From Grifola frondosa (lineage: Eukaryota; Basidiomycota; Agaricomycetes; Polyporales; Grifolaceae), in the NCBI GenBank assembly GCA_001683735.1, contig LUGG01000033.1:408037-472036 (forward strand): a DNA stretch of 64,000 nt, in the 5' to 3' direction. The notes below the pieces were generated by a model. The model was given only the letters and a program-made list of their open reading frames with translations, was not told where the DNA came from and did no database searches. This document shows, in pieces, positions 1 through 64,000 of the stretch (its first letter is position 1; each line of letters begins with the position of its first letter). Made by a program: the position numbers and the translations under genes.

Positions 1-2149
1 GAGCAGCGGCATCCCTCGGCGTAGACAGCGATTCGCTTTCAGACGTTGGTCGTGGACCAGGTGCTGCCGACGCGTCTCCCGTCATCGTGGACGTGGGAGC
101 AGCTAGACTTGACGCATGCTGAGGCTGAGCTACTGGCGCGCGTCCGATTTCCGCGGGAGTGGAAGACGTGGCGGCAGATGGAGGTACAGAACCTGATTGT
201 GGCGAAGGTTCTTGTGGGGGATGACCAGGCTGCTGCTGCGGTGGCACATTCACTAGTGCTTCTGGCACCCATGGCTGCCAGCCAGCAGGCCCATAGAATC
301 CGCGAAATATGGGGGAGGCTGCAACTGTTGCTGTGGAGGGGGATGAAGAGGAAGTTGGAATGGATAGAATACCCCGGCTGTGGTTCGCAGGCCAACCACC
401 ATTAGGCGCGTTGGGTTGAGGCACAGGACCCGGTGGAAGGAATTGCCCATGTGGAAATGGCGGAGCGGGTAGAGCCGGCTGCATGGTGATACCAAGGAGT
501 CGGCCTAGCCAGCCAAGCGGGCCTGCGACAGGCGCTTGCCCACCTTGAGCAGAAGTGGTGGAGCGCCCGGCCGTGGCAGCGGAGGACGAGCTCCAGGACG
601 ACCCTGCGCAGGGGCTTGGTTCTGCTGCTGATTTGTTTCCAACACGGTTCGGCGACTACGGGACGTGTATCAGATGCTACGATGCACAAGTATAGGCAAA
701 ATAGAACGCTAACCATGTCGGGCAACTCTGCTGGCGTTCTAGCCAACCGAAGGCACTGGAAATGGAAAATGTGGCCGCAAGGAAGTTTCTTGGGGCTCAT
801 GTTGGACCGTCTTGTGTGTTAGGCGCTTGGGTATCAGCCGCTGCTTTCATGATGATCGGCTATGCCAGCCTGTTGAGGATTGCGTGGGTGCATCTCCTCC
901 CGACAGATGATACACGTTCGATCAGACATCTCGGCTAACTCTGCCTCGGTAGCATCTGGATACCGACGATCCATATCGCGGGTAGCGTTATGGTATCGAA
1001 TGAGAGCACGCAGCCGTGTGATAAAGGAGCGTGCGGTGAGGTAGACATCTCGTATGATGTTGAGCGGTAAGCCGTAGAATGTGAGAATGATCATGAAGAA
1101 AGTTAGATATGTAGAGAGCTTGAGAAAATCTAGGTTTGCTGATCAATCGCTGGAGAGGAAGCGTTGAAGATATACCGTCGACGCACCTGTTACTAGCTCG
1201 ATGTAGAAAATATACATGCTTTTGTGCTCCCAAGGAGGAGCATTTTCACCACCACGGGCTCGAGCTCTACGCAGATCAAGTATGGAGAGGACATATCTGG
1301 CCATCGCGTTGAGCGCGCTAGCCATGAGAATACCATACTGGCAGCATGTGAGTGTACTATACGTCGTGGCGATCTATACAAACGGAGGGCTCACCTCACT
1401 TGCAAATAATACCATGCCTCCGACGCCATTGACCATGGTACTTTCTATAGCGAAAGCAAACATCACATATCAATCATCCACAACAGACCAAAGAGAGCGT
1501 TTATCCGGATATGGAATAGGGTGGGCGGTCCTGGGATGTTGTTTGATCCATCTTGACGACATCATGAGACGAAGCTGGTAAGAAAACCAGCAGAAATGTA
1601 GACGTACTGATTCCACACGGTCCGCCATTAACCAATGGAAACATTTGATGAATAACAGGAAGCCAAACATGAGGAGAAAAGGGACGTCGAATTCATCTCT
1701 GAAAATGGTAAATGCCAACAGAGACTCTGTGACAAACATCCACGTTTGATCGTAGAGCCTCTGACCAGAACGTAAGATCGAATTACGAACACTCGGAGAT
1801 AAGCACCCACCTCGACTTCTCGAGGTTGCAAAGGGCCGAAGAATAGACGCTGCATAACTCGTCCACAAAGTAGAGCACATAGAAAACCAAAGTTCGCTAA
1901 CAGCTGTATACGATAGGACGGCTTAGATTTAGACGACAATAAATCGTGTGTGGTGCTCACCAAGACACTCCTACTGCTCCTGGATAGATAGATAGCCACA
2001 GAGTAGAAGTTACTGTAGTTACGACAGGCATTTGCGACCGCGGCGATGACAGCAAAAGTGCTGAAGGCACAGTAGAGTAACACTCTGTTGGAGGTGACAG
2101 CAGCAGCGAAGGGTTGCATCCCCTGGCGGACAACGTCGTTGAGCGGCAT
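1..2149 (-). CDS. HRD1: Hrd1/synoviolin-type ER membrane RING-H2 E3 ubiquitin ligase, 3' end beyond window
   Basis: Hrd1 is the membrane E3 ligase of ER-associated degradation. The first exon (ATG at 2149) reads into the family signature NFYSVAIYLSRSSRSV. Spliced exons continue with LANFGFLCALLCGRV, then VTESLLAFTIFRDEF and FHWLMADRVES, a conserved polytopic membrane domain. Later come a WEHKSMYIFYIELV block, FYGLPLNIIRDVYLTARSF, and a RING-H2 split as CIICREEM (around 920) and LPCGHIFHFQCL (around 770), then RQQSCPTCRRTVLETNQ. The C-terminal part toward position 1 is Pro/Ser/Gln-rich, as is usual for this tail. Oddities: two in-frame stops lie in the RING loop (about 800-840) with no convincing splice donor, one base is out of register after the CLR residues, and the Pro-rich tail is in yet another frame. 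Either this copy is disrupted or the assembly has indels here. Family assignment is very secure; the exact 3' structure is not. Confidence 0.88.
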
Positions 2150-2936
2150 CAAGATGAGACCGTATGTGAATTGCCGAGGGACACGTTATGGCAATGGTCG
2201 TCGGAGAGGTCGTCGAGCACACGCTAGTGGCATTCACACTAGTTAGGACTCTAGCTGCAATCCTCATTTACGCGCCGAGCGCGACGTGGCGTGATGCGTG
2301 ACACGTCACTCGAGCGTCTAAGTGCCCCCGGCTTGCATAGACGGGCGCTTTTTTGCGAAAACATTATTCAAACTTCACGGCTGAAATATGCTATGGGCAC
2401 ATCCTCACCAGTTTTTACAGAGTATGCGCTAGTATGCGAGCATCTCGTATATTCCACTTTGCCACCTCGATTGTACCTTCGGCCGAATATTCCGCAAGGA
2501 TGGACTTGCTGCGGGCCTGCCACAGAGCGTACCAGTGGCAGCTGTGCCATGTTTGAGGTTCGTGTATCACTGCAAGCGACTATGAATGATGGCATCACAA
2601 TTTGCCTTACTACAGTGCCGAATTCTGGAGAGTTTCTTAGTGTGAATTTCTTGCGGCGTCTGTAGAAGCCAGACCGCCAATCAATGGGCGTCAAGAAGCA
2701 AAGCGCCTAATAACGAGCGCTAATCGCGAAACACTAGAACAAAAGAAGCGCCGACGGAGGAGGCGAAAGAAAAAAGAGCATGCACGCGGAGACGGAATTA
2801 TCATCATACGACGGAGGAGGAAGTCTTGATCCTTGTGCCGCTATCTCTTCCCATTCTTTTTCCGCGGTGACAGCCGAGCCCCGAACGACGCGCCCATGCA
2901 TCGCCTTCCCTCATACTTATAAGGCAGATTTACAAA
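2150..2936. promoter_or_regulatory. Divergent intergenic region between HRD1 and amidohydrolase
   Basis: This stretch of about 790 bp separates two divergently oriented genes, so it should carry both promoters. Open frames inside it show no family features, and I found no gene in it. A TATA-like CTTATAAGG lies near 2910, about 25 bp before the amidohydrolase ATG. Confidence 0.5.
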
Positions 2937-5698
2937 ATGTCCCCGTACTCCCTTCCGTTGCAAGATTTCTTACTCGACATGCCTCCGCTGGACGACCCTT
3001 CCAGTCTGCGCAAACGCCAGTCGTCCACAGAGAAATCCGATCCCAAGTTAAAGCTCTCAAGCGCTTCGCACGTTGGTTCCTCCGCGTCTCAAAAGTCCCA
3101 TGGCAATCTTGCTGGCTACATAGTAGCTTCGTTGGCCCTTGCATTGATCTTCCTCTATCTTCCCTTCCGATCACCTCGATCTCTCTCTGATAGTTACGCA
3201 CTTTGCTCACCGAAAGGCGCATACATCTGGACAGTAGATGATGCTAATCCGACTGTGCAATGCCTCGTGGTGCGTGGCTCGCGATTTGTGGATGCAGGAT
3301 CTTTCGGTATGTCCATCGTGTTCATAAGTTTGGAATACTGACGACATTTATGGGCTTATCAGACGAAGTGAAAGCTCGATGGGCTGCTGAGCAAACCCAA
3401 GAGAACGGCTCTTCGGTGTCAGAACTACAAGTTCGTTACATCCGACCCGGCCAGATTGTCGTTCCGGGATTGAGCGGTAAGGCGCCATTCTCGAGATTTG
3501 AACGTCAAATCTGCACCATCAAAGTTTCCTGATCGTCGTGCAGACTCCCACGTACATGTCCTTGAATACGGAGCTACGAAACAGATGCCTCTTGAAGGCA
3601 CCAAGTCCATCCAACGTGCGTCGGGATCTTGAGAGATGTGTTCTTGTCTCACACTGGAACAGAAACCGTATTGCGTGTAAAGGATTACATTCTCTCTGAT
3701 CCAGATATTCGCGACGACAAATCCAAGTTCGTTGAGGGCTGGGGCTGGGATCACACTAAATGGCTTCTCGAGGAGTGGCCGAATTATGTATGTCCCACGC
3801 AGCGGTTCTCTTGTTCGTCCTATGCCAAAACATGCTCTTGCTATGCAGGAGGAACTCGAAGAAGATCCTGTTGTCGCTGGCCGTCCGATCGTGCTCCAAA
3901 GCAAAGATGGCCATGCTCTTTGGGTCTCGTTAAAAATCATAGAGTCCATCTCCCCTTTACCTGGTGAAGTCGAAGGTGGCGTGATCGTTCGTGACGCTTC
4001 TGGCAAGCCGACAGGTGAGTTGAAACATCCGTGGATACGTCCACTTTTCTCACGTTATAACGACGTAGGCGTGTTCTTGGATAACGCACAAGACTTGATT
4101 ATACGTCCTCAACCTACCCATAAAACGCTTGAGAAACGTTTTGCTTCAACTGTCCAGGACGCGCATGCTCGTGGACTGACAGCTGTTCACGATGCTGGAT
4201 TTAATCCCATCTCCCTTGCATTCTTCAGAAAGTGAGTAATTCAATATCATCAGTATAAAAAGCGATTTTGATATCTTTATAGGCAAGCTGAGGAAGACAA
4301 ATTGCCTGTGAGTTAAACCTGAATATGACGATCAACAGCGCGATACAAATTCTTGTCTTTCATAGATTCGTATTTATGGGATGCAATATTTCGACGAAAC
4401 AGCTGATTATTGGGGAGACAGCTTATCCAAAACCATTAATGCTGGCGATGATCGACTCAGTGTGCGCAGCGTCAAGATTTTCGCAGATGGCACGTCTTGA
4501 CATGATGGCAGTGCAACCTGTGCTCTAACCACTGCATACTTCTCAGGTGCTTTGAGGTCCGGTGGAGCAGCAGTAATGTCTTCCCTTCGGGCAGCCTCCC
4601 GTCGTTAAATTTTCCGTTCATAGCTCTATGAACCATACACGGATAACCCGGAGACAAGGGGATTCATGCGGATAGCACCCGAGACACTTAATATCGTGAT
4701 CCCGAAGTTCATGAAGGACGGCTGGCAAGTGGTGAGTGTCTGCATCTATCACCGGTACTACTATGTCCCGAACCTCCGGACCTATTGCAGAATGTTCACG
4801 CTATCGGCGACCGCGCAAATGGTGTTGTGCTCGATGCGTTTGAGGCTGCGTTGAAGGAAGCTAATGTGACAGCGCTCCGGCCCCGTCTTGAGCATGCCCA
4901 GATCCTAGCGAAGGCTGATATGGCGCGGTTTGGGGACCTCGGCGGTGAGTTTTTTTTTGCTGCCGTTGTTTTAGCCGCTCTCATACGATCTGCGCGCACA
5001 TCGCTCAGTCATTGCCAGCGTCCAACCTACCCATGCGTGAGTAGTCAGCACTGATGTCTTGGTTGTTCGCTGATGCATCATGCCCTGGCCCATAGGGTTA
5101 GTGATATGTGGTTCGCCGAGGACCGCTTGGTATGCCGCTCACATGCCGCTGCACCATGCATCATTTATGCTAAGCCACAATTGCAGGGGCCGGAGCGCGT
5201 AAAAGGGCTATACGCCTTTCGCAGTATCATTGACCATGGCGCTCGTATCACCCTGGGCTCGGACTTTCCAGTCGAGGACATGAACCCGCTTGCGGGCTTC
5301 TACGCCGCCATTACACGCTTGTCGCCCAGCCGGCAAGTCACCGCATGGGCCCGGTGGCTGGTGAGTGAACGCATTGTCTTTATTCGCTACCACATCCTCT
5401 CACACGTCTATCGTTTCAGGTTCCCGGAACAGAGGATGACACGCGAGGAGGCATTGAAAGGTGTGTTTCACACCTGCTCCGTGTGGAACGTTTCCCGATG
5501 AACCGGTTGGCAGGCATGACGCTCGATCCTGCATACGCCTCGTTCACAGAGGACAAGCTCGGCTCGATTGTGCCTGGAAAGCGCGCAGACTACGTCGTCC
5601 TATCGCAGGACATCATGTCGGTGCCTGTCAGGGCCGTGCTCGATACGAAGGTCGTTGCGACTGTGATGGATGGCAAGCCAGTATATGGAAAGATATAG
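2937..5698 (+). CDS. YtcJ-like amidohydrolase (amidohydrolase 3 family) with N-terminal membrane anchor
   Basis: Metal-dependent hydrolase of the amidohydrolase superfamily. ATG 2937 opens a Ser/Lys-rich cytosolic tail, then one hydrophobic segment (about residues 58-78, around [17 protein letters not shown]). That suggests a membrane-anchored enzyme with the catalytic domain across the membrane. Ten or more exons assemble the fold: VVPGLSG then [10 protein letters not shown] (first metal-ligand HxH), [39 protein letters not shown] (His ligand), [23 protein letters not shown] (catalytic Asp), and C-terminal [10 protein letters not shown] with [10 protein letters not shown]. The substrate cannot be inferred. 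Oddities: the intron at about 4487-4546 seems to be GC-AG, and one extra base near 5325 (after LSPS) puts the next residues ([11 protein letters not shown]) out of frame. Downstream exons are back in the expected frame. Confidence 0.85.
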
Positions 5699-6173
5699 CG
5701 AAACTGTGTTTGAGGACATTCTGTGTATTTCTCATGTATCTTGTGAAGACTGAAGCTTTCCTCATCTCTAACTTTGTGTTCTGGCGGTCGTGTTGGGTCT
5801 GGGTCACGCATAGCGAACTGTTGCAGGAAAACCTTTTGACAAGTGCTGTGATTTCGATTTAGCATATTTGTGGTCATCATCCACTCTCCAGCTGTGGATG
5901 AAATACTCTCCATATACTTGCAAGTAAATAAAAGCTGTTGTATTTTCCTTATTCGTGCTTGTAGTTTGAAAAATACCTGTCGAGGACTCATTTCATTTTT
6001 CAAACAAAAGTAGAAAGCGCTGACGCGGCCACGTGCTTTGACGACGCGTTGCGTCACGCGTCTGATGCTCGACGCTTGCGAGTCGTCACACCTTCCCAAG
6101 TCTCTTCCTCAACGAAACTCGAAAGCGCCTCAGTCTAGATATCGTGCTTTCTCATCGCTCGACGAAATCAATA
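5699..6173 (+). other. Intergenic: 3' UTR of amidohydrolase and 5' region of RDH54
   Basis: No gene seen. It lies between two tandem plus-strand genes and should hold the terminator of the first and promoter of the second. AATAAAAGC near 5925 could act as a polyadenylation signal. Confidence 0.4.
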
Positions 6174-9100
6174 ATGCCAGCATTTCAAGCTCTATCATCC
6201 CATGGTGGACAGAAGCGCAAATCGGACCAGCATGATCCGAATTTCGCGGCGCGTAAGAGGCAAGCTGTAGATGGCGATGCAGATTCGAATAGATGCAGCA
6301 TGGAAGGGGAGCAATACTGGATGGTACAATGGTAAGCAACATTCTTATGTATACGGATATGTTACTGACCTTTCTGAATGAAGGCGAAATCCCCAATACA
6401 GGAAGCACAAGACATGGGACGGCGACGCTGTGCTGGTTGTGAGCGGCAACAAGTGCACCCTATATGAAACTGATAGTAGAATGTATGTTTGCTTCCGCTT
6501 ACTTCTGCTCGCTGGGTTTACGCATGCATATAATAGGCTTACGAGTGGCAAGCCTCAAGGTATCGAGCATGTCCATAAGATTGTAGAAGGAGCAACTTCA
6601 CGGTGGGTGGAAAGGAAATAGAGTAGACCGTCTAGTTTCCCGACAAGACTTTCTATCGGGAGCTTGCTTCGGACGTGGTGGCCTGGCTGCGCAGACACTG
6701 GACATTTCCGGGTCGAGCGCAGCCAAACAATTCGTTCCCCTCAAGCCGAAAGTAATGAACACGTTCAAAACGCCGAGCAGGGCTCTTGAAACTGATAAGA
6801 AAGGTGTCCAACTGGAACCCGTTAATCTCATCTCCGAGTCTCCCGACAAGCCCTCCTCGAAGGCAAACATGCAGGACTCGTTCTGGATGGCGAATTGGTG
6901 AGTAGAACACTCTTCATTCGATGTGAGGTTTAAAATGGTTTACTCGCATATATAGGCGCAAACCCCAGCAAAAGAAGCACAAGACATGGGATGGCGATGC
7001 CTTCGTGATTCATCGGAGTGACAAGCTTATGCTCATATCAGAATCCGGTGTAATGTAAATCTACCGGTTATCCTAAGCCATTCTCCAAACTCATCTCATT
7101 ATAATACAGAGTAGGAACGAAGAAGTGGGATGGCCTTCCATTATACAGCGGCTATAAGATCTTCATTAGCGGCAGAGAGGTGGAGCTCGATTCTCAGATA
7201 TCTGAATCAGAAGTTCCAACAATCACGGGCACGTCTGCTGAACCGGAAGTAGACCCGGAGTTCGGGAGCCCTCCCCCCTCTCAGATGACATCGTCTTTCT
7301 TGTTGCAGACCCGTCGGGATAGCGCTGCTTTGGACAGCCCCAGTTTGAGGGAAAACTCCAGCTCAGCCGTGAACTCTCCGGCATCCGTGACCAAGCCCAT
7401 ATCAACTTCTACCTTCTACGGGAAGCCTCCTCCTCCCAAGAAACCCAAGGGTCCGCTGTATGTACATCGTTCGTGTTCATTGGAAGTGAAAATTCTGACA
7501 ACGAGGATATTTTAGGCACGATCCGAATACCCTCGATGCGGTTGTCATGAAAGCTCCTACGAAGGAACATATGATTAGATTCAACAAGAAGTGTGATATT
7601 TGACTGGTCTCTGTGGCCTGATGCTCATTTCACAACAGGGATTTAACAGTCGTTCCGGTAGTTATTGACCCCGTTCTCGCTCGACACCTTCGTCCTCATC
7701 AGATAGAAGGTGACACAAAGCATCCTTGCATCATGATCACATACTGACATTTTTTTCAGGTGTGAAGTTCATGTATGAATGCGTCATGGGTCTTAGAAAG
7801 CACGAGGGGCAAGGGTGTATCTTGGCGGATGAGATGTAAGTGTTGCCCTGTTCGACACGTTCGCTCAGTTCATGCTGTGTTTTCAGGGGAATGGGAAAGA
7901 CATTGCAGGTATGCATACCTATGAACGGTGCTGACTGCCGCTCTTACCTGTGATTGTCTCGTAGACTATCTCACTCGTCTGGACGTTGCTCAGTACGTGA
8001 CCGACCTTCCCACTTGTGTAGGTCCTTAACGGTTCTTTCTCTTGCAGAGCAAAACCCGTACACTGGAATAGGACCTGTTGTTGGCAAGGTGCTCATTGTT
8101 TGCCCTGTTTCCCTGATCAACGTGAGCATGACTTTGACGTCCAAAATACATGAATTTGATCATATGTCTACAACTTAGAATTGGAAAAGTGAATTCCACA
8201 AGTGGTATGTGAACTATTCTACCCTTCTTGCACGATTTTTGAACTCCCTCAGGCTTGGCAAAGATCGTGTCGGTATTTTTGTTGGAGACAAGGACAAAGC
8301 TGTGATCAAGCAGTTCCTTAACTCGTCAGTATCGCTTGGCAGATGAATGTATAGAAGCACCGCTAACCTTCGGTGTAGACGAATTCACCAAGTGCTTATA
8401 ATTGGTTACGAACGGCTGCGAACAGTTATGTCCGTGACGACTGTCTCCTATCTTACGCTTCGGACACTGATGCCACCCTCCTTCATAGTTCCGAATTGGC
8501 GTATTGCAGGTAAGCATCATGATGTTTGTTTAATCCGAGCTGACAGTAAGACCGTGACGCGCTAGTCCTCCGATTGGCTTGATCATTTGTGACGAAGGTA
8601 GTTTGATACTCTCTGGTTAACAGTTATTCTTGTTGATATCGAAAGTGTAGGTCACAGGTTGAAGTCAGCCAACAACAAGACTTCCACCATGTTTGAAGCG
8701 CTCAGGACCCCAAGAAGAATAATTCTGTCAGGAACGCCAATTCAGAATGAGCTAAGCGAGTTTCATGCGATGGTATGCCTGGGTGGATATGAACAACAAA
8801 TTATTGCTTATTGCTTCTCAGGCCGACTTCTGCAACCCTGGTTTGCTTGGTATGTGGCGCGGATCTTTATGGAGCGACTCTGTAGCTTATGTGAACCAGA
8901 CGACTACAGTACCTTCCGCAAAGTTTACGAAACGCCGATCTTGAAAAGTCGCGCCCCAGGTTGTACAGCGAAGGAGGCTGAGCTGGGCATAGCGCGATCC
9001 AATCAGGTTTGCCATTTCCCTCTTTGTAGCATTCTCTTAACAAATTTGGCAATCGTAGCTCACAACAATTTCGCGAAGCTTTGTGCTTCGGAGAGAAGCA

Positions 9101-11125
9101 GGCATCCTGAAGAAGTATCTGCCCCCCAAACGTAAGCATCGTGGTTAGGAACAAAGGAACTTTTATACCTGATATCGACTTTTTGCAGATGAATATGTGG
9201 TCTTCGTAACTCCGACAAAGCTACAGCTCTCTATATTCAACAAGATCTTGTCCGCTGACAAGCTTGACAATCTTGTCAGGGATTCGACTGCAGAATCGCT
9301 TGCGCTGATCAACATTTTGACCAAGATTAGCAACAGCCCCATCCTCTTGAAAGCAACGGCGGACCAGGCGAAACTCAAAGCCAATAAGACTGGCGATGTA
9401 GTTAAACGGAATGCGATCCAAGAAGCTCTGACGTTGCTGCCTGAACGAGCGAAGGTTGAGGATGTGTCCTTAAGCGGTGAGGCTAGTCGCTCTAGATCGC
9501 ATTCAGCACACTGAATGTGCCCTGTAGGTAAATTGGCGGCCCTCGCGAACCTCCTCCGGGCTCTCTTCAAGGTTAGTACTTCTCGCCGTGTGTATTTGTC
9601 CCCAGATCATTTTATAATTCAAACAGCACACGGATGAGAAATGTATTATCGTATCGCACTACACCTCAACGCTGAACATCATCGAGGCCTTCTGCAAGAA
9701 GAAATCATACACATACCATCGCTTGGACGGGTAAGTTATCCTCACTAATCATGATGCACGGACACCAACTGCTACTGCGTCGCAGACAAACCGCCACCTC
9801 CAAGCGGCAGGAATATGTGAACGATTTCAACAAATCTTCGCAATCGAAGAGATGTGCGTTGTCTGACGTCTCTCTGTCCGCCATTCATTCCTAATGATGC
9901 CAATAGTCATATTTCTACTCAGCTCGAAAGCGGGCGGTGTCGGTCTCAATCTCATCGGCGCATCGAGGTTGTGCTTGATTGATTCGGATTGGAATCCAAG
10001 GTCAGGGTGATCGTTGTTGTTGATAAACCATTCTGACGGTTGGTATTAGTCACGACTTGCAATCCATGGCTCGTATTCATCGGTAGGGAATGGTCCTTCC
10101 ACCTATGCTTATAAGAATCTTACCTCCATTATCATCACAGTGATGGCCAAAACGTCCTGTATTCATTTATCGTTTCCTTACTACGGGCACCATCGACGGT
10201 ATGTTTCATACATCATCATTTGGAAGACATTAGCGGACTTTGCCGCAGAGAAGATATATCAGCGCCAGGTTACGAAGATCGGCCTTAGTGATTGTAAGCT
10301 TCACAATGTCTAATTTATAGTCCGGACTTACTCACGAATCCGGCAGCACTGATGGGCAATGTACGATCTTTTTGTTCTCATCCAATTTCTGTTCCTGATC
10401 TCCCTTCGCAGGGAACTTCGGATTCAAAATCTGATTCGTTCACACGCAAGGATGTATGTTGCTCGTTACATATTACTCTTGAAAGGAGAGGAGCTGAACA
10501 GATGTCCGCAGCTCCGAGATATCTTCACTATCCATCCTGAGACATCATGTCACACGCACGACCTGCTGGAATGTCCCTGTGAAGCTTCCGCCAATGCGGA
10601 AAGTGCAGATGGATTTGACACATCCAAGACCGTGGTCAGAGCGAAAGACGAAGATAGCGACGAAGAAGCTGAAGAGGAGAAGCCAAAGGGCTTCGTCGTG
10701 GCATCTCAGGTGACATCCGAGGTTATAGAGAAAGCAGACCGAGCGGTGAGTCATTCGCGCGGATCTATAATGAGCCGCACACTCACTCGTTACGACCGTG
10801 GATTGTATAGTATATGAAACAGAAGAAGGCACAGCTGGCGGCACTGGGCGAGTGGAAGCACATCAACTGCCTTAAGCCTGGTGCGGCGGACGTCGTGCAC
10901 GACGCAATCTTGAGCCATCTCATATACACCCCCGAGGCCAAGACGAAGAAAGACGTGCCTGCGGGGCCGCGTTCGCTTGTGGATGCGTTAGATGACCTAG
11001 AGAACTTGTTTGCTCCGGCGTTGACGCGGAATGACGTTCCTGGCGGGTCGGTGTCGTTCCTCTTTGAACGGGGCTCCAATACTCCTTCGGACGGCGGCGA
11101 TGAAAATGGCGCTGACGAGGATTAG
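6174..11125 (+). CDS. RDH54: Rdh54/Rad54B-type Swi2/Snf2 DNA-dependent ATPase (homologous recombination)
   Basis: Swi2/Snf2 translocase that works with Rad51/Dmc1 in homologous recombination and meiosis. ATG 6174 ([18 protein letters not shown]) starts a basic N-terminus holding two copies of a KHKTWDGDA motif (near 6405 and 6980), the N-terminal repeat typical of Rdh54/Rad54B. The helicase core follows in order: [30 protein letters not shown] (Walker A, near 7830-7905); [23 protein letters not shown] (DEGH Walker B, near 8590-8665); [11 protein letters not shown] (motif III); [16 protein letters not shown] (motif V, near 9930); ARIHRDGQ (motif VI, near 10070). An acidic linker and a C-terminal [10 protein letters not shown] region end at 11125. 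There are about 20 short introns. No disruption seen apart from one uncertain splice pattern near 8440-8570. Confidence 0.9.
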
Positions 11126-11442
11126 AGACTGTTTCCTCACGAACGATTCCTGAGCATGCGCTTTATGCCACTGATCCTTACTGACAGTGCGGACTACTCG
11201 ATACTTCGCTGTCATAACCACGACCATAGATCAATACATACTTCGAGGTTGAATCACATCTGGTAATTATCATCGTAAAGTGCTTAGCATTAATTACGTC
11301 TGCTCCGAGAGCGCATATGAACGGCATTCGACGCAGTCGGAATATATGATACAAAGATAGATAATACAGCGAAGACTACTCATACATAATTCGCAAGTGC
11401 ATGACCGTCACAACAGATCCAAAACGCCATCATAGGAGATAA
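11126..11442. other. Convergent intergenic spacer
   Basis: The RDH54 and con-6 3' ends converge here. No gene, repeat or RNA recognised. Confidence 0.4.
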
Positions 11443-12057
11443 TCACATAACGCCACTCTGGTTGAGGAATTCCATGGCGTGTTGCTTCGCAGCATCGGAA
11501 ACACGAGGATCTACAATGATAGCCCGTCAGAGCTGGAGACTGCGAAGCTAAATGTAGCATACTGTGTAGGGCAGCTTTGTACCCCGCAATGACACGTCTG
11601 TGATGCTCGTCCTCAGACATGTTGGGTGCACGCTCGACAGTGTAGCCAGCGGCCTCAAGGACCTCACGGGCGTGGCGTTTCGCCTCTTCGGACGCATGCT
11701 CATCTGTGCGTGTGGATGAGATGAGGTTTAATGGGAGGAATACGCGGCAACAGAGGCGTACTGTGAAGAGTAGCTTTGTAGCCACCGAGGACACGATTGC
11801 TTTCGGGTCCGGGCTGAGGGAGGGTGGCAGGGTTCATATGCTCGAGCTTGCCAGCAGCACGCTCCTTGGCAGCATCCGACGTTCTGGCTATAGACAAAAG
11901 TTAGGTGAATGGGATGAATCACAGGGGGAATTCACTCACGATTAGTGATGGTAGCTTTGAGACCAGCGGCTACGCGGTCAGGGTCTTTCTCTGTAGGAAC
12001 CATGTGAGCGCGTTGCTTGATGATGAAAAGAAAGAACGCACCTCCGTAAGATGCCAT
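11443..12057 (-). CDS. Con-6 family conidiation/stress protein
   Basis: Small hydrophilic protein with repeated con-6 motifs, a family first described from conidiating Neurospora and widespread in fungi; molecular role unclear. The chosen ATG (12057) gives MASYGE then KDPDRVAAGLKATITN after a 49-nt intron. Further exons give PRTSDAAKERAAGKLEHM, RVLGGYKATLHN, DEHASEEAKRHAREVLE, RRVIAGYKAALHN and finally PRVSDAAKQHAMEFLNQSGV before the stop. The repeat unit (GYKAT-L-N-P-x-V/T-S-x-A-A-K) occurs about three times. Introns sit inside each repeat, after the Asn codon, which suggests the gene grew by duplication of an exon-intron unit. Confidence 0.85.
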
Positions 12058-12744
12058 GGTGCACTTGTCGTGATATGAGCGGGTGTGTGAAGGAAGTGGT
12101 TTAAAGGAGAGATTGGTTGCAGCTTGGATCCGGAGGTCGACACCCCTATAACATGTCTGGGCGAGTCTACAGAATGCGTAAACAGAGGCCCACAAGTGAA
12201 GAGAAATGACGTACCCGTTGCGGGGTACATTGACGTCACGGCGCCCTGTTCGCCAAGCCGATGTCGGGAAGGAGCGTCGCCAGGCTCTGTACTCTGCTCG
12301 CTGCGCTGACTTATGACTCTCAGGCTGCGTAACGAGTTCGTAGCATGGAACCCTTCAAGTCTTTCTGGCACAATTAGTGCTTTATAACCGACGACATCAA
12401 AGCCTCTGTGCGGTGTCGCAATTCGAGCCGAATACAGAGTTATAGTCCTCGGACTGAGAGCGCCGGTGGGGTCTCCACATCTATAAATCGCAGTTAGAAA
12501 TCAATCGAAATAATTATGAATCCACCGTTACACGTCGAAAGACCACACCAAAAGCGTTTCTGCCTTATAAAGACTCAGATGACGGTAGGATATTCCGACT
12601 TTCAGCTTTGCGCGCGCATCTCGTAGCTATCTGTGCGGGTAGCAATGTAGCAATGGTTCGTATGTTCATAGTCGAGTAACAAAGCTACAGAGCAATGAGA
12701 CCCCATCTCCGGTAATGGCAGAAGAACATACAACGTATTGAACT
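12058..12744. other. Intergenic: con-6 promoter and flank
   Basis: No open frame with coding character. The con-6 promoter should lie at the left end (TTTAAAGG near 12100 is TATA-like). Nothing else recognised. Confidence 0.35.
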
Positions 12745-13034
12745 TCAACACCCTTGCAAGCCGTGCAATACATCCTCCAACTTGCTCCTAACCTCTTCTA
12801 CCCGCGCACCCTGCTTCTCTACCTCTCCCCGATTCTGCAATTTGAGTACGGTTCGTGCCTCCTTTGCGAACACGTATGATCGCTGCACAGACTCGTCCAC
12901 CTCATTCAAGGGCGTGGTCTCCTCGGGGGGGCAGTCGGACGAGGAAGGATGGAAGATATATCGAAATCAGTTGCACGGAGGAGCGCAAGGTCGCGCAAAG
13001 TATCACTGAGGGGAAGGGGATTGGTTTTGGACAT
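12745..13034 (-). CDS. Small hypothetical coiled-coil protein with apparent homopolymer frameshift
   Basis: Not recognised. From ATG 13034 the minus strand reads MSKTNPLPLSDTLRDLALLR and continues through DISSILPRPTAPP. At a run of seven C (plus-strand G7, about 12926-12932) the continuation shifts one base: EETTPLNEVDESVQRSYVFA, then a Glu/Lys/Leu-rich helix ending KLEDVLHGLQGC and a stop. One more C in the run would join both parts into one protein of about 96 residues with a C-terminal coiled coil. The two halves read well as one protein, so a sequencing or assembly homopolymer error is the simplest view. Upstream exons cannot be excluded. Confidence 0.5.
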
Positions 13035-13934
13035 GGTCAGAAACAAGGAGCGAAACGCGGACATTGCCGACTTCAAGTTCGTAACCACCACTGCTGTGGC
13101 CCACCACTTGCTCAATCTCAATGTGCACGATAGCGTGGTCAGTGTCTACGACAAGTCACTTTCGACCTCTTTCGAGGACCGCGACCAGCAGCTGGCGACT
13201 CGGACAACAGCGAACCCAGATATGCGAAGGTTATCACGCGACCTCTCGTGCGATCGTGGACGCCCTCGAACTGGGGCACGGCCTCGCATCAATAGCTTTC
13301 AATAGTCTATATACATCCGTACCGTCCGTGCGACCTGCAGCGGACAGCCATCTCATACCATTAACCGGCCATATTTTTCTGATTGTCGCGCCCGGCGCCG
13401 TCCTACGTTCGAATGGCCTCTGGTCGCATCTTTCCTTCGCTCTATTGTGCCCTCAATCTCAAGTATTGAAGATACGATAATGGCAATGTTCCAAGACAGT
13501 CTTTGGCCATTTTGTTGCCGCTTCTCGCCGGAGTTTGTCTTGTCTTTGAGCACACTCTGCACGTCGATCTTGTTGTTAATGTTTCTCGTTATTCTTCTCA
13601 AGTATAATGCAGCATGCTCCTCACGCGGACGCCCTTCGGATTACTGAAACTCACCTGCGGCGCAACTCGGACATGACCTTGTGCTTCTAACGCACGAACC
13701 CGCGCTAGTGACTCAGACGTCTTCGAAGAAGATGTTCAGCAAATCTACCGGAAAGTCGAGAAGTAGAGACATGCTGCATACATCGGAAGTCGTCACCCAT
13801 CAGACTGTCTCCACGCCTGCTCAGCGTCCAATGGCGGTCGCGCCGGGCAGCAGAGTCGAGTGCGGCGCAGCGTATAGCCTATTCACCCGCGCCCGGCTCG
13901 TGAGAGGTTGCCATGTAGCCTCATGTCCCTTGCT
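13035..13934 (-). other. Weakly coding minus-strand stretch, possible small exons
   Basis: Between the coiled-coil ORF and the ORF at 14093 the minus strand holds short open pieces such as SLARVRALEAQGHVRVAPQ (near 13690) and RREAATKWPKTVLEHCHYR (near 13500). They could be later exons of the mitochondrial-type ORF upstream, but I could not build a convincing spliced model. Confidence 0.2.
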
Positions 13935-14093
13935 TCATGTTTCGCACTCGCAGCCTATCTGCGCGGGTGGCAGGTTGCCTCCACGAATGGCATTGGTCGC
14001 CGTTCCTTCCCGCGCCGTGGCGTACATACGACTGGGGACGGGCCTTGTCAGACCTTGTCGCGTCCGAGCCACCTCCAGAAAACGGTGCATCAT
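13935..14093 (-). CDS. Short ORF with mitochondrial-presequence character (probable first exon)
   Basis: Minus-strand ATG 14093 opens 52 codons beginning MMHRFLEVARTRQGLTRPVP, followed by SRMYATAREG. Arg-rich and acid-poor, with an R-M-Y-A-T sequence like fungal mitochondrial presequence cleavage sites (seen). Most likely a first exon whose donor lies near its end; downstream exons are unresolved. It is close to and divergent from the FAD monooxygenase (14302), so the two may share a promoter. Confidence 0.3.
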   Translation of the reverse strand: MMHRFLEVARTRQGLTRPVPSRMYATAREGTATNAIRGGNLPPAQIGCECET

Positions 14094-14301
14094 AATAAAT
14101 AGGGATGTGCCGGCGCAAGATCAATCTCTTTGGGTCGATCGTCGATCACAGCTAGCGGGACCGTCATAAGCGGAACATCCTTGATTTACCCTCCTCGCTT
14201 TCGCCCGTCCTGTTATCTGCTCTCTCGCTATATAGATCCCACTCGCTCGCAAAGCTTATTTCCCACCTTCCTCCTGGACAACCTCTTCTCTCCCGGCCAT
14301 C

Positions 14302-16200
14302 ATGGTACGCTTTTCTCTCTCCTTTCACGATAACCATCCTGATAGACATCAACCCAAATCCCCGCTACTTTACCATCTGTAGCGCGCACCCGATTTTTTG
14401 CCCATTGATTTCGTGGTCATCGGTGGAGGTATTGCAGGCCTCACGTCTGCCCTGGCTCTCACTCGGGTGGGACACAAGGTAACAGTACTGGACGATGGAA
14501 CTTACGACTACGTGCGGTGTCTTGTCGATTCCCGTGATCGCATCGGCCCCGCTCATCATGCTGGTAGACTCCTCTCGCAGGCGGGTGCAGAATCTCTCCA
14601 AATACCACAAAAATCTACTACCGCTGGGGGCTCGAAGAGAAGTTGAAGAAGGTAGCCATAAAGTCTGAGGGTGTGCTTTACGCACAATGTGAGTCTGAGC
14701 CTTGGTCTATGCTTGTCCCCGCTATTGACAGCTATGCAGATTGACTCTGGCTCGTTCATCGGGTCGCATGACTGGGAGGAGGAATTCTTGAACGAAACCG
14801 GCGGAGATTTTCTCTTGATGCATGTACGTTTTCCAAGCTATCTCCCAAGTAACGCTCTCTCACCCGCCCGAAGTACTCCGATCTGCGGATAGTCCTGCAC
14901 GATGCCGCAGCTGAGCACGGTGCCGACCTTCGCAGCCTCTCACGCGTTGTATCCGTCAACGTCGATCCTGAACGCCCATCCGTTACGCTCGAATCTGGCG
15001 AGGTGCTGTACGCAGACGTTCTCATAGGCGCGGACGGTATCTCGGGCGTGTGTCGCCCGACGGTCATGCGGGATGCACAGCAGGAAGATCCATTGGTATT
15101 TACAGACATGATGTTGTATAGGTGAGCACAACTTTGCGCGAGATACTATAGCGATTAACTGTTGCTATAGCGTGGTTATCCCCGACACCGTGGAGATCCC
15201 TGATCAGGACACCGCCATACATATGAAGCAGACGGTATGTTGACTTCTCATAGCTTGCTCTCGATTCTGAACCCCCCCTCGTAGGGAAAAGTACTCACAT
15301 GGATCGGCGAGGATTATGGGATGATGGGCTTCCCCCTTGTGAGTGTCTCTGCCGTCCGGTTCGTCTAAAAGACACTTGGAAGATAAACAAAGGCCAGACA
15401 GGGTGGAACACCTGAATTCGGCCTCTTTGTATATGCCCCATGTCCCGGCAACTGCACGATCGAGAAATTGGAAGTTGGACGGGCGAGGCTAAAAGAGGTG
15501 CTCAAAGACTGCGAGCCTCGGTACGTCCCAACGTCTCCAAGTGGCTCCACCCACTGACCATTCCCCCCTGGCTGCAGATTGCAGGCGCTGGCAGATCTGG
15601 CGTCGTCCGTCGCGTCGGTGCCCATGTATGAAAAACCACATCTTAACGACTGGGTGCACCCAAATGGTCGTCTGTTAGTCATTGGCGAGGCTGCCCACCC
15701 CCTTCCTGTGCGTCCTGTAGCGCGCTGACTCTCATTGTTCTCACACCTGTCTGCAGCCTGGTTCTCTGTACGCGCTGAATATGGCTGCGGGCGATGCCGC
15801 CGCACTAGGGCGCATTTTCGCACACCTACACCGAAAGAACCAGATCAAGAGCTTCCTCAACGCCGTGCAAGAAATTCGCCAAAAGCGCATCGAGGTCGTG
15901 CAGAAGACTGCAAATGGCAATATCTTCGCTGTGTCACTCCCCCCAGGCATCGCAGAGGCGCGCGATAAGAGCCTGCGTGCCAAAGCGGCGGCAGGTGTGA
16001 AGGCCCTTGGCACCTCCTCCACCTATCTCGAAATGCAGAAGGTAGTCGAGGACATCTTCGCGTATGATCCCGAAGATGAGGCCGACGACTGGTGGATCCA
16101 GTGGGGGCTCACGCAGGAGCGCGCTACGCGCGTGGTCACCAAAGGAGAAGCCGCCATCAACATCAACGTCAGCGAGGACTTGGAACGGCTATCACTGTAG
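14302..16200 (+). CDS. FAD-dependent aromatic-ring monooxygenase (salicylate hydroxylase-like)
   Basis: Class A flavoprotein monooxygenase family, cytosolic, using NAD(P)H and O2 on aromatic-type substrates; substrate unknown. The start codon is an exon of its own: ATG 14302-14304 is followed at once by an intron (14305-14382). The next exon reads RAPDFLPIDF and the Rossmann motif VVIGGGIAGLTSALALTRVG. Then come CRISPNTTKIYYRWGLEEKL, SMQIDSGSFIGSHDW, IGADGISGVCRP (DG motif, near 15030), a variant of the GD motif reading GEAAHPLPPGSL (near 15690), and a C-terminal helix-rich part ending NINVSEDLERLSL. In the GD motif the usual Asp is Glu. About eight introns; intact as spliced, though the intron near 14540-14587 is uncertain. 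Confidence 0.87.
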
Positions 16201-16948
16201 CGGCCTCCAGTATTATTCTCGCTTCTTTTCGACTATCCCCCCGGGCTGTACTATCCGTCTATGACCATCGGTATCTTAACATATTAGCACCTGTTTCTTT
16301 TTGTTTTTTGGGACTCGAGGTTCAAGGCTCGTCTCTTTGTCGCGTCGTGTTTTGCTCTTCGTTTCGTATTCATGTTTTGCATATGGAAAACAATTGCAGC
16401 GGTTGGCATTGCAACCACAGGATGTACCCAATATGTTTCACGCATAATTGCTTTCCTTTCGGACGTCGGCGGGTGCTCTGGTCAGATTTCGGGAGCTCGT
16501 ATGACGCGCGAGTATACTGAACTTGCGAACCAAGTGCCGCGTGGTGGCCTTGAGGCTCGCTTCTACTAAGATGGCCAGGAACCACTCTATCGGCATATCA
16601 TATAGAGCCCGCCACACACTAGTAAGCTGAAGTCATCGTACTTTTGCCGAGGGGTTTGAGGTTGCCTCTCGATAGATTGGCAATCATCCTGGTGCATGAA
16701 GAAATCTTTTGCCAACCGGCAAACGAGTGCTACCAAACGCGAGGGCGGGTCAACGGGACCTAGATCCCATTTGACCGCCATCGGGAGTCTGCAAACGTTC
16801 GTACGGGCTGTGCGCATGTGGACTAGGAATTTTGAAGGATAGCGTGGGATGTCCATGAAAGTCGCATTTGCCAAGACCATGGAGTATCATACAACCACAC
16901 ACCTGCTCCGGCAATAGAATACGCACGACGATCTGTACCGCCTGCGAG
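16201..16948. other. Convergent intergenic region (3' UTRs)
   Basis: Holds 3' ends of the monooxygenase and HbrB genes. Open frames on both strands lack family features and look like chance ORFs. No RNA or repeat seen. Confidence 0.4.
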
Positions 16949-18958
16949 TCATCCATGTCTTCGCCACCCCTCCGCAGCAGTCGCATCTGCCTTCATACCG
17001 ACCATCCGCTCCACAACCGCCTATGAAGATCGTCAGCGCTCGGTGTGAGCGTACGCACGGGGTGCACATACCTGCGCATGGTCCCAGTCCATCGCTTCCT
17101 CTTCCTCTTCCACCACATGATCCTCTTCGCGCCCCGCGCCGAGCCCCCATCCGCCAAAGCTCATGCGCGTTGTCTCAGGATCCGGACTCCTACCATACGC
17201 TTGCAGTCAGCAACTGCCTCTAAAGCGACAACATGCAGTATACGCACCTGAGCGATTCAAGTAGCTCTTTGTCACGTTCGCGCCCCGGATCGGCGAACGT
17301 GACGCGCGGCGTCTCTAGGTCTGCCTCATTTTCCGCGCTCCCATTCGATAGTGGCCGACCCTCTGCACCCTCGGAGCGCACGCGCCGCACTACGCTGGGG
17401 GTACCTACCCGCTCTTTCTGTGCAATGCGTCCACGACGGTCGCGTGGGAGACCTGCGGACAGGAACGATGGCGCGCCGGTGGGGACAGTCGGGGGTCGGT
17501 GTTTTTCGGGAATTTGTTGAGCTAACGGGGCGCGTAGGGCACGCAGGAGAGGATGTGGCTTCTGCTTGGTGGGTTGTGGCGGCGGTGCGGTGAGTGAGAG
17601 AGCGGTGGGACGCTGCGAGCGCTGCGAGACGAGGACAAGCAGCCTATGTGGGAGGGTATATTAGCAGGAACTACGATGCGAAACCACGAAATTACATTTG
17701 TTGGAGGCGGGGCTGAGAGGTGGTATATTCTTGAGGTAGAGTGAGACACGCATAGAGACGAGGAAACAGGGGCAGGATGACGCGATCGCGGAAGGCGATG
17801 AGTGCGAGTGTGCGCACGTCAATCTGAGGGCCAGATGAGAGCGAGGATAAAGAAGCTTTGGCGCTGTGCGTGCTCGCAGGTTTAGGGTGACGGTAGAGAG
17901 AAGAGAGCAGGGGATCCGTCTGCAGTGGTAGAAGTGCCTGCAATGCGGTCAGATTGCTTTCCGTGAATGGTGTGATCGACTTACTCCTTCGACGTAAGGC
18001 AGCACCTGATCCCAGAAGAAGCCCCAGATTTCGACGATGCGACCAACGAGCTTGTCGTCGTCGATTCCAGCGAGTTTCGCATTTAGAGTCACCATGCCAG
18101 AAGCGACCAGCTCTGCAGTATCGTGTTCGAGAGAGGAAATTGCCTTGCTGGGGGAAAGTGAAACGACGGCCTGAATGTGGCGTTTAACGAGGGTATTGAG
18201 GTCCTCTCTATTCTGGGTCGAGCGGTGAACGCGACATGAAGGGGAGGTCACTTACATTGGGACTTGTAGAGGCTCGCCATTGAAAAGGGTAGAACATGTA
18301 TGGGTAGATCAGGCCAAGGATCGTCAGTGGATGCAGAGAGAGTAGCGATGGAAGCGGAAGGGGCAGTCAAGGTGGTGGAAGAGGCGGTGGAGAGAGACGG
18401 GCCAAGGTGGGCGAGTGTGCCGAGGCGATGCATCTCACGCGAGACAAGTTTGGAGTCATAGGTGCGCGTAGAAGCAGGCTGGGCGGAAAGTGAGGACGGA
18501 GGGTACGGAAGAGATAAAACATACCTTGGAGGGGAGATGTGAGCCTTTGCGGTGGTGGCAGAAGAGGTAGCCATGGGAGTGGGAGAGGTTAGAGGATCGC
18601 GAGGGATGGAAGAATCAGCGCGAGAATGGCTGCGGGCAGGGAGAAGCTGGGGAGGGATGGGCGAGGCGCGCTGGATGGAAGCACCCGCAGAAGATGATAG
18701 AATCTCGCCTAGGAAGCCCAGTCTCTTAGCTGGGTGGTCGCTCCCAGAGCGGAGCGGGCTGATAGCATCGCTCAAAGTCGTGTTCAAAGTCGTGTTCGAA
18801 GTCATGGTCGACGTCGTGGGCGTGTTTGAGGTCGTGTTCGCCGGCGTTGCTCGAGGCGTCGCGTCCCCCTGGCTCGATGACCGACGTCGCTCCGGCGTCT
18901 TCATCAAACAGTTGCTTTCTTGTGAAGATCTGCGGCTATGCGCTGACCGACCTGCCAT
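16949..18958 (-). CDS. HbrB/Bit61-like TORC2 subunit
   Basis: HbrB-domain proteins (yeast Bit61/Bit2, animal PRR5 relatives) are subunits of TOR complex 2, controlling polarity and hyphal growth. ATG 18958 starts a long Ser/Thr/Pro-rich, likely disordered N-terminus. The domain follows in split exons: DLNTLVKRHIQAVVSLSPS, then IVEIWGFFWDQVLPYVEG (the hallmark block, near 18000), ALLPLQTDPLL, and DVRTLALIAFRDRVILPLFP (near 17790). After it comes a basic/Ser-rich tail with ETPRVTFADPGRERDKELLE, an acidic VVEEEEEAMDWDH stretch and a last exon AVVERMVGMKADATAAEG ending in a stop at 16949. Six or so introns; no disruption seen. It is head-to-head with QRI7. Confidence 0.83.
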
Positions 18959-19124
18959 GTACTGCTTTCGAGCGGGTAGTCAACGAAGAGAGTCTGGCCA
19001 ACAAGCAAAGACGGGAATGATGGGCGCGGACAAGGAGTGTCGACGCGACGCTGGGCGTGTAGCGCTTAGCAGAGTGTTGGGCGCTTATTAACCCATCCAG
19101 GCGCCTGAATGAATTTCTTCGAAC
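18959..19124. promoter_or_regulatory. Bidirectional promoter HbrB / QRI7
   Basis: Only 166 bp separate the two ATGs, so both promoters must lie here or overlap the 5' UTRs. No TATA box is clear. Confidence 0.55.
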
Positions 19125-20681
19125 ATGCAGCATGCCCTCTCCGTCCGCCACACGCTGGCGTCCCCGAGACACCTCTCCCTCCTTGCTCTCAACTACCGCC
19201 GCACGAGCCATGCATGTCATAGGAAATTCACCGTTCTTGCACTCGAGTCTTCCGCCGACGACACTTGCGCTGCGGTCGTTACTTCCGACCGCAAAATCCT
19301 CTCAAATGTAGTAATCAAACAAAATTCATAGTACGTACCCATCTATAGCTCTAAGCATTTCCTTCATTGGATCCTCTCGAAGTCATGAGTCCTATGGTGG
19401 TATACAGCCTTACGTAGCGATGAGCGCGCATCAGCAAAACATGGCAGGTAACTTCTCATCTCTCTGCCAGACCTATACTTACATACCTTCTCAGCCAGGC
19501 GCTGTCCGTAAAGCTCTAACCGAAGCTAACATGGACGTGACCAACGTTGACGGCATCGCATTTACTCGTGGCCCCGGTATGCTTCTCATGTGCTTCTATT
19601 TTTCCTCTACGTGACTTTCCTCACATAGGTATGCCGGGCTGCCTTGGTGTCTGCTCCAATGCTGCCAAGACACTCGCTTCCGCCCTCGGGAAACCAATCG
19701 TTGGCGTACATCATATGGTACGCCTTCAGTTCGTGTTCCCAATCACTCTAACCTCGTTCGTACAGCATGCCCATGCACTCACTCCACTTCTCACCACCCC
19801 CCTTGACGCCCTCCCTGTATTCCCTTTTCTCACTCTTCTCATCTCTGGAGGCCATACGCTTCTCCTTCTGGCCAATTCCCCCACCTCCTTCCATACCCTC
19901 GCAACATCCCTCGACGAGAGCATCGGCCGCGCCTTCGACAAAATGTCCCGCACGCTCGACCTACCTTGGTCCGCCCTCGGACCGGGGGCCGCTCTCGAAC
20001 AGTTCTGCTTACCCTCAGAAGATGGAGTGCGCGAGGAAGATGTTAGAGATGCCACGGCCACCTTCATCGCCCAGATCCCCCGTCCTGTGCCCGGACGCCT
20101 CACCTTCTCTTACACCGGCCTACGCTCCAATGTCACTCGCCTCCTACAAGAGCAGGAGTCCCCCACTCCGTCAACCAGGCGTGCTCTTGCGCGTGCATTC
20201 CAGACCGCAGCTGTGCGCCAGCTAGAGGACAAACTCATGATGGCATTACGACAGTGCGAAGCGCGTGATATCGCTATTCGCCATGTCGTCGTCAGCGGCG
20301 GGGTTGCGAGCAACATGTTCCTACGCTCGAGGTGCGTGCTCATCGTTATTTCTCTGAGTCAGTATTTTTCACACCCAACGGGCGACAGATTACGCCTGTG
20401 TCTGGATGCTGCAAGTCCCGAAACACGTATCGCCCTGGTCTTTCCTCCACCCGCGCTTTGCACCGGTATGTATCCCGACTTATTCGCATCCTCTGACTGC
20501 AGCATTGAATGCTCGGTTTCTAGACAATGCAGTCATGATTGCGTGGGCATCGATGGACCGCTTTCTTTCAGACAACACCGACGACTACACGATCGACATA
20601 CGCCACAAGTGGGACATCGAGGATCTCACAAAGGAGGCAGATCCATACAAGTGCAACTACACCGCACATTTATGTACATAA
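19125..20681 (+). CDS. QRI7: Mitochondrial tRNA N6-threonylcarbamoyladenosine transferase (Qri7/OSGEPL1)
   Basis: Qri7 makes the t6A37 modification on ANN-decoding tRNAs in mitochondria. The first residues are Arg/Ser/His-rich without acids, fitting a presequence. Then FTVLALESSADDTCAAVV (ASKHA nucleotide fold), SYGGIQPYVAMSAHQQN, GIAFTRGPGMPGCLGVC, and the metal-binding His cluster of VGVHHMHAHALTPLL, assembled across an intron near 19715-19766. LLISGGHTLLLL, SIGRAFDKMSRTLDLP and VVSGGVASNMFLRSR follow. The last exons give the C-terminus (AVMIAWASMDRFLSDNTDD, then the stop at 20679-20681). Family motifs are complete; about five introns. Confidence 0.9.
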
Positions 20682-21180
20682 TGTATGACGGAACGAGATA
20701 AACCTACTACATGGGCACATTGAAAGGATTGCGGTTCTTCCAATGAAGAGATACCATGCCACATTCATCATTCGCGACAGTACGAAACATTTGGTGGGAG
20801 AAGATCAACAAATGTAACACTCAGTTGACATCACGGTCGAACAAGACACATCTTTGACACAACAAAAATGCCCATATCGCGAAAATAACCGAAAAAGAAA
20901 ATTAAGGGAAAGTCCACGGTATCTATAGAGATAAAATATACTGAGATAAGATAAGATAAGAAAACATCCAAAGATAATCTTTGACATTAGTTACGTGTGT
21001 CGAAGTGATCGTTAACATGGATGACACGCGTGAGGTAAACGTCGGTTACGAGAGATAAGAAAGAAGTCGGACGATGGGAGATATGCGAGTAAGCAAGTTG
21101 AAGCATAGGATAAGAAAGAATTGGTTGGAGGTGATAAGCGTCAGTAAATGCGAGGTTTAGGATGACGTCGATAGGGAATA
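20682..21180. other. AT-rich downstream flank of QRI7
   Basis: No gene seen. Contains short GATAAG runs (near 20945-20965). This is where base composition starts to fall toward the AT-rich accessory region. Confidence 0.35.
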
Positions 21181-21885
21181 TATTTGTTACGTGAGTTAGG
21201 GGTGCCCGAGCGAGCGAAGCGAGCGAGGGAGGCTGAGAGAAGGCAAAAGGAAGACCTTTGTACGAGGAGTGTACAAAGGGGCTTTCGTCGTTGGACTCAT
21301 CAGCCTTTTGCCTGAGAATATATACCTGTGGGAGTTAAGGGCAGGCCTTCTGCCGCTTGTTGATGGGACCTAATGACTCGCCACTGAACCGGAAGTGGTG
21401 CCATGGAGGGACGCAGAGCACGATGAAACGTGGTACGATCTCCCGCACGAGACTCCCGCAAAGCGGCGGTGGTCGGAACCCACCAGCGAATTATAATTCG
21501 CTCTGGAATCGTATGATCGTACGATTCCCATAGTATGCAAAACTTCATTCGTTGCTTTTAATACACATGACGTACCGTGTGAACCGGCTCAACGTGCCGG
21601 TCTATTCTTACATGAATGATGTCATGCCGAGCGGGCCGAAGGCCCGCTGACTCAAACATGCTTACTCATCTTAGCGTTTCCGTCAAGACAAGCGCCTATA
21701 GCGTGAGAATTAGCTCGTGTTACTAGCGCCCCACGTGACAATGCTAGACGCCTACCCATGGGTAAGCGCCAGCGGCACGTGCATTGGCGTCTTCACCTGG
21801 CCTAATCACGTGACCCTTCCAGAGAGTCTAGGAATCACGTGAGTATGTCATGTGACTTTATGAAGTCTCGTGCCGACTAAGGCAC
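21181..21885. repeat. Palindrome-rich segment
   Basis: Many perfect inverted repeats in about 700 bp: AGGCAAAAGG (21241-21250) with its complement at 21304-21313, enclosing CCTTTGTAC (21255-21263) with its complement at 21271-21279; an 18-bp palindrome at 21485-21502; arms GGAATCGTA at 21505-21513 and 21520-21528; arms AGCGGGCC at 21630-21637 and 21641-21648 with a GAA loop; TACCCATGGGTA at 21753-21764; arms CGTGCC at 21869-21874 and 21881-21886. No ORF of note. It could be a repeat-element end or a structured transcript; identity unknown. Confidence 0.6.
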
Positions 21886-22320
21886 GCTAAGTTTATACTC
21901 CTGGGACTGATCGATCAGTCCCGGCAGGCGCACAGACGCAGTGGCGCGTCTGTCTCCTTTTCTGGACACTTTCCCACAGACGCACCCTTTGTCAGCGCAG
22001 ACACACCCTCCAAAAGGCAATATTCTGACAGACGCAGTCATTGGTCAGCAGACGCACCATCTTTGTCAGCAGACGCACAGACGCATCACCATATATGGTC
22101 ATAAGGGTTGTGACCTTTTCTCAAAATATGCCTCTCAAAATATGTGACATGAAATCAAGGTGTCAAATTCTAAGTGTCCATTTTGTTTTACTGGCATCGC
22201 CAGTAAAATCATGATCTTCAATAAAGAAACAAAAAGCTTTCAAAATTGAAGTGAATATTGTTTGTGATTTTATTGGCATTGCAATAAAAATGCACAAAAC
22301 AAATAAAAATACTGTGACTG
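21886..22320. repeat. Family A repeat copy 1 (AGACGCAC unit)
   Basis: Starts CTAAGTTTATACTCCTG, followed by a perfect 20-bp palindrome at 21903-21922. Then come many AGACGCAC/CAGACGCA words, CCATATATGG, a GTCATAAGGG-TGTGACC block, and the inverted repeat with arms TTTTACTGGC and GCCAGTAAAA at 22186-22208. Best-preserved copy of the family. Confidence 0.75.
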
Positions 22321-22329
22321 TATTTGAAC

Positions 22330-22720
22330 CTCCTAAGTTTATACTCCTGACAGTTATTGATAATCATCGGCAGGCACACAAACACAGTGGCATGTCTGTC
22401 TTCTTTTTTGGACCCTTTCTCACAGACGCACCCTCCAAAAGGCAATATTCTGACAGACGCAGTCATTGGTCAGCAGACGCACCATCTTTGTCAGCAGACG
22501 CACAGACGCATGGCCATATATGGTCATAAGGGATGTGATCTTTTCTCAAAATATGTCTTTTAAAATATGTGACATGAAATCAAGGTGTCAAATTCTAAGT
22601 GTCCGTTTTGTTTTACTGGCAATGCTGGTAAAATTATGATCTTTAATAAGACAACAAAAGCGGTCAAATCTGAGGTAAGTATCATTTGAGATTTTACTGA
22701 CATTGTAAATAATCAAATGA
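22330..22720. repeat. Family A repeat copy 2
   Basis: Same order of blocks as copy 1. The initial palindrome is degraded; AGACGCA words lie at about 22425-22510; the TTTTACTGGC inverted repeat lies at 22611-22633. Confidence 0.7.
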
Positions 22721-22879
22721 CAGATGTAACACTGTTGTAACCGTAGATAAATCACAAATGTGGAAGATATAGCCAAATGATTAGCAGTGTAAAAAATTTA
22801 AATTCAACCATGGTTGGCACTGTCATGTTACTTTTCTTACATATATAGTATTGAGGTGGCGACATCAATGTTGTAGAAC

Positions 22880-23370
22880 AAGTCGAGCAGGCAAATTGTA
22901 AGTGTATTTCTTGAACTACTTTTGGATCAGAGCAAAAGTAGTGTGACAGAAAATGACTTTGCAGAAAAATCAGATATATTTGCTAGCTACTTTCTAGCCA
23001 GACTGAAAGTAGTTTGAGGGTCCACCTTTTCAGATCATGGTGAGTATGCTCTCACTACTTTTGAACTGGTCTCAAAGTAGCTGACATGAAACTCAGGCTA
23101 TTAATAAGTCTCAGGTGTGTATCATAATCATACTTATGTAAGTGTCTTTCATAAACTACTTTTGAATCAGTGCAAAAGTAGTCTGATAGAAAATGAGTTT
23201 ACAGAAAAATCAGGTATGTTTTTGCTAGCTACTTTTGAGCCAGACTGAAAGTAGTCTGAGGGTCCACCTTTTCAGATCAAGGTGAGCATGCTCCCACTAC
23301 TTTTGAACTGGTCTCAAAGTAGCTGACAAGAAACTCAGGCTATTAAAAAGTCTCAGATGTATATCATGAT
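22880..23370. repeat. Family B hairpin array, copies 1 and 2
   Basis: Two tandem units of about 235 bp (22880-23115, 23135-23370). Each holds three inverted repeats: CTACTTTTG with CAAAAGTAG (22916-22924 and 22933-22941 in the first), CTACTTTC with GAAAGTAG, and CTACTTTTGA with TCTCAAAGTAG. Related copies lie further on. Confidence 0.7.
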
Positions 23371-23479
23371 CATGCTTATGTTGACCATCCATGGTCATAT
23401 CATTTATTGTAGCTTACACTAGTGTTGATCAACAGATACATTCTGCAAGAGGAAATATACACATAGTGCATCAATATTG

Positions 23480-24090
23480 ATCAGCAGGTCTACAGATGCA
23501 TTATCATATATGATTATAAGGGGTGTAATCTTTTCTAAAAATATGTCCGTGAAAATATATGAAATGAAATCAAGCTGTCAAATTTTAAGTGTCCATTTTG
23601 TTTGATCGGCATTGTCAGTAATATTGTTATCATTGATGAATTGAGTTGAAGCTGTCAAATATATTATTGAGTGAAGTCCTAAGTTTATACTCCTGGGAAT
23701 GATAGATCATTTCCAGCAGGCGCACAGATGCAGAGGTGCATCTGTCTCCTTTTCTGGACACTTTTCCACAGACGCATCCTTGGCCAGCACAGACACACCC
23801 TCCAAAAGGCAATATTTCAACAGACGCAGTCATTGGTCAGCAGATGCACCATCTTGATCAGCAGGTGCACAGATGTATCACCATATATGGTCATAAGGGG
23901 TGTGACCTTTTCTCAAAATATGTCTTTCAAAATATGTGACATAAAATCAAGGTGTTGAATTCTGTGTCCATTTTGTTTTACCGGCATTGCCAGTAAAATC
24001 ATGGTCTTTGATAAGGAAACAAAAAGTGGTCAAATTTGAAGTAAGTATCATTTGAGATTTTACTGACATTGTAAATAATCAAATGACAGA
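23480..24090. repeat. Family A repeat copy 3 (with a partial copy in front)
   Basis: A partial copy (23480-23675, ending with a decayed inverted repeat at about 23601-23624) runs into a fuller copy starting AAGTTTATACTCCTGG near 23680. The inverted repeat lies at 23976-23998. Confidence 0.65.
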
Positions 24091-24229
24091 TGTAACACTG
24101 TTGTAAGCATAGATAAATCACAAATGTGAAGACACAGCCAAATGATCAGCAGTGTAAAAAAATTGAATTCAACTATGATTGGCACTGTCATGTTGCTTTT
24201 CTTACATACATAGTATTAAGGTGATGACA

Positions 24230-24460
24230 CCAATGTCATAGAACAAGTGAAGCAGACAGACTGTAAGTGTATTTCTTGAACTACTTTTGGATCAGAGCAA
24301 AAGTAGTGTGACAGAAAATGACTTTGCAGAAAAATCAGATATATTTGCTAGCTACTTTCTAACCTGAGGGTCCACCTTTTCAAACCAAGATGAGCATGCT
24401 CTTACTACATTTGAGCTGTCTCAAAGTAGCTGACATAAAACTCAGACTATTAAGAAGCCT
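24230..24460. repeat. Family B hairpin array, copy 3
   Basis: Same unit as at 22880, shortened in the middle: CTACTTTTG / CAAAAGTAG near 24280-24307, then CTACTTTC without its partner arm. Confidence 0.6.
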
Positions 24461-24760
24461 CAGTTTATACTCCTGAGACTGATCGATCAAGTTCTAACAG
24501 GTGCACAGATGCAAAGATGCATCTGTCTCCTTATGAGGACACTTTTCCATAGATGCACCCTTCAAAAGATAATATTTGAACAGACACAGTCATTAGTCAG
24601 CAGGTGCATCATCTTGGTTAGCAGATGCACCTTCTTAGAATATTTGTTATGAAATCAAGCTTGTTAAAATCACAATCTCCAATAAGAAAACCAAAAGCTG
24701 TCAAAATTGAAGTGAATATCATTTGTGATTTTACTGGCTTTGCAAATAATTGACTGATTA
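24460..24760. repeat. Family A repeat copy 4 (diverged)
   Basis: Starts AGTTTATACTCCTGAG; AGATGCAC-type words replace AGACGCAC. The central part is deleted compared with copy 1. Confidence 0.6.
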
Positions 24761-24829
24761 ATACAACATATTATATAAAAACACACAAAACAAATAAACA
24801 TACTGTACTTTATTTGAACCTCCTCATAA

Positions 24830-25085
24830 GCACCAATATCATAGAACAAGTCAAGCAGGTAGACTATAAGTGTTTTTCTTGAACTACTTTTGGATCAGAG
24901 CAAAAGTAGTGTGACAGAAAATGGCTTTGCAGAAAAATCAGGTATGTGTTTGCTCACTACTTTCTAGCCAGATTGAAAGTAGTCTGAGGGTCCACATTTT
25001 CAGACAAAGGTGCACATGCTCTTACTATTTTGAACCGGTCTCAAAGTAGCTGACATGAAACTCAGGCTATTAAGAAGCCTCAAGT
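24830..25085. repeat. Family B hairpin array, copy 4
   Basis: Same unit: CTACTTTTG / CAAAAGTAG near 24883-24908, CTACTTTC / GAAAGTAG near 24957-24982, and a diverged third pair near 25030. Confidence 0.6.
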
Positions 25086-25089
25086 GTGT

Positions 25090-25520
25090 ATCATGATCAT
25101 ATCATTTATCATAGCTTATACTAGCATTGGTCAGCAGACATATTCTGCAAGAGGAAATATACACATAGGTGCATCAATATGGATCAGCAGACATATATAT
25201 TTATAAGCAGACACACTGTTTGTCAGCACAGATGCACCCTTCAAAAGACAATATTCCTACAGATGCAGTCATTGGTCAGCAGACACACCATCTTGCTCAA
25301 TAGATGCATCCTCTTTGTTAGCAGGCATACAGACACATCACTATATATGGTCATGAGAGGTGTGATTTTTTTTTCCAAATATATCTCTCAAATTGTATGA
25401 GATGTATTAAATTCTAAGTACAACTTTCATTTTACTGGCAATGCCGGTAAAATCATGATCTTTAATAAAGTAACAAACAGCTGCCAAATTTTATTTTAAT
25501 GGCATTGCCAGTAATATTGC
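25090..25520. repeat. Family A repeat copy 5 (fragment)
   Basis: CAGACAC/AGATGCA words at 25135-25340, then the TATATGGTCATGAGAGG block. Two inverted repeats of the TTTTACTGGC type lie at about 25430-25453 and 25492-25516. Confidence 0.55.
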
Positions 25521-26240
25521 TATCATTAGTGAGATAACATGAAGTTATCAAATGTGTCATTGGGTGAAGCTCAACATAGCCATTGGTTAGTAATCATGAT
25601 GATTGCGTTATTAATAATGTTTTTGAAACATTATTGACATTTCTGGTAATGTTGATGGATGGATGCAATGCTTGTATGCATATTGACCATTGACTATCAT
25701 CAGCCATACTAATAACATCATGATCAGTAATCATAATAGGTTGAAGCTCATAATGTAGATTGATGAGCACCATTGAAAGATTTGGCTAAATTATGACCAT
25801 TGTCAATGACATGTCATACATCAAAAGATACTAGTGATGCTGTCCTTAGATATGATCAAGCATCATTGACTTCTAACTAAAATCAATATATTAGTTTGAT
25901 TATTTTCTTCTGAAGAGCATGTTTGATTATAAATATATACATCTGCTGATGAACCTCTTCATACACTGTGTTTTGAAATATGTGTCTGCCAACTGAAGAT
26001 TGTGTCATAATAGTGCTGCATAGTCACATATGACTTGAAACATCGTGGAAGATATTAAGAATTATATTATTGCTACTATGTAATATGTTTATCAGCATTC
26101 AGATTTTCACCTGTTTGAATGACATCTTTTATTAGCAACATCATCATCATATTATATTGAGCATGGATAAGATAAAATGAGTCACATCATCATTTTATAT
26201 TTGTCCGTATTTTCTATCATGTGACCTCATCATGTGACAC
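25521..26240. other. AT-rich stretch without recognised genes
   Basis: Very AT-rich, with no open frame of note and no family A or B unit. It leads into the promoter of the recombinase-helicase gene. Confidence 0.4.
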
Positions 26241-26385
26241 TTGTTGATGCTATATAGTTGCAAATAGAGTTCAAACTCAGCAACCATATCATAAAGAGTT
26301 CCCACGTGCTTCTTGCTTTTAACTTTCATCTTTCTTTCCATCATCGTGCTTCTTTAAACATTAATAATCTGTCCAGCTCTAGATT
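26241..26385 (+). promoter_or_regulatory. Promoter and 5' UTR of the recombinase-helicase gene
   Basis: CTATATAG near 26250 is TATA-like. It is followed by TTCCCACGTGCTTCTT (near 26300), which contains an E-box CACGTG and resembles TTCCCACGCTTCTT in the two other promoters of this cassette (32.66 and 34.76 kb). ATG at 26386. Confidence 0.5.
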
Positions 26386-29300
26386 ATGGCTACATTTACT
26401 AAACTGATTACTTGCAGTATCTGTGGCAAGTTGTTCGATCAGGAATCACGCATTGCCCGTGACACCCATCGCCGGGATCACTGTAATATGCCGGTAAAGC
26501 TGGTTCTCAGCGATGAGACCCTTATGGTCACTCGCAGTGATGACAATTGTTATCACTGTCAGTGTACTAATCCGAAATGTGTCAAAAAATATACAACAAC
26601 TCGTGCATTCAAAAATCATGTGAAGACAGTTACACAATGGATGGAGGTAAGCATTTTACTGGTGCTGCCAATAAAACTGAGGCTGATGTCATCACAAAAG
26701 GTTGAACCCCAGGAGACTTCAATAGTCACATTAAAGTCAAATCAGGTAAGCATAGTATCAGTATTGCCAGTAAAACTGCAGCTAATATCTTCACAGGTGA
26801 TTCATCTCAAGAAAACTTTATCAGAGACAAGTCAGGTTGGCATTTTTTTGATTTATATTATTGATCACATTGATACTGAACTGGCCACAGATTATAGATC
26901 AAGATGACAGTGAAAATCTCATAGCAGATGATAATCATGTAGGCATTATGCTAATGTTGTCAATGAAAGAATTAATATATCGACCATTATTATAGTTGGA
27001 GAATACTTTCCAAGGATCTCATTCACTCAACAATCAAGTGAGTTTATTGGGAGTATTGTTAGTAATATTACCACTGACTTTGTTATAGGTTGGCAACCAA
27101 AATGTCACTGAGACATCAATCACAGAAAATCACAGAGCAGTAAATATATTACTAAAACTACCAGTAAAATGTCACTCAACTCATAATCACAGAATGAATA
27201 TTCTGAGGCAGTTGCAGAGATCTCTTCATCGGAAGAAAATCAGGTACATGTTTTACTGGCATTGCCATTAAAATAGTGACCAACATCATTATAGATTCAA
27301 GGTCCAGTTGCTGCATATACTGCAACTCAGGTGGGACATTGTCAGCCATGTCAAGAATAAAAATGCTTATATTATCATAGCTTCCTGGAACTCGTGATGA
27401 GGCAGCCAGCATGATCACAGCTGCTGACTATTCTGAACATCTCCACCTTTCAGAATGGGGACTCGTCTTCAATGACACCTATCACTTTTTAGTGTGTAAA
27501 TGGTGTCAGGTAGCCATTTCTGCTGGAATTAACAGTGTCAGGTTACACATGACCCGCTCACACCAGGAGGCCAACATTCATATCTCTGCCTCCAAACTAA
27601 ATGATGTCATTAATGACTGTAAGGTTTTGGAGAAACTTCCCCAAGTTTCAGAGCAGGATTATCTTCAGCCCATAGGTGGTCTTGCCATATATAATGGTCT
27701 TTGCTGTCACCATTGCAAGATGATATGTGGATCAACAGGGTTCATGAAAAAGCATCATCTGCAACTCCATCATCATCTTGATATGCCTACTAGCTGGCCT
27801 GCATGCAAGATGCAACATTTGAACAATGGTCCTGATACTCGAGCTTGGTTTGAAGTACACCCCTCTGGCCATCCAGCTACTTTATCTTATGAGGAGGCCA
27901 TCATCAAGAAATTATACTTGGACCTGGAGCATTCTAAAGTAGATCATCAATCTCAAAATACTCGTGAAATCTGTCCATGGCTATTGACAACCAAGTGGCA
28001 TGTTCATACCGAGCCATACATGACAAAGGAACTTCGAGAGCTGGTCGCATTTCCCAAGAAGGACGAGTTTCCAGGACTATCCAATGCAGTACTACACTAT
28101 TTGAATGCAGGCCTTGCATTGCTTGAAGGTACCGATAGCCTGACATTGCAAAAGCTAAATACAGAGGATCCCTTAAAGACGTGAGCACCTCGAAATTACT
28201 GGCAGTGCCATTAATCCTGATGCTGAACCCTTGCAGAGGCATTAATAATACGCCCTTTCACCGTCTGCAGCAGGATGACTCCATCAAGAGCTATGGCAAT
28301 CTCGTGACCTGTCTTTTGGCCATGCTATTAAGGCCCAAGCAGCAATATCAAATTCCACTTCCTGCCATCCTAGTGACACACATACAGAAACTTCAGCAGG
28401 CCATCGATGATAGATCTGATATCGAGGATCACATACATCATGTCCTCATCGATCTCTGGATGACACGTTGGAATCCATCACAAGACAACTCCATTCCCTG
28501 CCCCAGTCATCGCTTCCTTGCTCTCAACAGTGTTCAACACGATGGTGGACATGCTGATGCCAGTCATAACACGCAGCCCATTGCTAAGCTCAAGTTTGCG
28601 ATACGTGTCACCTTTCTTTGCCAGATCAAGAAGATGTCTGCGACCAAATATGGTGGCCAGGATGATCTTGCATGTGACGAGCTGCAGGCATGGTTTACAG
28701 AGAAAACATACTCTCCCTTTAACACCATATGCTCTCTTCAGCATCGTGCCAGTGCCATCACATTGATGACGATGAGCCCACCTCGTATCTATTGGAAGGA
28801 CCAGGAGACATATACCACGATGCTGTACAAAGGATCGACCATCAACCTGGATGACATTCGTGCAGTGTTTGCCAAAATGGAGCATGACCTGGTTGATCTT
28901 TGGGAGAACAAGCTGATGCTTGGTCTCGGATTGCATGTGGAATGCGAGGAGATATGTGAGGACCTCACCAATTGTAATATTGGTTATTGCTTTCTGGAGG
29001 ACGAGCGTAACCAGGCACTGAAGCAACGGACACAGTTGCTTAGAGCAATTGTTGCCAACCCAGAGCTAAAGCGTCGCTTCATGAGAATCCATGGAAACAC
29101 AATAACATGGAATGTCATGGAGCTTCGAGCCTGGCTTCAAGCCTATAGCAGGTTCAATGCACTCCAACTGGCCAGATGCGAGATGCTCAGTGGTGGACCT
29201 GGACGTGGCACCGAACTCACCTCCATGATATTTCGCAGCACGGGTACACGTCGTCAGCGTAACTTATCCATCATGGGCAAACACGTGACAATGCTTCGGA

Positions 29301-32255
29301 CATATCACAAGACTGGTGGCCAGACTGGTCTGGACAAGCTATTGCCTCACTCTTTGGATGGCTTCACTGGGGCGATGATGATTCAGGATCTAGTGTTGGC
29401 ACGTCCATTTGCAGAGTTGGCAGCTCGCGAATGTTTTCTCGATAATGAGATTATTCGTCAGTCATACAGGTTTAACCTTTTCGTCAACTTTGATCGACAA
29501 TTCACCTCGGATGATCTCTCATCGATCATGAAGCGATACACCATGGAGAAGATGGGAGCAGATCTTGGTATCAATTCCTGGAGACACATCAGTGTTGCAT
29601 GGAGACGTAAATTATGCAGTGCAGAGATGGAGCTATTTGATGATCATGAGGAGGACACTGTCGAGGCTTTACAAGTTGGACATTCCAAGGCAACAGAGGA
29701 TCGAGTTTATGGCATTACAACAGCCACACTACAGGGTGTCAGCGAGGATGTCATTCCGATGTTCTTGGAGGCAAGCACCAAATGGCAAATTGAGTGTCAC
29801 GTGGTTCCAGGTAATGTCAAACTACTATCAGAAGATGCTTTGATTCTCATATATGTATGCAGGTGGATTGTTGCTGCCATATAAGCAAGCACAGAGTAGT
29901 AACTTCATACAGCTCGTTCGTGACAACAAGATCAAACTACGACGTCAGCCCACATCTGTTCTTCCTTCCACTGCTCCCACTGTCGATCTGGAAAAACTCT
30001 CAGAGATGATCATGACAAAGTTGCAACACAAACTTGATAGTATGGAGGATAGCATTGTGGCAAAACTCCTTATAGCACTCAAGCCTTCTCTTCCATCTGC
30101 TGACATCACAAATCAACCTGCACCATCCATGGCCAATATTCAACAGACACTGATCACTCCCACTTCAAGCATCACTGGTCAGCATCATGCCAGAATCATC
30201 AATCATGTTTCTGCTCCTGGACATTCTTTATCAACCACGAATTTGCCAGCTCCAATTTCTCCCACTCCTCATGATATTGATATCATTGGCAATGCCAGTG
30301 ATAATACATCATCTCAGCCATCATCAGACATCGACGACCTCCTTCCCTTTCCTCTTGCTCAGCCACAGAACTCCTTTTCAATCTCCTCGAATCAGGACAT
30401 AGAGCATCAGGCACTTCAGGTTCTTCGTCAAATCTTGAACAAACCAGAAGCCAAATGGACTTCCGATGCTCAACGAGTGGCTATGCTCGAGGTGCTGACC
30501 AGAAAACGTGATGTGCTAGCCATAATGGCTACCGGTTCAGGAAAGACAATGCTCATGACGGTCCCATCCATCATGGAATCAGATCAGGTCACTGTCGGAA
30601 TATTGCCTCTCAAGTCCCTGCTTATGGACTATCAACGCAAGCTTGAGGCTGCCGGAATATCTCACGAGGTGTGGATGGGCAAAAACCAAACACGTCTGTC
30701 TGGTTTGAGCAACTTGATATTGGTGTTGGTCGATCAAGCACGGAAAGGTTCATGGAAGCAGGCCATAGCCGAGTTGAACGAGCGCAAGAAGGTGGTTCGC
30801 ATTGTTTTTGACGAATCTCATTTTGCCATCACCTCCAACGATTACCGTCAATCCTTGCGAGATGTCTATGATCTTCGTCAATTTCCTTGTCAATTCGTCT
30901 TGCTATCAGGCACGGTGGCACCACTATCGATCCCCTTCCTCTGTGATACCTTTGGCCTTATGGATAATGCTGCCATCATTCGCACTCGAACTAGTCGACC
31001 TGAAATCAAGTACATCATTGAAAAGCCCTATGAATCCTTCCAAGCGATTACACGACGACTTCAGGCCATTTTAAAACAGGCCATGACAGAGTTTGACCAA
31101 CAGGACAGGATACTGATCTTTGTGCCCTTCATCGAGGAGGGAGAACAAATGTCAAAAATTCTTGGCTATGATTTCTACTGTGGTGGTAGAAATATCACAG
31201 ACACACGTCGTATGCAAATCTATGATGCTTGGATCAAAGGAGATAAAAAGGTCATGATCTGCACCTCTGCGTTTGGTGCAGGCAATGACTACCCTCATGT
31301 GCGACTGGTCATTCATGCTGGCTCTCCTCAGGAACTGGTAGAATTTACACAGGAGAAAGGTCGTGCAGGTCGAGATGGTGACATAGCCCGATCTTGGATA
31401 TTGCCCTCCCCCATACCACGAAGTGGCAGGCCAAGCATACCGGAAGGCGAAGTCGATCACAAGGGACGTCAAGCAATGTATGATCTCATATATAAACCTG
31501 GAGATCAAACTTGTATCCGTCACATCATCACCAAATTTTGTGATGGCGAAGGTACTTCCTGTGCTCAAGACTCGAATGCTATCCGTTGTCAGCGATGTGC
31601 AGCACGACCTGATGCCTCCGTCACTTCTTCCAACCAATCCTCCTTACCTTTAGTACTTGCACAACCCACTCCAGCATCCAAACGAAAGGCGAATGATGGC
31701 ACAGCAGATGGCAATAATTCTTTCATCGATGCTCAGCAAAGGGCAAAACATAGACATATCGAGGCTCACAGCAAGGAGGCAACCTATATCGATCACTTTC
31801 TCATTGCTTTGCAGCACTTTGATGGACACTGCGCCTTCTGCCAGTCCTTTGGAACGACATCACCATTCCACGAGATCTACAAATGCCCCACGATGCGCTT
31901 GCGCACCTTTTCCAGTAACATTCATTATATCACATGGCGTAAGCTTCTTGTTTACGGACGCCACCATGATAACATTTGCTGGAAATGTCACATTCCACAA
32001 ATCGAGGATCGCCTACATCCACAATTCGAAGCTGGTCAATTGTCCACTTGCAAGTACAAAGACATCATGGCCCCATTAGCATTAGGCATCTATCTTTCTG
32101 ATACTCTACGCTCCATGGCGGAGTCCAAGTTTGATAGGAGCTGGAAAAGCGAGATGATATTCGCAACGTGGTTGATGGAAAAGCCTGTCAGCGGTCACCC
32201 CAGCAACCTGGCTGCACTTTTTCTATGGTACTATACATTTATAACTTCACAGTGA
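26386..32255 (+). CDS. OrsD zinc finger - tyrosine recombinase - RecQ-like helicase fusion, probable mobile-element protein
   Basis: Eleven exons splice to an uninterrupted 1,779-codon frame: 26386-26646, 26701-26745, 26797-26835, 26891-26938, 26996-27037, 27089-27139, 27193-27243, 27295-27330, 27381-28180, 28237-29810, 29863-32255. Residues 1-87 hold a Cys/His-rich finger-like segment; 88-191 is a polar linker made of seven micro-exons. About 225-330 is an OrsD-type pair (LVCKWCQ...HMTRSH; LCCHHCK...HHLQLHH). A tyrosine-recombinase pattern follows: R781 (GRGTEL), K816, N904-x-x-R907-H908 (NSWRH), H940 (GHS), Tyr949 (RVYG). Then a RecQ-like helicase: GSGKT with K1210, DESH 1299-1302, QEKGRAGRDG from Q1479, a CQRC zinc cluster and a Cys/His-rich tail. 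N904 replaces the usual first His of the HxxRH box. Inference: a strand-exchange enzyme with its own helicase. Related families: OrsD proteins, YR elements, telomere-linked helicases. No named element with this fusion is known to me. Confidence 0.8.
26647..27380 (+). other. Array of eight phase-0 introns and seven micro-exons
   Basis: Introns 26647-26700, 26746-26796, 26836-26890, 26939-26995, 27038-27088, 27140-27192, 27244-27294 and 27331-27380 are 50-57 nt. Every one lies between codons, and the seven exons between them are 36-51 nt. Several carry the TTTTACTGGC/GCCAGTAAAA-type inverted repeat or half of it (26652-26676, 26757-26779, 27250-27272). Confidence 0.75.
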
Positions 32256-32604
32256 ATCATGCAGAGCCCCATGTACGTGATCATATTGTAATTGAACGAA
32301 TAATTTGATCTCACCAATTATCGATGACGCCGTCGATCAAAATGATATGATCATGTTTAGCATGATGACTCCAAGCTCAAAATAAAGGATTCCATCGACA
32401 AGTCAAGGTTCAAAAATGATCATTACATTTCCCAAGTGTTTGATAAATGATAGCTCTCTGTAAACTTGGTACAACAATTTTGTCAGCAGCAATGTCATTT
32501 ATGTTACTTGCATGAATATCGATATCTTTGAAGCATGCTGTCGGATATTATATTTTATGTTGATTTTCTTAAGGTTTGAACCTTGTTCACATAACACTTA
32601 CAGC
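32256..32604. other. Spacer after the helicase gene
   Basis: AT-rich 3' flank; no gene or repeat unit recognised. Confidence 0.4.
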
Positions 32605-32886
32605 TGTACAAATAACTACAAATAAAACTTTATATAAGGTGTTACTCGATTAAAACAGTTCCCACGCTTCTTAACCTCTGACCGTCACCTGCTCAATATA
32701 ATCATTTTTGATTATTTAGCAAAGTGAGCTTGGCCGAGTTTTAACGGCGTTGCCACTAAAACACTGACTTTTAAACTCGACATTCAGCAATTCAGACTGG
32801 TTAGTAACAGTTATCATAAGTACAAATGACGACATATTGACTCGAACTCAAACACATTAGCTCTCCATCTTCCAACCGTTCACACC
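32605..32886 (+). promoter_or_regulatory. Duplicated promoter / 5' UTR block, copy 1
   Basis: TATATAAG at 32631-32638, then CCCACGCTTCTTAACCTC from 32661. A probable 5' UTR intron (32724-32787) contains an inverted repeat of the shared hairpin family at 32739-32763. The block is a clear duplicate of 34715-34893, with the same order and spacing. Confidence 0.65.
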
Positions 32887-33681
32887 ATGTCCAAGCTGTC
32901 TGCCGAGATAATTCTCATGATCGAAACATACACCGCATCTGCTCTCTGGGGTTCATCTCTCATCGACAATCCTTGGTTCATGATAGAACCGTTCAAATGG
33001 GAAGGCGCCCTGCTAGAGTTTTTGATCCTCGATCTTCGCGACGTGGTCCAGGCAGAGACAATTTTATCCCATCTGGAGGATTCGAGAGCTCGACTCACTG
33101 GTGTGAAGCAACTGGAGCTTCACGTACAAGACAACGACCTTTTGCCTCGCATTTTGGCACTCTTCTCTCACTTCACCTCACTTCATACACTCAAACTCCA
33201 ATGCCACACCTATTCCCCTCTTTCTCGTACCTTGAAACCCTTTCTTGCTATTCTACCCTCTCTCTCCATCCAATACTTCATTTTGAACTATCCCGATGGC
33301 ACCTTCCCCTCTAGATTTACATATATTTTCATGTCTTTGACACCATCCATTCAGCAGGTCACGGTTCATTTAGCACAGGAAAAATTTGGGGTGAGCACTC
33401 ATTTTTCTGTCGGCATGCTTGACTTTTGACTTGTGTCTCAGTTCTGGTTTAAACATTGTATACCCATCATTCAGAAGGCATTACCCAACCTGAAACGTGC
33501 CTACTATCTTGCAAACACCACCGAGGAGTTGGTCCTTGATGCAGAAGAGATATATGGTTTTGACATTGCCAAGACACAAGCAATGTCATTAGATGTTTTG
33601 GTATACTCCAGATGGATCATTACTGACAAGGTGCACTTTGCTATAAGAAAGGATGATGCGGACTTGCCTGATTATATCTAG
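32887..33681 (+). CDS. Uncharacterised protein, F-box/LRR-like character
   Basis: Not assigned to a family. ATG 32887 starts MSKLSAEIILMIETYTASAL, reminiscent of the short N-terminal helix of fungal F-box proteins, but no full F-box can be claimed. Leu-rich stretches follow (LTGVKQLELHVQDNDLLPRI, FTSLHTLKLQCHTYS, FLAILPSL), as in fungal F-box/LRR-type proteins. One intron (about 33391-33442, GTGAGC...CTCAG) joins LAQEKFG to FWFKHCIPIIQKALPNLKRA; the stop is at 33681, giving about 247 residues. It lies between the helicase gene and the ParB-like gene and shares a promoter block with the latter, which suggests it belongs to the same cassette. Confidence 0.65.
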
Positions 33682-34714
33682 ATCGTTACAATTTGTATCA
33701 TCGCTCGTTCGTTTACTTTAGAAAATGAATGCAGAGAATTATCAGTCTCACTTTAAATCTTTCTAAATCAAAGATGATAATATTTACATTCATATTCTCT
33801 CATATTTCATATTCCTTTTTTCAAACCTGGGAGAATAATAACATGAATTCATTCGTCAGATTTCATGTTACATCTTTGTGGACTGGAGTGACAGAGCACT
33901 TCATTTATGCATGACATATGTTATAATTTATTCACCATCGAGGGACTCTAAATAATGATCAATGCTGAATGTTTCAGAAAGAAATTTTATCATATAATCA
34001 CTCATACATGTTTGGATGTTTTGTTTTTGTGCTACCTAAGCATTTATAAAATAATAATAAGCAACTGCACAACAGTTGACATGTTGATGTAAGCAGCTTG
34101 TGATTTTATGCCATAATTGTGACCCAATTTTAGTGGTCTGAGACGCCGGTGGAAGAAATGAAGATGATGTAGAATAGTGTTGCTGCAGCTAAGTCAGGCC
34201 TAAATAGTATATGACTCATGACTTCTGCAGTTTTTCAATATTACAGTGATCTTACATTCATTTCGTAGCCTATGTATAGCCGCATAATCATGCCAAATAT
34301 CAAAATGTTAGACCTTGTATTGATGGAGATATGGCCGAAAAGCCGATTGCAAAGTCCGACTTTTTAGTCAGTTTTTTAGCAATGTAATTGAAATTAAAAC
34401 ATATTCAAGATAATTATGCAAATGATGGTGTTACATTCAAATACATATACATCTTAGCTATTAATTTCAATTCAGATTATATCTTTATCTGCAAAACTCA
34501 TGTCAGAATATCTAAAAAGCTGAAACAGGTGTGACTAAGCTGTGGCAACACTAATGTAGAATAAGATAAAATGAAAACTAAAAATAAATATTTAAATTAC
34601 AATGATAAATGTCAAAATATATGTAAAGCATTCTATCAGATATTAGTGTATATTTTTAAAAAATTAGAGTTTGAACCTTAGTAGTATAACGTATATAGCT
34701 ATATAGTTGTATAT
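33682..34714. other. AT-rich intergenic stretch
   Basis: About 1 kb, strongly AT-rich. One 61-codon ORF inside looks like chance. No repeat of families A or B seen. Confidence 0.4.
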
Positions 34715-34893
34715 ACAGACACAAACAAAACTTTATATAAGATGTTACATCGATCAAAATTATTCCCACGCTTCTTAACCTCTTACCATCAACTGCTCAA
34801 TACAAATTGCAACTTTGTAAGTTTTGATTCAGTTTTAACGGCACTGCCACTAAAACACCACCAAGTCTTGAACTCAACATTCAGCAATCAAAC
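34715..34893 (+). promoter_or_regulatory. Duplicated promoter / 5' UTR block, copy 2
   Basis: TATATAAG at 34734-34741, CCCACGCTTCTTAACCTC from about 34765, and a 5' UTR intron (34817-34884) with the inverted repeat at 34836-34858. The first coding ATG is at 34894. Paralogue of 32605-32886. Confidence 0.65.
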
Positions 34894-34970
34894 ATGGTGA
34901 GTGATAATGAGAATAATAATAAATAATAATATATTGACTTTAACTCAAAACATATTAGTCATCCACCAGC

Positions 34971-35012
<42 letters not shown>

Positions 35013-38000
35013 AACAACAATAACACTCAAACAAATAACAATATCATGAATACAAACATGGTACATTACGCTTTCTCATAATAATAATAAATATTATTAT
35101 TTTAATATTTATTAATAACTTGTAGCATTCTCACACTCCCATTACTAATGATCAAAATAACAATCTCGTAAGTCCTACTTTAGTTTCGATCCTTGATAGT
35201 TCTAATTCTCATCAATAATATTTCAGACTTCTTCCACTGTACGTGCTTTGTTTTAACGGCATTGCCATTAATCCGTGCTGACTTCCATCCTCAGTCATTC
35301 AATATGGCAAGTCTTTGACTTTGAACAATGTCTCTGATATGATTTAAATGTTCACGTTCAATAGCCTTCCTTTTGTTCTGACGCTGAACCTGCTACCACA
35401 TCCGGGCTGATAAATGTAAATGACAATATGGTACGTGATTGACATTATCAATTGTAGCACTTGGCCATTCCTTTAATTGATATCAATTTAGTTACCTGCC
35501 ACTCCGACTTCTTCTGTTAGGTCTGTTGATATGAACAAAACTCTTACTAAAACCAATGTATGTATTATTACATGTGGTCAGATGTTATTATTAATTCTTT
35601 CACAGACTACAATTATATCCGGTCTTTCCCATGATACCATACCTCAGGTAAGTTTGAATGATGGTTTATTGACAATGCTCATAATATTACGGATATTGAA
35701 CATAATTTATTAGGTTATTGAGACTGAGCAAGTCGGAAAAGTGCCAACTAGAGGCAAGAAAACCAAAGTGTGTGATTTTTATTTAATGCTTTATTATATC
35801 ATCTTTACCATGATTTGCAGACATACAAATCTGTTTCTATCATTCCGGATAATTCTGATGAGGTGCATCACGGCGTTATCTGCAGTGTCAATAATATTGA
35901 TATGATGTTCTCCACGTCAGGAGGCCGCTATGACTTTAGCTGACACTTTTGCTGTGACTGCGGAAACATCAACCAATGTATGACTTGCTCCTATGATATC
36001 GACTGATTGACTTGAATTTATGACTTTAGAAACCAAGCAAAACAACGACCACCAAGCAAAGACCGGTGGTGACGGTCCAGATGGTAAGAATTTGTATGCT
36101 TTAAAAACAATTGTATAATAATGAATATTGAATCAGGTGACGAGAACGAAAACATTGAAGGCACCAGCACGGACAGTGCAACCTACTTCAGAGACGGTGG
36201 ATCTTGCTGTGGGTGTTTCTTGTTCAGACTTATCGATATAAATAACTCACAATAATTCATATTCAGCTACAGGCACCTAGATTTCAAGGAACCAAGGGCT
36301 CCAAGGCAACTGGCACCAAAAAGCCTAGACCAGTCGATAAAAAATGCTTGTATGTACAACTCACACTTCTGTTTTACTGGCGTTGCCAATAAAACTAATT
36401 TCAAACATAGGATAAGATCGATGCGATCAAATTGGATTTTACGAAAACCCAACAGTTCCAAGACATGCTCACTGCCACAAATAATGCTATTGTTGGTGAT
36501 GCCCTAGTCGACATATTCTGGCCGGATGAAGTCACCGGTCTGCCAAGGCTGGATGGTGGATCATTTGCCAAGACTACTGGACCGGTCTTGTTGCCAAACC
36601 CCTTCAATGAACGCTTCCTGAGCAAGGCACATGTGCGAGATCTAGCCCAGAATTTTGCGTCCATGCCCAAAGAGCACGAGTCTGAGAATGCCATCGACAT
36701 CATGATCGATCCACGTCTCATTGACCTCACATCGTTGAAATCTAAGGACGACTCTGCAGCAGACCTCCTTCATATTGTCTGGAATATCCATGCTCACAAT
36801 TCTACCGCCACACTCCTGAATGGAAATCATAGGATCCATGCAAAGTGTTTACAGTTGGGATGCATGCATACGATGCTAATGTCATGTGCCAAACGCATTG
36901 AGGTGACAAGAGATGAAAATACTGTGATGGTGGCCAAGGCATACTTCGCAAATCTCCAGGAAATCTTCATACAACAAGCATGCTTTCGAGTGCGCTTTTA
37001 TGCTGAATGTGAGTGCATTACTGAGGGCATTCAATTGGCAGTGCCATTAATAAAGCTATCATTAGCCATCATACTTGAGTCAATATACAAACCACAGATC
37101 CTATTCGAGCTTGCCGCCAACCAGACTCATCGTTACAAGAATGATTCTGATGAGAATCGGATGGTTTTAATATGCAGAATCATCCGAACCATGCCACTCG
37201 ATGAACGTTCAGCAGCCATGCCCAACCTTACCGTTGATGGGAGTAGTGCACTTCGGCGCATGTTTCAGCATGAGAGCTGCATGAGTTCATGTTGGCTGCC
37301 CTAGAATATCCCACCTTTGAGGCCAGTCCACTCGTAACTGCCAAGGAATTTGATGTACTGTGGAAGAACTTGCTTGGAGTAGGTTCAAAACATCTGATTA
37401 TATTTTATGATGCTCGTATCTGATTGACTACTTGCAGGCCATCATGCCTCTATACATCACTGTTCTGAAGAACATGGACTTCCTCTGCACACCCCTACAA
37501 GCACCTGACTGGGTTAAGTTTCATGCAGAGCTTCACGCCATTGAAAATCTACATGAGCGAAGGAAATATGAAGACAACTTCCTTACCACCATGGAAGCTT
37601 CCTTCAGTGACACATCAGAGATTCAACCTCAGCGTCTGGCCTTTCCTGTCACTGTCATGAAAAGCATCGAGAATGCCTATGTCGAACATTTTGGGCATCT
37701 CTTGGATTACTTTGGTAGTGCCAAGGACACTGAGGAAGAAATCATCTGGAATAATGCTGCCAAACTCTATTGGATGAAGATTGAGTTCATATTCACAGAG
37801 ATGAAGCAGGATTATCATGAAAATGTCAATGTCCACTCTCCCATACTGGATACCTTAGTCGCAGTCTCCCCAACAAGTTGAAGTGGTTACAATGGCGTAC
37901 ATTTGGGCGCAGCAACCTCAATGTTGCGACATCTTTACCACTGTTCTGTGCCCAACTGGTTGTAGATATCAACAAGTTGTTCATTCCGGTGGAAAAGGCA

Positions 38001-38409
38001 ATGGTGGAGGTATGTGTCTCCTGAATATTTTAATGACAATGCCAATAAAACTGGTTCACAGATCTCAGAATGGATAGCACCATATGTGACATTACCAATC
38101 ATCAACGAGGACAGGCAGCCTGGCACTCGACATGGAGTGGTCTGCAAGTATATTTACGTCATCTATGTATCAGCATGTGCCGATTGAGAAGGCAAAACAA
38201 CTTGGCCGCAAGTTATTTTTGAAGGTTTGCTGCTTCGTTATCTTTGGGAGCATCAAAAGTGACTTAGTTTATAACAGCTGATCAGCATCATTCTTGCCAC
38301 TCGTCGAACAGAAGTCAAGGCCTTGCAGGCTCTAATCAATGCAGAAGAGAAAAACTTTGACGACACCATTGGACCCATCTCCATCATCTCATTCGCAATT
38401 CTGCCCTAA
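34894..38409 (+). pseudogene. Micro-exon gene with ParB-like NGNHR motif; 3' half frame-disrupted
   Basis: The start codon is a 3-nt exon (34894-34896). It is followed by 13 exons of 12-102 nt (34959-35060, 35126-35167, 35227-35238, 35295-35306, 35365-35430, 35492-35557, 35606-35647, 35714-35767, 35821-35862, 35921-35977, 36030-36083, 36137-36208, 36267-36353), all phase 0. They encode a 237-residue Asn-, Ser/Thr- and Lys-rich tail with a poly-Asn run. The main exon (36411-37008) has FWPDEVTGLPRLDGGSF, DIMIDPRLIDLTSL and LLNGNHRIHAKCL, which resembles the NGxHR motif of ParB/sulfiredoxin-like folds (inference). After the intron at 37009-37065 the reading changes frame near 37277, near 37850 and between about 38110 and 38170. 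Later pieces (FMLAALEYPTFEASPLVTAK, LPNKLKWLQWRTFGRSNLNV) still look coding. Recent decay or assembly indels; function unknown. Confidence 0.55.
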
Positions 38410-38759
38410 CCAATAAGCTTGCAGATGTTCTTCTCGAATATCAGAAACAGACACGTCAAATGCCACTTAAAACAGGACGCGTACTTCCCATAACCCTTGG
38501 TCACCCTAGAAACTTTTGTAACCTTCTGATATATATATTATATATAATATGATGTTTGCCAATCATCCTGAAAATTGGTAGGTGTATAGCACACCTATGG
38601 AGAATGCCATTCCCAAGATATCTAAGTGTTTGGCGATCTCAAAGTCTCTTGATGTGCTTTACAAGATGATGAAAGTGAGATCACAATAAAAATTCAAGGC
38701 CACCCCATACATTCATGCAAATGCATCCAATATCTTTATATAGTGCTCTTAATGTGTCA
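38410..38759. other. Spacer after the ParB-like gene
   Basis: No gene recognised. TATATATATTATATATAATA near 38531 is simple AT repeat. Confidence 0.35.
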
Positions 38760-39440
38760 TACAAAGTTTGGTGTAATTCCGATAAGAATTCGAATTTATA
38801 TTGTGAAAATAATGTTTGGTCATGAGGAGAACATGGGGCATAAATTGGGATACATGCTCAACCATCTCAATTTTTCTTCACATGATGTCTATATATGCAG
38901 AGAGGATAGGCATTCAGTTTGAAATGATTCTGACAAGGTTCAGAATTTATATTGAGGAAATGATGTTTTGTCATGGGGAGAACATGGGGTATAAATTACA
39001 ATATGTTTCCAATGACTTTGATTGTGTTTCCTAGCTATGTACATGGACATGAAGAAGATATGTATCCAGTTTTGAGTCATTTGAATGGGTTTTCAAATTT
39101 ATGTGGAGAAAATAGTGTTTGACCAGGGGGGAGAAGATTGCTTACAAATTAGAATACCTATCCAACTGACTGCATTATACATTTTAACTGTTCTTATGTC
39201 CTCTAAAGATATGGATGTGCAGTTTGAAAGTATTTTGACCAAGTTTCAGAATTTATACTGAGGAGAAGATGAATGATGTTTGGTCATGAAGACAACCTGA
39301 GTCATAAATTAGAATGTGTGTTCAACTGACTCTATTATCCCTTGCAATTATGTTAACATACCTGAATCAGATGGACATGCAGTTGCTAGCAATTTGAACA
39401 AGGTTCAAAATTTATATTGACGAAATAGTATTCCTGTATC
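38760..39440. repeat. Degenerate ~155-bp tandem repeat
   Basis: Five diverged units anchored on GAATTTATATTGAGG-like words at about 38792, 38943, 39095, 39249 and 39408 (spacing 151-159 bp). Most are followed by ATG-TTTGGTCATG, GGAGAACATGGGG-TATAAATT and a TATATGTA-like region. Related fragments (ATATAAAAGAAAT with GGAGCACT) lie near 39563 and 41118. Confidence 0.6.
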
Positions 39441-39825
39441 TGGAGCGCTAATGGTATCAACCAGTGGAGCGACCTTGTAGCATTAAATTTCATGTTGCAT
39501 TCTGTCTGTGTATTATGCCATATTATTTATGTGATGTTCAAGCATACAGATCAAGTTCTGAATCAATATAAAAGAAATAGTAATGAGGCACCGGGAGCAC
39601 TGACTTTAATAATCGATATCACATCATGAAAGACTTTATTGTTTGATTGCATTGAACATACTAGCAGATACCCATGTCATGCCATGGTAGGGGGATTTCA
39701 AATTGTGTGAAGTTATCCATTGATACATATAATCAATATCAAAATATAATATGTCGGATTCAAACAATATTAGAAAATGGACTAATTATGACAGTCGGTA
39801 TCAATTAGACTTTGAGACCGGTCAG

Positions 39826-40700
39826 CTAGTTCACTGATTGTGAAGGTGGTGGAGCTTTCAGCTTCATTTCCTCACTTTCAATGTCCCCACTGATGCTGGG
39901 AGCTTCGAAGCTAATTCTTGCTCGCTTCTTGCCTTTGTCCTGCAGGGGACTCCCAGTATGACTTCTATCTGCAATATCATCAAACCATCATGTTCAACCC
40001 GATGCATCCGGGAGGAAGAGTGGCAGGATCTGCATGCAAATAAGAAGTGAACAGGTGAAATAAGCTTACTTGCCACCAAAGACATGAACACCTGACGTTG
40101 AGCTTCCAAAAAGTATGATGTCCTCTATTATTGATGTGAATGACTGCAGTGTCATTTAACCGCCATGAGCATGCCCTCAGCATATCTGATTGATGCCTCT
40201 GTGCATGGAAATGGCTTGAATTTTTTCAAAGCACTTGGAATCCAGAATACGAACTTCAACATGTAGATTTTCATTCCCTGCAAAGTGTTCCGGAGTGACG
40301 ACACATACTGATAGGCCACGACATCGACAGTCGAAGCAGTGATATTTATGCTCGAACAGCATCCCAATATGCTCAGAAGGGGTTAGTGGTGTGAGTCAAG
40401 TCCATCAGATTGAAGAAGCTGTTATGATTTGTTAAGTTAGAGCCTTCATGTTGGGTCACCCAGCTGATATTGCCAACGATATCATAACCATTATGCGACA
40501 TTGTCTGTGAATATAGATCGGCCTCTGCAGTGACCTTTGCTCCCTGTAATTTGGATGAGTTGAATACCGCAAGACAATCAACGTGTCCTACTTACCATAG
40601 CATATAAGACATAAGTTCCTTGGTTGGCAAAGTTGACCAAATCTTTTGTTATAAAACTTTCTTGCAAAAGATTACTACAAAAGCAACACAGGCGTTTCTA
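39826..40700 (-). CDS. Unrecognised spliced gene
   Basis: No family assigned. Minus-strand exons read ITKDLVNFANQGTYVLYAM (about 40610-40670), then GAKVTAEADLYSQTMSHNGY and NISWVTQHEGSNLTNHNSFF to LTHTTNPF (about 40380-40545). Next come VAYQYVSSLRNTLQGMKIYM, FVFWIPSALKKFKPFPC and SIRYAEGMLMAV (about 40155-40340), SIIEDIILFGSSTSGVHVFG (about 40070-40140) and a basic tail ending APPPSQSVN with a stop at 39826. Exon borders carry plausible GT/AG sites, but the joins around 40150 and 40370 are uncertain, and upstream exons may exist to about 40950. It is antiparallel to the ParB-like gene. Confidence 0.4.
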
Positions 40701-40949
40701 GCTCGCATAAAATGTGAGTGTCCAGATAGCTCCATCAATGCTCGAGATTGGATATGGGCTCACACCAAGTACACACGATCTGTCAGGATTGTGGGCTCAT
40801 TAACGACTGCGGTGGCGAATATCAATATCAATACCGTTAGCTCATTAATGATGGATTGTGTGCACTTGAAGTCATCGCATGAAATGAAGCCAGTGCTCAA
40901 GTTATGTGCACTCGCCGACCAAACTGAGGCCAAGTGATTATTTAGGCAA

Positions 40950-42906
40950 CTACCAAATGAGAAAGGTATCCGAAATGAGACGTTCCCAAAATGAGAACGG
41001 TATCCAAAATAAGAAATATCTGAAATGAGCAGTGTTTCAGACACCAAGCTTGACTATTACAGAAGATTTGCTCAATAGAGCGGATATATATTGTTTTCCA
41101 TTCAGGCAAGTTTCTAATTGATATAAAAGAAATTATGATGAGACATCAGGAGCACTAGTCGTACGACCTTTTTTTTAATTATCAGAATGGGAGAGACCCT
41201 GTTCTATTTTGGTATTCCATTCAATATATATCTTCATAAAAGTAAAGTAAGGTGCATGGTTTTTACTAACCCAGACAGGTTTGTTAATTAATATGGAGAT
41301 AATAATATGCTATGAGAAGAGTGTAGAGAAGGGCTTGAGCATGCAGGCCGATGTTCTGACATACGTTGGAGCATCATAACATCAGCAAGGGATTATTATA
41401 ACTCTGATGACACTCAATGAGACTATACATTCAATTCAGAAGTAGGCAGTCTGATTCAGGTTATATCTTGATTCCCAACCGTGGGCCTCATGATGCATGA
41501 ACTGAAAGGCTGAAGTATTGCTTAAATCCCAGGCCCATGCCTAATGATTGTCTCGTTGCAATTTTTGTCTTTCACTACTTAAATGGCCTCCACATTCCAT
41601 AGAGTATAATTCATACAATGTCATTTTTCCCTATGACAGTTTCAGCCAAGCTTGGCAACACTACTTACAGCCAGCACATGGGTAGCAGTATCATATAAGT
41701 GAAGTTTATCAATGACTGTGATTTTCAATTTTTGAAGGATAATTGTTGGTGTTGTGATTACAGGGCAGTGTTTGTTTGCCATCCACAAGAGGTTTTTTGA
41801 AAAAATGGAAGAGTTTAAGTGACAGAATCAAAAATGGAGGACATAACATTACATTTATAGAGCAGGCAGAACAGTATCTACTACACCATCATGGTGAACA
41901 GTTCTTCATTTTCTTTCTTTTATTAGTCACCTTCATTGAACACTTAACTTCCCTCTTCACTTTTTCTCTCAAATCCCAACTTTTTTTGATAGCCTGTCTG
42001 CGTAGGTCCCACCCCTTGTGCCTATCTTCGTTTGGTTTTATGGGCAATGATTTTGTATCTGCCACATTTTTCGATAGCTTTCATCAATACAAATTGTATT
42101 TAATATGAGATGATTGCTATAAACAAGTTATGATCTCACCTCTGCCCACTGCAGTGCATAGGGCGATGCTGGTGGTGACCGCTCATTAGTATCAAACATC
42201 CTAAAGCACAGTTGCTTAGTCTAAGATACACTGCTTGAAGGGTTAGTACTACATACCGTTAAAGAAGAAACCAACAAAACAAATGGTATGATATATGCAG
42301 TGGCTACTTTTTTTTATTGTAAAATGAGAGGCAACCAAAACCCGGGAATTGAGCCACAATATGTAGAAAATGTACAAAGTGCACAGACCATGTGAAGTGT
42401 CTATATATGTTTATTTGGTCATGCTCTTCTGATTTCGTCCATGTCTGATCTAAGCTTACAAATCATCGCTGCCTCCCAACTGCTGTATATATATTTGTTG
42501 AAACATTTTTCAATGGGGTACACTACACCACTACTGTCATGCATGACATCGACAGCTTATGGTGGCGAGTAAGTGTTAGATATGAACGGTAACAATCCTG
42601 ATGGTTGGAGATATGGTAGTAAGTCAATTTACCGTTATGTGGCGTGAATTTGGGAGTAAAAATAAGCATCAGCAGATGTGATACACACTTTGAATAACAT
42701 GCAGGACAAGGTTTCGACCAATGACACGTAAGACCAAAATTCATAAACAGCACAGAAGTGGACATATTCATGATATCACGAATGACTTTGGTAATTACAA
42801 CACCAATCGTTCATTGGACTAGTATAAACCTGTAATTTTTGAATACATACTCCAGCAAAGGTGTGATTTATTTTGGGGAGTATAGAAAGTCACCGAGAGG
42901 TGTATG
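40950..42906. other. AT-rich stretch without supported genes
   Basis: Short ORFs only. A fragment of the ~155-bp repeat family lies near 41118. No RNA gene recognised. Confidence 0.35.
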
Positions 42907-45900
42907 TCAGTTGTCATCATCATATCCATCGCTCGAACGTGAAGTCTGAGAGCTATCCTCATCGTCTCCTTCCCCACCTTCCCCACTCCAATATGATCGC
43001 TGATCATCCCCACTGTCTTCCGTCACAACATTGCGATCCTCTTGCCATTCCTCCTCTTCATCGTCATATACGTCCTGCACGATATCTGCCTTCCTTCTCG
43101 AGCGCGGTGGTTTTCGCATATTCTTAGCTATGTTTGACCGTTTCTTGTTGAGGGCTCGCTTCTTCTTCCTTTCAGAGGCCATGATAGTTCTTGCTGCATC
43201 CTGTGTAAGTCCCCGTGATACAAGAAGCTTCTTCATGAACTCCGTTCGAGGCTCAGTTACTCGTGCCCTGCTTGCACCAGGTTTAGAGCGTTTACCTGCA
43301 CCCACACGCTGTAGTCGATAGAATTCTGGGTTAGTGATGACCTGAATCGATTCATCCCGTTTGCACCAGACGTAACCATGATGGTTTGGCGTTCCCCTGC
43401 TTGCGACAGGTAGACACTGAGTGTTGGTAAAGATTTCTCGGAGATGAGAGCGAAGAGTCTCTCTGTCGTCATCACCCAAGCCGTGTAGGACCTGATGATA
43501 CTGTCCGATATATCCGGCTGATGAGTAGAAGCTATTCCATTGTGATCCCTGATGAACTTCATGTTCGATGTCATGAAAGAAAATATCCATGCGAGATCTG
43601 AACGTCATTTCAGGTCTACCTCTGATGCCACCGTCCAGACCAGCATTGCAGGGTAGGAATTTGACGTTTGTAATTGAGACATAGATGGTTTCCACAGTCC
43701 AAATGCCCATAGCCTCTTGCAAGGTATTTGGCGTGATGAGACGATCCCGCACTACCCATGTTTCACGAAGGAAAAGCCAGAGCTGTTCAGTAAATGTGAC
43801 GAAAAGTCGTCCCGCTTGTAGAGAGACGTCCCAGATGGTATCGTAAACCCATGGACGGATGACTATCCATGGGGAGTGTTCTATCGCCTCGAAAGCTCGG
43901 ACCACATAGGAGCAGGTCCAAGAGGATACTCTACAGATGGACCCTCCATATCGGGCAGCTGCTTCAAAATACGAGCACTCCTTTTGCTGTGATATCCCAT
44001 AGCTCTCATTACATCCACGTCATCGACTTCCTCAACCTCGGGAAGTGGATTCTCATCCGTGATGTCAAGGTCATGCAGGAACATCATACCAAACCTCGAC
44101 TTGATTGCACGAAAGCGTAACAGAGCAAGTGATTCCTTGACATGGGCCGGAAGAATCATGGGCGGGCTATCCACACAGCGGATTAGATGAGATATGATGC
44201 CTGTGATTATTCCATAATTCGTAGGAGGTGCTTTGTGGAGACGAATCTGAACTTGCCGAAGTTCTTCGATCCGTCTGGTGAGGAACGTGAATAATGAATC
44301 TGTACGAATCCACAGGATTGGATCGGATTTAAGAAACTGTTCCACCTGCCAATCTCTGTGTATGAGACTAAAGAATGGATGGGCGAAAAGAAAACATACA
44401 AGTGTTTTGCAGTCTGTGAATATCTGCTTGAGGGCTGAACCTCCTATGCGATATTCGTCGCGGGTTCCATAATAGCGATGCCTTGCATCACCACTGAACA
44501 GCTTGACACGGCGTGCACATTCCGCATGGTATTGTTCATTGACATCATAAGCATCTCCATCCTGGGCAAAAAACGGGATATTGTCCTTTGTGCGAGTGAC
44601 CTCGTAGACGAGGTTATATGCCGATCGAAAGAGGACATGAGTCCTCCGAGACCGTTCTTTAGACATCTCCGCCTGAATCCCGCCATATCGACCGAGTGTT
44701 TCAAGTTATGCATGGTCCCAGAATTAAATCCTGCAGCACCGAAGGAGGCATCCAAAGCATCCAATCTCCACAGGCCTACCACAGGCTTACGCAAAGTGCT
44801 TTTCTTCGGATTAAATGAGAAGGCGAGATCCACAAGGAGCTCTCCATTGGTGCGGTCCATCATGTAATCCAAATCCAGCTGTGGAAATTCTGTCCTGAGG
44901 CGTTCCCAGGGGTTTCTTCTATCGTCGATTGTATGAACGGACTGCTGCGTTTGCAACTTCAAGTTCTTTCCCTCGAGCACAAAGAAAAATGACCGGTAAC
45001 GTCTGAGCGAGGCGTCACTGGACTCTGCCAATATGTCGAACATAGTAGACTGTATCCGCGCGAAGTTGTCGGCAGATATAGCAACCGTTTTGGGACGATA
45101 GTAGTTACCCTTTCGCTTATCCTTCGTCGCGGATTTTAGCTTGAACTCTTCGACGTTATAGTCCACATATGGTAAGATGCTATCCTCGGCATTAGACACT
45201 ACTGCCGGTAGCACGACCTGATTCCAAAACAGGGCCTGGACTTCATAGGGCATTAGGGCCTCTCGTTTCCCGGTGAACTCGTCTCTGTGTATCATTCTGG
45301 GAAAGAATATGTTGATTGTGATGGGACCGGCACCGTCACCAGTTTCGCGAATGTCGTGTGTGGAATTGCACTAAGGGGGAATGACTGCTCGATCCACTCT
45401 CTTTGACCATTACGCCTATCGTCATCAGAGGGCGGAATGAGAATCTCGGCAGAGACATGATTGCTCTTTCGGATCGGTGGTACTCTGTTCACTGTTGGAC
45501 TCATAGCAACATGTGCACAAGTCCTAACCTTGACAAGTTTTGTGACCCAGATGAGGCTATCGATGTCGATAGACACATCTATATCTGACGGAGACAAGCA
45601 AATGGCATCTCTTTCGGGATCCACTTCAAGGTAGTCCCCTTCCTTTGTACGGCCACAGATGTAGAGCGCTCTGCTGGCTTCCGATCCAACCTCGCCGGCC
45701 ATCCTCTGCATGTCCCCGATACCCAATGTTACGATGTCGGTAACCGCAATCATATCTGGCTCCCCGAAAATGCCCCTTTCTCTAAAGAGTGGTTCGGAAC
45801 ACTGCGAGAATCGGATGTAGGTTTTCGGTGAGTAGTCTGATGGAACTCCGACAGTGAGGATATGCTTTGACACCTCCATTGGATGTCCAAGATAAAATAT

Positions 45901-46167
45901 GTGTGCGAAGCGCGCGAGGAGTCGGTAACCATAGTCCGCAAATACAGTCCAGCAGCTACGGTGGGTGAGCAGGTGGTATGGCTCGAATGTATGCATTAGG
46001 TTGGGACCTCCAAGCTCCAGACTGTTTGAATAAGGCAAGAAGTCCTCAGCAGTAGGACCATCATCATAATCATCAAAATTCGACGAGTGGCGTGGCCAGA
46101 TGGGATGGTCAGGAAATGGAAGATCCACAGGAGATGTTGGTCTCGGAAACCTGCACATACTAAGCAT
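42907..46167 (-). pseudogene. Large unknown protein in four overlapping frames (mobile-element-like)
   Basis: Four long minus-strand open stretches, 46167-45292, 45295-44444, 44666-43881 and 43905-42907, follow each other with overlapping ends and shared style. They probably derive from one gene of about 1,050 codons. Recognisable pieces are GEPDMIAVTDIVTLGIGDMQ, YFRPKT-type basic segments, GELLVDLAFSFNP then KPVVGLWRLDALDASFGAAG, and a C-terminal basic then acidic tail (KKKRALNKKRSN, then DDEEEEWQEDRN). No known domain is assigned. Each of the three junctions moves the codon phase by the same amount and none offers a good intron, so 1-bp losses, assembly indels or programmed frameshifting are the options. 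Position and strand suggest it continues the Ulp1-like gene upstream. Confidence 0.5.
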
Positions 46168-46375
46168 GGACCAGTCTCCAACATGCTTCAGCCGAATTCG
46201 ACCAACCCGCCTGGATGGTGGTTCGAAAGATCAGAATGTACATCAGCGCTCGTCCCTCGGCCGATCTGTAGCACAGCGGGAAGATGTCCACGGTCATGAC
46301 CCTGTATCAATGGCTGACAACCTGCCTGCGCACGCACTCCCGAGTTAATGTTGTCCTGTAACTGGGAAGCGTTCG

Positions 46376-47990
46376 TCAGGGCATCAAATGCGGCTTTTGT
46401 GCTTCGACAGGAAAGCAATTAGTGCTCGATAGTCGTATGTTCCTAAATATCATGGCATCCTCAGCATGGGTCTGGAGCGAATGGATTGCTTGAGTTATAT
46501 CGTCCTCGATATTATATGTGGGAGCAGCAGTCGGTCGTTGATCATAGGAGGCCCATTCGACCGGTGCGCTTTCATGAAGATGCAGGAAGTCTTGGTATGC
46601 TGTGGAGAGAATGCGACATAGATCGAGATACATTTTCATCCGAATGAGATGTCCACAGATGATGCTGAGGTGCTCCATTGTACCATCATCATGCAACGTT
46701 ATACCGTGGCGAAAGATGTGAAGCGCTGCCATTACTGCGTGAGGACCACAGTTGTAGCCATCCATCGCCCAAGGAACATTGAAAGCAGAAATATTCTGCT
46801 GCGTGCCAACATCCCATCCGTGTAGAAGACATAGATGATGGTAGTAGCGTGGCCCCTCCCACTCCTCCCATGGATCATATATCTGTTTATCGCTCGTACG
46901 ACCAAGAACGTGAATGGTATGATGCTCCATGTCCATCACGACCACGAAGTAATGATTCCGATGAAGAACGACAAATATGAGTGGTGTAATGTCGCAAGGG
47001 CCTGTGTCAGGAAGAAAATAGTTTCGACGGAAATTGTGAATGGAATATGCTTGATCATTGTAAGATTGTTCAGATTTCCAAGCTCCTGCGACGAAGGTGT
47101 CCACGTAACGTGCTTTTGATGTTGTGGAATTCATGAACCAGGCATGAAGGAGGTATAAATTGATGAGACTGAAGTCCAGCCATTGACGGTCGGCCAGTGT
47201 ATCCAAACTTGCTAGCGCAGCCTGCCACAACCATGGGTTGGAAAGGCAGCGCCCTTTGTATATGATCGCAACAGTCAAGGAAAAGCAGGTGACTAGCGTG
47301 AATGTGTAAACTCAACTGGCTCTGTCCAAACGATCTCCAAGTGACAATTCCTCCGGTGAGTTAGAACGAGTACTATTGTGTGTTGGAAATGATGGTGATC
47401 GAATCACAGTTCTTGGCTGGCGGGGCGGTATAAATGTCGCATCCATACTATTCTCTGAGTCATCTGTAGATTCATCTCTGTCGGAGCTATGTTCGCTGGA
47501 TGACGACAGGGGATGTGACTTTGCATCCAAGAGATGGTTAGAATTTCAGCCAGTTCGGCCACATTCTGCTGTCATCAATACGACTCCCACTGGTCTTGAT
47601 CGCTTCCAGCATGTGCCAATCAGGTTCATAACAGGGCAATGAGTCATCATCTCCTAAGGAGCTGGTTGTAGAATATATGGTTTTTGCTATTTGTTCTGTG
47701 GCTGGTTCAGTTCGCAACCGATTATGTCTGGATAAGGGCTGGTACATACGATGACATGATGCGTCGGTCCATGTCGTCCTTGTCCCAGATAGAATGGGAG
47801 AGCTGTGATTGGATATATTAAGGTAATGATCAAGGGTTGCGGCAAGGTCCTCGTGCGATGCGCTCGTCAATGGAGGTGACGGCGTTTCAGCCGTGGGTTT
47901 CAAATTCAGTAGGCGGTCGAACATGATCTGGAGGTCGTCATTAGAATCGGTTGGGGAAGACATATGAGCAATAGGATCTGTAGATCGCAT
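46376..47990 (-). CDS. Ulp1-like (C48) cysteine-protease domain protein
   Basis: Ulp1-fold proteases cut SUMO/ubiquitin-like conjugates, and such domains recur in large fungal and plant DNA transposons. The N-terminal part (47990-47538 and 47530-47312) is Ser/Asp-rich and disordered, with an unresolved join near 47540. A probable intron at 47247-47316 leads to the domain: RQWLDFSLINLYLLHAWFM, TPLIFVVLHRNHYFVVVMDM (catalytic His region), and AMDGYNCGPHAVMAALHIF (catalytic Cys). Where the family usually has Asp-Ser after the His strand, this protein reads VLGRTSD, so the acid residue may be missing or shifted. The frame ends at 46376 with KPHLMP; the path to the ORF at 46167 is unclear. Confidence 0.6.
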
Positions 47991-48865
47991 CTGGGTTAGG
48001 CTGTACGAAGTCGTTTATATGAATGTATCGACGAACAGTGTCGATGTAAATTTTGTCTCCTTTTGCCTGGAGGCATTTTGTAAAGGTGCACGCAATCTCC
48101 AGCACATTGGGGTCTTTTATTTATCATGTGTCTGTGGGTGAGATCAATGACATAAACTAAGAGCGCGTCATAGGGTCATGGCGTGGATTGGGTAACTTCA
48201 GACACGCACCAACCATATGATTGTAGCCGGCACACTGGATAATTCAAATACACGGTAGGTTAGTGACGATGCCGATCATAGTTTCACATTTTACCTAACG
48301 TACTTCGCACCATGCATCGCATTCATGACACAGCACGTCTAACATTTTACAAATGTATACCTGTTGGTATCACATACATGACCTGCTTATCTTAGAATGA
48401 AAGGATGCTACTTGTCTCCTGTGCATCAAACCAAAGACTGTCAGTTTGCTATAAGTTCACAGTCAACTAGAACATCACATCAAATCGCAATCGGAGGGAT
48501 TGCCATCGAATTGAGAAACCTGGCGATGGTCTTTGTCCTGTCATCACTCTGCAGCTATGCAGGGACAAATGTTGGCAAATATAACTAGAATTACTGAGGG
48601 AGAGCATACCTTCCTTTCATAAGCATCAATCCTTGTACCCAAACATTGGCACGTTGTACCGTGTGTGTATTCCCATTATATCACATGCAACTGGTTCGCT
48701 GCCTCCATGCATTGAAATGAACAATATCATTGAATGGTGATAACTCATTAATCCATGGAGAGTCCCCTCATGGACATCTAGTAGATATTATGACCGCACG
48801 AAGCGTATCTGCCTTTTAAACCATGAATGCCACATATAGAAGTAAATTGATAATTATCGTATAGG
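47991..48865. other. Intergenic, upstream of the Ulp1-like gene
   Basis: No gene supported. Should contain the promoter of the minus-strand Ulp1-like gene. Confidence 0.35.
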
Positions 48866-48955
48866 TCGGGATTCGAACTCGAACCTTCCGACAACTGCAG
48901 CAAGGTCAGTAGATCGCGATCTCGATCTACGATCATGTGTCAGCGGAGTTGGGAA
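48866..48955 (-). other. tRNA-like remnant (possible SINE head)
   Basis: The minus strand reads GGTTCGAGTTCGAATCCCGA, which resembles a T-arm with its TTCGAAT loop. It is preceded by a GTAGATCGAGATC-GCGATCTAC dyad. A full cloverleaf with a clear anticodon arm and matching acceptor stem could not be drawn, so this may be a decayed tRNA or tRNA-derived SINE. Confidence 0.25.
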
Positions 48956-49078
48956 GCACTTCCCCGCGGAATTGGACCTTTCCTTCTTTCGAACTTCCAT
49001 CATCTCTGCGACCGGAAGTGCAACATATTTTCCTGTGCTCGCTGCGCCCCTGATACAACCAGCGTCCCATAGTAATTA

Positions 49079-49626
49079 GGTATGTCCCCTCACCTCTTAT
49101 TCACCGTCGCCCTGCACGCCGGAAACGACTGCAGGTGCGACGTCGACGATACAATGTCCGCTGTGCGCTGGATACAACCACAGCAGACGTTCTCCAGAGG
49201 TATGTCCCTTTCACCCCTTATTCACTGTCGCCCTGCACGCCGGAAACGACTGCAGGTGCGACGTCGACGATACAATGTCCGCTGTGCGCTGGATACAACC
49301 ACAGCGGACGTTCTCCAGAGGTATGTCCCTTTCACCCCTTATTCACCGTCGCCCTGCACGCCGGAAACGACTGCAGGTGCGATGTCGACCCTATGACGTC
49401 CGCTGTGCGCTGGATACAACCACAGCAGACGTTCTCCAGAGGTATGTCCCTTTCACCCCTTATTCACCGTCGCCCTGCATGCCGGAAACGACTGCAGGTG
49501 CGATGTCGACGATACAATGTCCGCTGTGCGCTGGATACAACCACAGCGGATGTCCTCCCCAGGTATGTCCCCTCACCTCTTATTCACCGTCGCCCTGCAT
49601 GCCGGAAACGACTGCAGGTGTGACCT
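49079..49626. repeat. 121-bp minisatellite, about 4.5 units
   Basis: Near-identical head-to-tail units start at about 49079, 49199, 49320, 49441 and 49562, each beginning GGTATGTCCC and containing GACTGCAGGTGCGA and GCTGGATACAACCACAG. The fifth is interrupted by a MITE-like element; its other half resumes at 50229. Confidence 0.9.
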
Positions 49627-50225
49627 AGTGTTGTGCCGGCCCGGCTTGGCCTGAAAGCCACGGCTTTGGCCCGGCTTCTCACGGCTTGGGCTTTGCAAGA
49701 TGATAGGCCGGGCCACAGGCTGTTGAAAGCCAAAGCCGGGGCTTGGTTTTGGCTCAAGCCCTGGCTTTTAGCACTGTAGGTATCTGCAGAGGATGGACAT
49801 TAAAACATTCTATATTAGTAGTAGATTAATGTATATGTAGGAGTATCAACATTCCATGAGTAAAATCTTGCAGAAAATGAGAGAGCAGTCGTTCGAATTT
49901 CGAACCATCACTTTGATGCACATCCAAAACAGGAAGGTGAATCGGCAAATTGGGCACAACGGACAGAGTCTGCGAGATTATGCGATTTCTCGAGCGACAT
50001 TTCACTATTAATATTGTAGTCCATATAAATCACAATAAAATATCCGAAATTTCATCACACCCAGTAACACCTTGAACGCCCCAGCTTGACGGCCTGGCTT
50101 TGGCCGGCCTGACACTTAAGCCGGGCCAAAACCGCCCTAAGCCATGTGCATGGCCCGGCTTGGTTGGCCTATATCCGGCTCGGCTCGGCCGGCTTGCGGC
50201 CTGAGGCCGGGCCAAGCACGACACT
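49627..50225. mobile_element. MITE-like non-autonomous element inside the minisatellite
   Basis: About 600 bp with terminal inverted repeats: left AGTGTTGTGC (49627-49636), right GCACGACACT (50216-50225), nine of ten positions complementary. Both are extended inward by GGCCCGGC-type GC-rich subterminal words. The AT-rich core has no coding capacity. The flanks ACCTA and ATCTA next to the ends could be an imprecise target duplication. It splits one 121-bp unit, so it inserted after the array formed. Superfamily not assigned (hAT-like ends are possible). Confidence 0.65.
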
Positions 50226-50228
50226 ATC

Positions 50229-50340
50229 TATGACGTCCGCTGTGCACTGGATACAACCACAGTGGATGTTCTCCACAGGTATGTCACCCTCACCTCTTAT
50301 TCATCATTCCCCTGTACACCGGACATGATGCAGGTGTGAT
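50229..50340. repeat. Remainder of the interrupted minisatellite unit
   Basis: CTATGACGTCCGCTGTGC, GGATACAACCACAG and GGTATGTCACCCTCACC repeat the unit seen at 49079-49626, more diverged. Confidence 0.75.
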
Positions 50341-51194
50341 CTGTGCTGTTCACCAGGCACTGGACACAGTTGCTGGATATAAACATGTGTTGTGTGATTA
50401 TTACATGAGGACTTGTCCAATTGGCAATTCAGTTCTCATTGTGTTGTATTATCAATGCAATGTATATGTTCATGTGGAAGTGACCACTCCACTATAACAC
50501 ATCGTGTGCAGATTATTAATGGAGAAATTTTTCATAAGGACTTCTATCAGATGCCTACCACATACACAATGTGAGACCTTTGATCACACGCATCTCTGCC
50601 TTGAGAGGCATGTCTGGAGGCTGGAATCCTCTCAAACACCGAATTTGGGAACTGATATTATTTTCCTCCATAAATCAGCCCATTAGTATAGTATACATTG
50701 TATGATTAAATATGCCCGAATGCCAGACATGAGCAGCAGACAACATTAAAGTCCCGACATGAGAGCATCTCCATTGGCCATGAAATGTAAATGAACTCCA
50801 ATCATACTATCATCGTAACTAATCCCATTTATTATGAATAGATATGGTTTAGATACTTGAGGTCATCGCCTAGTCCTTCCATCAACCACTGCTTTCAATC
50901 AATTGCCTTGGACGCAGAATGAGCCACCATTAACTCCTCAACAGCAACATTGATTGCCTAAGTCGTCGACCCAAGAGAAAAGCAAGAGAACAACCCATGG
51001 GTGCCTTCCATATGGGCGCTTGTTTTGTCGCGCCGCCTGCAGCGGACCTCCCATGCAATGACCAATCTGTTGGCCGAGGCTAATAGCTGCACATGACCTG
51101 ATCTCAACGGATTCTTCCCATGAAACTGATATAAAGTGTTCGTTGACTGCAGATCGTTTATTCCCACGTGTAATATCTTTCCTCCAACTCCAAT
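50341..51194. other. Intergenic; no gene seen
   Basis: Short chance ORFs only. Left flank of the decayed paralogue. Confidence 0.35.
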
Positions 51195-52420
51195 GTACGA
51201 TCCCACAGTCTCCTTTTGGTGTAGCGACGACAATCTACCAAAGCGGGAATTAAAGATGGCATTGACGAGGAAGTACAAATCTGTTTTATTTGACCAACAC
51301 TTTTTATCGCATAGTTTCCCTACATCCGCGAACAAAGAACGACACCACAGAATGTCAAGCCCCGGTTGATACCGCAGCAGGATTCCGTTTTTTGAACTAC
51401 TACATATCTGCCCTCCAGGATGCTATCAAACGCGACGTACTTTGTGCGATGGCAAAGGACGAGGAGGAAATCACTGTACTGACCATCATGGACGGTCTAA
51501 AGCGCAATCTCCTCAATCTCCACCGCGTGCGGGAGGCCTTTGTTGACGCAATGAAGTCCGATCCTCGTCAACCTGCCACTGCCCTCTCCAATTGGCTGCT
51601 GGAGGTTTATTATATCAATGAATCTGTCCCGCATATCGTCAAGAAGAACCTAAGCCTCATACATGGCAATGCATTCGAATTGGGTGCGCCACCAGTTACT
51701 ATTCACTTCATTATACATATTACCAGATGAAGACTGGGCATCATGGGTGCTCGATGACGAGACGAAGAAAGCATCACGACTCGCCGTATTCGGTCCAGTG
51801 GGTGAAGATCGGTCATTGCCAAAGCACGAGGGATATGATAGCCCCATGTCCAGGCAATATCTGACACCTTGAGGGCATTCGTCGAGGAGGTTGTTACTGG
51901 AAAAGAGGTGTACTCGGAGGCAGCGATTCCAGATGAAGTGGTACGAGTGCATCCACGATTTCATCTCCTCGTAAACTGATATGGAATTCGTAGAACGATG
52001 TCCCAAAGGATGCACCAACGATGGTATGTCACATTTGTAAACATAGCAACACCTCTAACTATGGCTAGAGCATTGCAAAGCGTCGTTGAGAACGCGGGAC
52101 AGAGCGAGAGGCACACGCACGACGAATGTGGTATGTATTCCTTACATTGTATATGTAATAAATTGAAACAGGTATCATAGAAATCAACGCAGCTTGTGGC
52201 GGATGTCGGGAATGATGAAGGGGCATCTGAGACAGATGAAGAATTGCGCCAAAAAAAACGACAGCGTAAGGAAAGGGAAAGGCACAACCAGCCATCGATC
52301 CAACTGCAAAGTATGTCTCATTTCTGTCAGATGCGACCGTATTCTGATAATGAACGTGCAGCTTTCTGACAATCACCTTGACTCTGATCAAGAGAACAGG
52401 ATGCTGCAATTTCCGTAGCC
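51195..52420 (+). pseudogene. Decayed paralogue of the 63.5-kb gene, inverted orientation
   Basis: Matches the minus-strand gene at 61249-63521 block by block: MYDPTVSFWCSDDNLPKREL versus MYDNTLCLWCNDAVLPHGEV; AGFRFLNYYISALQDAI versus IGFRFLNHYISALQTAI; VLTIMDGLKRNLLNLHRVRE versus VLTILDGLHRNLLNMHRVRE; ALSNWLLEVYYINES versus ALENWLLEVYHIGES; RLAVFGPVGEDRSLP versus RLACFGHVGEDRILP. Frame changes near 51350 and 51870, and lost ends, mark it as broken. The remainder to about 52420 includes a charged stretch (EELRQKKRQRKERERH). Confidence 0.7.
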
Positions 52421-52878
52421 CACGGACACAGTGTGTAGCCGTATGTGGAGGTACGCAGTTGATGGTGTTATTCGTATGTATTCCATGACTTGATGTTGTG
52501 TGCATCATTTCTAACTGCATCGCTGGTAAATTCAAAGATGATTCCGTGACTTTGGAAAATTATCGACAGTTGAAATCAGCGATTGTATTTATTTCTGTAT
52601 GAATAAATGGTTTGGAACAATACGCATGAACACACTTGGTGGAACTTATGTACGGCAGTGCTGTGTATGTTTATGGTGCTGGGGAGAGATTCGAGCTAGC
52701 ACCATGTTCAAAATGTATCGCGATGATATATGTCGATTTCATATATCACGATCCATACTGACATTCATATTACGTCGAAACGCAACCGTGGTGACTATTT
52801 CACACTCACTATACTGCGACAAAAGATATGTCCAACGAATTTATGTCAGACATCTGAGCCGGTGAAGTGTTCTACAGA

Positions 52879-54178
52879 TTAGATAATACTGTTGCATATA
52901 GGGCACACGCAATACGAGGGGATGTCCAGCGAGATGAACTCGGCACATTTCTCTGCTGCATCCTCGTCCGTAACCTGCTCCATTGCCTCCTCGATGATCA
53001 TCTCAGGCTGTTCTGGGACGCCAGCATCTGCATGATACTCCCGTATGCTCTGCACAACAATTTCGAAGCTCAGTGGTACCCAGCGCCGTCTAATCCACGC
53101 TGAATCGGCCATGAGAGCACACGTCCCCATATTCACTGTAATCATCCTCAGAGCTATGGTGCCGCCCAGAGAAAATACGTCTGCTTGGTATCATCAGGTA
53201 TCTCTCCAAGTAATGAAGCGATACACCCCAAGTGGAACCACTTTGTGCACTGGGGGCACCAACGGAGGACATCCTGGTCAGGAGAATATTTCCCACCTTC
53301 CCCGCAGGCGCTGACACAGATATCCACATGTTTCTATAATGCATAATTAGTGCTATCAGTCGTTGGGATGATCTCAACATACGTAGATCGACATCTCCGA
53401 TTGCATTCCTAGTACTCGGAGTCCTCTCCAGTATACATCATCAGGACCATGGGACGCAAGTCGACACGGTCCATGTGGAATTTGACGATGTCCGACGTAC
53501 CTGACAGTATATTGTTGTGTTATGAACATTCAATGTTATCTGCATGTGGAAGTGACTTACATTCAATACAAGTGCTGACGTGATAATCCGTGTGATCGGT
53601 CAGTACCAGTTCCCGACGTCCTAACATCGTAATGCCACTGGAGGACAGGGCCGGATTGCTGAGTGTTTTTCACAAGGTACCGAACATTACCCACAGATTA
53701 TCAAGCAGTTTCCTCTGTTTCTTGGATAGCGTCGACTGACAGAAGTCCGAGTATCGATAGAACCATCGCGCCTTAATATAGGCCTGAAGTACGATCATGA
53801 ATTGGCAAAATCGCAACTAGTGACAGATCAAACCCACCTTCCCATTGTCCGATGTGCGAATTTCATCGGCGATGACGTGCCAGTAGTGGTCCCCATCGAT
53901 TGGGCAGTCCTCCAATCCTGCGATGATTTATTGGACATGCTAATTGTCGGGCGTAACATTAAGCTGATTTAGTGATTAATTCATCTGTCATCGCGAATAC
54001 ATTGTATGTCCACATACCACGATCCAATCGTGATAGTTGTATCCTCCTCATTCTCATCATCAGATGTACTATGAAGTGTGACATGATTGCTATCTATACA
54101 GGATACCAGAGTATAGCACAACGTACTTGTCAAAGTCCTCACGGACGATAACTTCTTGAAAGCGGTGGCGGTTGTCAT
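52879..54178 (-). CDS. BAH domain - PHD finger protein
   Basis: BAH and PHD modules read chromatin; fungal BAH-PHD proteins include the H3K27me3 effector EPR-1 of Neurospora. ATG 54178 (MTTATAFKKLSSVRTLTS) starts a short N-terminus with an acidic patch. The BAH-like part is spliced from DGDHYWHVIADEIRTSDNGK, AYIKARWFYRYSDFCQSTLS and GRRELVLTDHTDYHVSTCIE (about 53430-53930). A PHD-like finger follows at about 53180-53335: CVSACGEGG, then RWCPQCTKWFHLGC. The C-terminal piece holds EMIIEEAMEQVTDEDAAEKC and YCVCPICNSII, stop near 52879. Several joins, especially after the first exon and after the PHD finger, are not fully resolved. It may be a mobile-element passenger rather than the host regulator. 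Confidence 0.55.
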
Positions 54179-54774
54179 TCTGCTGATAGTTTGAGGGGTT
54201 GAGGATGCCGATCTCATACAATAGTTCTCATTATATAATGGACCGGGCCGATGTCCATATTGTTTTCAATGCAGACAATTCAAAAGCTTTCTTTTTGTTT
54301 TTATCGTTATGTGTCATCGTTCTATATGACGTGATGGTGAGTAAAATGTGTCGGCTACATCTACTGCACATAATGTATTGTGGCATACACTCATTGAATG
54401 TATCATTGTCGTCGTGGATCAATTATTGTTATTGTTCATGTGTTGTCACAGAATCATTGACGATTGACAACAATTAAAATGCGCTGGACGGAATTAAAAT
54501 CATTACCAGATGTTTGCGGACACTCATGGCAAGGTTGTGAAAACCGTGGCTAGCAATTCTATCAGTGGCTACCTCAGTATTCTTTCATGGTGATTCGCAA
54601 TATCATAGCACGTAATGGAGTATAACCAGTATCAACCGATCTCCATTTGATTATGTTCTCAATACCGACTGCATCCAGGAGGTTTCATATATTAGACCGA
54701 CGATGTTTGGAATAATTGTGAACTTAGGTAGTATCATCCAACATGAATATGACCTGAACAGGAATTTAATCTCG
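54179..54774. other. Intergenic between two minus-strand genes
   Basis: AT-rich; no gene supported. Confidence 0.35.
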
Positions 54775-56494
54775 CTAACGTATCTTGCGTCGATCCAGGA
54801 ATTGAACTAAAGTATCCGCCAATTCATCCATGATATACAGAGCCTCTGCAACGCCATATCCACTGAAAAATGACGCAATCGGGCCACGGTCAATTTCGTT
54901 TACAAAATAGTCCAACCCACCAATCCCGTTGTGTATTACGGAGACGTCGATGCGTGCGAAAAGGTCCAGTGATGAATGATGGCCTGGCCCAGCGGTGACC
55001 ATTTCCTTTGCGACCAAGGCCTTGAGAGTGACCTCTATGAAGTCATAGAGTCCTCGCTTGGCTACTTGGCGCATGCGCATGGTGCCACCACCTCCATGTC
55101 GATCCAACAGAATGTCCGGATCTTCGTTGCGTTGAAGTGCATCACTGCAGTAGGATATTAATGGCAGAATATATGGCCAACGTCGATTCACCCACTAAAT
55201 CTCCTTCAAGGAATAGATGTCGCTGATATGTCGCCCGTGCAACAGATCATGAGACGGTTTTGTGCCCACGATGGAAATAATCTGGCCTCCGACCACAAAC
55301 ACCCGCCATTCACCTATACTCTCCAGATATTCAACATAATCCTGAACGAACCATCGTGGGCCATTGGGTCCTGTGCTGCTGCCCGTGCCTCCTGGTTCAC
55401 CTGGCGCCGTTCCTCTCTATTCAATGAGCACGTGAAAAGTCTATGACGACTTGCATCGCTCATCTCCCTCTTCAGCACTGTATTCGGTGTGATTTTTATC
55501 TTCGGCGTATATGGAATAGTGCATGGACGCTGGGTGTGAGTAATAGAAGCCGCAATGTCATCCAGGTCCCGAATGACATCCAGTTTTCGGCCAGCATGCC
55601 TCCCATCCCATATGTGCGGAACTATTGGGATACGCTTGGATAGTATTTCTAACCGGCGGAGAAATATATTGACGTCAGAGATCTTGTAATGTTCCTTGAT
55701 ACTGCAGTGGGATCAGTTCCTACGTAGTGCTTAAGCAAAGACCTGCCTTAAATCGAGCGACAAATCTGCACCTCCCCATATCAGATCAAAATCATCGAAT
55801 TTTGTGTTATAACCTAGGTCATTCGTCCGGTTGCCATTCTTGAGTAGTTTGAAGAACTGTGGGAATGTCATCGCCTGCACAGTAATTCGTGGATGTTGGA
55901 GGAATCGACTGTAGAGGATTATCTTTGCAAATGTGATCAGGATCGCGATGGAGGTTTCAATAATGTAACACTAAAAACCCACTTGATCATGTGCATGTAC
56001 CCGTCTATGTCCTGCAGGTACGGGAGGGGTATCTTCCGGTTGAGTGAATGGATCATCGTAGACATACCTCCCCCCACATGCTGTGGATAGAAAGGCGCAA
56101 TATCACTCTCCAGAAGGTCCAGTGATGCCCAAGAGGCATTCTGGGCTGGGATATGATTTCATTCTTGGACCGTACTTGGGCTGGCTCTAGAACGAATAGA
56201 ATTCGATATTTTATGTTGTCTAATGGTGGCGTTTTACCTGCTACTGCCGAAAATACAACATAATCTGAGCTCACCATTCTCCACCTCGGCAAGCCGTTTC
56301 TCTATCTGAACCAGCCGAGCGTTGAGTGTAGCTATTCTTTGGTCCATGAGACTGGGCTGGCGATGGCTCTGAAGCACGATACGCCCACAGTATGCGGTAT
56401 TTGAATTAGCTACATGGCGATTTCGGTCCGACATTACCCGCATTTCAACTTCCATCTGATTTGGATCTTGCGTGTGGCTGGTGCACCCCAACAT
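54775..56494 (-). CDS. ATP-grasp-like protein with an in-frame stop
   Basis: ATP-grasp enzymes use ATP to join a carboxylate and a nucleophile. Start MLGCTSHTQDPNQMEVEMRV (56494), then a coiled coil (MDQRIATLNARLVQIEKRLA). Central exons read FKLLKNGNRTNDLGYNTKFD, SDVNIFLRRLEILSKRIPIV, and TVLKREMSDASRHRL, which fits the lysine that binds nucleotide. Then WFVQDYVEYLESIGEWRVFV runs into VGGQII, a hallmark of the fold, and LFARIDVSVI with YFVNEIDRGPIASFFSG supplies the metal-binding Asp/Glu/Asn region. The family assignment is inference from these blocks. A one-base frame change lies near 55390, and a TAG at about 55200 stands in frame between YSLKEI and WVNRRWPYILPL, unless an intron removes it. 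Possibly a pseudogene. Confidence 0.45.
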
Positions 56495-57292
56495 TCAGAT
56501 GTATTACATTGCATATCAATGCGAATTCTGCCAGCAGGAAAATTAAAAATTAACTTGAATTTACTATGCATTTGCTAGAAAATTGCTACTGGCCACTTGT
56601 TCGATGAATTTGATATCCACGAAAGTCAAATGTGAGAACATGACAAGCGCTGCAATGCGAGCCTGAGTCTAAGTCGTTAATTTGGCGTATAACCACTGGC
56701 GGTCTCGAACAGACATGCCTCAAGCTAACCAACGGGCATCTTCTCGCCGTCGCTGTCCTTGCCACATGTGGAGACCCAGCCCTCTCAGTCCTCCGAGCAC
56801 GCACTGTTCACCAAGAGCTTCACGGTCCCCTAGCTGATCAATCACTCGAGCTGGATATCACTGACGACCCACTATATGCAACCATTGATGATACCTTTAA
56901 TGAACTTGAATCCAGTGGAGAATAGCATATTACTACTGAACTTCCTCTGTATGGTTCACCACCCGCATTTAGGGAGGATATCACCACTCACACAGCATAA
57001 TTTCAGGCATTCATCGTTGCATGATATGGAAATAAGCAGACACTTCCCATGTCTTACCAACAATTGTACACTATGAGTGGATTCCCTCTGGAGCACAGAA
57101 ATATTGGGTCCCAATTGTGAGATAAATATTCGATTCACTGATAGCAAATCTCCATGCGGAATACATCGATATCGTACACTAACTTTACAACATCTTCTGA
57201 GCCAGATAAACACCCATCCAGCACTCATTTAGACGGCCCAGCATCCGAGGGGGCAATCTTTGTGGGCAGCTTTGTCAGTGCCTTCTTCACCT
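56495..57292. other. Intergenic; no gene seen
   Basis: Short ORFs without coding character on either strand. Confidence 0.35.
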
Positions 57293-57474
57293 TCAGCAAC
57301 TGCATATCTCCTCAACGTAGAATCCTCCCTCCGGTTCCTTTCGCTTCGAGTTTCGATGAATGACAATATCCATCGCTGTGTTCATTCGCTCCGACACTAG
57401 TTCCTTCACATTAGGTGCTTTGGTGGCGGTGATGTGGTCCCTGTTTTCATCACTACACATGGGCATCCGCTTCA

Positions 57475-58799
57475 TCACCTCCGGAAGGTTGCAACGCGCA
57501 ACAATTTCATAGTCCTCTTCCGGATGGCCTTGACCTCGCTCTCTGTCAATTCAGCCATGGTTGTGGTATGTGTCCGCCCTGCATGAGCGAGAGGGGGCCT
57601 AACGATATCCCGCCGGTGTATGACAAGTTCCGCTGTGCTATCACATTGCGGGAAGATCTAGAAACAAAACAATCATTTGTTGTGACAGATATGTCAAAAT
57701 GCGGATGAACGTACCTCAATCTCCTCTGGCTTCATCAGAACTGCCTCTGTGTATAGGATGCCGGATGTCGGACCCTTTCGGTATACCCGATACATATTGT
57801 ACAACGTGTTCCCTCCTTCATCTGGAATGAGCTCATGGAGTTCACTCTCCGCATCCACTGGGGTGATACCGTACAGCTTCTCCAGCTCCAAATCATCAGG
57901 CAATGAGCCCATAGCACATTCATTCACTACCCACTTCCCTAAGGTGACCTTCGTAAACACTCCTGTCACCCTGTGTGCATAGATCTTCACCGTGATGACG
58001 GTGCGAACGAGTCCCCTGGTTCGGCATATGAGTCGTCCAGCATCAAAGCGAAGTTTCGCCTCGCTTTCGGATAGTCCCACCTCCCAGCAGAGGACTGGAG
58101 TGGTCCTGCGACGGACAATGTCTGGATCGTTAGACATTGAAGCGTCAACCTCCTCCGGCCTAGCTCGGAACCCATAGTCAGGGTCCTTGGCTCCCGTACC
58201 ACGGAACAGCACCCGGCCACTCCCACTCTTCGTACACCCGTCCCAATCGCTGCCCTCGCCTTCACTAGTGAGATTATCAATGAACGCGATAATGACGCTT
58301 TCATGACCAGGGTTCGGATATGAGATCGTCACGATCGATCCACTGCTATCAATCCTTTCCACCAGTTAGCCTAGATCTTGATCTGCCATCTCACTAGATC
58401 CGCTTACTTCATGTTCTCTAGCTCGGGCGTCGCATACAGCTCCGAGAGGATATCAGGCCCATACTGGTTGATATCACGAAGTACAAGACTTGTTGGGTGA
58501 GGTGTCTTCATCCATTCAGAGACCTGGGTCGTTAACTCATCTATGCTGCGTGACTGCACAGCGTTGGCTGGAGGTCGAAGAAGTTCATCTGAGGATCGTG
58601 GTGTAGGAAGCTGGTGGCCAGATATGGATGGGGATGGAGTACCGCCACTAACATCACGACGAGGCAGTGGTGACGATATCACAGGTGTCGGAACAAATCT
58701 GTATCCACTTCGTTCAGGGGAATTTGGTGGGGACAGTGTCCCTTGTGTAAATCCGTCATAAAATGGGCGGTTGGGAGACATGATGGGGACCGACACCAT
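57475..58799 (-). CDS. PD-(D/E)XK / Uma2-like protein
   Basis: From ATG 58799 a Pro/Ser-rich region (PNRPFYDGFTQGTLSPPNSP) is followed by a helical segment (IDELTTQVSEWMKTPHPTSL). An intron joins ELENMN to GSIVTISYPNPGHESVIIAF. The core DPDYGFRARPEEV, then TTPVLCWEVGLSESEAKLRF and RTVITVKIYAHRV, follows the restriction-endonuclease-like order PD...E-x-V/K found in Uma2-type and transposon-associated nucleases (inference; Lys of the ExK motif is not obvious). A second intron (57658-57714) leads to a last exon with VIHRRDIVRP and a stop at 57475. An overlapping frame (HPEEDYEIVARCNLPEVMKR and on to 57293) looks at least as coding, so the true 3' end may be 57293 with an indel or unseen intron. 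Confidence 0.5.
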
Positions 58800-59619
58800 C
58801 TCGCAAGCGACACAGATCCTTTATATAGGAATCTGATCAGAAGCAAATTAGTCCTGACATGATCGCAAACCCTGTTTTCATATTTAGAATCTGCATGCGG
58901 CGAAGCACTCCTTAACGCGTCAGGATATGTGACTAAATTAATCCAGCAATTCACTAGAGCACATGGTGACCTTGTGGCAGAACAGATATTCAAGACTTGT
59001 AAATCGACTTTAACCACAAATGCATTATGAACAATGACTATGAGGACACGGAAAACATCGATTACTGATGGCCCTGCCCATTGGAGCGATTATGCAATAT
59101 TTTCCTTGTCTCACGTTCCGGGACACAGCCGGAGAAAGAATGATGGCGAGGGTTTCCAGCTAAGTTGCCTAGATCAGTGCCAAATGGGGAGATGGCATCC
59201 ATACACGCGAGATATAGCTTTTTTAGTAGTGTGTAAAAGTGATCGAATCACAGCGGTTGCAATATGAGTTGTGCTTCAGATACAAATGTCCATTCAAGAT
59301 AGATCCGCACACATCAAGGTACATTTTGTGTCAATGACCTGCATTCATTGGACATCGTAGTAACTTTGTGTTGTACACAATTGGACTTTGGAGCCTACGG
59401 GCAACCTAGCAGTGTTCTAGTGGCATATTATGGCACAAGCACACAGGAGTCCATAGGCTACTTCCCTTCCGACACCATCGACATACTCGATAGCTATTGA
59501 CCTCTCACTGGTCAAAGCTCTGTACCATGCATTTATAGCGGACCAACTCCGCGTATGAGGAGTTGATCTTGCACAGGGTCGGTGACAGCGTGAATTGTCC
59601 TAAATCGCATCACACTACG
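58800..59619. other. Intergenic; no gene seen
   Basis: No supported ORF or repeat; should hold the promoter of the Uma2-like gene at its left end. Confidence 0.35.
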
Positions 59620-60613
59620 TCAAAGATTATCGGAATACCGAATAGGCAGATGTGAATATTTGAGTGGAGACAATGGTACCTGTGGATCTACTTCTATGCG
59701 GTACCAATTATTTGACCATCTCTGTAACGTTTCACCCTGACGTCGCAGAATAATGATGATATTCACCCAAATCCTTCCCAAATCCTTTTCGGCATGAATG
59801 CGGTTTCTGACATAGGTCCCCACGTCTTGGACTGCTGTGTCCAAGAGAGTCTGTTGTACAATAAGTATCCATGTGTTAGGTTCCAGGATGCTACATACCG
59901 CACTTCGCTTGTGCATTCGGATCTCTGATACCTTGGCTTTGAAGGTACCTTCCATCTCAATATAACCATCGCGGAATGACTCGGACCATAGCTTGATTTT
60001 TCGGAGAATCTCCTCCTCTGGCTAGATATAAATCAGCTTTGCACATCGAATGTAATGTGATGATGAACCTTGTCACTCTTAACTAACTTCTGTAAGGACC
60101 GGATGTGTGGAAATATGTTGCTGGAAATGTCCAGATAGCAGGCGCGTTGTTCAATGGAATGCTGGCGGTTTCGGGGCTAAGCGATCGTATGGTCGCTACA
60201 CCAGACAATGAAGATGATGTGGTTTCTTGATCGCGTGCAACATTCAATCTCTTCCCCTTCCGACATGTGAATGATGTACCACCATCCTTTGGAATGGATT
60301 TGTGATCAGTTGATTTCGATGACGCTCCGCTTGGTTTCGGTGGTAGCTTCTTTCTAGGAGATTGCAGAACCAAGTGTTCAATGTCAAATGTTCTTCGTTC
60401 CACGGCACTTGTATCCTCGTCACTATCGACCAGTGGCGGTTGTTGTAGTGGCATGATAGGTATATTCTGTCCTACGAGTGTCGACTCCCTTTGTGCAAGT
60501 CTGGCCGAATGTCGAGTTCGCACCTGCGGCATTCGCCGAGAAGTCGCACTACCTCTAGGACGCCCTCGTCCTCTGGGAGTAACCATGCTCATATCATCTC
60601 GTACTCGGTGCAT
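59620..60613 (-). CDS. Hypothetical protein with AT-hook
   Basis: Not recognised as a family. ATG 60613 starts MHRVRDDMSM, then TPRGRGRPRGSATSRRMP, where RGRPRG is a classic AT-hook core, so DNA binding is likely. A basic, Ser-rich region (SPRKKLPPKPSGASSKSTDH) follows. After an intron near 60020-60100 the second part reads PEEEILRKIKLWSESFRDGY, EGTFKAKVSEIRMHKRSAVC and RWSNNWYRIEVDPQ, a mixed helical segment ending near 59620. Lies in the same orientation as its neighbours. Confidence 0.45.
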
Positions 60614-60785
60614 GTCAGAGGCTACGATGTGCGGTGGATTCAGTTTCTGTACATTTTATCTGGCAATGACATACGACCTGTCATTGTAGATGTTCCCGTT
60701 GGTGATATCGTTTCAGGCGGGGAACTGGTTCTAAGGGCTCCGTCGACTTCTACCGAAGAGAAAGTGAGTTGCGTTAATGGTATAT

Positions 60786-61085
60786 TCTAGAGCACACAAT
60801 CCCCACAATACCCTCCTGAGCTTCGCCTGAGCAGTCTGAACGAGCAACATGTATATTATCCTCAAACTCCTCATCAGTGAACCATGTATCCTCGAAGGGA
60901 AACAACCCTGCATCGGTGGCAATATGACCCCATTCATCGACCACTGTATGCAAATAAACATGTGAGCAATGTATTCGCAGATGATATCTATCGTATGTGT
61001 GACGCACTACAATTGGCTTCCCTGTCCACTTTATCGCAAATAATGGTGATGTCCGATTTGTTGTTAAATGTATCATTAGTATCAT
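60786..61085 (-). CDS. Fragment of an unknown gene
   Basis: Minus-strand open segment with GKPIVVRHTYDRYHLRIHCS and VVDEWGHIATDAGLFPFEDT, then acidic EEFEDNIHVA. It reads like coding sequence, but no start, partner exons or family could be fixed. Confidence 0.3.
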
Positions 61086-61248
61086 GGATATATTCCACTT
61101 AAGATTAACGGTGAAATGAGGTACTTCATGTCATAAAAGAAAGATGCTAACCTGGTCGCATTGAAATGAGCAAGGCGATTCCATATTGTGGGCATGTATC
61201 ATAATTCAACGCATTCAAAATGGTGTAAGTACATTGCTGAATCGAGAC

Positions 61249-63521
61249 TTATTCGGCACCCTGACCATTGTCCATATCTGTGGTCACCGTCAACGACTCT
61301 GGCGTGGACTTCTTCAGAGATAAAATATGAGCTCGTATAGTAGGAATGATCAAATACTATATGATACCTTCATAACGAACCGGTTGAGAGCAGAGCCTGA
61401 TGTGGGGCTGTGACTACCAGCGCGAGACGAGACCGTGATGGCTTCGTTCTCAAAGGTATCAGCAGGCATCTTGTTGGATACACCACTGCTACCTGTATGC
61501 TGTGGCTATATAGTAATGATCGTTAGCAATTATGGTTCTCGTTTATGAACAACCAATAATATCTGATAACATACCATGATACTGCTGCTGTCCGATTCCA
61601 AGTCCATTTCACTGTAGTTCGCTTCATCCTCGACTTTCGCAGTGCGATCAAGTGCCAATGTGGATTCTACAGTCCCTTCGTCTTCATCATGTTGATCGGT
61701 TACCTGTTCCTATACCGGAGACGTTCAACAACCCAATTAATGAGAGCAATGGCAAACATTACCATTTTCTGTCGCTTGATCTCACTCGTCTTCGAAGGAC
61801 TCGCCGTTGGGGAGCTTTCTGCTTTTCGCTTTAGGCTATTCAGCAGATGCGGATGAAATAGGGAATTCTGCAGACACACCTTTGGCGCCGCTGTATCGTC
61901 CATGAAGCTGTCGTCAGGTTCTCCGAGTGCATCGATCGAACTGTCATCGTCGGATGCCCCATGGTCAGCATCACCGTCCGGGCTCCTTTGACCAAGATCA
62001 TGCATCAGAGTTTGCTGTAGCTTAATTTGAGCCAGCTCGTTCTGGATGTTGTGGTAGTTGTCATGCAGCTCTTCTACAGTCATAACTTCTACGGGGCGGA
62101 GGTCATCTGGCTGCGACGTGATGACGATGGACGGTTTTGGCGCCAGCCTCGCCTTAGAACCTGTCGTTCAGTAATCAGCATTACACGCTAGTTAGTCTAG
62201 CACGCATAATCATGCCTGCATTATCAGCATTGTCATCCAACATTTGAAGGTCCTCATCGGAGTCATGGAGCATCGCAGCGAGCTAGGAGTCGATTAGTTT
62301 AGTTTCGAGACAGCGACAGCATATCTTCCATACCTTTATCGTTGCGGTCTTGCGACTCGCCGTTGCCTCCACGCTGGGAGCCATCTTCGGCTTTGGCCTG
62401 CCTCTCATCCTGTTGGCGGACTCAAGTCTGGTGTCGCCCGGGACACCGTCATCGCTATTCTCCTCCTCGTCGTCGATCATAGCCTGAATTCGCGACATTA
62501 ACGACCTTGCATTACGGCGAGCGTTGCGGAAATTAATACCTGGGGTGCTTTGCGGCTCCCTCGCCCCCTGCTCCGCGTGCTTCCGCCACCACGTTTCTTC
62601 TTCTTCTAAAATCCGTTAGCTTTGCCGCAGCAGATAGAGAAGCATCCTACCGTTGTTTCAGAGGTAGAATCAACCTCCTCCTAAATGACTACCATTAGGT
62701 TATGGATTTTAGCCATACGTAACGCTCACTAACTTCTGTCTTGGCTGTGTAAGTGCTTTGTCCACCGAGCACGGAGATAACAAACGATTTGAGCTCGTCG
62801 ATATATGCCTGGTGCTTTGGACGACTATATCCCTCTTCAATCGGCAGAATACGATCTTCGCCGACATGTCCAAAGCAGGCCAGTCTGGTTGCCTTGCCCT
62901 CTTCCTTATTCAATACCCAATCCGCCCAATCTGCATCCGCTTAATCAGCAGACTCAAATCTAAGTTAATGAGTGATTCAAACGCACCAAATGCGAACGCA
63001 TCGCCAGGAAGCTCGTGCTCCAGTTGATGCTTGTGGACAACCTCTGGGTCCGATTCCCCGATGTGGTATACTTCTAAAAGCCAATTTTCTAGCGCTTGGG
63101 GGGATTTGCGCGGTTGGGCCTTCATCGCAGCAATAAATGTCTCGCGTACGCGATGCATATTGAGGAGATTGCGATGAAGCCCATCCAGAATGGTCAATAC
63201 TGTCACTCTGTCCTTGCCCTTTGCCATACCATTCAAAGCCTTCTTTTCAATAGCCGTCTGCAGAGCGGAAATGTAGTGATTCAGGAAGCGAAACCCGATC
63301 CGCGTGTTCTCTGGCGCGGTACAAACATACTCGTCCTGTTTGCTCGAGTTCCGGCGAAAAACTTTAAAATCAGGTGCTGACGAGTCGGAGTAGTATTTGG
63401 TCCGTAGCACGTCTTGCACCTCGCCATGTGGTAGGACGGCGTCGTTGCACCAAAGGCAAAGCGTATTGTCATACATAGAAGCAGGGTTCAGTGACAGATG
63501 AGTGGGAATTGCGCGATCCAT
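61249..63521 (-). CDS. Multi-exon nuclear-type protein, intact relative of the 51.2-kb pseudogene
   Basis: No family assigned. ATG 63521 (MDRAIPTHLSLNPASMYDNT) gives a Cys-containing N-terminus (LCLWCNDAVLPHGEV), a helical region (VLTILDGLHRNLLNMHRVRE, ALENWLLEVYHIGES) and, across an intron near 62940-62995, DWADWVLNKEEGKATRLACF, GHVGEDRILP and YIDELKSFVISVLGGQSTYT. Later exons are short and low complexity: EEVDSTSETT, KKKKRGGGSTRSRGRGSRKA, AMIDDEEENSDDGVPGD, SSIDALGEPDDSFMDD, SPTASPSKTSEIKRQKM, and a last exon ending TVTTDMDNGQGAE with a stop at 61249. The acidic and basic tails suggest a nuclear, nucleic-acid- or chromatin-linked protein (inference). About ten introns. Head-to-head with the gene starting at 63725. 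Confidence 0.6.
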
Positions 63522-63724
63522 CGGCGATGTCCCAGAAGCCTTTTTTCAAAATCACCTCACCTCAGCCACATGTATTTGTGTACGGATTAACGCCCATTCG
63601 TCATCGGCACGTGTACAACATGCTCGTGGTTATATAAAAGAAGGGGACGACCGAAGTGCGGAGTGGGTATCACGTTATTCCTTTCATTTCGATTTAAATC
63701 ACCTCACAACATTCTTCAACCAAG
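63522..63724. promoter_or_regulatory. Divergent promoter with TATA box
   Basis: TTATATAAAAG near 63630, about 90 bp before the plus-strand ATG 63725, is a good TATA box. The 203-bp gap must also serve the minus-strand gene at 63521. Confidence 0.55.
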
Positions 63725-64000
63725 ATGATGGGAACTGCGGGCGGTCGACCACCTCCACAGGTTCAACAATTGAACAGATCATCAAGATCAGTCAATGGGG
63801 TTTACGATGAGAGCGTGTTCACAGGTACAACAAGTTTGTTTCTCCAGATGAATCGTCTCCCATAACGATGTAGGTGATGGTGGGCCGGAGACTTCCATGG
63901 AGATCGATGAGGTCTGTAAGTACCGCGATCATGCTCTTCCAGAAGCGCTATTGATGATTTCATTAGACGATTCTACCCTCCTGCCAACCAACAGGATCAG
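63725..64000 (+). CDS. Start of an unknown gene, 3' end beyond window
   Basis: ATG 63725 reads MMGTAGGRPPPQVQQLNRSS, then SVNGVYDESVFTG. An intron (GTACAAC...GATGTAG, about 63825-63871) joins to DGGPETSMEIDE. A polar, likely disordered N-terminus; no family visible in what is present. Confidence 0.5.

What the first reader, a model, noticed from the sequence alone, without database searches (positions are those of the whole stretch)
26386..32255. One intact gene fuses OrsD zinc fingers, a tyrosine recombinase and a RecQ-like helicase
Eleven exons add to exactly 1,780 codons including stop, with no frame problem. Catalytic patterns of both enzymes are present in frame (R781, K816, R907-H908, H940, Y949; K1210, DESH 1299-1302, QEKGRAGRDG from 1479). 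OrsD proteins, YR elements and telomere-linked RecQ helicases are each known. I know of no described element that carries all three in one polypeptide. A strand-exchange enzyme with its own unwinding motor suggests a new mobile-element class or a link between YR elements and telomere-linked helicases.
Basis: partly seen in the sequence, partly recalled or inferred. Interest (0 to 1): 0.88.

Follow-up and report, generated by a model that had tools for sequence, protein, structure and literature searches.

The report
Recombinase-helicase fusion in chromosome-end mobile element
A mushroom gene filed as a chromosome-end DNA helicase also carries a hidden recombinase domain in the same protein, and it sits in an element whose copies share one exact end joined to different places in the genome, which suggests an undescribed kind of mobile DNA.

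Summary
The gene is real. In Grifola frondosa (contig C28), 26386-32255 encodes zinc fingers/OrsD, a tyrosine recombinase (YR) and a RecQ-like helicase in one polypeptide. Pfam does not see the YR, but its predicted fold heads straight to YR/topoisomerase-IB structures, and in 12 chosen sequences down to about 20% identity the six invariant columns are R, E, K, R, H, Y. The fusion is not a one-off: 19 of 76 database hits carry all three modules, and a distant relative with the same order lies elsewhere in this genome. The source calls the protein tlh2 (telomere-linked helicase); one paper reported no domain besides the helicase core in subtelomeric RecQs. The gene lies in a roughly 16.6-kb element (21887-38514) with one exact terminus, CTAAGTTTATACTCC, followed by a covarying palindrome. 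At 9 of 9 independent junctions the uninterrupted target carries C at the joint; in the four junctions tested the target did not resume. A 23-bp palindromic site occurs at 21 places in the 39-Mb genome, all in or downstream of element starts, several in predicted introns. Best reading: a YR-helicase mobile element that joins chromosome-end DNA by one end. Shown: architecture, terminus, junction rule. Inferred: that the YR does the joining.

The parts
20983..21886 (.). Subtelomere-like block A (target side); three of its related copies lie within 2.5 kb of contig ends (C1, C10, C62 start), others lie farther in
21887..21901 (+). Element terminus CTAAGTTTATACTCC; the same first base is the junction in C2 left arm, C2 right arm, C7, C44, C50 and C62
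21903..21922 (.). Perfect 20-bp palindrome 16 nt inside the terminus; covaries among copies
21887..25600 (.). Left-end repeat array (units begin with the terminal motif or a near match at 21887, 22333, 23679, 24459)
26386..26646 (+). Exon 1, zinc-finger-like N-terminus (by homology to other family members; Pfam weak)
26386..32255 (+). OrsD-YR-RecQ fusion gene; best chain of introns 26647-26700, 26746-26796, 26836-26890, 26939-26995, 27038-27088, 27140-27192, 27244-27294, 27331-27380, 28181-28236, 29811-29862 (the first eight not proven)
27465..27770 (+). OrsD (PF12013) domain
   Evidence: E 7.6e-10
28238..29809 (+). Tyrosine recombinase region; core modelled as 28775-29791; Tyr codon 29708-29710
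30468..31379 (+). RecQ-like helicase core (DEAD + Helicase_C)
22186..38050 (.). Span of the dispersed palindromic site TTTTANYGGCRNTGCCRNTAAAA: 15 places at up to 3 mismatches, none in the window outside this span
36411..37878 (+). Two further ORFs in the element (36411-37301, 37411-37878) without Pfam match; a predicted short intron before the first holds the palindromic site
38515..38515 (.). Sharp left boundary of a different multi-copy block (block B); taken as the distal limit of the element here, though it may be a truncation point

Best explanation
The gene is the key protein of a chromosome-end mobile element of about 16.6 kb (21887-38514). Shown: one polypeptide with OrsD, a tyrosine recombinase with its catalytic set, and a RecQ-like motor; an element with one exact terminus joined to many unrelated flanks at a C; element-specific palindromic sites spread over it. 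Inferred: the zinc fingers bind the dispersed sites and hold the element, the RecQ motor opens the terminus, where the palindrome can fold, and the YR makes the joint between the terminus and a C in chromosome-end DNA. Joining is one-ended: what lay distal of the target is lost and replaced by the element and whatever it carries toward the chromosome end.
Against: No sequence profile recognises the YR: Pfam none, no recombinase in the PDB profile search; Foldseek E only 0.11 and 0.065. The stretch that bears H and Y has pLDDT under 50 in both models, so these two residues rest on sequence alone. The distal end is not defined, so an ordinary insertion with a far right end is not excluded. The part 28649-38514 has no second copy; its inclusion rests on the palindromic sites. 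The assembly holds no (TTAGGG)3, so 'chromosome end' rests on contig ends and related blocks. The 15 motif places inside arrays were not tested as junctions. Nothing shows that this YR, rather than another enzyme, makes the joint, and sites with 3-bp centres are not typical YR core sites (recalled).
Confidence: 0.6

Rival explanations
1. A telomere-linked helicase gene family spread only by ordinary subtelomeric recombination (break-induced replication, end joining); the YR is a relic or has another role.
For: Copies lie in blocks shuffled among contigs; block B also has a sharp end at 12 other places; the source names the protein tlh2.
Against: Random end joining would not give the same element base and a C in the target at 9 of 9 sites; the YR catalytic residues stay conserved over very distant relatives.
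Confidence: 0.22
2. A Helitron-like rolling-circle element: the terminus (hairpin close to the end on the other strand) is a Helitron 3' end and the fusion gene is cargo.
For: Hairpin close to one retained end; the incomplete copies seen keep that end.
Against: No Rep or Helitron domain in the ORFs scanned (18 pieces, 10 of them covering the element's ORFs of 150 aa or more); the end reads CTTA(G), not CTRR, and the target is C, not A^T (Helitron rules recalled).
Confidence: 0.08
3. A host gene domesticated from a YR element and used in telomere maintenance or end protection.
For: Old, conserved family; contig-end context; RecQ motor.
Against: PMC7473861 (passages read) found subtelomeric RecQs in all five burnettii and none of four bisporus homokaryons of Agaricus bisporus, without apparent telomeric abnormality (whether those carry the YR is not known); here a 99% copy is cut off inside the YR.
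Confidence: 0.07
4. Gene-model artefact: two neighbouring genes joined by a false intron at 29811-29862.
Against: Residues around that intron are conserved in relatives (G783 73/76, Y788 75/76), the source's model joins the same exons, and one relative, P0031, has an extra stretch exactly there, as if read through an intron.
Confidence: 0.02

Closest known systems
Telomere-linked RecQ helicases (TLH: Ustilago UTASa, Magnaporthe TLH, Agaricus burnettii)
   Same: RecQ-like helicase core, subtelomeric copies, many truncated; OrsD sequences lie near the RecQ repeats in Ustilago (PMC10532341, passages read)
   Different: I found no YR described in them; [quoted passage not shown] Whether the classical Ustilago, Magnaporthe or Schizosaccharomyces proteins carry the YR could not be tested here
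Cryptons
   Same: Eukaryotic YR-encoding DNA element without terminal inverted repeats
   Different: Passages of PMC3212892 show YR alone or with GCR1_C, DDE or C48 peptidase, short direct repeats, and no mention of helicase; here RecQ and OrsD are fused and no flanking repeat is known
Starships
   Same: Fungal YR mobile element
   Different: The captain carries DUF3435 (recalled); the YR here matches no Pfam model
Helitrons (Rep-helicase fusion)
   Same: Strand-transfer enzyme fused to a helicase (recalled); hairpin just inside one end
   Different: Different enzyme class; no Rep domain found, no CTRR end, no A^T target
Academ / AcademH transposons
   Same: DNA transposons that encode a RecQ-like helicase (PMC3627910 and PMC10799480, passages read)
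   Different: DDE-type transposase (recalled), no YR
Integron integrase / attC
   Different: Bacterial, no fused helicase, different sites; likeness in working only

Membership tests
Tyrosine recombinase superfamily | Catalytic R, K, R, H/W, Y in order, H to Y about 9 apart | tested here: met
   Invariant in 12 chosen rows; 72/74 to 77/77 per residue in the family, six exceptions
Tyrosine recombinase superfamily | YR catalytic fold | tested here: met
   the H/Y-bearing stretch itself is poorly modelled
Tyrosine recombinase superfamily | H or K three residues before the second R | tested here: inconclusive
   Mostly N, S or Q in group 1; H in several members of the second group
Tyrosine recombinase superfamily | DNA cleavage through the tyrosine | not testable with these tools
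   Needs a biochemical assay
RecQ helicases | DEAD and Helicase_C cores closest to RecQ enzymes | tested here: met
   (Bloom syndrome protein 2.2e-20; 1oyw, E. coli RecQ by recall, 1.7e-19)
RecQ helicases | RecQ zinc-binding domain | tested here: inconclusive
   Cys pattern in the consensus, no Pfam hit
Telomere-linked helicases | Position next to telomeres | tested here: inconclusive
   Some copies near contig ends and facing them, but no (TTAGGG)3 in the assembly
Telomere-linked helicases | RecQ-like helicase named as tlh | tested here: met
   P0001 named tlh2 by the source
Crypton | Short direct repeats at both ends | tested here: inconclusive
   Second end not found
Crypton | GCR1_C domain (CryptonF) | tested here: not met
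   No Pfam match in this gene or five relatives
Starship | DUF3435 captain | tested here: not met
   No Pfam match for the YR
Helitron | Rep/HEL protein | tested here: not met
   No match in the ORFs of 150 aa or more inside the element
Helitron | CTRR 3' end inserted between A and T | tested here: not met
   Junctions

The most novel reading that the evidence does not exclude
A categorically new class of mobile DNA: an element that travels as a chromosome end. Its RecQ motor unwinds the terminus so that the palindrome folds, and the fused YR recognises the fold rather than the letters (as integron integrases do with attC) and joins it to a single C, swapping the distal chromosome arm for the element. 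Fungal telomere-linked helicases in general would be the recombinases of such elements rather than telomere-maintenance genes.
Probability: 0.25. Interest if true: 0.96.

Novelty: new variant of a known kind. Interest (0 to 1): 0.84.

Why it matters
Subtelomeric RecQ helicases have been reported from several fungi since the 1990s without an agreed function. A hidden, conserved recombinase in the same polypeptide offers a testable answer: they are the enzymes of mobile chromosome ends. It is the first YR that I know of with a helicase in the same chain (Helitron Rep-helicase and Academ are parallels with other enzymes), and it makes a clear prediction, C at every new joint, that can be checked in long-read mushroom assemblies.

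Tried and rejected

Limits: protein searches scored only the candidates sharing most words. The paper library has no preprints and few subscription papers. Searches for a published YR-TLH link; lists were cut at 10 to 40 rows. The single papers (PMC3627910, PMC10799480, PMC3418195) were opened for passages and do not describe it.
Full report
1. The gene. The window is the last 64 kb of contig C28 (472,036 bases) of a 39.06-Mb, 64-contig genome. A record of the same protein on a contig of the same length is named Grifola frondosa by its source. Three long exons join without an inner stop to 1,578 aa; exon 1 at 26386 resembles the N-termini of homologues. OrsD, DEAD and Helicase_C are found by Pfam; the recombinase exon has no match. 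The helicase is closest to RecQ-type enzymes among solved structures.

3. The family. Of 76 database proteins that match the YR region (one of them, P0001, is this gene), 19 have at least 90% of the OrsD, YR and RecQ columns, and 36 of 77 aligned rows (this gene counted twice) have YR and RecQ. The organisms that sources name are, as I recall their classification, all Agaricomycetes; several hits come from unnamed metagenomes. A second gene on C2 (31.9-37.2 kb) has the same order at 20-32% identity, and a search with it gave five relatives. A profile search brought three more distant proteins with a YR hit of E 1e-20 to 1e-31 (P0116, P0119, P0120): two have OrsD and helicase by Pfam, P0120 the helicase only. 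YR and RecQ distances run in parallel (r 0.80, n 35). The fusion is therefore old.

4. The element. A sharp terminus lies at 21887. A pattern search for its first 17 bases (one mismatch allowed) finds 26 places in 7 clusters. In C28, C7 and both arms of C2 the element faces the nearer contig end; on C62 it faces the end that shares its sequence with the start of C1; C44 and C50 cannot be judged. The C2 left copy is 99.4% identical to the window from 21887 to 28648 and is cut inside the YR. Next to it, window 47560 is joined directly to 21887.

5. The joints. For 11 of the 26 motif places I compared the filled flank with an uninterrupted relative; the other 15 lie inside arrays and were not tested. 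The uninterrupted sequence continues with C at each: C28 (C1 and C62 continue CATTAG); C2:145593 (window CAAATA) and C2:152350 (window CACATT); C7 (C5 and C4 CATGTG, C12 CATTTA); C2R with C50 (C36 and C27 CACGTG); C44:33924 (C16, C26 and C1 CGTTAG; all); C2:145344 (window CAAAAT) and C44:34234 (window CATTTT); C62 (CTGTGG in L043-L045, fetched as a test of the rule). With C50 merged into C2R and C44:34248 dropped, that is 9 of 9 sites, chance about 4e-6 at 0.25 per site; 7 of 9 read CA. The flanks of C36, C27, C16, C26 and C1 are only 74-79% alike to the filled ones. The terminus at C2:145344 belongs to a diverged element with a different palindrome. In four tests the target did not resume: C28 and C7 to the contig end, and the two C2 junctions within the 59 kb held; the other junctions were not tested for this.

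6. Two kinds of palindrome. Sixteen bases inside the terminus stands a palindrome whose letters change while pairing is kept: 9 distinct versions, three of them perfect and differing at 4-7 of 10 arm positions. That fits a hairpin. A second palindrome, TTTTANYGGCRNTGCCRNTAAAA, varies without full compensation, as a protein-binding site would. It has 35 strand matches at 21 places in the genome, all in or downstream of the terminus clusters, with none for the reversed control. In the window, 15 places lie between 22186 and 38050 and none elsewhere. Eight, two of them weaker versions, sit in short GT-AG introns, some predicted only from consensus. This span, with the left terminus and the sharp start of another repeat block at 38515, is my basis for 21887-38514; beyond 28648 no second copy confirms it.

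7. How it may work. The zinc fingers would hold the dispersed sites, the RecQ motor would open the end, and the YR would cut and join it to a C in chromosome-end DNA, with loss of the distal target. Only the parts are shown; the actions are inferred. Whether joining is truly one-ended depends on a distal end that I could not find and on telomeres that the assembly lacks.

8. What is known. Subtelomeric RecQ genes are known in Ustilago (PMC10532341), Agaricus (PMC7473861), Mycosphaerella (PMC4522978) and Sporisorium (PMC4466345); I read search passages of each. [quoted passage not shown] PMC3212892 (passages) describes Cryptons without helicase; PMC3627910 and PMC10799480 (passages) mention RecQ or related helicases in Academ transposons. 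Ten searches of the paper library listed nothing that joins a YR with these helicases; the lists were cut and the library lacks preprints and most subscription papers.

Noticed in passing
34175-34554: A repeat of about 380 bp with 43 further places listed in the genome (only 40 of 260 candidates scored), 83-96% identical; MITE-like or a solo terminal repeat inside the element
   Followed up: no
38515-49000: Block B: multi-copy block with a sharp left boundary at 12 other places; overlapping minus-strand ORFs 42910-48014 without Pfam match
   Followed up: partly
19541-20698: ORF with TsaD match (PF00814, E 5.7e-28) just proximal to the subtelomere-like block
   Followed up: no
L057 (C12:1278909-1279009): At the target point where C7 carries the element, C12 continues CATTTATAGG while C5 and C4 continue CATGTGATG; perhaps another insertion at the same joint
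   Followed up: no
C27:504595-509941 and C36:344087-346985 (G000): Tandem arrays with a period of about 305-307 bp related to the flank of the C2 right-arm copy
   Followed up: no
proteins P0124, P0126, P0127: Proteins with DEAD/Helicase_C and UvrD-type helicase domains in one chain (Pfam accessions; names recalled), found as distant hits
   Followed up: no
32830-33426: ORF without Pfam match whose DNA (32878-33498) has a 74% relative on C12 directly beside block A
   Followed up: partly
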